Source: Anaerolineae bacterium (lineage in GTDB: Bacteria > Chloroflexota > Anaerolineae > Anaerolineales > Villigracilaceae). Taken from it: a stretch of 33,728 bases of DNA. The stretch lies in contig JABGOQ010000009.1 of assembly GCA_018645405.1 (NCBI GenBank), forward strand, positions 1 to 33,728, in the 5' to 3' direction. Both the position numbers and the translations under genes were made by a program. The notes under the pieces are model-generated. The model had not been told where the DNA came from and made no database searches. It saw only the letters and a program-made list of their open reading frames with translations. Position 1 is the stretch's first letter; the number at the start of each line of letters is the position of its first letter. Positions 1 through 33,728 of the stretch are shown here, piece by piece.

Positions 1-38
1 TTCTCGAAAGAAAAAACAGAAATTGGTTGGTAAATAAA

Positions 39-68
39 AAAAGGCCGAGTGCATGCACTCGGCCTTTT
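39..68 (-). terminator. Rho-independent terminator of the phosphoribosyltransferase gene
   Basis: A perfect 30-base palindrome (two 15-base arms centred on GCATGC) is followed on the minus strand by a run of T. It lies 13 bases beyond the stop codon of the minus-strand gene at 82-633. The A-run on the other side means it could also stop plus-strand transcription, but no plus-strand gene is visible upstream. Confidence 0.9.
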
Positions 69-81
69 AGTTTAAAAAGTT

Positions 82-633
82 TTATTCAGTAAATAGGGGA
101 ATATGCCCAAGAGAGATAATATCTTTCCATTCTTCTATATCGCCCTCGGTGAGAATTGCAGCTTCTGCTACAACCTCTGCTTTCGCTTTTGCCATGAGCT
201 GTTTCATACCCTTTAAGGTTGAGCCAGTACTAATAACATCGTCAATGATGACAACTTTTTTGTTTTTGATCAGCTCGCCATCTTTTTCATCAAGAATAAG
301 AGTTTGCGGTTTGCCAGTGGTAATCGAAAGCGTTTTTGCGATAGTTGCATCACCCATATAGAGTTTATAGGATTTCCGCAAGACAGCGTAAGGTTTTTTC
401 GTAACCACAGAAAGCGCATAAGCGATCGGGATTGATTTTGCTTCCGGGGTGATGATCACATCATAATCAATGTTTTTCAGCTCTTCGGCAAGGGCCTTCG
501 CACTCGCTTCGACGAGCTCGGTATCACCGAGAATATTCAGAACGGCTATTTTTAAACCGGGCTTAATTTCAAAAAGGGGAAGTTCGCGTTTAATTCCGGC
601 AATTGATATCGAGTGGGTTGATCTTGTTGACAT
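82..633 (-). CDS. Purine-type phosphoribosyltransferase (adenine/xanthine PRTase-like)
   Basis: A 183-residue type I phosphoribosyltransferase. These enzymes transfer a nucleobase to PRPP in the cytoplasm (salvage). Residues 127-139 (VVIIDDVISTGST) are the PRPP-binding loop with the two acidic residues. The segment around residues 58-70 (VIITPEAKSIPIAYAL) and the following RKSYK stretch fit the apt/xpt group of purine PRTases. The ATG at 633 was chosen because GGAGG lies 7 bases upstream; a longer reading to 693 has no such site. It ends at a strong terminator and is separated from the glycan locus by a large hairpin, so it is probably its own transcript. The base specificity (adenine, xanthine or another purine) cannot be read by eye. 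Confidence 0.88.
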   Translation of the reverse strand: MSTRSTHSISIAGIKRELPLFEIKPGLKIAVLNILGDTELVEASAKALAEELKNIDYDVIITPEAKSIPIAYALSVVTKKPYAVLRKSYKLYMGDATIAKTLSITTGKPQTLILDEKDGELIKNKKVVIIDDVISTGSTLKGMKQLMAKAKAEVVAEAAILTEGDIEEWKDIISLGHIPLFTE

Positions 634-780
634 ATTTCCTCCAGAAGAGTATTTTGACGGGAGTAGTTTATCATATTTTGAGCGTGTCCACATTTTGTAG
701 ACGTCTCTCTGCTATAGTACACATATTAGAAAAACTTCTGGGCGTGGTGGGTTGGGGAAGGGATCCCACGCATAATCTCG

Positions 781-826
781 ATCAAGAATCGGCAGTACAG
801 GGAGAGAGCTACTGCCGATTTTTGAT
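781..826. terminator. 17-bp hairpin at the end of the glycan locus, terminator-like
   Basis: ATCAAGAATCGGCAGTA (781-797) pairs with 810-826 with one G-T type mismatch around a 12-base loop. It begins just past the stop codon at 833 of the last glycan gene. The T-run (820-824) is on the plus-strand side, and the minus-strand side has only a weak T tract. It is therefore best called a boundary hairpin that may end minus-strand transcription, not a textbook minus-strand terminator. Confidence 0.55.
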
Positions 827-832
827 TCCTTT

Positions 833-1825
833 TTATTTGCGAATATTTTCCACTAACTTTTGAACTTCAATCCCATCATCCAATGAACAACGCGGCTCTG
901 CTTTTCCTTCTACTATCTCAATGAAATGTTTCATTTGTTCCACAAAAAGATAGTTGCGTTCAAAATCATCGGGCAATTCATATATTGTGTGAACAGGTGC
1001 GGATGGATTTGCGCTCCACGTCCCGAACTCTTCGGGCATATTATAGTGTTGCAGCACACCATCGTCGTTATTCCAGCGGAAGGTTCCCTTCGTGCCAACT
1101 ATTTCAAGACGATGATCGGGCGGGCGCTGGAAATAATTGATGTGGACTGCGCCAATCGCCCCTGATTTGAACTTGATACCGATTTCCCCAACATCTTCTA
1201 CACCCGAAAGCTCGAGCGGTGAAACGTGCCCCTGAATGGATGCTGTTTCTTCTACTTCGCCCAGAATATAGCGCAAATAATCGATCGGGTGCGTCAACGT
1301 GCCGATCACACCGCCGCCTAAATCCGCACGTGCAGCATAACTTTCACGATAATCTTCCCACGGATGCCAATTTGGCAAATACTCGCCCCAATGCGAATGA
1401 AAACTAAGAACCTTTCCTAATGCACCTTCATTGATTAAATCACGCGCTTTATTTAATGTAGGATGATAACGAAATTGAAATCCAACCAAAATACGACTTC
1501 CGCTCTTTTCGGCGGCGCGGCGCAATTTATCCACACGGGAGAGATCATCCGAGATGGGTTTCTCGAGCAAGATATGGCATCCAGCCTTGGCAGCGGGGAT
1601 GGCTACATCCATGTGCAGGGATGTGGGATTTGCGACGATAACGGCATCAGGCTTCAGGTTAAGAGCAGCTTGTAAATCCGTTTCAACGGGGATTCCCGCT
1701 AACTCTTCATCATCTATAGTAGATTGATGCGTCCGATATAGCACGATGTTATCCTGCCCCAAATCGCGCAGCATATTCAAATGACGATGACCGATAGAGC
1801 CTAGCCCAGCGATTAGAAATTTCAT
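833..1825 (-). CDS. Gfo/Idh/MocA family NAD(P)-dependent oxidoreductase
   Basis: About 330 residues, the usual size for the family. The Rossmann nucleotide site GLGSIGHRH is at residues 7-15. The family hallmark EKPIS, whose lysine contacts cofactor and substrate, is at 88-92. The C-terminal alpha/beta substrate domain follows. Such enzymes oxidise or reduce hydroxyl or keto groups on free or nucleotide-bound sugars. Here it is the last gene of the glycan locus, so a sugar-nucleotide or inositol-like substrate is inferred. The ATG at 1825 was chosen: it has AAAGG upstream and sits 17 bases after the previous stop codon. The longer reading from a TTG at 1861 would overlap the upstream gene. 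Exact substrate unknown. Confidence 0.87.
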   Translation of the reverse strand: MKFLIAGLGSIGHRHLNMLRDLGQDNIVLYRTHQSTIDDEELAGIPVETDLQAALNLKPDAVIVANPTSLHMDVAIPAAKAGCHILLEKPISDDLSRVDKLRRAAEKSGSRILVGFQFRYHPTLNKARDLINEGALGKVLSFHSHWGEYLPNWHPWEDYRESYAARADLGGGVIGTLTHPIDYLRYILGEVEETASIQGHVSPLELSGVEDVGEIGIKFKSGAIGAVHINYFQRPPDHRLEIVGTKGTFRWNNDDGVLQHYNMPEEFGTWSANPSAPVHTIYELPDDFERNYLFVEQMKHFIEIVEGKAEPRCSLDDGIEVQKLVENIRK

Positions 1826-1842
1826 TTTTTTACCTTTTATCT

Positions 1843-3558
1843 TTATCCATTCATAAACCAATGTGTGCCATAAAGATTAATAGCGATACTTATGACAACA
1901 AGCAATTGAAAATGCCAGGGTGTTTTTTTCTTAAAGCCCACGGCGAGCAAAACTATAAGCGGAGTCAGAAAATCAAGAATATAGCGGTAACCAAACTGAT
2001 GGGCACCCGTGTTATGGTAAAGGCTAAGCAAAGCCACACTGAAAAAAACCGCTGCCCAAGCCCCGATAACCCACCAGTCTTTGGAGTAGCGGCGAAAGAG
2101 GTAAATAAGAGCAGGTGTGGTCAGGAAGACACTCATCCCTGTTGCAGAGGGGAGGATGAACCACCGCCCTCCTGGATTCCAAAAGGGTAACTTAAAGAGC
2201 ATAACCGAAAGGTTTATTGGAATAAAGTGGGGGGAGAACGTTCCCCATTGTTGTACATTTCTCACAATATCTGGGCCAGCGTTGACGGTCACATATCCAA
2301 AGTCTAGAAAGTTTTCGAATCGCAGATAGTTATAAGTGAGTAACCCAATAACGGCAACGGATATTGGCACAACTGTTTTTGCACTCCACTGGACGACATG
2401 CTTTAGTTCGACTTCTTCTTGGTTTTCTTTCAGTATTTGCAATGTAATAGCAAGGAGAAAGGGCCAAGTCATTAAAGCTGTTGGGCGCGCGGTCATTGCG
2501 GTTGCAATAAGTGCACCAACCGACCATGCAGACCAAGAACGTAGCGCAGCATAAATGGCGAAAGCAAGAAAAAATGCGGTCAAAACCTGGCTAAAATACC
2601 AGCCGCGCCCGCTAATGCCGAGCCAAAGGTGCGGAGTGCCAAATAGAAATAAAATAACTATGGTGAAGATACCGCTTGTTGAGAGATTAATCCATTTTCG
2701 AGAGTTAAGATTATTCAGGATCAGGAATAAGAGTACCCCATTCGCGGCACTAACTATCATGGACAGATAGCTTGTGCTGATTCCATCTGCTCCAAGAAAA
2801 TAAGCAAAGGGCATTAAGAGTATGGCCGGGAGTGGTGGCATAGGGGCATACCACTTTCCTTTATAGAGTGTAAGATCGTGCGTATAGGGTGGGTCCTCCA
2901 AATAAAGTTTCCCCTGTATAAATTGCTCTGCCAGTAAATCAAAAAAGGAATAGGTAGTTTTGTTAATCCACCCGATTAAAATAGCCGTTTGGAGATACAG
3001 GACAAAAGTTGCCACGAAAAAGCCCACGCAAGTAAAGATGGTATCCAACCTTGCCATATTCTGATTTTTGTAAAAGGTTTCAGCAGCAATGATACGTAAC
3101 ATTACTATCAGGAGCAGATCACCAATCAAAACCCAGGTTAGAAATCCGCTTAGGCGTATAGAATAAGATACTAGAAAACGAAGAGGGCGTATTATTGGCG
3201 GTATCGTTAATAAAAAGAAAGTACCAGTGATGGCAAGAAGAATATACAACACAGCCATTATTATGATGTGGTGGCTTGAAAAAATAGCATAAATTTTTTC
3301 TTCAAGCTTTTCTTGCCATTTTCCAAAATTTATAAGTGTAAGTAGAAATCCCCCAATATTAATTAGTAAAAGCCCTAAAAAAATACTGCCTAAAAACACT
3401 CGTGCCGCCGACAACCCCCATATCAATTGATTGTCTGGCTTTGAACGTGGAATCAAATATAAGATAAAACGAACGATACCCACGCTTGCGCTAATTCCTA
3501 AAAGGAGTGCCGCTATATATTTTTTCTTAACTCTTAGCTTGCCAACTTGAATATACAT
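1843..3558 (-). CDS. Large polytopic membrane protein, GT-C glycosyltransferase-like
   Basis: 571 residues with roughly a dozen hydrophobic helices spread along the whole length. A hydrophilic loop around residues 225-245 (YTHDLTLYKGKWYAPMPPLP) follows the first helices, and a polar segment QFGYRYILDFLTPL lies near the C-terminus. This layout (many helices, a large external loop, an aromatic/His-rich C-terminal segment) is seen in GT-C type glycosyltransferases that use polyprenyl-phosphate sugars on the outer face of the membrane. I see no unambiguous catalytic motif, so the assignment is by architecture and neighbourhood only. AAGGAG stands just before the ATG at 3558. The stop codon lies 17 bases before the oxidoreductase start, suggesting co-transcription. 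It could instead be a polymer membrane protein of another kind. Confidence 0.6.
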   Translation of the reverse strand: MYIQVGKLRVKKKYIAALLLGISASVGIVRFILYLIPRSKPDNQLIWGLSAARVFLGSIFLGLLLINIGGFLLTLINFGKWQEKLEEKIYAIFSSHHIIIMAVLYILLAITGTFFLLTIPPIIRPLRFLVSYSIRLSGFLTWVLIGDLLLIVMLRIIAAETFYKNQNMARLDTIFTCVGFFVATFVLYLQTAILIGWINKTTYSFFDLLAEQFIQGKLYLEDPPYTHDLTLYKGKWYAPMPPLPAILLMPFAYFLGADGISTSYLSMIVSAANGVLLFLILNNLNSRKWINLSTSGIFTIVILFLFGTPHLWLGISGRGWYFSQVLTAFFLAFAIYAALRSWSAWSVGALIATAMTARPTALMTWPFLLAITLQILKENQEEVELKHVVQWSAKTVVPISVAVIGLLTYNYLRFENFLDFGYVTVNAGPDIVRNVQQWGTFSPHFIPINLSVMLFKLPFWNPGGRWFILPSATGMSVFLTTPALIYLFRRYSKDWWVIGAWAAVFFSVALLSLYHNTGAHQFGYRYILDFLTPLIVLLAVGFKKKTPWHFQLLVVISIAINLYGTHWFMNG

Positions 3559-3591
3559 CTAATCTCCTTGAAAAAAAGTCACTACTTGCTA

Positions 3592-4629
3592 CTACGAAAG
3601 GATATCTTTCTCATACTTCCATTTTGCCAACATCTCACCCGCAACCTCATTAAAAATCTCAATATCACGCGCAGTGAAGATATTCTGCCAATTGCCTGCC
3701 TTCCCTTTGGGGAGGAAATCGGCAATGCTTTCATTACGTTTTTTTTGCCAAGTCTTATCGGGATTTGAAGATATTTCATCTTTTATAGCATCGTCAAGAT
3801 TATTTTCAACTTCAATGCCAAATAACGCCCAAACTTTTTTCATCTCTTCAAAAGGATTTGCCAGCAAATCTTCGTAGCGGAATTCGTAATACTTTTTGCC
3901 AAAGAGGCGCGTGCCTTCATCTGCGGTTTCGGTCAGATTTTTGACCCAGCCCTCGGTATTCACACGTAACCATTTTTCGGTGAAGATGGAGCGTTTGCCT
4001 GCCGTGAAGGGAGTTTGGTCTGCGCGCAAATCTTTGGCGATTTGCTTATCTTCTGCACTCATATATTTTGATTCTTCGACAAAATTCCGAAAACGCTGTG
4101 AGATGAGCGTATCCCGCCCATCTCGGACGATGTTGATCAGGTAGGCATCGGGATAAACGGCGTGCATCAATCTTACAGATTCGCCATCATTAAGGCTGTT
4201 GGGACTTTTATCGCCAACGATATGCTTTTCAATTCCCGCACGTTTAGCATCGCTTTCCATGATGTAGTCGGCGGCGGCACGCATCACCAGCGGAGATAAA
4301 TCTTCGCCACCATTCCAGCGATTGGATTTGCGTGTCAACCACTCTTCCATTTCGGCATTATTGACGAGGGATTTCAACAAAGGTTTGCGCGTGAAAAAAT
4401 GCGCCTGCCAATTGCAATGCACTTCAGGGTGCAGTCGAATTAGCCGTGCGAGAAGTGTTGTACCTGAGCGAGCATGACCAACGATGAAGAATTTTTCCAT
4501 CAGGAAAAAATCTTTGATCTCGGCAACCTGCTCTGCCGTCATCGGCGGGATCTCGGCGCGTGCGCCTGTTTGATTTTCGCCACGCAGCAAAATGCGGACG
4601 GCGGATTTTATGCGTTCAATTAATTCCAT
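3592..4629 (-). CDS. Sulfotransferase family protein (PAPS-dependent)
   Basis: About 345 residues. Residues 51-57 (GHARSGTT) form the 5'-phosphosulfate loop of PAPS-dependent sulfotransferases. Residues 164-180, with RDGRD and a following serine-containing helix, form the 3'-phosphate-binding motif. The rest (conserved Lys/Ser, a C-terminal KAGNW segment) fits the Sulfotransfer family. It would transfer sulfate from PAPS to a hydroxyl or amino group, presumably on the glycan or glycolipid made by this locus (inferred from context). The ATG at 4629 has GGAG at a proper distance; an in-frame ATG at 4659 has no ribosome site. The 125 bases upstream contain a TATTAT-like box but no convincing -35. 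The acceptor is unknown. Confidence 0.85.
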   Translation of the reverse strand: MELIERIKSAVRILLRGENQTGARAEIPPMTAEQVAEIKDFFLMEKFFIVGHARSGTTLLARLIRLHPEVHCNWQAHFFTRKPLLKSLVNNAEMEEWLTRKSNRWNGGEDLSPLVMRAAADYIMESDAKRAGIEKHIVGDKSPNSLNDGESVRLMHAVYPDAYLINIVRDGRDTLISQRFRNFVEESKYMSAEDKQIAKDLRADQTPFTAGKRSIFTEKWLRVNTEGWVKNLTETADEGTRLFGKKYYEFRYEDLLANPFEEMKKVWALFGIEVENNLDDAIKDEISSNPDKTWQKKRNESIADFLPKGKAGNWQNIFTARDIEIFNEVAGEMLAKWKYEKDILS

Positions 4630-4754
4630 ATCGCTCCAAAATTTGACAGACAAGGTCATTTTTATGTATAATAGAACTGCCAGCAGATGAAATTCGGCTC
4701 CATGCCGTGTGATTGTATGGTTACGACCGTCACAATCCTATATCTCTGGCTTTT

Positions 4755-5570
4755 TTATTTTCTGCTTTTTATAGCGTCTGCATTGAGGGGATTTCTTTTT
4801 GAATAGAAAACCCCATACCTAGAATTTTGTTTGTCATCAATATCATAAACAAGGCTGAAAGAGTCCCATAGATATTTTAGGTATCTATCTTCACCACGTT
4901 CATATAAGCGTTGCAAAGCCCATAAAAAATAATCCGCTGCTTGTAATCCAGGAGTTTTAGCAGGGTTTGTTGGGGTTATATTAATAGGCGCATCATTATT
5001 TATTGCATGCTTTTTGAAAAAGTTTCTTTTAGCAGCTTTTAACGCTGTAGATAATGCCGCAGTTCTATCTGATTTCCCGCGCGTAGCAAAACATATTTCG
5101 TATCCTTCATCTTTATGTAGACGCTCTTTAAATAAACGACGCACTAAATAATCATATAATTCGTTTGGATGATAACGATAAGAAGAATTACGCGCATTAC
5201 GTTGACGGACATATTCTAAAACCTTCAATTTATCTGTTACAACAGCAAAAAAACGCAACCCCGCAGTGGTTCGTAGAAGAGAATATACTTCTTTGCGAAC
5301 TTCTGGAATTTCATTTTTGGCATGAAAAGCTAATGCTGTTTTTCTTGCTTTAGGCTGTATTGATGGTATATCCATAAAATACGGGTCAGCCAGAATATTT
5401 TTTCTTAATTTTGTTAAATTCGCAGATAAACTGTCAGGATTTTCTATATCAAGAACACCCAAGATAAAAAAGCGTGAACATCCAGAATCTCCAATAATCA
5501 CGCGCCCTTTTTTGGAAAACAAGGTGCCATCTCCTGCTTCATCAACAAAATATCTACGATAATTTTTCAT
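4755..5570 (-). CDS. DUF3800 domain-containing protein
   Basis: 271 residues. The N-terminal YFVDEAGD (residues 7-14) matches the DUF3800 signature (Y-x-D-E-S/A-G). The C-terminal part has the conserved AADYFLWALQRLYE-type segment. Together these acidic positions suggest an RNase H-like fold with possible nuclease or metal-dependent activity (family-level inference, not proven). Members are common in phage, plasmid and defence islands. The gene is A+T-richer than its glycosyltransferase neighbours, which suggests transfer. Its ATG directly follows the TAA of the upstream glycosyltransferase, and its Shine-Dalgarno (GGAGGA) is made of that gene's last codons, so translation is coupled. No partner toxin or antitoxin is visible. 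Confidence 0.8.
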   Translation of the reverse strand: MKNYRRYFVDEAGDGTLFSKKGRVIIGDSGCSRFFILGVLDIENPDSLSANLTKLRKNILADPYFMDIPSIQPKARKTALAFHAKNEIPEVRKEVYSLLRTTAGLRFFAVVTDKLKVLEYVRQRNARNSSYRYHPNELYDYLVRRLFKERLHKDEGYEICFATRGKSDRTAALSTALKAAKRNFFKKHAINNDAPINITPTNPAKTPGLQAADYFLWALQRLYERGEDRYLKYLWDSFSLVYDIDDKQNSRYGVFYSKRNPLNADAIKSRK

Positions 5571-7007
5571 TTATCCTCCCAACACCTTCAAAATAAACTC
5601 TGCCGTGCGCTTGCCCGAACCCGCGTCCGTAAAAGAAATCTCCTGTTCAATGAAAGTCTTGCGTTCTTCCCTATCCAGGGAAATATCCTTCAAATAGGCG
5701 TTGACCACATCCTGCAACTCACCCGCAGTTTTTGCGACGCCCCCTGCGTTCGCTTCTCTAAAACGCAAATGCGTGGGCCAGCCACCAATTTTTTGCAATG
5801 CCAGCGAGTATTTTCCGGGCTTATTCCAGCCGCCGGGGGTGTCGATTACCGCCGCGACGATGGGGCGATTGTGCACAGCCGCTTCGACGACCATCGTCGA
5901 GTAGACCGTCACGAAAACATCTGAATACGCCATCATGGATGTTTTCTCGTCCATATCTTCGCCGCCATAATAGCCCAAAGAGCCACCTAATGCGACTGGA
6001 CGGACAACGTGAACGTTATCATATTTTTCTTCGAGCGCGTGGATTTGTTTTCTCTCTTCAGCAAAGATGGCGGGACGATCCTGAAAATGGCTGGGGTGCA
6101 GACGGATGAGCAGTTGTGCGTCTTCATCCAGTTGCCCCGAATCCACCATTTTGGCGAGTGCCTCTACATTCGGATAGTTGGGTGCAAAGTGAACAAAAGA
6201 ACACGCGTAAGAAATCAGCTTACGATTCGGATCAAGGTCGTGGAGCTTAAAATACTCATCTCTCGGCATCAACCACGTTTTGCGGAAATAACCATCGTAG
6301 GAGGGAATCCCGCCGATGTGAACATGGGATGCGTCCCAATCGGAGCCAAGTACCAATTCTTCCTTCTGCTTCTCAGACCAGCAAGTTGCCCAATCCATAA
6401 ATGCGCCGGGGATGGCATAGCTGCTGGGGTTGTCCCATCCGATGATGGCAGCCATTGACGGTACGTTGTTTTTCACTGCTTCGCGGAGCATATAACGGTC
6501 AACACGCCAACCGGCGGTCGATGCGATTACTAAATCCGGTTTATATTTTTCGAAGAGATCATCATAAATCCCGGGCGTGAATTTCATCTGCATCCGCGCG
6601 AGGAGTTTGCGTGCCCATTTGAAGGAGCGCAGGAAGAGAATGGCAATGGCGGAGGGGAGCCAAATCCCGATGCGGAATTTCCAGGTGTTCTCTTTGAGCA
6701 CTTCCCAGATGTGGCTGTCTTCGGCTTCGTTGTTGATGCGCCACGAGCCGCCGACGCGCCTGAGATAGATGAGCAGCGATTGCAGGCGCGGCTGGACGGT
6801 GCGGGCGTAGGTGTTGGCTTCTTTGAGTCGCAAACCCTCGAAGGTGAGACCGTCCTGCCCGAAACGCTCGGCGATGCGGTCTTTGGTCTCGTCGTCGGTG
6901 AAGAGGACGATTTCGGTGCCCGCGTCAAGTAGCGTTTGAACAACGTCGCTTTGCAGAAAGTAGATGAGTGCCATGCCGTGGTCGGCGATGATGAAGATGC
7001 GTTTCAT
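5571..7007 (-). CDS. GT-B glycosyltransferase or glycerophosphotransferase-like protein
   Basis: 478 residues. An N-terminal Rossmann half begins MKRIFIIADHG and contains KPDLVIASTAGW. A C-terminal half has LLIRLHPSHFQDRP and then DVFVTVYSTMVVEAAVHNRPIVA, the layout of CDP-glycerol glycerophosphotransferase or capsule-type GT-B enzymes, where the RxHP histidine and the downstream S/T-x-x-x-E segment bind the nucleotide. A hydrophobic/basic stretch near residues 110-140 (IGIWLPSAIAILFL, then KWARKLLAR) suggests membrane attachment. It probably adds a residue to the surface glycan on the cytoplasmic face. Donor and acceptor are unknown. Upstream lies the SLATT-RT insertion; downstream it is coupled to the DUF3800 gene. 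Confidence 0.75.
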   Translation of the reverse strand: MKRIFIIADHGMALIYFLQSDVVQTLLDAGTEIVLFTDDETKDRIAERFGQDGLTFEGLRLKEANTYARTVQPRLQSLLIYLRRVGGSWRINNEAEDSHIWEVLKENTWKFRIGIWLPSAIAILFLRSFKWARKLLARMQMKFTPGIYDDLFEKYKPDLVIASTAGWRVDRYMLREAVKNNVPSMAAIIGWDNPSSYAIPGAFMDWATCWSEKQKEELVLGSDWDASHVHIGGIPSYDGYFRKTWLMPRDEYFKLHDLDPNRKLISYACSFVHFAPNYPNVEALAKMVDSGQLDEDAQLLIRLHPSHFQDRPAIFAEERKQIHALEEKYDNVHVVRPVALGGSLGYYGGEDMDEKTSMMAYSDVFVTVYSTMVVEAAVHNRPIVAAVIDTPGGWNKPGKYSLALQKIGGWPTHLRFREANAGGVAKTAGELQDVVNAYLKDISLDREERKTFIEQEISFTDAGSGKRTAEFILKVLGG

Positions 7008-7106
7008 AAAATGTTGCCTATATAAATATTTTCTTCTAAAAATTAGAACTTTCTTGATAGCTTCTATTTTACCTTTATGTCGCTTATCAAATTACAGAAG
7101 AATATC

Positions 7107-8432
7107 TTAGGATGGTCTTGAAATATCCCTTTCCAATTCTTTCACTGTTTTGTAAATTCTGCGTCTAAACTCATATTCAATATCTTGCTGAGATATGTGC
7201 GGATGTTCGTATTTAAAAATATCGACAAGCATTTTGTGTTTTTCTGTAACTTCTAATCTGTCAAAATTTGGAATATAGGTTGTGTTACTTAGATTTTTAG
7301 TTATCTCGTGATATGCCTTTAGGAAAGTCTTTGGCTTAAACTCAGTTATATTAAATCTTTTCATCTGTTTTTTGACAAAGTAATCTAGCTCTCCTAACAG
7401 AGATAGATCATCTATTTGCGAAAAAAAGAACACCCACCCATATTTTGATTCATTAAAAACACATCCTGTGATGCGTAAATTTAATGCCCATTTGAGAAAA
7501 TCAATGTTTTTAGTTTCTGAGTATTTATAGTTTGTAAGAATTTTAATGAGAGATTCTCGAAAGCGATCTACAGTCTTCTTGCGAACAGTAATGTTGCTAT
7601 TATTAAAGTCATACCCCAAATAAGTGAAACCGTCAGTAATGTCAGTTATAGATGATTTTGAAGGGTTGTCAATTGAATGTAAATTTAATCCTAGATGCGA
7701 ACAATCTGCTGTAATTTCAGTTCGCATTTGATTAACATCACTTAGTTGGCAAAAAATTAATATGTCGTCAACATAACGGCAATATCGTATAGTAGAAATA
7801 CTTGAGTATTTATCGTCCATATCTAATAGGTAGATATTTGCCAAGATATTGGAAATGGACAAGCCTTGTGGCACACCTATATCGTTTTTTCTTGTATCTT
7901 TCTTATTCGGCCTTGCAACTGTTCTTTGAGAGACAGCATTTCTAATAAGATGAAGTAATTCTTTTTTCCTGATTTTCTTGCCGACTTTGTCCAACAGAAT
8001 ATCATGATCTATCAAAGGGTAAAAGTTCCTCACATCTAATCGTAGAACACTTTGATACAACCCTGACCTATAAGTTGCAATTACATCGTTAATAATTTTG
8101 TGTAAAAATGGGGTTTGTGCTCGAAAGAGTAAATCTAAAATTTGCGCAATTGCTTTTTGAGTGATTTTGTCTCTTATTGTCGGGATTGAGATGACACGAG
8201 GAGTTCGATTAGCGCCACGTGATAAGAGTTTTTCTCTATACTGAGAAAATTGATAGCTTCCATTGTGAGCTTTTCTATAGATAATATCTACATTTTCCCC
8301 AACTCGCTCTTGGAATAGTCGATTGCTTATTCGATCAACACCTCGTGCAGATTTATAACGAATATCACCATCATAAATATCTAACAGTTTTTTTTTAGTA
8401 AAGAAGTGCCTGAAGTATTTTGATGCCGACAT
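7107..8432 (-). CDS. Reverse transcriptase, SLATT-associated (defence-type RT)
   Basis: 441 residues with all core RT motifs: RVISIPTIRDKI (residues 79-90, fingers), LDVRNF (132-137, first catalytic Asp), GVPQGLSISNILANIYL (186-202), YVDD (220-223, catalytic Asp pair), a GLNLH region (248-252) and YLGYDF (271-276). No maturase or HNH domain follows. Instead there is a 160-residue C-terminal part with LNLRITGC (318-324) and a WVFFFSQI segment. This fits the family of stand-alone RTs in anti-phage systems; I cannot assign a UG/DRT class by eye. Its ATG lies 6 bases after the SLATT stop codon, with no clear ribosome site of its own, so it is translated from the SLATT-RT message. Retron-specific NAxxH and VTG motifs were not seen. 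Clearly A+T-richer than the glycan genes. Confidence 0.92.
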   Translation of the reverse strand: MSASKYFRHFFTKKKLLDIYDGDIRYKSARGVDRISNRLFQERVGENVDIIYRKAHNGSYQFSQYREKLLSRGANRTPRVISIPTIRDKITQKAIAQILDLLFRAQTPFLHKIINDVIATYRSGLYQSVLRLDVRNFYPLIDHDILLDKVGKKIRKKELLHLIRNAVSQRTVARPNKKDTRKNDIGVPQGLSISNILANIYLLDMDDKYSSISTIRYCRYVDDILIFCQLSDVNQMRTEITADCSHLGLNLHSIDNPSKSSITDITDGFTYLGYDFNNSNITVRKKTVDRFRESLIKILTNYKYSETKNIDFLKWALNLRITGCVFNESKYGWVFFFSQIDDLSLLGELDYFVKKQMKRFNITEFKPKTFLKAYHEITKNLSNTTYIPNFDRLEVTEKHKMLVDIFKYEHPHISQQDIEYEFRRRIYKTVKELERDISRPS

Positions 8433-8438
8433 AAAGGA

Positions 8439-8996
8439 TTACCAGAACCAAATTAACACAATAAATGGTATTGAAATGGCAAAGAGTATTGTTGTCAGCG
8501 CACCACGCCAAAACTTTTCCCAAAAATATTGTAAAGAATCTGCTCTGGTAAAAGACGGTAATGTTGTATCGGGATTATCTTTAAGAGAGTGCCTAAGACA
8601 TAGGTAATCATATTCAGAATGATTCTCAATATTAATAAGTAAACTCGTGTATTCTGCCTCAAGATTTTGAATCATCTCAATATCTTCAGATTTTTCAGCA
8701 CGCTTTGCTTTAGAATAAAGTTCATCAAGCTTGATGTAAAGATTACGCATCGCAATTGAACGTTCAGCATATTTCTGAGATGTTGCGTGTACCGATATAA
8801 CAAGTAGTGCAATGGAAGCAAAAGCAGAAACAAGATTAAGCTCCGCATCATTGTTTTGTAGATTCCATATTGACAAGGAAACTAAAGCTAACGAGTACAG
8901 CATCATCAACAATTGCGAGGCTTCATTGTATCGTTGCAATCGTCCTTCTGTGTTAATACGAACTTTTCTTGTAATCCAAATCTTGTCTGAAAGCAT
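8439..8996 (-). CDS. SLATT-domain membrane protein (putative pore-forming effector)
   Basis: 185 residues. Two closely spaced transmembrane helices (about 27-46 and 53-72) follow a basic N-terminus. Then comes a long helical region (75-130) with the polar motif NIENHSEYDYLCLRHSL, and a third hydrophobic helix at the very C-terminus (164-184). This is the SLATT architecture, closest to the SLATT_5 group known to be coupled with reverse transcriptases. SLATT proteins are predicted to open membrane pores and kill or arrest an infected cell when a partner senses invasion (family knowledge, not shown here). The ATG at 8996 has GAGGGAG upstream. It is the first gene after the structured RNA at 9036-9178, which probably belongs to the same system. 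Confidence 0.82.
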   Translation of the reverse strand: MLSDKIWITRKVRINTEGRLQRYNEASQLLMMLYSLALVSLSIWNLQNNDAELNLVSAFASIALLVISVHATSQKYAERSIAMRNLYIKLDELYSKAKRAEKSEDIEMIQNLEAEYTSLLINIENHSEYDYLCLRHSLKDNPDTTLPSFTRADSLQYFWEKFWRGALTTILFAISIPFIVLIWFW

Positions 8997-9035
8997 TTTA
9001 GAACTCCCTCATTGTTGACGTTGAAAAAGAAAGAG

Positions 9036-9178
9036 GAGACTCTTTGATTGAAATAAGATAAAATATCTCTCAAAGAGAGACTCATTGTGAGTTACCCCAC
9101 AACAACGGTATAACACCGTCTTTGCTAGTTGTTTTCCTGAAAATCATCCAGGAATCGTACTTTCGTACAAAGAGTCTC
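9036..9178 (-). ncRNA. Candidate structured RNA of the SLATT-RT system
   Basis: Read on the minus strand, GAGACTCTTTG (9178-9168) pairs perfectly with CAAAGAGTCTC (9046-9036), closing a 143-base element. Inside are consecutive hairpins. First GTAC-GAAA-GTAC (9168-9157, GNRA-type loop), then TTCCTG with CAGGAA (9154-9134). AACA/TGTT encloses ACGGT-GTTAT-ACCGT (9133-9101). Then ACTCA-CAA-TGAGT (9092-9080), CTCTC-TTT-GAGAG (9079-9067) and a partly competing AGATA-TTT-TATCT (9068-9056). The GAAA loop and location directly before SLATT-RT favour minus-strand transcription. Terminal pairing ahead of an RT gene is the plan of retron RNAs, and defence RTs often use upstream RNAs as templates. Whether this RNA is made or copied is inference. 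Confidence 0.65.
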
Positions 9179-9180
9179 GA

Positions 9181-9192
9181 GAGCATATTTTA
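9181..9192 (-). promoter_or_regulatory. Possible -10 element for the SLATT-RT transcript
   Basis: TAAAAT (9192-9187, minus strand) overlaps the stop codon of the upstream glycosyltransferase. Initiation 7-8 bases downstream would place the RNA 5' end at about 9180, almost exactly at the start of the 11-bp closing stem. No good -35 is visible (TGGATT at a spacing of 18), so this is a weak call. Confidence 0.25.
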
Positions 9193-10128
9193 CCCGTAAT
9201 ACCGCTTAAAAATCCAGTTATAGATCGCTAGTAAAATCTTCTTGATCGGCGCAAACTGCCAAATTGAAGACGATTTCTTCTCAACCTTCTCTTGCCCCAT
9301 CTCACCGCGTAAATAACCGAGCGTATTACTCAAATTCATCACCAGCGGATCAGAGACCATCAGGCGCAATAAACCAGTTTCATTCATCCGCTCATCAAGT
9401 TGGCGGACTTGTCCCATCGGGCGGGACATGTCAAAGGGCAGGAATTGTTGAAGCGTGGATTTATACGCCGTAAACTGCCAGTGCGATGCACCCGCGAGCG
9501 CGGTCACGCCATCATGGGTTATTTTCCAATCTCGCGTTTCATCATAAACTTTTACATTCTCTTCTTCAGTCTGCCCGAGCGAAAGATTGAACTCTAAGAA
9601 AGTCTCCCAAGGAATAAATTGCTCTTCTGCACAAGTCGCATTTTTCTGCGCCCATTCAACAGTGGAAGAATAAAATTTCGGCGGCGTGCGGAAAGGTCGC
9701 GCTGTGACCATGCCCACATTCGGGAAGGTTTCTAAAATCTCAACAGAGCGAGAGAGCCATTTGGGATAATAGAGAATATCGCTATCAGCATAGGCAATAA
9801 TTTCGCCTGGCGCGCCAGTCAAAATCATATTCCATGCGCCGCCCTTGCCGACATTTTTCTCGGAAAGTAGCAAGTACTGAATTCTTCCAGCTTCTTTTTC
9901 AGCTATCAGATAATCTCGTGCTTCAGCGCATGAGCCGTTGTCGAAGACCATCAAGTCGAAGGGTAACCCAGCATCTTTTCGCATGGATTCTAGACTCACT
10001 TTCAGCACATCCAGCCCTTCTTCGTAGAATCCGCTCAAAAAGGGGAGGTAAGTCAAGACAGCAACGGTCATCCGCTCTGGCTTGGCGACAGTTTTTACAG
10101 ATTTGGCGGGGTTTTGTCCTTTTCGCAT
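9190..10128 (-). CDS. Glycosyltransferase family 2-like protein
   Basis: About 312 residues from the ATG at 10128. The GT-A fold is visible: TVAVLTYLPF at the first strand, then LMVFDNGS (nucleotide-binding), then NVGKGGAWNMIL and AYADSDILYYPKWL, where DSD is the DxD metal site. These enzymes transfer a sugar from a nucleotide donor to a growing glycan in the cytoplasm. A longer reading to 10200 is open, but its first 24 residues come from an intergenic palindromic repeat (10167-10253), so the ATG before RKGQNP is preferred. A further in-frame ATG at 10071 is possible. The stop codon lies 12 bases before the SLATT-RT RNA. Sugar specificity unknown. Confidence 0.82.
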   Translation of the reverse strand: MRKGQNPAKSVKTVAKPERMTVAVLTYLPFLSGFYEEGLDVLKVSLESMRKDAGLPFDLMVFDNGSCAEARDYLIAEKEAGRIQYLLLSEKNVGKGGAWNMILTGAPGEIIAYADSDILYYPKWLSRSVEILETFPNVGMVTARPFRTPPKFYSSTVEWAQKNATCAEEQFIPWETFLEFNLSLGQTEEENVKVYDETRDWKITHDGVTALAGASHWQFTAYKSTLQQFLPFDMSRPMGQVRQLDERMNETGLLRLMVSDPLVMNLSNTLGYLRGEMGQEKVEKKSSSIWQFAPIKKILLAIYNWIFKRYYG

Positions 10129-10166
10129 TTTTTTGTTCCAGGTTAAAGGTTTAATGTTGCAAGTTT

Positions 10167-10253
10167 TTATCACGAATGATACGAATTTGGCGAATGGCAC
10201 GAATATTTTTAATTATTCGTGTCGTTTGCTCCATTCGAAAATATTCGTGATAA
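10167..10253. repeat. Palindromic repeat, CACGAAT/ATTCGTG type
   Basis: TTATCACGAAT (10167-10177) is matched by ATTCGTGATAA (10243-10253). Inside, CGAATGG (10191-10197) pairs with CCATTCG (10231-10237), and CACGAATA (10198-10205) with TATTCGTG (10214-10221). Nearly the whole element folds on itself. It supplies the last codons and the stop codon of the gene ending at 10209. Confidence 0.8.
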
Positions 10254-11138
10254 TTGTTTTTTCCATCGTTTCGGGCGCACAACTTTTTCTAATCTGTCTT
10301 CTGGCAAAAAGAAAAATATCTTTCGCAAAAAGAGTTCGATGCCGCGCCAAAATCGCCCGCTTGTGGGGCGGGGGCGCAGGATTTTACCATCTCTTAGCTG
10401 AAAATTGCTGTCCACAATCGTATATCGCGTCTCTGCCACGCCGCCCGCCATCGCCACATTTTTCTTCGTCTCCGGCGCGCTATAGTGGATCTCCCCGTCC
10501 GCCAAATGCCGATAATCGTGGTTCTGATGCACAATCATCACATCCTGCGTGGCATCAATCACATCCCATTTTGATGCACGCGCTTTGTAAATAAACCAAT
10601 TATCCCAGCCAGCGCGCCCAATCGCAAAATCAGGGATGTCGGTGTAACAAGTACGCGGGAAGATGAAATAATCGCTCCCGGCTGGACGATGGAGTTCACC
10701 TTCTTGCCGAACTTTTTCTTTTAAGTGAGATTGCCAATCAGCACCGAATTCCATTGGATGCGTGATGTCTAAATCCCAGCGTTGACCGAGTAAAACAAAC
10801 TTCTCAGCGGATCGCTCGCATATTCGGCTTGCTTCCGTTATGTCATCATTGAGGATGATATCAGCATTGACGATTCCCAGCAGGGGGCTATCGCTATGCT
10901 CGCGTGCCAACTCAAGCATGGAGGAGATTAACGGCGTCCCCTTCTCGTTCACATCCACGTTTGGGAGGTGAAGCACGCCCAAACCACGGGCGGATTCGGC
11001 TTCTCCTTCTTCATCCCCGAGCAGAATTACTTTTACATCATCCAATTTAGTCCACGATTCAATCGCGTTCCGCTGGATGATGTTGATATGCGGGTCGGTG
11101 AAGGGTTTGGGGGAGGAGAATAAAGTAAGCAGTGTCAT
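10209..11138 (-). CDS. Glycosyltransferase-like protein (GT-A fold)
   Basis: About 309 residues from the ATG at 11138. The start MTLLTLFSSPKPF and the segment LLGIVNADIILNDD (an acidic NAD where GT-A enzymes have DxD) suggest a nucleotide-sugar transferase. A conserved-looking DYFIFPRTCY and GRAGWDNWFIYKAR follow, typical of uncharacterised glycosyltransferases of glycan loci. An open extension to 11177 is encoded by an intergenic repeat and was left out. The last residues (about SNGANDTNN) are also repeat-derived, so the gene has lost or exchanged its original end. It lies between the SpsF gene and the GT2 gene in the same direction. Sugar and linkage unknown; family assignment moderate. Confidence 0.65.
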   Translation of the reverse strand: MTLLTLFSSPKPFTDPHINIIQRNAIESWTKLDDVKVILLGDEEGEAESARGLGVLHLPNVDVNEKGTPLISSMLELAREHSDSPLLGIVNADIILNDDITEASRICERSAEKFVLLGQRWDLDITHPMEFGADWQSHLKEKVRQEGELHRPAGSDYFIFPRTCYTDIPDFAIGRAGWDNWFIYKARASKWDVIDATQDVMIVHQNHDYRHLADGEIHYSAPETKKNVAMAGGVAETRYTIVDSNFQLRDGKILRPRPTSGRFWRGIELFLRKIFFFLPEDRLEKVVRPKRWKKQLSRIFSNGANDTNN

Positions 11139-11147
11139 AGTTTGTAG

Positions 11148-11214
11148 CCCTCGTAGTAAGGGCTTTAGCCCTTTCATGGCGCAAAGCTAATCGCTGACGC
11201 GATTACTACGAGGG
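11148..11214. repeat. Palindromic repeat, CTCGTAGTAA/TTACTACGAG type
   Basis: A perfect 12-base terminal inverted repeat (CCCTCGTAGTAA at 11148-11159, TTACTACGAGGG at 11203-11214) encloses two hairpins, AAGGGCT/AGCCCTT and AATCGC-TGAC-GCGATT. It fills the gap between two glycan genes. The form, terminal repeats around inner palindromes and no gene, is that of a REP/MITE-like element. Confidence 0.85.
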
Positions 11215-11220
11215 GGTGAG

Positions 11221-12009
11221 CTATTCCATCAAAGTTTTATGATGCACATCGGCATTAATCTTGGCCAATTCTGGCTCTTTTTCGAGCAAAGCAAGAATAT
11301 CGTACCAGCCAAAGTTATCATTATCAAAGCGAGCGGAAATTTGGCGGATAAATTCTAAATCTTCAGGGGTATCTACCGTCCAGCGGAGGTTGCCGTAATC
11401 GGAGAGGTGGTTGAGGAGGGCAATTTTGAAACCGCGCGGGGAAGTACCAGTGTGCAGTAATCGGTTTTCAGTATTCAGTTTTGTGCCTTCGTAAAGATAG
11501 GGCATGACGTGTTCGCGTTGGTGTTTTTCAGTGGCATTTTGGCAAGCATTTTCAAGCGCAGCGAAGGTACAGACTTCGGTATCCAAGCCGATGGGGAATG
11601 TGCGTCCCATTGGCGGTGGAAGACGGTTGGCTACAAAATTAAATTTTCCTTCGCGCTGCACACGGATGGTCTCATCGACAATATTTGGGTCAAGCACAGG
11701 GCAATCAGCCGTTAAACGAACAATAACATCAGCATCATATTCTTTTGCGGCTTGATAGTAGCGGTCTAAAACATCGTGCAGGCTGCCGCGCGTAAAATTA
11801 TAGCCACGCTCTGCACAAAACTCTGCAATGGGGTCGTCGCTGGGATCGGTGGTGGTGGCGAGGACAACATCGTCCACGAGTTTGGCGCGCTTGGCTCGCT
11901 CGATGACGTGGGCGAGCATCGGCTCTCCGGCGATGTCGAGGAGGACTTTCCCCGGCAGGCGGGAGGAGGACATGCGGGCTTGGATGATGGCGATTGTTCG
12001 AGGTTTCAT
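11221..12009 (-). CDS. spsF: SpsF-type cytidylyltransferase (acylneuraminate cytidylyltransferase family)
   Basis: 262 residues. The N-terminal IIQARMSSSRLPGKVL (residues 8-23) is the nucleotide-triphosphate binding loop of CMP-sugar synthetases of the SpsF/NeuA/KdsB group. RLTADCPVLDP (98-108) carries the acidic metal site. WTVDTPEDLEFI near the C-terminus is typical of SpsF. It should activate an acidic or nonulosonic sugar with CTP to give a CMP-sugar donor. In this window it pairs with the NeuB-family synthase at 16055-17119 (the spsE/spsF relationship). No Shine-Dalgarno is visible before the ATG; the upstream DNA is a repeat. The actual sugar activated is inference. Confidence 0.85.
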   Translation of the reverse strand: MKPRTIAIIQARMSSSRLPGKVLLDIAGEPMLAHVIERAKRAKLVDDVVLATTTDPSDDPIAEFCAERGYNFTRGSLHDVLDRYYQAAKEYDADVIVRLTADCPVLDPNIVDETIRVQREGKFNFVANRLPPPMGRTFPIGLDTEVCTFAALENACQNATEKHQREHVMPYLYEGTKLNTENRLLHTGTSPRGFKIALLNHLSDYGNLRWTVDTPEDLEFIRQISARFDNDNFGWYDILALLEKEPELAKINADVHHKTLME

Positions 12010-12020
12010 AGAATACTTTT

Positions 12021-12135
12021 AAACACAAAGGGCATGAAGAGACACAAAGGGCATGAAGAGATACGAAGGTTTTGGGAAACCGTATTGCGTAATGCGTATT
12101 TCGTAAAACCATTACGCAATACTAAATACGCATTA
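12021..12135. repeat. Composite repeat: 19-bp tandem duplication plus TACGCAAT palindrome
   Basis: ACACAAAGGGCATGAAGAG occurs twice in tandem (12023-12041 and 12042-12060), a half-copy of the CACAAAG repeat family. Next to it ATTGCGTAATG (12084-12094) pairs with CATTACGCAAT (12110-12120), followed by another copy of the TACGCATTA unit. The stop codon of the DUF4910 gene (12133-12135) is inside the second element. Confidence 0.8.
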
Positions 12136-13455
12136 TTCGGTATGTGCTTCTGAGGGAATCGGCAATCTAGTCACGAATCCCTTCGCACTAAACTTCTCGA
12201 TGTATTCGTAGGTCTCCCAATAATCGAGACCGGTTTCTTTGGCTATGTCGAAGATGGAGTGTTCGCCTTCGAAGCGCATCATGATCTTTTCAATGGCGCG
12301 GTTTAGGTTCCAGTTTTCGCGCCAGTCTACCCAGAGGCCATGACCAGAGAGAAAAACGGGACCTCGAAAGGTTCTTTTGGGAATATAGTTGGTCGCAAAA
12401 ATGCGGATGATCTCTTCGGCGACATCAGCTGCGCCAACAAGCATCTTTTCATCCATGATGTCGAGGTTATCTTCGGTGGTGTGATATTCCTCATATGGGA
12501 AGCGATTCAGGGAGATACAGGGGACGTTTACGCCAGGCCCATTGATGACCCGCTCATCGTTTGCGGGGGCGGCGGCGAAGTCTCGTTCGACTGCGTCCGT
12601 ATTGCGTAATGCGTATTGCGTAATTCTGTCTAGCAAGTGATTATGTTGTCTTGAGTGATGCCAGGCGAGTTTATTTTTATTGCCGGTCATCTCCATGAAG
12701 ATTCCGCCTTGTAGGTTGGGGATTAAATCTTCATTATTAGCGAGGTAGGCGATGGTTCCTATTGTCTCTGGCCCAAACCAAAAGCGGACGCTCATCGAGC
12801 CTTCAGGGAGCGGGTTTTCGGCGAGTCGCTTTGCGAGTTCGATGGTGGAGACCACGCCTGCCAGATCATCATTGGCTTGCATGGGATGGCAGCTATGGGC
12901 TTGGACGATGATCTCGCCGGTGTTGGTGGCACCACCCTTGGGATGAATCACCCCGTGTCCGATACGCAGACCAAGTTCCGGGTCACGGGCGAATTCGACG
13001 CGTATCACGGCATGGAATCGGGCATCACGGTCGAGGGCATCGTAAGCGTTTTTCGTCAGGCAGAAGCCCCAATCCCGTTCATAGTATTTGAACTCCCAAG
13101 GGATGGCATCGGGGAATTTCTCGCTGTAGCGGAGGTGGGGATTTAGCTCATCGAAGGTGAGAATTTTGTCGATGGGGAGGGAGTAGGAGATGATGTGGAG
13201 GGGATTGTCAGCGAAATCGACTATGCGCTCACCGCTCTCGGTTTCAAGATATGCCTCGTGAACGATATAGCGTTCGGGGACTTCCCACGTCCAGATTTTG
13301 GTGCCGGGGGCGTAGGTTTGGGTCTCGTAATTTGCCGCATCGGGGAGGTAGTTGCCGATTATCGATAGGGTTTTGTCCATGTCGTCGGAGACGATGGTGC
13401 GATGGAGGGGGAGGAGTTCAGCGATGATGGATTTGAGGGATGAATAAGGTTTCAT
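12133..13455 (-). CDS. DUF4910 / aminopeptidase-like domain protein
   Basis: 440 residues. A peptidase M28-like core is visible: AHSCHP (186-191, His187), NDD (195-197), GPE (228-230), EMTGN (255-259) and EEYHTTEDN (322-330, His325), matching the metal ligands of zinc aminopeptidases. The last 80 residues look like a winged helix (FDIAKETGLDYWETYEYIEKF). This is the DUF2172/DUF4910 arrangement, found in surface-glycan loci with unknown substrate; a deacylase or amidase acting on a sugar-linked acyl or amino-acid group is plausible (inference). Residues 277-286 (RITQYALRNT) are encoded by an inserted intergenic repeat. The ATG at 13455 follows a repeat and lacks a clear ribosome site. Confidence 0.8.
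   Translation of the reverse strand: MKPYSSLKSIIAELLPLHRTIVSDDMDKTLSIIGNYLPDAANYETQTYAPGTKIWTWEVPERYIVHEAYLETESGERIVDFADNPLHIISYSLPIDKILTFDELNPHLRYSEKFPDAIPWEFKYYERDWGFCLTKNAYDALDRDARFHAVIRVEFARDPELGLRIGHGVIHPKGGATNTGEIIVQAHSCHPMQANDDLAGVVSTIELAKRLAENPLPEGSMSVRFWFGPETIGTIAYLANNEDLIPNLQGGIFMEMTGNKNKLAWHHSRQHNHLLDRITQYALRNTDAVERDFAAAPANDERVINGPGVNVPCISLNRFPYEEYHTTEDNLDIMDEKMLVGAADVAEEIIRIFATNYIPKRTFRGPVFLSGHGLWVDWRENWNLNRAIEKIMMRFEGEHSIFDIAKETGLDYWETYEYIEKFSAKGFVTRLPIPSEAHTE
12598..12630. repeat. TACGCAAT-type repeat inserted inside the DUF4910 coding region
   Basis: CGTATTGCGTAATGCGTATT and the following GCGTAATTCTG are the same sequence type as the intergenic copy at 12081-12135. It reads in frame as residues 276-286 of the protein, between a HNHLLD segment and DAVERDF, with no stop codon or frameshift. 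Confidence 0.8.
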
Positions 13456-13461
13456 GTTTTT

Positions 13462-13544
13462 TCACCACAGAGACACAAAGGACACAGAGATTTGAGTTGG
13501 GGTCACAAAGAAAAAACTTTGTGCGCTCTGTGCCTTTGTGGTGA
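13462..13544. repeat. Palindromic repeat, CCACAGAGACACAAAG type
   Basis: TCACCACAGAGACACAAAGG on the left is matched by CCTTTGTGGTGA on the right (ends 13462-13468 and 13538-13544), with an imperfect long stem between. It fills the gap between the AAC(3) and DUF4910 genes. It is one of at least seven full or partial copies in the window. Confidence 0.85.
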
Positions 13545-13549
13545 GATGA

Positions 13550-14302
13550 TTATTTTTTGACCTGATAAAGTAAATAAGGATCACGTTTCATTTCGCGCAG
13601 AGTGAAGGCATAAACTTTGTTGGTATTCATCAATTTCACATCTGCTTCACCGATTTTCCGAGATTTAATGACGCCTTCTTTTTCCATTAATGCGCCCATT
13701 GGGTCTACCATTGTTTCTACGCCCATTTCTAGATTACGAACGAGCATCTGGTAAGTGTCAGTGACGGTCTTGCCTTCCCAATCAGTGATCTTCCCTGTGA
13801 AATCTTTTAGGAAGCGATACTCCACACCTTCCATCTCTTCGATATGATGAAAAAAAGTCATGCTATCGTTATAAGAGAGACCAACGACCATAATCTTTCC
13901 ATCTAACTCGTGCAATTTGGCAAAAGCGGAGTTTGCGCCGTAGCTACTTTTATCGCGGAGTGCGCCAAAGGATTCGGCGTGCTTGCCTATCACGGCAAAA
14001 GAGTAAATGGGATGAAAAACACGGCTAGCACGTTCATCTTGGCGCACGAGATTAGTCATAAATCCCATTTGAGAAGGAGTTTCGCGCACATCCCAATCTG
14101 CGCCTTTGCAGAAATCGAAGTTGAAGGTCGGCATAAGAAGCGTGCCTTCTTCTCCGAGAACTTCTAGCAAAGCATCAATCACCGCTTGCGGGCCACCGTC
14201 TACACCACCAAAGGATTTATAGGAAGAGTGAACAAGCAAAGTGTCGCCTGCGGCTACGCCAAGGGAACGGAAATATTCTGTAAGTTGAGTAAGTGTTAAC
14301 AT
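13550..14302 (-). CDS. AAC(3)-family N-acetyltransferase
   Basis: 250 residues. LLVHSSYKSFGGVDGGPQAV (residues 23-42) and GTLLMPTFNF are the hallmark N-terminal block of the aminoglycoside 3-N-acetyltransferase/YokD family; the acetyl-CoA pocket and HHIEEMEGVEYRF segment follow. Here, between glycan genes, it more likely acetylates an amino group of a sugar nucleotide or glycan residue than an antibiotic (context inference). Family members beside DUF4910 and SpsF genes occur in other surface-polysaccharide loci. The start ATG has no strong ribosome site. Resistance to aminoglycosides cannot be claimed from sequence. Confidence 0.83.
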   Translation of the reverse strand: MLTLTQLTEYFRSLGVAAGDTLLVHSSYKSFGGVDGGPQAVIDALLEVLGEEGTLLMPTFNFDFCKGADWDVRETPSQMGFMTNLVRQDERASRVFHPIYSFAVIGKHAESFGALRDKSSYGANSAFAKLHELDGKIMVVGLSYNDSMTFFHHIEEMEGVEYRFLKDFTGKITDWEGKTVTDTYQMLVRNLEMGVETMVDPMGALMEKEGVIKSRKIGEADVKLMNTNKVYAFTLREMKRDPYLLYQVKK

Positions 14303-14332
14303 TTTTGGTATATGAGAATTATTTAAAGAGAT

Positions 14333-14419
14333 AGAACGCGATTGAGCGGACCAGGCAAATTTTAGAAAACAGCTTTTAAAATCCGTGTAAATCTACTTGA
14401 TCCGTAAAATCCGCGTTCT
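14333..14419. repeat. Palindromic repeat, GAACGCGGATTTTACGGAT type
   Basis: AGAACGCG (14333-14340) and CGCGTTCT (14412-14419) are exact inverted ends. The interior is rich in AATCCGTG/ATCCGTAA words on one side and GCAAATTTTAG on the other. It fills the gap between the LapA-like gene and the AAC(3) gene. Confidence 0.7.
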
Positions 14420-14437
14420 GATTTTTTGTGTAAAGCC

Positions 14438-14803
14438 CTAGTTCATTGCATCATCAAGTCTTTTCTGCACATCAGAAATCACTTCTTCTTTGACGCGTTC
14501 ATCCTCTTTTGCTTTCTCTTCAAACTCGCTGACTTTGTTTCTATGCTGGTCTAATTGCTTCTCTGAGCCTTTCAATTTTCTCTTTTCACCAGCAAGAGCT
14601 AAATTGCGTTTAACCGCACCAGGGGTCATTAGTAAAACTCCAAGAAGAACACCAATACCTAATGCGATCAATATGAACATCGCCAATGAACCTTCTGTTT
14701 GCATACCAAAGAAATTGATTGTCACGATTTCCGGGTTTGCCAATGCAAAAATCACGGCTACTACAGCAAAGGCTAAAGCTAATATCAAGGTAAAAATCAT
14801 CAT
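14438..14803 (-). CDS. LapA-domain (DUF1049) small membrane protein
   Basis: 121 residues. Two transmembrane helices (about 3-22 and 41-61) are separated by the short loop ANPEIVTINFFGMQTEGSL, which is the LapA/DUF1049 signature (N-P-E/x-V-x-x-N-F). A charged coiled-coil tail rich in Lys/Glu (about 70-121) follows. LapA proteins work in envelope and lipopolysaccharide assembly in Gram-negatives; in this lineage the role is unknown. AAGGAG stands 8 bases before the ATG at 14803. It lies directly downstream of the GT4 gene, 11 bases away, and is likely co-transcribed. A role in organising the glycan-assembly machinery is only a guess. Confidence 0.8.
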   Translation of the reverse strand: MMIFTLILALAFAVVAVIFALANPEIVTINFFGMQTEGSLAMFILIALGIGVLLGVLLMTPGAVKRNLALAGEKRKLKGSEKQLDQHRNKVSEFEEKAKEDERVKEEVISDVQKRLDDAMN

Positions 14804-14814
14804 CTCAAACTCCT

Positions 14815-15897
14815 TTATTTTAACTTGGCTGTCAGCTCGTAAGCCTCCAGCAACTTATAAAAATTCTTCGTCCAATCAGCACGTGTTTCAGCTACTCGAC
14901 GAGCGTTCGCACCAACTTCACCCAGCGTATCATGCTTTTCCATCACATGCAAGATTTTTTCAGCTAACGCCTCCGCATCACCATCGGGAAAAAGCCAGCC
15001 GTTTTCGCCCTCGACCACCCACTCTTTATTCGCGGGGATGTCAGAAATCAAACAAGGCAGCCCACACGCCATCGCCTCCATCAGTGAGACAGATGAACCA
15101 TCCACATGCGATGGTGAAATATACACATCCGCTTCATTATAATAGCGCGGTAACTCTTTTTGTGAGACATATCCTTTGAAGTGAACTTGGTCAATCGCCC
15201 CATTCTTTTGCAGGATTTTTCTGATCCGATCCTCCTGTGAGCCGCCTGCCAGTAGATTCAAACGTGCATTGGGCTTGCTCTTTGCAACCCGAACAAATGC
15301 CTTGGCGAGAACATCGACTCCATAACGCGGCTCCCAAGAGCGGTTGCAGAAAAGAATAAACTCTTCCCTCTTTCTTCTTTCCTCTTTCCTTGGCGCAAAA
15401 TGCTCAAGGTCAACGCCCCACGGGAAGACTATCGTTCTGTCGGGATTCATCCCATATTCAACAGCTTTATTTCGTGTCACTTGTGCATCACTGATAAAGA
15501 ATGTACTTCTACGCAATACGTAATACGTAATACGCTCCCACCAGATATTGCGGTAGACATCTTCCATCAAATCAAATCCCCACGACATCATCAAAAGTGG
15601 GCTAAATCTCGTCAGCACCGCGATCAAGCCAACGGTTTGGATGGGCCCCGCATGCACAACGTCAGGCTGGATTATTGCAATGACACGCTTCAAGCTGCGC
15701 ACATATTTGGGCACATCGACCCAGCGAAAATCACGCGCGCCGCCTTCCCAATCCACAAATTCAATTTCAAGAGGAAGATTTGAGTTATCCGCTTTTTCTA
15801 ACTGCACAAAGTGGACTTCATGCTCTGTCTGTGCTAAAGACGAGAGAAAGCGGTGGTCGTGGGGGGAGTATCCCAATGAGAAATAGATAATTTTCAT
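14815..15897 (-). CDS. Glycosyltransferase family 4 (GT-B)
   Basis: 360 residues. An N-terminal acceptor half starts MKIIYFSLGYSPHDHRF. A C-terminal donor half has FCNRSWEPRYG, LAGGS (216-220) and SPSHVDGSSVSLMEAMACGLPC (261-282), the E-x7-E type nucleotide-sugar site of GT4 enzymes. It acts in the cytoplasm and adds a hexose or similar sugar to a lipid-linked glycan. Residues 122-130 (RITYYVLRR) are encoded by an inserted repeat of the TACGCAATACG family. The ATG at 15897 follows a repeat and shows no ribosome site. Donor sugar unknown. Confidence 0.88.
   Translation of the reverse strand: MKIIYFSLGYSPHDHRFLSSLAQTEHEVHFVQLEKADNSNLPLEIEFVDWEGGARDFRWVDVPKYVRSLKRVIAIIQPDVVHAGPIQTVGLIAVLTRFSPLLMMSWGFDLMEDVYRNIWWERITYYVLRRSTFFISDAQVTRNKAVEYGMNPDRTIVFPWGVDLEHFAPRKEERRKREEFILFCNRSWEPRYGVDVLAKAFVRVAKSKPNARLNLLAGGSQEDRIRKILQKNGAIDQVHFKGYVSQKELPRYYNEADVYISPSHVDGSSVSLMEAMACGLPCLISDIPANKEWVVEGENGWLFPDGDAEALAEKILHVMEKHDTLGEVGANARRVAETRADWTKNFYKLLEAYELTAKLK
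15510..15535. repeat. TACGCAAT-type repeat inserted inside the GT4 coding region
   Basis: TACGCAATACGTAATACGTA followed by ATACGC is the same unit as at 12081-12135 and 12598-12630. It reads in frame within the glycosyltransferase (around residues 121-129) and leaves the frame intact. Confidence 0.8.
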
Positions 15898-15909
15898 ATT
15901 TATACAGTA

Positions 15910-16058
15910 GCAGTGCGTTGCATCCTAAGATGCACTGCACTTCGGGGCTAGCAAAATCTACAAATCCGAATTGCAACGCACTCTGTCGAGTGCAATGCAG
16001 TTCTCGTGGAAAAAATAAAAGGTTTTTCTTCGTGAGCCTTCGTGCTCTTCGTGTTTAA
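15910..16058. repeat. Two adjacent repeats: AGTGCGTTGCA palindrome and half of a CACAAAG/CTTCGTG element
   Basis: AGTGCGTTGCA (15912-15922) is inverted at TGCAACGCACT (15972-15982), with a second pair GATGCACTGCA/TGCAATGCAG around it. From about 16011 a single arm with CTTCGTGAGCCTTCGTGCTC follows, resembling the right arm of the CACGAAGG family. The stop codon of the NeuB-family gene (16055) lies in that arm. Confidence 0.75.
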
Positions 16059-17119
16059 GAAATCTCACTCCAGCGAAGCTCTTTCCCATAAACCATATCC
16101 ACCAACGCTTTTTTGCCGACAACGTCATCTATATCCCACGCCATCAGTGCGCCGGGGATTGCAGGACGGAGCGGCTCAACCATCTCAACGGTGAAGGTTT
16201 CGTCTGCTTTTATATCGCGTGCTGCGCGGAGACAGCGACGTTGCAATTGATAGGTTTCTTTCTCGTTGGGTGTTACAAATTTATCCGATGAGCCTAGTGC
16301 ACGCTCTAGTGTTCGCACTTCTGCTACCATCTCTGCCCACGTATCGGGATTCATCGCAAATTTATGGTCGGGGCCTTCACGGTCGTTGCTATCGGTAAAG
16401 TGACGTTCGATGACGCGTGCGCCCATCGCCACCGCGCCCACAACAGGAGCGATGCTATGCGTATGATCCGATAAGCCCAAAACCACATCAGGGAACATTG
16501 TTGCGTAGGTTTTCAAGACGTTTAAATTCAGATGGTCGTAATTCTCATCGCTGGCAGTGTAATTGGTATTGCATTGGAAGAGAATAATTTGCTCGTTCAC
16601 AGCTTGCACAGCACGCACGGCGCGGGTCACATCGCCGATGTCGGATGCACCGGTGGCAATCAAAATCGGTTTGCCTTTTTTTGCCATATAAACAAGCATT
16701 TGGGGCCAGGAGATTAATCCAGAGCCAGCTTTATAGGCGGGCATAAAATCATAGAGTGTATCAACAGCATCAAAATCGTAGGGCGAAGAAAAATATTCGA
16801 TGCCGACTTCGTTACATTCTTCGGCGAGTTCCGCTGTCCAATTGAGCGGGACTTCAGCGGCTTTGTAGACATCAAAAACGGATTTATCCCACGATGCCTG
16901 ATGCGAAACCTGCCCGCCCATCGACTTGAATCCGTAATCCGAGACAATCTTTTTTGCCTTGAAATTCTGAAATTTCGCCGCATCCGCACCTGCTTCCTTC
17001 GCCAAGCGGATGAGTTCTTTCGCCCGCTCAATATCGCCATCGTGGTTGGCCGCGATGTCGGCGATGAAGTAGGTGGGGTGGTTTTTGCCGATTAGTCGGC
17101 TTGCAATTTTGATTTCCAT
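16055..17119 (-). CDS. NeuB-family nonulosonate (sialic-acid-like) synthase
   Basis: 354 residues. FIADIAANHDGDIERAKELI (18-37) is the NeuB/SpsE opening with the conserved A-N-H-x-G. AAKFQ (47-51), an IATGAS segment, LSDHTHSI and RVIERHF...DHKFAM complete the PEP/metal site of the TIM barrel. A C-terminal SAF/antifreeze-like domain (about 285-354, RRCLRAARDIKADE) closes the active site. It should condense PEP with a 6-carbon amino sugar to make a 9-carbon acid. It pairs logically with the SpsF gene. GGAGG lies 7 bases before the ATG at 17119. I cannot tell whether it makes sialic, legionaminic, pseudaminic or another acid. Confidence 0.88.
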   Translation of the reverse strand: MEIKIASRLIGKNHPTYFIADIAANHDGDIERAKELIRLAKEAGADAAKFQNFKAKKIVSDYGFKSMGGQVSHQASWDKSVFDVYKAAEVPLNWTAELAEECNEVGIEYFSSPYDFDAVDTLYDFMPAYKAGSGLISWPQMLVYMAKKGKPILIATGASDIGDVTRAVRAVQAVNEQIILFQCNTNYTASDENYDHLNLNVLKTYATMFPDVVLGLSDHTHSIAPVVGAVAMGARVIERHFTDSNDREGPDHKFAMNPDTWAEMVAEVRTLERALGSSDKFVTPNEKETYQLQRRCLRAARDIKADETFTVEMVEPLRPAIPGALMAWDIDDVVGKKALVDMVYGKELRWSEIS

Positions 17120-17132
17120 TTTGACCTCCGGT

Positions 17133-17220
17133 CAGGAATCAGTGGATCAGGAATTAGTAAATCAGGAAACGGGTAATTAGGGAACAGCACTGATTCCTGA
17201 TTTACTGGTTTACTGTTCCC
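17133..17220. repeat. Palindromic repeat, CAGGAATCAGT type
   Basis: CAGGAATCAGTG (17133-17144) is exactly inverted at CACTGATTCCTG (17188-17199), and GGGAACAG (17180-17187) at CTGTTCCC (17213-17220). The element spans the gap between the SDR gene and the NeuB-family gene and runs into the SDR stop codon at 17210. Confidence 0.85.
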
Positions 17221-18136
17221 TAACTTGTTGATAACCCCGCATTTTCTGTGGATAACGCTGTTGGTATTGTGTATAAAACTTCGCCAAACCAGTGGAGAAG
17301 TTGGGGATTTCACGCCCCAAAGCTGTGGATAGCTTGTTGACAGATAGCCTTAAATTTGTGGATCGTTTCGCTTTTAAGCCTGCATCGGATACGGAAATGG
17401 GATTGATTAAGCTCGCGTCGAATCCAAATTGACGGGCGATGGATTGCCCAAATTCATATTTCGTAATCGCTCGTGACCCGACGACGTGATACATGCCCGA
17501 TAAACTTTTGGATAGCATCCCGACCAGAGTATCTGCCAAATCGCCAACAAACATTGGGCAGAAGTAAACATCGTCGAAGCCGTTGACATGTTGAGCCGCC
17601 CCTAAATTGTTGACAAAAAACTCAGCCAAAGAACGAGTGCCGCTTAAACTCCAGCCAAAGAAATTGACGCGAGCAATTGCGGCATTGGGGTTTGCTTCGA
17701 GGACGGCAATCTCGCCATCCAGTTTTGTTTGGGCATAAACGCCGAGGGGATTTGGCTCGTCTTTTTCGTTATAAATGCCTTCTTTTGTGCCATCGAAAAC
17801 CGCGTCGGTGGAGATGTGCAAAAACTGAATCTCTCTCTCGGCACAGAGTTTTGCTAGACGACCGGGCAAAACGGCGTTAAGGGTCGAGGCAGAGTCGGGG
17901 TGCAGCTCGCACGCGTCCACAAGAGCGTTTGCGGCACAGTGAATTACGGCATCTGGTTTGGATTCAGATAAAAGTTTGGGGAGGGCATCCAAGTCCAATA
18001 AATCCAATTTAATTAAATCAAAGGGTGTATGCGCCAATTTAGAGCGATCTACGCCGATAATTTGGTGTTGGGTGTGCATCTGGAGACTGAGATTCAAACC
18101 CAAAAGACCAGATGCGCCAGTGACGAGAATTTTCAT
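17210..18136 (-). CDS. RfbD-like SDR sugar-nucleotide reductase
   Basis: 308 residues. GASGLLG (7-13) is the NAD(P) site, and ST at 109-110 with Y134-x3-K138 (YAQTK) is the extended-SDR catalytic set. Overall it resembles dTDP-4-dehydrorhamnose reductases (RfbD/RmlD). It would reduce a 4-keto nucleotide sugar. Since it directly follows pseB, its substrate may be the 4-keto-6-deoxy-HexNAc made by PseB rather than a rhamnose intermediate; no RmlABC is present in the window (inference). GAAGGA lies before the ATG at 18136. The last few residues are encoded by a palindromic repeat. Confidence 0.78.
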   Translation of the reverse strand: MKILVTGASGLLGLNLSLQMHTQHQIIGVDRSKLAHTPFDLIKLDLLDLDALPKLLSESKPDAVIHCAANALVDACELHPDSASTLNAVLPGRLAKLCAEREIQFLHISTDAVFDGTKEGIYNEKDEPNPLGVYAQTKLDGEIAVLEANPNAAIARVNFFGWSLSGTRSLAEFFVNNLGAAQHVNGFDDVYFCPMFVGDLADTLVGMLSKSLSGMYHVVGSRAITKYEFGQSIARQFGFDASLINPISVSDAGLKAKRSTNLRLSVNKLSTALGREIPNFSTGLAKFYTQYQQRYPQKMRGYQQVREQ

Positions 18137-18170
18137 AAAGGTCCTTCACGCTTCACATTTTACGTTTCAC

Positions 18171-19181
18171 TTATCCTTCAAGCGTGCCTTCGTTAAAGGC
18201 TTTCTCAAAAGGTGCAATATATTCTTTCATGCCCTCAAGATCGAGCCACTCGGAATTATTATCGCTGGTGTAGGAGAAGCCTTCGGGGAGGGGCGTGCCT
18301 TTGTCTTGCCACGAGTAGCCGAACCAGCTCGCCGAGACGGGCTGGACGACGAACATGGTTTCTAGTTCGACAGAGTGGCGGGCTTCGTCTACGGAGAGCA
18401 GGTCTTCGTGGAGTTTTTCGCCCGGGCGGATGCCGATGATCTCGATTTCTGCGTCTGGGGCGATAGCGCGGGCGAGGTCAATGACGGTGGTGGAGGGGAT
18501 TTTGGGAACAAAAACTTCGCCGCCTTCCATCTGCTCGATGCAGTCGATGACGAATTTAACGCCTTGTTCGAGAGAAAGCCAGAAACGAGTCATTCGATCA
18601 TCGGTGACGGTGAGTTTGCCAGTGGTACGCATTTTTAAGAATAACGGAACAACTGATCCGCGCGAGCCAACAACATTGCCATAACGAACGCAAGAATAGC
18701 GCGTGGCGCGCCCTGCTGCGTAATTATTGGATTGTACAACCAATTTTTCGCCAACCAATTTTGTGCCACCGTAAAGATTTGCGGGGCTAACGGCTTTGTC
18801 GGTGCTGAGGGCGAGGACTTTTTTCACGCCAGCATCAAGCGCGGCTTCAATCACATTCGATGTGCCGATGATATTGGTCTTGATTGCTTCCATCGGGTTG
18901 TACTCACAAGCGGGGACTTGCTTGAGCGCAGCCGCGTGGACGACCACATCCACATCGTGCATGGCACGCAGGAGACGGTCGCGGTCACGCACGTCTCCGA
19001 TGAAATAGCGCAGGCGCGGATCGTTGTATCCAGCCACGCGCATTTCGTGCTGTTTGAGTTCATCACGACTAAAGATGATAACTTTTTGCGGCGATTTCTC
19101 AGCCAACAGGATTTTGGTGAATTTCTTGCCGAATGAGCCTGTCCCGCCGGTGATGAGGATGGTTTTATCTGTCCAGTTCAT
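18171..19181 (-). CDS. pseB: UDP-N-acetylglucosamine 4,6-dehydratase (inverting), PseB-type
   Basis: 336 residues. GGTGSFG (12-18) binds NADP. FSRDELKQ (37-44), ALSTDKAVSPANLYGGTK (124-141; D128, K129, Y137 catalytic) and RYGNVVGSRGSVVP are the PseB/FlaA1 signature of short, soluble inverting 4,6-dehydratases. The product would be UDP-2-acetamido-2,6-dideoxy-L-arabino-hexos-4-ulose, the first step to pseudaminic acid and to L-FucNAc-type sugars. GGAG precedes the ATG at 19181. The usual next enzyme, aminotransferase PseC (DegT type), is absent here; an SDR reductase follows instead. A CapE-like role is the main alternative. Confidence 0.9.
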   Translation of the reverse strand: MNWTDKTILITGGTGSFGKKFTKILLAEKSPQKVIIFSRDELKQHEMRVAGYNDPRLRYFIGDVRDRDRLLRAMHDVDVVVHAAALKQVPACEYNPMEAIKTNIIGTSNVIEAALDAGVKKVLALSTDKAVSPANLYGGTKLVGEKLVVQSNNYAAGRATRYSCVRYGNVVGSRGSVVPLFLKMRTTGKLTVTDDRMTRFWLSLEQGVKFVIDCIEQMEGGEVFVPKIPSTTVIDLARAIAPDAEIEIIGIRPGEKLHEDLLSVDEARHSVELETMFVVQPVSASWFGYSWQDKGTPLPEGFSYTSDNNSEWLDLEGMKEYIAPFEKAFNEGTLEG

Positions 19182-19197
19182 AATTGCTCCGTTTTTT

Positions 19198-19256
19198 CAC
19201 CACAGAGACACAGAGCGCACAGAGTTTTTCTTTGTGTCCTTTGTGTCTTTGTGGTG
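19198..19256. repeat. Palindromic repeat, CCACAGAGACACAGAG type
   Basis: CACCACAGAGACACAGAG on the left is inverted as CTTTGTGTCTTTGTGGTG on the right around a short T-rich loop. It occupies the gap between pseB and the methyltransferase and is the same family as 13462-13544. Confidence 0.85.
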
Positions 19257-19259
19257 TTT

Positions 19260-20096
19260 TTAGTTTTCTTTCTTAAATACAACCATTGGATATTGACCGT
19301 GTTTTCCGAAGAAATGTGAAAATTTATCTTCTTTCCAGAATATCACTTTCAAAAAAAAATTTCCACCGAATTTGGGTCGAATAAACCAGCGTAAAAAGCG
19401 CGTGCTAAGACTGCGCCATGAATAAATTTTGATGGGAAATAAATCTTTAAGTTCTCTGATCAGCCATTTTGCATCCATTTTGCGAACAAAAGTGCCAGAT
19501 TCTTTCTCGCCATCTGAGCCTTTTTTCTTCCCATATTGAGATGGGCGACCTGTGAGAACACGTCCTAGCTGAATAAATGGCTCAACCAATTTCATGAGGA
19601 AAGGATCTCCCCAGCCGTTGATAATCACTGCTTTTTTATCTTCCCCGAGCACTCGATAGAGTTCTTTGTAGGCGGCACGATGTTCTTTCATCGGAAGGTG
19701 GTGGATGGTGTGCATGGAAACAATCCCATCGAAGGCCTCTGGGGCAAAGGGGAGATTCGCCACATCCGCAACGACACAGAGACCATGCTCACCGAGGCGT
19801 TTTTTGGCTTCTTGGAGGGCGGTAATCGAAATATCGGCGCAGATACGGTAATCGTAACCTTCAGAATACGTCAGATATTCGGGGTATTGAACGGGACCGG
19901 AGCCAGCGTCCAGCAAGAATCTGCCCAAGGGGAGCAGATGATTATTGACACGCAGGCGGGTCTTGCTGATATATTCCCGTGAAACGGGGCGCAGATCCTC
20001 ATATCGAGCATTTTGATAATTGCCGTCTTCTTCCTGTGACCATCCGATTTGGTCGTAGAATTGACGAACTTCTTCTTTGGTGTTTTTTTCGGTCAT
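19260..20096 (-). CDS. Class I SAM-dependent methyltransferase
   Basis: 278 residues. FLLDAGSGP (60-68) is motif I of the SAM-binding Rossmann fold, an acidic ADIS at 87-90 ends strand 2, VVADVANLPFAPEAFDGIVS (108-127) is motif II and MHTIHHLP the methyltransf_11 motif. The C-terminal 100 residues are basic and rich in aromatic residues, possibly for membrane contact. The ATG overlaps the stop codon of the Pcs-like gene (TAATG), so the two are translated together; a lipid headgroup or lipid-linked glycan is therefore a possible acceptor (inference). Acceptor unknown. Confidence 0.85.
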   Translation of the reverse strand: MTEKNTKEEVRQFYDQIGWSQEEDGNYQNARYEDLRPVSREYISKTRLRVNNHLLPLGRFLLDAGSGPVQYPEYLTYSEGYDYRICADISITALQEAKKRLGEHGLCVVADVANLPFAPEAFDGIVSMHTIHHLPMKEHRAAYKELYRVLGEDKKAVIINGWGDPFLMKLVEPFIQLGRVLTGRPSQYGKKKGSDGEKESGTFVRKMDAKWLIRELKDLFPIKIYSWRSLSTRFLRWFIRPKFGGNFFLKVIFWKEDKFSHFFGKHGQYPMVVFKKEN

Positions 20097-20839
20097 TATT
20101 TTTTATCCACAGATATTTTAATTGGGTTTAGTGCTGCTTGTTCTGAGTTTAGTATTGAAACTCTTTGATGGTAAATGAAGGAAATGATTGCATAATAAAT
20201 AGGGTAAAGAAGCGATAGCTGGGCTGTTCTTTTTGCCCAAGCTGCATCTGGATAGAAGCAAAGGGCAATGATAACAGCACCCCAGATAATTGTTAGGGTG
20301 AGTGTAGTGCCTTGTAGCCAGCGTGTTTGGGATGGGTAAATATAGCGTATCGGTACAAAGACCATCACTGATAAAAAGATGAGGATAATGACAACCCATG
20401 TAGTGGGGAGCTGTAAAATATAGAGGTATAAAAAGAGAATATTCCAATAGGAGGGAAAGCCAACGAAGGAAGCATCTGCTTTGGCGTGTGTTTGACTGAA
20501 GCCGTAGATACTGGCGCCAAGCGGGAAGAGGGCTACCCAGGTCAGGTTTTGGGGCAGGATGTCAAAGACAACCAGTGCGATAGCGGGCAGAAAGGTGTAG
20601 GTGATGAAGTCGATGATATTGTCCATCGTCGCGCCATCAACGCTTGGGGCGTTCTTTTTTACGTCGAAGTAGCGTGCGAGGGTGCCGTCTGAGGCATCAA
20701 TGACAACTGCAATCGAAAGGGCGATGAAGAAGCTCTGGATATTTTTATCGAGGAGCGCAAGCGCAGCCCAGAATGCAACTAAAATGCCTGAGCCGGTATA
20801 GATGTGGGTGGCAATTGCGCCGATTTTTTTATAATTCAT
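20096..20839 (-). CDS. CDP-alcohol phosphatidyltransferase, phosphatidylcholine synthase (Pcs)-like
   Basis: 247 residues with about eight hydrophobic helices. The CDP-alcohol motif is D51-G-x2-A-R-x12-G-x3-D73-x3-D77, the long spacing seen in Pcs-type enzymes. GFPSYWNILFLYL also resembles the Pcs signature. Such enzymes exchange CMP of CDP-diacylglycerol for an alcohol (choline in Pcs) in the membrane. Its place inside a glycan locus and its overlap with a methyltransferase gene suggest it makes a modified or lipid-anchored headgroup for this locus. Choline use is family-based inference; another alcohol is possible. Confidence 0.78.
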   Translation of the reverse strand: MNYKKIGAIATHIYTGSGILVAFWAALALLDKNIQSFFIALSIAVVIDASDGTLARYFDVKKNAPSVDGATMDNIIDFITYTFLPAIALVVFDILPQNLTWVALFPLGASIYGFSQTHAKADASFVGFPSYWNILFLYLYILQLPTTWVVIILIFLSVMVFVPIRYIYPSQTRWLQGTTLTLTIIWGAVIIALCFYPDAAWAKRTAQLSLLYPIYYAIISFIYHQRVSILNSEQAALNPIKISVDKK

Positions 20840-20848
20840 AGTTTGCTT

Positions 20849-20922
20849 AAACCGCCAAGGCGCAGAGAGTGGAGAGTTTTATTGAGAAACGCCAAGTTTT
20901 TGTTCTTGGCATCTTGGCAGTC
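20849..20922. repeat. Palindromic repeat, CCGCCAAG/CTTGGCAGT type
   Basis: AACCGCCAAGGCGCAGAG on one side faces TTGGCATCTTGGCAGT on the other, with an inner GCCAAG/CTTGGC pair. Imperfect palindrome in the gap between the Pcs-like gene and the capsule glycosyltransferase. Confidence 0.65.
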
Positions 20923-20930
20923 AAAAATGA

Positions 20931-22508
20931 TTACCAGTTTATCTTCTCTCCAGCCAAATAGCCGAGGGTTTTCTCAAATTTCTTCAACCCTTCTTCGCTC
21001 ATCACCTTTTCTAGCGACCAGATTTCTTCATCTTCCCAGAAGTGCTGGACGTGCCAAGGATAAGGTTGCGGATACTCGAAGAAAAATCTATAAGCATAAG
21101 TCCACGCGGATTCGACATCTTCGTGGGAGGGGGCATAATCTTTGGGGACGGAGATGACTTTTTCCAGGGTCTCAAAGTATTCATCCCACGAATCTGGTTC
21201 GAGGGTGAAGCCTTTGCCGCGATAATGGGTCTGCCCGGTGACGATGACGGGGAGTCCGATCATTGCCATTTCCATGCCGACTGTGGTGGTGAAGACTAAT
21301 CCGATATCGGCGGTGTTGACGAGGTCGTAGGTGTTAATTTTGGCATCTGCTCGGAGGATGTGGATGTTTTTTGGCAAGTCGGGGAATTTCTCTGTGAGAA
21401 TATCGTAAACCGATAACCCCCAGCCAAGCCCTTCGCCGGGGTGAACACGAAGAACGAATTGAACATCGTCTCGTTTGGCAAAGAATTCGATGGTGCGAGA
21501 CATCCATTCTGTCATGCTTTTGCTGAAGGTGTGTCTGCCGAGAGTCAGGCTGTCGCCGAGGACGTTGGCAGGAAGCAGGACGAGGGGGCGATCATCCAAG
21601 CCAAGTTCTTCACGGACTTTGGAGGCTCCCTGCGACTCAATATTTTGCCATGTGCGAGCAAAATTCTCCCATAATCCGCCACCTTGACGAGCGGAGAAGA
21701 ATTCTTTGACATGATCCCATTCTTTTTCTGTGAGGGGCGTATCTTTTTTTGCATTCCAAAGATCAGAAGTGTCTTGGCGCATCACGTCTTCGTTTTGTGC
21801 CATCCAAATACGTTCGCTTTGTTCGCCAAATTCGTAAGTCGTGACGGGGATATTGAGATATTTAGCCACTTTGTAGGTCATCCCAAATTCAAGGATGGAT
21901 CCGTTGGGAAGGGCGATTGCATCAAAATGTTCACGCCGCAACAGAGCTAATATAAGGGAAGCATGCCTCAGGTCACGCGCGTAGCGGCGGGTATAGAGGG
22001 CGGAATCCACATCTATTTCTTCGTGGAGGAGGCTGTATTGCGTATCTCGATATGCGGACGCATCCAATTGCGATGAAAGCTCATCGGGGAGAGAATCCGC
22101 TTGAGGGGCAGATAAAAGCGACATCGTCCGCACCATCCCAGAGAGGGGTTTGAGGGCATCTTTGAGATATAAATCTTGGCGACGGAGGTCGAAACGGTTG
22201 TCGACTTTTTTCCAGTGGGCGTGGGGGAGGTAGGCGAGGGTGACATCGTGACCGAGCGCGGAGAGGGCGAGGGCGGTCATGGCGGAATGCTCGACCCAAT
22301 AGCGGAGCATGGTGAAAATAAGCACGCGTTTACCCGTTTTGGGGCGTTGTGCGGCGCATGCCTGCTCCACCCAGCGCGGGAGAGCTGTTTTGAGTTTGTC
22401 GGCAGAGTATCCGCCAACGGGAGGTTTTCCTCCTCGACAGAGGAGCCAATATAGTTCGGCTGTGAGGGGGAGGTCGCCGAGGATGTCTTTAATTTTAGAT
22501 TTGTTCAT
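20931..22508 (-). CDS. Capsule-type glycosyltransferase (GT-B)
   Basis: 525 residues. A first Rossmann half holds RVLIFTMLRYWVEHSAM and FDAIALPNGS. A second half has LVLLPANVLGDSLT, QFVLRVHPGEGL (RxHP donor motif) and DIGLVFTTTVGMEMAMIGLPVIVTG followed by HYRGKGFT. This resembles capsule polysaccharide synthesis and KpsS/LipB-like proteins and the C-terminal half of CDP-glycerol transferases. It probably elongates or primes the exported glycan, which fits its position next to Wzt. The ATG at 22508 follows a repeat and has no clear ribosome site. Sugar unknown. Confidence 0.75.
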   Translation of the reverse strand: MNKSKIKDILGDLPLTAELYWLLCRGGKPPVGGYSADKLKTALPRWVEQACAAQRPKTGKRVLIFTMLRYWVEHSAMTALALSALGHDVTLAYLPHAHWKKVDNRFDLRRQDLYLKDALKPLSGMVRTMSLLSAPQADSLPDELSSQLDASAYRDTQYSLLHEEIDVDSALYTRRYARDLRHASLILALLRREHFDAIALPNGSILEFGMTYKVAKYLNIPVTTYEFGEQSERIWMAQNEDVMRQDTSDLWNAKKDTPLTEKEWDHVKEFFSARQGGGLWENFARTWQNIESQGASKVREELGLDDRPLVLLPANVLGDSLTLGRHTFSKSMTEWMSRTIEFFAKRDDVQFVLRVHPGEGLGWGLSVYDILTEKFPDLPKNIHILRADAKINTYDLVNTADIGLVFTTTVGMEMAMIGLPVIVTGQTHYRGKGFTLEPDSWDEYFETLEKVISVPKDYAPSHEDVESAWTYAYRFFFEYPQPYPWHVQHFWEDEEIWSLEKVMSEEGLKKFEKTLGYLAGEKINW

Positions 22509-22521
22509 ATTTTATGTTTTC

Positions 22522-22581
22522 TTACCACAACGACACAAAGTACACGAAGATTCCTTTGTGCTCTCTGTGTCTTTGTGGTTA
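22522..22581. repeat. Palindromic repeat, CCACAACGACACAAAG type
   Basis: TTACCACAACGACACAAAG is inverted as CTTTGTGGTTA, with CCTTTGTG/CACGAAG words between. Same family as 13462-13544 and 19198-19256. Lies between wzt and the capsule glycosyltransferase. Confidence 0.85.
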
Positions 22582-22587
22582 AAAGCC

Positions 22588-23856
22588 CTATTCGACCTTC
22601 TCAATCTTCCAATCCAAGCGCGGTCTAATGCCGCCTGGTCGCGGCTCATCCCAGTGCATACCGGGCGCGCCGGCGGGGTCAACATTGAACTCCAGCGTGC
22701 GCTCTTCGGCAAAATAGCGGCGGATGCGGTACGAACTCGCGTTCACGCCCAGCGTATATCGCCCCGTGTTCAGCAAATCGGGCGGCACCACGCAGCGGCT
22801 CACAAATCGCCCCGCCTTTCGCTCAGTATGCGTATTAAACATTTTCGGATCATCGGTATCGAAGGATGTGAAAACCGGCTCGCCACGCGCCGTATAAAGA
22901 TAGATCCCGACTCGTAAACCGGTGATTGGCTCATCAAGTTGATAATCAAACTCGAGCGTAAATTCTTCAGTGGATCGGATTGTCTCGACGACATTTCCGC
23001 GATTATCGACAATGCGGATCGCGCGTGGCGTGAACGGGCTTGCCGTTACCGGGACATCTTCCGGGCCCCAAACTTTTTCCCCTGCCCGCGCGTGCCCAGC
23101 CGAGAGATAATAGTCAACAGCTTCGGATGTAGGCGCACGCATAATCATTTTCCCCTTCTCCAAAACAATCGCTTCATCTGTTAATCGCAAAACAGCGGAC
23201 ATATTATGGCTCACGAAAAGCACCGTCCGCCCCGCTTCGGCGACATCATTCATCTTGCCGATACATTTGCGCTGAAATTCCGCATCACCCACCGCGAGAA
23301 CTTCATCCACAACCAAAATCTCTGGCTCAAGATGTGCAGCGACAGCAAAAGCCAGCCGCAGATACATCCCCGATGAATAGCGTTTGACGGGGGTGTCGAT
23401 AAATTTCTCCACCTCCGAAAAAGCGACAATTTCGTCAAATTTGCGCGTAATTTCAGAGCGGTGCATCCCCAAAATTGCACCGTTGAGATAGAGATTCTCG
23501 CGCCCAGTTAATTCAGGATGAAACCCCGTCCCAACTTCGAGGAGCGAGCCGACTCGTCCGCGCAGTTGCATCATCCCTTCGGTGGGTTCGACCACACGAG
23601 AGAGCAACTTGAGCAGGGTACTTTTCCCCGCGCCATTATGCCCGACAATGCCCAAAACCTGACCTTGCTCCACGTCAAAGGAAATATCTTTGACCGCCCA
23701 GATGATATTGTCAGGCTTTTTGGCTTCAAGGCGTTTTTGGCGCGAGAAAGTATTAGCGATGGTGTCGCGCAGGGTGTTATACCCGCCACGATTCTGCGGG
23801 GCTGTGCCAATTTTATATTTTTTGCCGAGGTTTTCGACGTGGACTGCTATTGTCAT
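22588..23856 (-). CDS. wzt: ABC transporter ATP-binding protein, Wzt-type, with glycan-recognition domain
   Basis: 422 residues. Walker A GHNGAGKST (72-80), signature YSSGM (160-164) and Walker B LVVDE (181-185) form the ATPase. EVGTGFHPELTGRENLYLNG (107-126) is diagnostic of polysaccharide and teichoic-acid exporters. From about residue 270 a beta-rich C-terminal domain follows (Wzt_C), which in O-antigen systems recognises the cap at the non-reducing end of the chain. With the permease at 25127-25984 it would flip the finished lipid-linked glycan across the membrane. A class V aminotransferase gene now separates the two exporter genes, which is unusual. Confidence 0.93.
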   Translation of the reverse strand: MTIAVHVENLGKKYKIGTAPQNRGGYNTLRDTIANTFSRQKRLEAKKPDNIIWAVKDISFDVEQGQVLGIVGHNGAGKSTLLKLLSRVVEPTEGMMQLRGRVGSLLEVGTGFHPELTGRENLYLNGAILGMHRSEITRKFDEIVAFSEVEKFIDTPVKRYSSGMYLRLAFAVAAHLEPEILVVDEVLAVGDAEFQRKCIGKMNDVAEAGRTVLFVSHNMSAVLRLTDEAIVLEKGKMIMRAPTSEAVDYYLSAGHARAGEKVWGPEDVPVTASPFTPRAIRIVDNRGNVVETIRSTEEFTLEFDYQLDEPITGLRVGIYLYTARGEPVFTSFDTDDPKMFNTHTERKAGRFVSRCVVPPDLLNTGRYTLGVNASSYRIRRYFAEERTLEFNVDPAGAPGMHWDEPRPGGIRPRLDWKIEKVE

Positions 23857-23893
23857 ATTTTTTAACTCAAAATAAATGTGCGTTGATGCTAGA

Positions 23894-25090
23894 TTAGATT
23901 GTATTTCTTAGGATTTTTTGAAGTATAGTCACAAAAGCATCAATTTCTTCTCTTGTATTGTAGTAATGTAGCGACGCGCGCACTAATTCACTAAGCCCTC
24001 GTTGCTGAAATGAAACGAGACTACCAGAACCCTTTGATGCTGAAACGTTTATTCCCTGAGAAGCTAATACTTCCTTTATTTTGGATGAAGCCATTTGGCT
24101 TGCCATAAAGGTTACAATGCCACATTTTTCTACACCCTCATCCGTAACTGTAATACCATCAATATCTACCAGCTTATCGCGTAATCCAGCAGCTAAACCA
24201 TATATTCGATCGCGTGTTATTTTGACATCCCACGAAAGCGCGTAGTTGATTGCTGTTCCCAAAGCAGCCTTCCCTGCGAAGTATTGCTCCCAATTTTCAA
24301 AGCGTTTTGCATCTGGTCGAATTTCGTATCTTGAAGGAGAAATTAAGGTTGCTGCATGTTGGTCAAGAAGTGGTGGCTCTAATTTCTCTATCATTTCTCG
24401 ACGTACATAGAGCAACCCAGTTCCTCGTGGTCCTCTAAGGTATTTTCTTCCTGTTCCACAGAGAATATCACATCCTATTTCATCCACATCTAGTGGGATT
24501 TGTCCGACACCCTGACATGAATCCAACAGATAAGGAATACCAGCAGCTTTAGCTATTTTCCCAACCTGCATAGCCGGATTGACTAATCCCCCCCCAGTTG
24601 GAATATGAGTTATTGAAATTAATTTTACGCGTTCATCAATCAAGTTTTCGAGCTCGCTGACATCAATCTGACCATACTCATCATTTGGTACAAATACGAT
24701 TTTTACCCCATATCGCTTGGCTTGTTGATTATATGCAATCACATTGCTGCCATACTCAGCGATTGTGGTTAGAATTCGGTCGCCCTGTTCAAATTTAAAC
24801 GAATAAAAAGCCATATCCCATGCACGAGTTGCATTTTCGACGTGCGCAATTTCATCCTGCTCACAATTGATGAGTTCAGCCGCGGCACCATAGAAATTAT
24901 CTAAAATTTCTTTTTTTTTTCCTGCTGTTTCATACCCTCCTAATTCTTCTTCCTTATACAGATATTCATGCAAAGCACTACTAACAGGTATCGGCATCAA
25001 CGAAGCACCAGCATTATTAAAGTGCATAATTTTATTGCATGCTTTTGTTTCTTCACGCGCACGTTTTATATCGAACTCAGTATCTATCAA
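23894..25090 (-). CDS. Class V aminotransferase (PLP, cysteine desulfurase/isopenicillin-epimerase-like)
   Basis: 398 residues. HFNNAGASLMP (23-33) is the start of the class V fold, YLLDSCQGVGQIPLDVDEIG holds the PLP-binding Asp and Gln, and CGTGRKYLRGPRGTG carries the Schiff-base Lys with the following R-G-P-R-G-T-G loop. It may use a small amino acid or an amino sugar; the neighbourhood suggests modification of a sugar or its amino-acid substituent (inference). It is not of the DegT/PseC type. The start is a TTG at 25090 with GGAG 9 bases upstream. Compared with the two exporter genes around it, the sequence is A+T-richer, which suggests later insertion between wzm and wzt. Confidence 0.83.
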   Translation of the reverse strand: MIDTEFDIKRAREETKACNKIMHFNNAGASLMPIPVSSALHEYLYKEEELGGYETAGKKKEILDNFYGAAAELINCEQDEIAHVENATRAWDMAFYSFKFEQGDRILTTIAEYGSNVIAYNQQAKRYGVKIVFVPNDEYGQIDVSELENLIDERVKLISITHIPTGGGLVNPAMQVGKIAKAAGIPYLLDSCQGVGQIPLDVDEIGCDILCGTGRKYLRGPRGTGLLYVRREMIEKLEPPLLDQHAATLISPSRYEIRPDAKRFENWEQYFAGKAALGTAINYALSWDVKITRDRIYGLAAGLRDKLVDIDGITVTDEGVEKCGIVTFMASQMASSKIKEVLASQGINVSASKGSGSLVSFQQRGLSELVRASLHYYNTREEIDAFVTILQKILRNTI

Positions 25091-25126
25091 AACTCACTCC
25101 TTTTTATCATAAATGCAGTCATGATG

Positions 25127-25984
25127 TTAAATCATGTCCGCAAAGGTGCGTTCCATGCGGCGGAAGAAGAAGAGCCCGCTGATGAGGACTACTAACGCCA
25201 CGCCGATGCTGATGGTCAGCTGCAAGCCTAAATTCACGGTCGTTTTGCCGAGCATCGCCCAGCGGAAAGCTTCGACTACTCCCGTCATTGGGTTGAAGGC
25301 GTAGAGCAGTTGCAAATTATCCGGAATAGATGCGGAGGAATATCCCACCGGCGAGAGAAAAAGCCAAAGCTGAGTCATCACGGGGAGAATATATCCAACA
25401 TCACGATAGAGGACGTTGAGGGCAGAGAGCCACAGCCCCACGCCGAGCGCGACGAGGAGGGTGAGGACGATAAGCAGGGGAATTGTGAGCATTGCCCATG
25501 TGACGGCGACTTTGTAATAGAGCATCATCCCGATCATGACGAGGAATGAGATGCCGAAATCGACCACGCCGCTGAGTACCGACGAGAGCGGAATGACGAG
25601 GCGCGGAAAATAGATTTTGGTGATCAGTCCGCGATTGGTGAGCATCGAGCGACCAGAGGAGGAGAGGGCTTTGGAGAAAAGCATCCACGGGAGGAGAGCT
25701 GTGTAGCGAAAAATGGGTCCCGGCACGCCACCCGTATCCATTTGGGCGAGATTGCCGAAAATGAATTGGAGCACGAGCATGTTTACGACGGGGTTGATAA
25801 TCGCCCAGCTCGCGCCGAGGAGCGTCTGCTTATAGCGGACGAGGATATCGCGCCAGGTTAAAAAGGTGATTAGCTCGCGATAAAGCCAAAGATCACGCAG
25901 ATTGAGCGAAATCCAGCCTTTTGGGGGGCGGATGGTGAGCATCTCTTTTGGAGGTGCGGGGAGTTTGAATTCAGTTTTTTCCAT
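25127..25984 (-). CDS. wzm: ABC-2 type permease, Wzm-type glycan exporter
   Basis: About 285 residues. An amphipathic N-terminal segment (LRDLWLYRELITFLTWRDIL) and then VRYKQTLLGASWAIINPV are the ABC-2 polysaccharide-exporter signature. Six hydrophobic helices follow. LFLSPVGYSSASIP and NPMTGVVEAFRWAML are the external loop segments typical of Wzm/TagG. It pairs with the ATPase at 22588-23856. The ATG at 25984 was chosen because an extension to 26008 is encoded by the adjacent repeat. Confidence 0.92.
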   Translation of the reverse strand: MEKTEFKLPAPPKEMLTIRPPKGWISLNLRDLWLYRELITFLTWRDILVRYKQTLLGASWAIINPVVNMLVLQFIFGNLAQMDTGGVPGPIFRYTALLPWMLFSKALSSSGRSMLTNRGLITKIYFPRLVIPLSSVLSGVVDFGISFLVMIGMMLYYKVAVTWAMLTIPLLIVLTLLVALGVGLWLSALNVLYRDVGYILPVMTQLWLFLSPVGYSSASIPDNLQLLYAFNPMTGVVEAFRWAMLGKTTVNLGLQLTISIGVALVVLISGLFFFRRMERTFADMI

Positions 25985-25990
25985 AGAATT

Positions 25991-26080
25991 TTTAAACACG
26001 AAGGGCACGAAGGTTCACAAAGAAAAACCTTTTTGTTTTTTGCTTTTAACTTTGTGCTTCTTGGTGTTCTTTGTGTTTAA
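25991..26080. repeat. Palindromic repeat, AAACACGAAGGGCACGAAGG type
   Basis: TTTAAACACGAAGGGCACGA on the left and TTCTTTGTGTTTAA on the right form an imperfect palindrome. With 26500-26574 it brackets the GxxExxY gene. Confidence 0.8.
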
Positions 26081-26082
26081 CC

Positions 26083-26484
26083 TTATACGATCATTCTTTT
26101 GATGCCGTATTTGAGGCGAGGTACAAAAAAGTTGATTAGATATCCAAGACGTATGTTTTTTAGACGAAGATAAGTGAGTAATTGCGCTTCGTAAATGGGA
26201 TTCATTTTCTCAACAGCTTTTAATTCAACTATCACACAATTTTCGACAAGCAAATCAAGCCGAAAGGCGGTTTCAAGTTTTATTCCATCATAAATAACAG
26301 GGACAGAAACTTGAGTTGCAACGGTCAAGCCGCTTTTTCGTATTTCATAAGCCATTGGTGCTTCGTAGGTAGATTCGAGAAGCCCAGGACCCAAAGCTGT
26401 ATGAACTTTAAATGCCGCATCTAAAACGACTTTGCCAACTTTTTCAACATCATCTGGGATTGGGACATATTTTTTCTTTGTCAT
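26083..26484 (-). CDS. GxxExxY family protein
   Basis: 133 residues, the normal length. ALGPGLLESTYEAPMAYEI (30-48) contains the G-x-x-E-x-x-Y signature, and VIVELKAVEKMNPIYEAQLL carries the D...E-x-K-type acidic/lysine set seen in PD-(D/E)xK nuclease folds. The function of the family is unknown. It is common in environmental bacteria in many copies, frequently as a lone gene between unrelated neighbours. Here it separates the exporter permease from GDP-fucose synthase and is bracketed by two palindromic repeats of the same family, as if it had moved as a cassette. Confidence 0.9.
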   Translation of the reverse strand: MTKKKYVPIPDDVEKVGKVVLDAAFKVHTALGPGLLESTYEAPMAYEIRKSGLTVATQVSVPVIYDGIKLETAFRLDLLVENCVIVELKAVEKMNPIYEAQLLTYLRLKNIRLGYLINFFVPRLKYGIKRMIV

Positions 26485-26499
26485 AATTTAGTTCTTTTA

Positions 26500-26574
26500 G
26501 AACACGATGAAACACAAAGGTTTAAAAAGTTTTTGTTTTTCTTTAGAGAACCTTCGTGCCCTTTGTGTTTAAAC
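26500..26574. repeat. Palindromic repeat, AACACAAAGG/CCTTCGTGCCCTTTGTGTTT type
   Basis: Left arm AACACGATGAAACACAAAGG and right arm CCTTCGTGCCCTTTGTGTTT with an A/T-rich centre. Second of the two repeats around the GxxExxY gene. Confidence 0.8.
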
Positions 26575-26588
26575 TTTTCTTGGTACTG

Positions 26589-27602
26589 CTACCCAGCTTG
26601 GCACAAATCATCCTTCGCTGGTACATGATCTCTATTCTCTTTATACCACTCAATCGTGCGGCGCATACCTTCTTCAAAGGAGACTTTTGCTTCCCAGCCG
26701 AAGAATTCTTTGGCGCGATTTACATCCAAGCCACGACGGGGTTGTCCGTTGGGTTTGTCGGTATCCCAGACGAGCGTACCTTCAAATCCAGTTTGGCGGG
26801 CGATCATTTCAGCCAAATCTTTGATCGGGATTTCGTAGCCAGAGCCGAGATTGACAGGTTCAGAATCGTTGTAGGTCTCTGTCGCTGAAACGATACCATC
26901 GGCGGCATCTTCTACATATAAGAACTCGCGAGTCGGGGAGCCATCGCCCCAGACAACTAATTCTTTGTCGCCACGATCTTGGGCTTCGAGGGCTTTGCGG
27001 ATGAGGGCAGGGATAACATGCGAAGTTTCTAAATTGAAATTATCACGCGGTCCATAAAGATTGACGGGCAACAAATAAATCGAATTGAAACCATATTGCC
27101 GTCTATAGGCATCCGATTGGACAAGCATCATCTTTTTGGCGAGACCGTAAGGCGCGTTTGTCTCTTCTGGGTAGCCAATCCACAAATCATCTTCCTTGAA
27201 GGGGACAGGCGTAAACTTCGGATATGCGCAGACTGTTCCGATCGCGGTGAATTTGCCCACGCCGCGCTGATAGGCTTGGTGCATTAATTCGACGCCCATC
27301 ATTAGGTTGTCGTAGAAGAATTCGGCTGGTCGCTCGCGATTTGCGCCGATCCCGCCGACATTGGCAGCGAGGTGGATGATGACCATATTTGCGGCATCAA
27401 TTCCTTCTAGCGTTGTGTCGAAAAGACGGCTAATGTCGTTGCTGTCGGTCAAGTCATATTCTTCGATGAGTGGGATATAAATATCCGTTGCGCCATGTTC
27501 TTTTAGTTTTTCAATCACGAAGGAGCCGAGAAAGCCAGCTCCGCCGGTGACGATTACACGTTTATCTTCCCAGAATGTTGAAGATTGAGTGTTTTTAGAC
27601 AT
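26589..27602 (-). CDS. fcl: GDP-L-fucose synthase
   Basis: 337 residues. GGAGFLG (20-26) binds [25 protein letters not shown] (77-96) is the fucose-synthase signature, followed by GTVCAYP and Y152-x3-K156 (YGLAK). The protein continues with LYGPRDNF and a C-terminal substrate domain. It converts GDP-4-keto-6-deoxy-D-mannose to GDP-L-fucose. GDP-mannose 4,6-dehydratase is not in this window and must be encoded elsewhere. CAGGAG precedes the ATG at 27602. It could act on a related 4-keto sugar, but the motifs are close to true Fcl. Confidence 0.88.
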
Positions 27603-27624
27603 ATTAGATTACTCCTGTTTTTTG

Positions 27625-27657
27625 TTTAAGGTTCAAGGTTTAAAGTTTAAGGTTTGA
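27625..27657. repeat. AAGGTTTAAAG low-complexity repeat, left copy
   Basis: A run built of TTTAAGGTT/AAGGTTTAA words. An inverted copy (AACCTTAAACC words) lies at 28092-28125, so the two bracket the broken four-helix-bundle gene. Confidence 0.65.
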
Positions 27658-27680
27658 TAGTTCTTCTTTCAACTTTCAAC

Positions 27681-28091
27681 CTAAGCCTCGTAGCTTGCTC
27701 CATCTTCCCGCACACGGCGGCTATTTGGTTGATTGTTGAGATATTGAATAAATCTCGATAATTGCTTGCTACAAATTTCAGCCATCTCACGGGTTTTCTC
27801 AAAGTCTTCTTCTGAGATATAGCCCTGATCTTTCACGATATAAAGTTGCGCTCGCACTTCTCCAGCCGAGGCTTTTGCGTGCCCTAAATACTTGATGAAA
27901 GTTTTTTGTGTGCTACTTTCAAAGCCTTCTGCGATATTCGACATAATCGAAATAGACGCTCGTCTAATTTGGTCTCGCAAACTAAAATCACGAGAAAAAG
28001 TTCCAGATTTAGAGAAAGAATAAATCAAATTCGTCAACTCTCTCGAACGTTGCTAAACATCCAATTCTTCAAACCTCTTCGCAGTAGCCAT
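27681..28091 (-). pseudogene. Four-helix-bundle (23S rRNA intervening-sequence-type) protein, interrupted by TAG
   Basis: From the ATG at 28091 the reading is MATAKRFEELDV, then TAG (28055-28053), then QRSRELTNLIYSFSKSG and the rest. In this family the residue after FEELxV is an almost invariant tryptophan (TGG), so TAG is a single-base change of that codon. After the stop the frame is intact and well conserved: FSRDFSLRDQIRRASISIMSNIAEGFE, then FIKYLGHAKASAGEVRAQL, ending at 27681. A downstream ATG at 28037 could express a 118-residue N-terminally shortened product. Function of the family is unknown. It sits between two inverted AAGGTTTAA repeats, suggesting a mobile cassette. Confidence 0.8.
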
Positions 28092-28125
28092 AACCTTAAA
28101 CCTTCAACATTAAACCTTAAACTCA
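28092..28125. repeat. AACCTTAAACC low-complexity repeat, right copy
   Basis: AACCTTAAACCTTCAACATT and the following AAACCTTAAAC are the inverse of the copy at 27625-27657. Confidence 0.65.
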
Positions 28126-29130
28126 TTGAACAATAAAGCGCGCATTCCGATAACGCCCATCTTGTGGGTCTTTGATCAGCTCGCTTTGCAGTGCATATAA
28201 AACTTCTCGCACGCCGTCATCAACGGTCAGGGTTGCTTCAAAACTCAGCTCACGTTTAATCTTCTCAAACGAGACCGTGATATCGCGCATGTCGCCGCCA
28301 AAAGTCAAGTCTTTATAGTGAATATGCGTCTCAGGCAGGCGTTTCAGCACCAAGCCTACGATCTCATCTTTCGTCAAATTTCCAGCATCCGTCCCCAAAT
28401 TGTAAACCTGCCCGCGCACCTTCTCCACCTCCGCATCCAGCCCCAAAATGATGCCGCGCACCACGTCTCGCAGATGCACGAATGAGCGAGAATAGCCGCG
28501 CTGGTAAATAATCAACTCTCGTTTTGCGAAGGCTTCCAGCACGAATTGGTTCACGATCAGGTCGAAGCGCGTGCGTGGCGAAATCCCGTAAAGCGTTGCT
28601 AATCTGAAAATCAGCGGGGCGGGATCGCCTTTTTGTGCGAGCAAAAATTCTTCGGCAGCGATTTTTGTTTCGGCGTATAAAGATTGGGGATTAAGTGAAG
28701 CTGTTTCGTCAACGGGTAAATTTTCGTCAGCCGCGCCATAATTGCTATAACTGGATGAAAAGACGAAACGCTCTACATCTAAACTTGCTGCCTGCGAGTA
28801 GACATTTTTCACGGCTTCAACATTGTACCGCCAAGCCGCTTCCCGACCAATTGCCTGACATGCGGGGAAACCGACCACTGCCGCGAGATGCACAATCGCG
28901 TCCGCTTGAGGGTGTCCACGCAGGGAATCTAGGAGGGCGCGGGGTTGGGTCACGTCTGCTTTGACGAATCGAAAGTTGGGATTCGTCATAAAGGAAATCA
29001 ACGATTCCCCGCCGAAGAGCAACGAGTCGAGTACCGTGACTCTGTGTCCAAGCCGTAGCAACTCGGAGGTCAGGAGCGATCCGATATATCCCGCCCCGCC
29101 TGTGATGACGATGTGATTCGATTTGTCCAT
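28123..29130 (-). CDS. NAD-dependent epimerase/dehydratase (GalE-like extended SDR)
   Basis: About 335 residues. GGAGYIG (residues 10-16 from the chosen start) binds NAD. HLAAVVGFPACQAIG and FSSSYSNYGA give the catalytic Ser, and YAETK (Tyr-x3-Lys) completes the triad. ATLYGISPRTRFDLIVNQFV is the substrate-domain segment seen in UDP-glucose 4-epimerase relatives. It should interconvert or dehydrate a nucleotide sugar feeding the glycan; exact sugar unknown. The ATG at 29130 was preferred, since the extension to 29169 is encoded by a repeat. It is the first enzyme gene after the regulator. Confidence 0.83.
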   Translation of the reverse strand: MDKSNHIVITGGAGYIGSLLTSELLRLGHRVTVLDSLLFGGESLISFMTNPNFRFVKADVTQPRALLDSLRGHPQADAIVHLAAVVGFPACQAIGREAAWRYNVEAVKNVYSQAASLDVERFVFSSSYSNYGAADENLPVDETASLNPQSLYAETKIAAEEFLLAQKGDPAPLIFRLATLYGISPRTRFDLIVNQFVLEAFAKRELIIYQRGYSRSFVHLRDVVRGIILGLDAEVEKVRGQVYNLGTDAGNLTKDEIVGLVLKRLPETHIHYKDLTFGGDMRDITVSFEKIKRELSFEATLTVDDGVREVLYALQSELIKDPQDGRYRNARFIVQ

Positions 29131-29144
29131 TTCTAATCCATTTT

Positions 29145-29226
29145 TTACCACAAAGAGCACAAAGAACACAAAGTAAAAGCAAAAAAAGGTTTTTCCTTCG
29201 TGGTTCTTCGTGTCCTTTGTGGTTAA
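29145..29226. repeat. Palindromic repeat, ACCACAAAGAGCACAAAG type
   Basis: TTACCACAAAGAGCACAAAG on the left and TGTCCTTTGTGGTTAA on the right form a long imperfect stem. The stop codon of the regulator gene (29223-29225) is inside it. Being a long hairpin right after the regulator, it may reduce read-through into the glycan genes. Confidence 0.85.
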
Positions 29227-29681
29227 ATCTTTAACAAAATCTTCATCCCATTAATTTCTAAAAGCGGTGCAGATGGGTCATCCACGACCGCGATGCCCTC
29301 TTCAAGACAAGTCAGCCTACAAATTTCGGCGACTTCGCCATTACCGCTGATGCGGACAGTTTCGTAGCCCTTTTCATTGAGGGTCTCCAGATGCTTTTGC
29401 GCCCGTGAACGGATGCGTCTGTAGAGATTGAAGGATTGCTCAATAAAATCGACGGTGAGTTTGGCGCGCAGGGCGATGCCTTCGGGGGTGATGATATAGC
29501 GGAGTTTACGGCGTTGGGCGCGCTCAACCTTGACAATGCCTTTTTCGATCATCCGTTTAATATGCCAGTTGACCGTCCCGACCGCGACACCGAGTTGGGT
29601 GGCGAGGGAGGCTTGGGTAATATCTGGGTCTTGCTCGATTTGCTCGAGGAGGGTGAGTTCGCGCTGGGTTTCTTTTTGCAT
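29223..29681 (-). CDS. Winged-helix transcriptional regulator of the glycan locus
   Basis: 152 residues. Residues 8-75 form a winged helix (LLEQIEQDPDITQASLATQL, then VGTVNWHIKRMIEKGIV as recognition helix, then a beta wing RRKLRYIITPEG). Residues 105-152 look like a small alpha/beta ligand-binding domain (YETVRISGNGEVAEICRLTC). It is at the head of a 29-kb same-strand glycan locus, so local control of that locus is likely (inference). A 25-bp palindrome lies over its own promoter, suggesting autoregulation. No Shine-Dalgarno is seen before the ATG at 29681 and the predicted leader is very short. Confidence 0.82.
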   Translation of the reverse strand: MQKETQRELTLLEQIEQDPDITQASLATQLGVAVGTVNWHIKRMIEKGIVKVERAQRRKLRYIITPEGIALRAKLTVDFIEQSFNLYRRIRSRAQKHLETLNEKGYETVRISGNGEVAEICRLTCLEEGIAVVDDPSAPLLEINGMKILLKI

Positions 29682-29685
29682 GATT

Positions 29686-29710
29686 TTATAATTCAGTCAC
29701 TGAATTATAA
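29686..29710. promoter_or_regulatory. Perfect 25-bp palindrome, likely operator of the winged-helix regulator
   Basis: TTATAATTCAGT (29686-29697), one central base, then ACTGAATTATAA (29699-29710). It lies 5 bases upstream of the regulator ATG and contains the TATAAT box of its promoter. The size and symmetry fit binding of a winged-helix dimer. The same site could also affect the plus-strand gene starting at 29811. Confidence 0.8.
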
Positions 29711-29731
29711 CTCTTTTGGGGGTGAGGGCAA
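29704..29731 (-). promoter_or_regulatory. Promoter of the regulator and probably of the glycan locus
   Basis: Minus strand: TTGCCC (29731-29726) as -35, a 16-base spacer and a consensus TATAAT (29709-29704) as -10. The -10 is buried in the palindromic operator, so repressor binding would block the polymerase. Confidence 0.6.
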
Positions 29732-29810
29732 GAGGAGAATGGTAGAATTGAAAACGTTGGGAAAAATTTTCGAACAACTCTATTTTGAGAAAAGTTAAAA
29801 GCGAGGTTCT

Positions 29811-32264
29811 ATGAAAGTTTTCATTTCATCCACTTATAAAGACTTGATCGACTATCGTGCTGCGGCAATTGAAGCTGTAGAGGGCACAAGTTATCAAGCA
29901 GTCAAAATGGAAGTCTTTGGTGCACGTTCAGAGGAACCTATAAAAGCCTGCCTCGACGAAATCGAAGAAAGCGATCTTTTCATTGGCATTTACGCCCATC
30001 GCTACGGATATGTTCCCAACGATGCTGATATTTCCATCACTGAGACGGAATACCTGCACGCAAAAAAACTCGACAGACCCATCTATTGCTTTGTTGTAGA
30101 TGAAGAGGAGCAACCCTGGCTGCCAAAATGGATCGAAGATGAACCTAGCAAATCAAAACTAAAGGGTTTCAAAAGCCGCATCCAAACTGACCACATCGTA
30201 GCCTTCTTCACAACAGCAGATGACTTAGGGATGAAAGTAGCAAACGCCCTCAGTCATTTCGTTGCAAACCATAAAACAATTCCCGATTCCCCAACCCCGG
30301 TATACGAAGCACCTAAACCCACAGGAAACACTCTCCCCAATCAATCCTACTTCTTCGGTCGCGCCAAAGAACTCGAAATCATCAAATCCGCCCTCTCTCC
30401 CGAATCGCGGACCTGGGGCGCGCTCATTGACGGACCCGGCGGCATCGGCAAGACTGCACTGGCTATCAAAGCTGCGCATGATGCCCCTGATGAACTCTTC
30501 GAGCGCAAGATCTTCATCACCGCAAAAGTACGTGATCTGACACCCACAGGCGAAAAGCCCCTGACCGACTTCACTCGCCCGACCTACCTTGCCATGCTCG
30601 ATGAACTGGGCAGAGAATTGGGCGAAGAGGGTATTGAAAAACTCCCGCCTGATGAGCGTCCTAATGAATTACGCCTCACGCTAGCCAGCAAAAACGTGCT
30701 GATTGTCTTCGACAATTTGGAAACCCTGCCTGAAGATGAGCGTGTGCGTTTATTTCAATTTCTCTCACGTTTACCCGAAGGGAATAAAGCCATCGTCACC
30801 AGCCGCCGCCGCAGTGACGTGGACGCGCGTATCGTTCGCCTCGACCGCCTGGCGCGCGACGAAGCTCTGCAACTGATCGCCGAACTCGCCCTAAAATACC
30901 CATGCCTAGCCCGCGCGAACGCAGAAGAACGCAACGAACTCTATGCCATCACGCAGGGCAACCCGCTCTTCATCCGCTGGATTGCAGGGCAGTTGGGGCG
31001 CGCAGGCTCACAATGCCGCAGCATCGCCGAAGCCTGTGAATTTATCGATAAGGCCCCCAAAGGCAATGACCCACTCGAATATATCTTCGGTGACCTGCTC
31101 AAAACCTTCACCGAAAATGAAACAAAAACCCTCGCCGCGTTGACCTATTTCACCCAACCCGCCAAACTGGCGTGGATCGCGCAAATGACCGACCTGCCTG
31201 AACGCGCGATTGAAACTGCCCTCGAGGATTTAACGGACCGCTCGATACTGATCTCTAATCTTGAATCTCGCACTTTCTTTTTACCCCCGCTGACCGCCAA
31301 ATTCATCCGCACGCGCCGCCCAGATGCCGTGACCCAGACAGGCGACACGCTCGTAAATCGCGCCTATGCCCTCGCCCTGCAACACGGCGGAGACACTAAC
31401 TATGAAGGTTTCCGTACACTGGACGCCGAATGGGACTTCGTCTCCGCCGCCCTGCCGCGCCTGCTGATAGGCGATAATTATCGTCTGCAATCGGTGTGTG
31501 ACCAACTCATGTTCTTCCTCGAATTCACAGGAAAGTGGGATGAAGAAATTTGGCTAAATGAGCAAGCCGAAGCTCGTGCCCTCGCCGCCGATGATAAAGA
31601 AAAAGCAGGTAGGCGGGCATATGATGCGGGATACACTTACTCCCTTCGCAACCAACCCGCCGAAGTGCTGGTGTGCGCCGAACGTGCCGCCGAGCACTGG
31701 CAGGAGAGCATCCCTAGCGACAAAGCGACTGCCATCCAGCTGCACGGACTCGGCCACAACCTGAACAAAAATTACCCCGCCGCCATCGCCGCCTACCACG
31801 AATCGCTGAAAATTTACCGTTCCATCTCCCCCGAAAGCGACAGTGTTTCCAACGTACTAAACGACTTGGCTGAAGCAGAACGTGCTAATAAAGACTACCC
31901 TGCCGCCGAGCGCGACTACCGCACAGCCCTGCGCATTGCAAAGAAAAAACATCTTCCATATCGTATAGCAGAGCAAATAGGCAATTCAGCAACCCTTGCC
32001 CTCGACCGTAAGCAATGGATAGAAGCCGAGACCCTCGCCCGCGAAGCCCTCGCACTGGCAGAAGAAATTTACCAGCAAGAATATATTGCACTGGATTGTC
32101 ACCGCATTGCCAAAGCCCTGCTCAAGCAAAACCGCAATCTTGAAGAAGCCATATCCCTCTCCCGCCGCGCCATCGAAATTTTCACGCGCTTGCGCCAACG
32201 AGATAATTTGCAAGAAACGCAGGAAACGCTGGCGGAGATCGAAAAAGCGCTGGATAAGAAATAA
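29811..32264 (+). CDS. DUF4062-STAND NTPase-TPR protein (putative defence or signalling sensor)
   Basis: 817 residues. DUF4062 at about 1-95 (VFISSTYKDLIDYR, then SDLFIGIYAHRYGYVP and SITETEYLHA). An NB-ARC/STAND ATPase follows, with FFGRAKELE at 181-189, Walker A GPGGIGKT at 208-215, Walker B NVLIVFDNLE at 295-304, an IVTSRRR sensor near 328-334 and GNPL at 383-386. The C-terminal third holds TPR-like helices (about 590-815, repeated A-x-x-x-Y/L-x-x-A-L patterns). STAND proteins assemble on sensing a ligand; bacterial forms with N-terminal effector-like domains are often anti-phage. DUF4062 is a suspected TIR-like effector or adaptor domain (family-level knowledge). GAGG stands before the ATG. 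It is divergent from the glycan locus and followed by its own terminator. Confidence 0.85.
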   Translation: MKVFISSTYKDLIDYRAAAIEAVEGTSYQAVKMEVFGARSEEPIKACLDEIEESDLFIGIYAHRYGYVPNDADISITETEYLHAKKLDRPIYCFVVDEEEQPWLPKWIEDEPSKSKLKGFKSRIQTDHIVAFFTTADDLGMKVANALSHFVANHKTIPDSPTPVYEAPKPTGNTLPNQSYFFGRAKELEIIKSALSPESRTWGALIDGPGGIGKTALAIKAAHDAPDELFERKIFITAKVRDLTPTGEKPLTDFTRPTYLAMLDELGRELGEEGIEKLPPDERPNELRLTLASKNVLIVFDNLETLPEDERVRLFQFLSRLPEGNKAIVTSRRRSDVDARIVRLDRLARDEALQLIAELALKYPCLARANAEERNELYAITQGNPLFIRWIAGQLGRAGSQCRSIAEACEFIDKAPKGNDPLEYIFGDLLKTFTENETKTLAALTYFTQPAKLAWIAQMTDLPERAIETALEDLTDRSILISNLESRTFFLPPLTAKFIRTRRPDAVTQTGDTLVNRAYALALQHGGDTNYEGFRTLDAEWDFVSAALPRLLIGDNYRLQSVCDQLMFFLEFTGKWDEEIWLNEQAEARALAADDKEKAGRRAYDAGYTYSLRNQPAEVLVCAERAAEHWQESIPSDKATAIQLHGLGHNLNKNYPAAIAAYHESLKIYRSISPESDSVSNVLNDLAEAERANKDYPAAERDYRTALRIAKKKHLPYRIAEQIGNSATLALDRKQWIEAETLAREALALAEEIYQQEYIALDCHRIAKALLKQNRNLEEAISLSRRAIEIFTRLRQRDNLQETQETLAEIEKALDKK

Positions 32265-32275
32265 GTTTTTGAGAG

Positions 32276-32307
32276 AACGGGACTTCGCATGAAGCCCGTT
32301 TTACTTT
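32276..32307 (+). terminator. Rho-independent terminator of the STAND gene
   Basis: AACGGG-A-CTTC-GCAT-GAAG-CCCGTT (32276-32300) folds as a 10-bp stem with one bulged A and is followed by a T-rich stretch (TTTTACTTT). It starts 12 bases after the stop codon. Confidence 0.75.
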
Positions 32308-32341
32308 AAATCTGCACCCTTCCTCGCTGTGCTAAAATCGC

Positions 32342-32354
32342 ATTAGCTTATCTG
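32342..32354 (+). repeat. 13-bp direct repeat ATTAGCTTATCTG, copy 1
   Basis: The same 13 bases occur at 33000-33012. Each copy precedes a small plus-strand reading frame by about 30-40 bases. Confidence 0.6.
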
Positions 32355-32379
32355 CTATCCCTATTATCTTGAGTACAGC

Positions 32380-32532
32380 ATGCCTGATAACCTTCATCAA
32401 TATCTTGAAGAGATGATCGAAAATGGCCAGGTGCGTCTTGGCGCTAGGGCCATCATCGTTAACTTGGAGCGTGATTTTTTACTTTATAATGACAGTATTA
32501 TCTCTCAGTCACCTCCCCCACTTCAGGTTTAA
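32380..32532 (+). CDS. Short frame resembling a truncated NUDIX hydrolase start
   Basis: 50 codons from ATG to TAA. The protein MPDNLHQYLEEM... continues VRLGARAIIVNLERDFLL, which looks like the first strand of NUDIX hydrolases (G-A-R-A-I-I-V-x-x-x-x-x-x-L-L), but the NUDIX box and the rest are missing. The last part, after FLLYNDSI, is not family-like. Either a decayed gene remnant or a chance frame. No strong ribosome site. Confidence 0.35.
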   Translation: MPDNLHQYLEEMIENGQVRLGARAIIVNLERDFLLYNDSIISQSPPPLQV

Positions 32533-32543
32533 GGGAAACAATA

Positions 32544-32984
32544 ATGAATGCTAAATATAAACATACCCAATTTGGCGCCTGGATGTTTGCTGTGTTTTTA
32601 GCAAGTGGAATTCTGATAGTGTCTATCGCATTGGAAATGATCGCGGAAGGCCGTTTGGGGTCTGCCATTTTCATGACATGCTTTTATCTTTTGGGAGTTG
32701 TCTTGTTCTACTCTTTTACGATAGAGATATCCAAAAGGAAGCTCAAATTCTGGTTTGGGATCGGTGTGGTTAGGAAGTCGGTTTTACTAAGCGAGATCGA
32801 GTCCACCCAGGAAGTGGTCAATCCTTGGTATTATTTTTGGGGTATCAAGTCCATTCCCGGAGGCTGGTTCTATGCGATCGCCCCAGGCCCTGCAGTGGAA
32901 ATCCTTCTCAAAAATGGCAAAATAATTCATCTTGGGACTGACCAGCCTGAACTATTAAAACAGGCCATTGATAGCGCAAAATAG
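32544..32984 (+). CDS. Small membrane protein with bacterial PH-like domain
   Basis: 146 residues. Two transmembrane helices at about 12-31 and 41-61 precede a cytoplasmic beta-rich part. The segment FTIEISKRKLKFWFGIGVVR, then the VLLSEIESTQEV strand, a VEILLKNGKIIHLGT strand pair and a final helix (PELLKQAIDSA), is the layout of bacterial PH-like (bPH/YdbT-like) domains. AAGGGAAACAATA precedes the ATG. No enzymatic motif seen; function unknown. It is followed after 64 bases by the HXXEE gene in the same direction. Confidence 0.65.
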   Translation: MNAKYKHTQFGAWMFAVFLASGILIVSIALEMIAEGRLGSAIFMTCFYLLGVVLFYSFTIEISKRKLKFWFGIGVVRKSVLLSEIESTQEVVNPWYYFWGIKSIPGGWFYAIAPGPAVEILLKNGKIIHLGTDQPELLKQAIDSAK

Positions 32985-32999
32985 CTGATTGACTTTTTT

Positions 33000-33012
33000 A
33001 TTAGCTTATCTG
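33000..33012 (+). repeat. 13-bp direct repeat ATTAGCTTATCTG, copy 2
   Basis: Exact second copy of 32342-32354, located 36 bases before the HXXEE gene start. Confidence 0.6.
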
Positions 33013-33048
33013 TTTTCCGCTTATCCTTTTTACAACAAGGAGTTACTC

Positions 33049-33657
33049 ATGACAATCTCTGAATACTACCAATGGCTCAAAAAAGATTGGGCAAAAGTGG
33101 GGCTGATTCTCTCAATCTTTTTGCTGGTTTTTCTTTTCGTTTTTGTACGCCAATCTGATTTCATCGTTTTTATCCTGCTGCTGCAAACGCCCCTCTATAT
33201 GCTCCACCAAACAGAAGAATATATTTTCCCTGGTGGATTCGGGAAATATTTCAACACCAAGATATTCAAGCTGGAAACAGAAGATAAACCCCTGGATGAG
33301 AACTTCATCTTCTTTGTGAATATCAGCCTGATCTGGGTCGCCCTGCCCGTCTTTGGGCTTATATCCACACTTGATTATCGCTTTGGATTGTGGATTCCCT
33401 ACTTTTCATTTTTTGCGGGCATTTCTCATATCATCTTGGCGATCAAGGCAAAGAAATTGTATAACCCAGGGTTGGTTGTGAGCCTTCTGATCAATATCCC
33501 GGTGGGGTTGTGGTCTGTTCTTTATTTGATCAATGAAGGCATTCTCTCAAGTTTTTTCTTGAATTATCATATTCTGATCGGGCTTGGGTTGAACGCAATG
33601 CTTCCTGTCATGGGAGTAATCTTGTTCAGGAATTATCAGAAGAAGATGGCAAAGTAA
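33049..33657 (+). CDS. HXXEE-domain membrane protein
   Basis: About 202 residues from the ATG at 33049, preceded by AAGGAG. PLYMLHQTEEYIFPGGFG contains the H-x-x-E-E motif that names the family, right after the first pair of transmembrane helices. Four or five more hydrophobic helices follow, with an HIILAIKAKKLYNPG loop and a C-terminal KK-rich end. HXXEE proteins are thought to be membrane-bound, possibly metal-dependent enzymes with an unknown reaction. A start 20 codons upstream has no ribosome site. The stop codon overlaps the ATG (TAATG) of another possible frame running off the window. Confidence 0.8.
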   Translation: MTISEYYQWLKKDWAKVGLILSIFLLVFLFVFVRQSDFIVFILLLQTPLYMLHQTEEYIFPGGFGKYFNTKIFKLETEDKPLDENFIFFVNISLIWVALPVFGLISTLDYRFGLWIPYFSFFAGISHIILAIKAKKLYNPGLVVSLLINIPVGLWSVLYLINEGILSSFFLNYHILIGLGLNAMLPVMGVILFRNYQKKMAK

Positions 33658-33725
33658 TGAAAAAAACTTACATTGACAATACCTTCGCCAATTATGGCGA
33701 AGCAAGCGGCAGTTTGGCAGAGTGA
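33657..33725 (+). other. Tiny frame overlapping the HXXEE stop codon, uncertain
   Basis: ATG overlaps the previous TAA (TAATG) and 22 codons follow before TGA; a new ATG begins at 33726, the window edge. CTTCGCC/GGCGAAG (33683-33702) can form a 7-bp hairpin. Too short to judge: either a leader peptide, a coupled start of a further gene, or noise. Confidence 0.2.
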
Positions 33726-33728
33726 ATG

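What the first reader, a model, noticed from the sequence alone, without database searches (positions are those of the whole stretch)
9036..9178. Retron-like structured RNA directly upstream of a SLATT-reverse transcriptase pair
Seen in sequence: a perfect 11-bp inverted repeat (GAGACTCTTTG at 9178-9168 on the minus strand, CAAAGAGTCTC at 9046-9036) closes 143 bases that hold at least five hairpins, including GTAC-GAAA-GTAC with a GNRA loop that is only sensible on the strand of the SLATT-RT genes. Known: retrons have a terminal a1/a2 pairing around a folded RNA just before the RT, and several defence RTs (DRT types) use upstream ncRNAs as templates. Inference: this is the template or cofactor RNA of a SLATT-RT anti-phage system. 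I know of no described ncRNA for SLATT-coupled RTs, so it may be new.
Basis: partly seen in the sequence, partly recalled or inferred. Interest (0 to 1): 0.88.

Follow-up and report, generated by a model that had tools for sequence, protein, structure and literature searches.

The report
Template RNA of DRT10 phage-defence system
This is the template RNA of a recently described bacterial anti-phage system (DRT10) whose reverse transcriptase makes telomere-like repeat DNA; it appears to sit in a Chloroflexota bacterium and is a good but ordinary new example of a known system.

Summary
In detail: a perfect 11-bp stem closes 143 nt with five hairpins on the strand of the SLATT and RT genes. It is very probably the template RNA of this SLATT-RT system, but the system is neither a retron nor undescribed. 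The RT is UG17 (PADLOC 2.5e-152), the neighbour SLATT_5; UG17 + SLATT + upstream ncRNA is DRT10, described in October 2025 (PMC12632851): self-primed, telomerase-like synthesis of tandem-repeat cDNA from an A-B-A' template. Tests here: the RNA is conserved in a relative (UBA2317, RT 69% identical), where 4 changed helix pairs still pair, one meets a gap, none breaks; a covariance model of ten other DRT10 RNAs ranks UBA2317's RNA first (E 0.013), but the window's own copy only weakly (E 3.9); the loop after the last hairpin reads UUAU-C-UUAU in the family register (alone p 0.18), predicting (GATAA)n, as does UBA2317's; the RT has YVDD and ends in Ser, the published priming position. The low-GC cassette sits between two glycosyltransferase-type genes that lie 10 nt apart in a same-genus genome. 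New member of a known kind; transcription, cDNA and defence are untested.

The parts
9036..9178 (-). DRT10 template ncRNA, predicted structured core (143 nt)
   Evidence: Perfect closing stem, five hairpins; homologue in UBA2317 at L001:2257-2401; family RNAs lie at the same position upstream of SLATT. True transcript ends not known.
9168..9178 (-). closing stem, 5' arm GAGACTCTTTG
   Evidence: Pairs with 9036-9046; A-U to G-C double change at its fourth pair in UBA2317
9036..9046 (-). closing stem, 3' arm CAAAGAGTCTC
   Evidence: As above
9157..9168 (-). hairpin 1 (GTAC-GAAA-GTAC)
   Evidence: loop is AAAA in UBA2317
9134..9154 (-). hairpin 2
   Evidence: one G-C to G-U change in UBA2317
9120..9133 (-). 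single-stranded linker with CUAGC (CUAUC in UBA2317); at this place 18 other DRT10 RNAs have CUAAU (13), CUGAU (3), CUAAA (1), CUUAU (1)
9105..9119 (-). hairpin 3
9085..9102 (-). hairpin 4; one U-A to C-G double change in UBA2317; its innermost modelled pair meets a gap there
9065..9081 (-). hairpin 5 (GTCTCTC-TTT-GAGAGAT), by position the template-boundary hairpin (SL5 of the published Eco3 RNA)
   Evidence: directly 5' of the template loop, as in L040/L090, which carry the Eco3DRT10 template
9047..9064 (-). template loop AUUUUAUCUUAUUUCAAU
9053..9061 (-). predicted A-B-A': UUAU (9061-9058), C (9057), UUAU (9056-9053); predicted cDNA (GATAA)n
   Evidence: Starts 3 nt after hairpin 5, the register with the longest mean repeat over 25 loops; the window's repeat alone is within chance (p 0.18)
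8439..8996 (-). SLATT_5 protein, 185 aa; 2-TM effector domain by family description
   Evidence: PADLOC RTasSLATT 5.1e-42; Pfam SLATT_5 4.6e-32; NCBIfam NF033631 131.8 bits, cut-off 60
7107..8432 (-). UG17 (DRT10) reverse transcriptase, 441 aa
   Evidence: PADLOC RT_UG17 2.5e-152, 505.6 bits, profile 1-427 of 429; AlphaFold2 model mean pLDDT 89.4
7764..7775 (-). codons of the catalytic YVDD (residues 220-223)
   Evidence: invariant in A2 and A10
7110..7112 (-). codon of C-terminal Ser441, the position of the published priming serine (S456 of 456 aa in Eco3DRT10)
   Evidence: last residue S in 42, Y in 7, K in 3 of 52 distinct complete RTs, the window's not counted; priming role from PMC12632851

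Best explanation
This is the template RNA of a DRT10 (UG17-SLATT) anti-phage system. The RNA folds into one long stem carrying five hairpins. Its last loop, bounded on the 5' side by hairpin 5, exposes an A-B-A' sequence, most likely UUAU-C-UUAU. The RT starts cDNA on its own C-terminal Ser441, copies A-B up to the hairpin boundary, releases, re-anneals the cDNA end to A' and repeats, making long single-stranded (GATAA)n. That DNA is thought to control the SLATT membrane effector, which would kill or stall infected cells. Shown here: gene families, RNA conservation with compensatory changes, architecture, position, a template-like repeat, a conserved C-terminal residue. Inferred from the published family: priming, repeat synthesis, defence. 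Proposed by the publishing authors and left open by them: control of SLATT by the cDNA.
For: RT best match RT_UG17, 505.6 bits; next a generic RT model, 131.3, and Drt3a, 125.6. SLATT best match RTasSLATT. Published definition: UG17 + SLATT + ncRNA upstream of SLATT = DRT10 (PMC12632851). Nearest relative L001 (RT 69% identical) has the RNA at the same place; of 37 pairs 2 changed on both sides, 2 on one side, 1 meets a gap, 0 are broken; paired positions differ at 6 of 73, unpaired at 29 of 69, P = 3.8e-6. Model R1 (window + L001) over 73 sources (486,816 bases): best hits outside those two loci are L017 (E 0.047) and L015/L016/L043 (E 0.8), upstream of SLATT. Model R3 (ten other DRT10 RNAs): L001's RNA is best of 41,054 bases, E 0.013, with helices, CUA and GUU in register; 8 of its 9 hits in 55 further sources lie at the pre-SLATT position. 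L040 and L090 carry the Eco3DRT10 A-B-A' exactly, 3 nt after the last hairpin; in that register 25 loops have mean A length 3.2 against 1.99 shuffled, 0 of 2000 shuffles as high. C-terminal Ser.
Against: The window RNA itself scores only 8.3 bits, E 3.9, rank 16 of 33 with R3, and is absent from the hits of R2 (21 listed) and of R3 with default filters. R3 and R2 also miss many true DRT10 loci, so the models are weak for diverged members. The window's A-B-A' alone is within chance (p 0.18) and a 10-nt reading is as long; the loops were bounded by eye. No sigma-70-like promoter was found upstream. Ser441 lies in the only stretch of the model with pLDDT below 50 (438-441), so its closeness to the active site is not shown. 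There are no transcript, cDNA or phage data for this locus.
Confidence: 0.94

Rival explanations
1. Same system (DRT10), but the repeat unit is 10 nt: A = AUUU (or UAUUU counting the last base of hairpin 5), A' = the same, so the cDNA is (AGATAAAATA)n or a rotation of it.
For: At offset 0 the window loop has a 4-nt repeat at distance 10, as long as the one at offset 3; units of 9-11 nt are the commonest among the 25 loops.
Against: Offset 0 is not the family register (mean A length 1.84 at offset 0 against 3.2 at offset 3). L001 has no repeat at offset 0 but shares UUAUCUUAU.
Confidence: 0.25
2. It is a retron: the 11-bp stem is a1/a2 and the RNA is an msr-msd.
For: Terminal stem around a folded RNA next to an RT gene.
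Against: RT is UG17, 505.6 bits; best retron model retron_St85_RT 43.9 bits against a cut-off of 235. The RNA follows the multi-hairpin DRT10 plan with a short template loop.
Confidence: 0.01
3. It is a DRT9 system (upstream ncRNA, sometimes with SLATT) making poly-dA.
For: DRT9 also has an upstream ncRNA and occasional SLATT (PMC12483538 passages); DRT9 structures are among the Foldseek matches (ranks 8-12 and 16).
Against: Drt9 profile 58.2 bits against UG17 505.6; the loop's longest U run is 4 nt, and the repeat candidate contains A and C.
Confidence: 0.02
4. The 5' arm GAGACTC switches between the 3' arm and an internal GAGTCTC next to hairpin 5, so the RNA is a conformational switch that hides or frees the template.
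For: In the window the two pairings have ensemble probabilities near 0.69 and 0.31, and the MFE takes the internal one.
Against: In L001 the closing stem has probability 0.97-1.00 for its first 7 pairs and no alternative above 0.1 is listed for them; the double change keeps the closing stem.
Confidence: 0.04
5. The hairpins are a terminator or attenuator of the glycosyltransferase operon, not a template RNA.
For: Two terminator-like sites were called inside (9105-9082, 9081-9065); the RNA starts 11 nt after the glycosyltransferase stop codon.
Against: Such RNAs go with SLATT-UG17 in unrelated contexts: plasmids, IMG/VR viral contigs and E. coli; in L001 another gene lies between the glycosyltransferase and the RNA.
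Confidence: 0.02

Closest known systems
DRT10 / UG17-SLATT, Eco1-3DRT10 (PMC12632851)
   Same: UG17 RT, SLATT gene, ncRNA directly upstream of SLATT, central stem with smaller hairpins, template loop after the last hairpin, A-B-A' pattern, C-terminal Ser (Tyr in Eco1), YVDD
   Different: Probably a Chloroflexota host (nearest locus is Anaerolineales); five small hairpins where the Eco3 RNA has four; predicted unit 5 nt with A longer than B, against 9 nt in Eco3; AUU before the template where 21 of 25 loops have GUU
DRT9 / UG28 (PMC12483538, passages; PMC12632851)
   Same: Upstream structured ncRNA, occasional SLATT, protein priming, repetitive cDNA
   Different: Poly-U template and internal priming tyrosines in DRT9; RT profile score far lower here (58.2 against 505.6 bits)
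DRT3 (Drt3a) (PMC13174585, passages)
   Same: ncRNA-templated short repeats (ACACAC template); Drt3a is the best-scoring other named DRT profile (125.6 bits)
   Different: Works with a second RT, Drt3b; none of the five window proteins scanned around the RNA other than the UG17 RT matches an RT
Retrons
   Same: Terminal stem around a structured RNA beside an RT gene
   Different: RT family and RNA plan do not match
Telomerase (works like; not a member)
   Same: Template with an alignment repeat and a 5' boundary element, in the published account of DRT10
   Different: RT of 441 aa matching UG17, not TERT; DRT10 primes on itself, telomerase on chromosome ends (PMC12632851)

Membership tests
DRT10 (UG17) | RT of the UG17 clade | tested here: met
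   PADLOC RT_UG17 2.5e-152, 505.6 bits; 31-69% identity to 7 other such RTs in A2
DRT10 (UG17) | Adjacent SLATT protein | tested here: met
   RTasSLATT 5.1e-42, SLATT_5 4.6e-32
DRT10 (UG17) | ncRNA upstream of SLATT with a central stem and smaller hairpins | tested here: met
   Structure and position; linked to family RNAs through L001 (E 0.013) and from R1 to L017/L015; the direct R3 score of the window is weak (E 3.9)
DRT10 (UG17) | A-B-A' pattern in the loop after the last hairpin | tested here: met
   UUAU-C-UUAU in the family register; met in form, weak in statistics (p 0.18 alone; L001 p 0.017)
DRT10 (UG17) | C-terminal priming Ser (or Tyr) | tested here: met
   Ser441 is the last residue; that it primes was not tested
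DRT10 (UG17) | RNA is transcribed and bound by the RT | not testable with these tools
   Needs RIP-seq
DRT10 (UG17) | Tandem-repeat ssDNA product and phage defence | not testable with these tools
   Needs cDNA sequencing and plaque assays
Retron | Retron-type RT | tested here: not met
   Best retron model 43.9 bits, cut-off 235; UG17 505.6 bits
Retron | msr-msd RNA with branching G and msDNA | tested here: inconclusive
   No Rfam match at gathering score in the window; RNA follows the DRT10 plan instead; msDNA not testable
DRT9 (UG28) | UG28 RT and poly-U template | tested here: not met
   Drt9 58.2 bits against UG17 505.6; longest U run in loop 4 nt

The most novel reading that the evidence does not exclude
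A DRT10 sub-type with a 5-nt unit in which A is longer than B (UUAU-C-UUAU; CUUAU-CUUAU in UBA2317; units of 5 also read in L045 and L014, so 4 of 25 loops). It would make (GATAA)n, a product kept the same in two relatives although the repeat sits one base further along in one of them, so the product sequence itself may be under selection. Unit lengths would then run from 1 nt (DRT9) and 2 nt (Drt3a) through 5 nt here to 9-11 nt, as one continuum of the same template-reset mechanism.
Probability: 0.35. Interest if true: 0.45.

Novelty: new member of a known kind. Interest (0 to 1): 0.3.

Why it matters
It extends a telomerase-like anti-phage system, shown experimentally for three E. coli homologues (and, for cDNA, six further synthesised systems; PMC12632851), to what is probably a Chloroflexota host, where it looks rare (1 of 396 sampled genomes of the class, the window's own; UBA2317, outside that sample, is another). 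It gives a concrete, easily tested product prediction, (GATAA)n. A natural 5-nt unit would show how short the unit can be in nature. It does not open a new kind of system.

Tried and rejected
Retron: rejected on RT family. DRT9: rejected on RT score and loop. Conserved conformational switch of the 5' arm: rejected because L001 has only the closed form. GNRA loop as a strand argument: the loop is AAAA in L001. Rfam: no match at gathering scores; in 8900-9400 only three sub-threshold snoRNA-type matches. Promoter scan: none in 8950-9350 of the window; one minus-strand match in L001, not on the RNA's strand. By eye a TATAAT lies 6 nt before the RNA in L001 and a TAAAAT 8 nt before it in the window; without a -35 match this proves nothing.

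A MAFFT alignment of 11 DRT10 RNAs (A6) misaligned the closing stem and was set aside; A7 (5 of those 11) was used for R2 and A9 (10 sequences) for R3. A9 was chosen by R2 score (E <= 0.15), so it leaves out RNAs that R2 scores poorly, and it was fitted to the structure on which pairs were then counted. A8, which held chance matches, was not used. R2 with default filters over 39 sources gave 9 hits, all at the RNA position, 5 of them its own parents; the other 30 sources, mostly DRT10 loci, gave none. R3 over 55 sources (25 of them non-UG17 RT loci) gave 9 hits, E 1.9e-10 to 9.3; DRT10 loci such as L034, L040, L045, L063, L089 and L090 and the window and L001 themselves gave none there.

The automatic stem finder picked wrong outer stems for the window and several loci (e.g. 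L004, L011, L055, L089, L019) and found none for L045 and L052; these were read by eye, and the 25 loops were bounded by eye, so that test is not blind. 64 loci were examined; loops were not read for near-duplicates (e.g. L025, L036, L038, L039, L090), for loci cut before the RNA, and for L007, L008, L009, L050 and L052, where the loop was not clearly bounded. L063 does not follow the A-B-A' rule (A of 1 nt), and L010, L013, L012, L017, L014 and L006 do so with only 2 nt; all are counted.

In 'distinct' means not letter-identical; many of the 52 are near-identical E. coli-type RTs. The three K-ending RTs are L040 (reading ends off-family) and L058/L059 (no SLATT-sized ORF or motif upstream); L043, counted among the S, also ends off-family, and two of the seven Y are L056/L057, which also lack SLATT upstream. 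The SLATT motif search also missed L009, L090, L018, L032, L063 and loci cut at the contig end. The 100-nt upstream comparison was too gapped to use. Genome contigs gave one locus; a single-sequence viral scan gave none. Phage records: 55 records, none covering 80% of the RT. The second structure prediction was not used.

Host: the window's genome has no name here; the Chloroflexota label rests on UBA2317 having the nearest RT and the same flanking genes; no kinship between the two genomes was told.

Full report
OBSERVATION. The minus strand carries GAGACTCTTTG at 9178-9168 and CAAAGAGTCTC at 9046-9036, closing 143 nt with five hairpins. The fold of 9026-9188 is more stable than 200 of 200 dinucleotide shuffles, z = -5.06. 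Across the window it is strong but not unique: rank 15 of 841 stretches for the overlapping stretch at 9066 (the exact stretch is not among the 15 listed), and one of 28 perfect 11-mer inverted repeats against a mean of 2.0 in 40 shuffles. Structure alone would not have settled it; the context and relatives do.

GENES. 8996-8439 (minus) encodes a SLATT_5 protein (Pfam 4.6e-32; PADLOC RTasSLATT 5.1e-42). 8432-7107 (minus) encodes a reverse transcriptase whose best PADLOC match is RT_UG17, E 2.5e-152, 505.6 bits over profile positions 1-427 of 429; Drt3a has 125.6 bits and Drt9 58.2. None of its five NCBIfam matches reaches its cut-off; the best retron model has 43.9 bits against 235. An AlphaFold2 model from 27 sequences has mean pLDDT 89.4; its best solved matches are group II intron-type RTs (6ar1, G2L4), then DRT9, DGR and DRT2 RTs. 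None of 35 PDB sequence hits was named UG17 or DRT10.

WHAT IS KNOWN. PMC12632851 (read: text parts 1-3 of 8, discussion, legends part 1 of 2) names UG17 + SLATT + a ncRNA upstream of SLATT 'DRT10'. It reports a 137-nt ncRNA, defence in E. coli, cDNA started on the RT's C-terminal serine (S456 of 456 aa; Tyr in Eco1), and tandem repeats from a template written A-B-A' in a loop that follows hairpin SL5; the end of the cDNA re-anneals to A' and copying repeats, as in telomerase. How the cDNA gives immunity is unresolved there; the authors propose that it controls SLATT. PMC8934634 (passages) reported earlier that 76-82% of UG17 RTs lie near SLATT_5. PMC12483538 (passages) notes that sbcB (ExoI) is essential in E. 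coli strains expressing UG17.

RELATIVES. One locus in genome contigs, L001 (Anaerolineales bacterium UBA2317, Chloroflexota), has an RT 69% identical and the RNA at L001:2257-2401. Between the two RNAs the 37 pairs show 2 changes on both sides (fourth pair of the closing stem A-U to G-C; hairpin 4 U-A to C-G), 2 on one side, 1 gap and no broken pair. Paired positions differ at 6 of 73, unpaired at 29 of 69, Fisher P = 3.8e-6. The RNA is 82.9% identical, the RT gene 71.9%, the SLATT gene 74.8%. Further loci: six plasmid loci (L004-L009), two E. coli loci (L089, L090) and 79 IMG/VR loci, the best kept of 135. Of these, L010-L063 (54) were treated as candidate UG17 loci by score and the other 25 (E 1e-17 to 4e-10) as other RTs. 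Four of the 54 (L056-L059) have neither a SLATT motif nor a SLATT-sized ORF upstream.

COVARIANCE. R1, built from the window and L001 only, was run on 73 sources (486,816 bases). Twelve hits: the two parents, their two antisense strands, L017 (E 0.047), L015/L016/L043 (one family, E 0.8), and four chance-like hits (E 5.4 or more). The L017 and L015-type hits lie directly upstream of SLATT. R2 was built from five other DRT10 RNAs and extended to R3 with ten. On R3's alignment 92.2% of 334 cells pair and 29 of 34 pairs have changes on both sides; shuffled means 65.4% and 16.1; sliding the partner by 1-3 columns gives 38.8-44.3% paired. That alignment was fitted to the structure, which favours it. 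Over the window and L001 with filters off, R2 puts L001's RNA second (10.1 bits, E 1.4) and does not list the window's; R3 puts L001's RNA first (18.2 bits, E 0.013, helices, CUA linker and GUU in register), while the window's RNA at 9035-9178 gets 8.3 bits, E 3.9, rank 16 of 33. In 55 sources with default filters R3 gave 9 hits, 8 at the pre-SLATT position, and missed other DRT10 loci. So membership of the window RNA rests on its close homology to L001 plus context and plan, not on its own score. The linker between hairpins 2 and 3 has CUAAU in 13 of 18 other DRT10 RNAs, CUGAU in 3, CUAAA in 1, CUUAU in 1; CUAGC in the window and CUAUC in L001.

TEMPLATE. L040 and L090 contain the Eco3DRT10 A-B-A' letter for letter, 3 nt after the last hairpin. 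Reading 25 loops in that register, the mean length of A repeated downstream is 3.2 nt against 1.99 in shuffles, 0 of 2000 as high; without the window and L001 3.04 against 1.95, also 0 of 2000. 18 of 25 have A of 3 nt or more; offsets 1 and 2 are nearly as good (18 and 15 of 25), offset 0 is not (5 of 25). The three bases before A are GUU in 21 of 25 loops. The window loop AUUUUAUCUUAUUUCAAU reads UUAU-C-UUAU: unit UUAUC, cDNA (GATAA)n. L001's loop GUUCUUAUCUUAUCCUUU reads CUUAU-CUUAU: the same repeat in another phase. Shuffle p-values are 0.18 and 0.017. A 10-nt unit in the window (AUUU at offset 0) cannot be excluded.

PRIMING RESIDUE AND CATALYSIS. The RT ends in Ser441; the last residue is S in 42, Y in 7, K in 3 of 52 distinct complete RTs other than the window's (L040 and L043 end off-family, and L056-L059 lack SLATT). 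YVDD is present. The model gives no information on the tail (pLDDT below 50 for 438-441).

SETTING. GC is 30-36% in the four 500-base windows of 7000-9000, against 46-56% in 9 of the 12 others of 4000-12000 (35%, 41% and 44% in the rest). The cassette lies between a glycosyltransferase (10200-9190) and a glycerophosphotransferase-like gene (7007-5571), as in L001, where one more gene, methyltransferase-like by eye, also lies there. Of 11 loci from other unnamed relatives 5 showed matches to both flanking genes: in L096 (same genus) these lie 10 nt apart, in L093, L094, L098 and L102 468-924 nt apart, with no match to the cassette. This fits a variable slot. In a sample of the class 1 of 396 genomes has a UG17 RT at E <= 1e-60, the window's own; UBA2317, outside that sample, has one too. 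1 of 60 relatives has the RNA by DNA search, again the own genome.

VERDICT. A real, conserved RNA, very probably the template RNA of a new member of DRT10; not a retron and not a new kind of system. The most interesting open point is the predicted 5-nt unit. I found no paper holding both 'Chloroflexota' and 'defense-associated reverse transcriptase' in the held library, which does not show that no such member has been listed in supplementary tables.

Noticed in passing
L001:2431-3000: The SLATT gene of UBA2317 has an in-frame stop right after the conserved ENH motif, while its RNA and RT look intact: a broken effector or a sequence error.
   Followed up: partly
L090:1512-2840: In E. coli strain 510016 an IS1 element splits the SLATT gene of a DRT10 locus that carries the Eco3-type template.
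   Followed up: no
window 4755-5570 (-): DUF3800 protein (PADLOC DUF3800_VII 4.3e-14) on a low-GC stretch (35% in 5000-5499), just beyond the next gene and without a match in the relatives' loci examined: possibly a second acquired gene.
   Followed up: no
window 29146-29308 and 22426-22668: Strongest folding stretches of the window (best z -6.9 and -6.6, both strands low), stronger than the finding itself.
   Followed up: no
window 10167-10253, 12082-12135, 17132-17223: Clusters of perfect 11-bp inverted repeats; the window has 28 such matches against 2.0 expected.
   Followed up: no
L093, L094, L096, L098, L102: The slot between the two glycosyltransferase-type genes varies in relatives: 10 nt in L096, 468-924 nt of other content in the rest.
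   Followed up: partly
L056-L059: RTs picked up by the UG17 alignment that lack SLATT upstream and end in ...DEG...Y or ...YPK; perhaps another UG group.
   Followed up: no
window 9053-9061: The strand (TTATC)n, complementary to the predicted cDNA, has no stop codon in any frame (read by eye); it would matter only if a second strand were made and transcribed.
   Followed up: no
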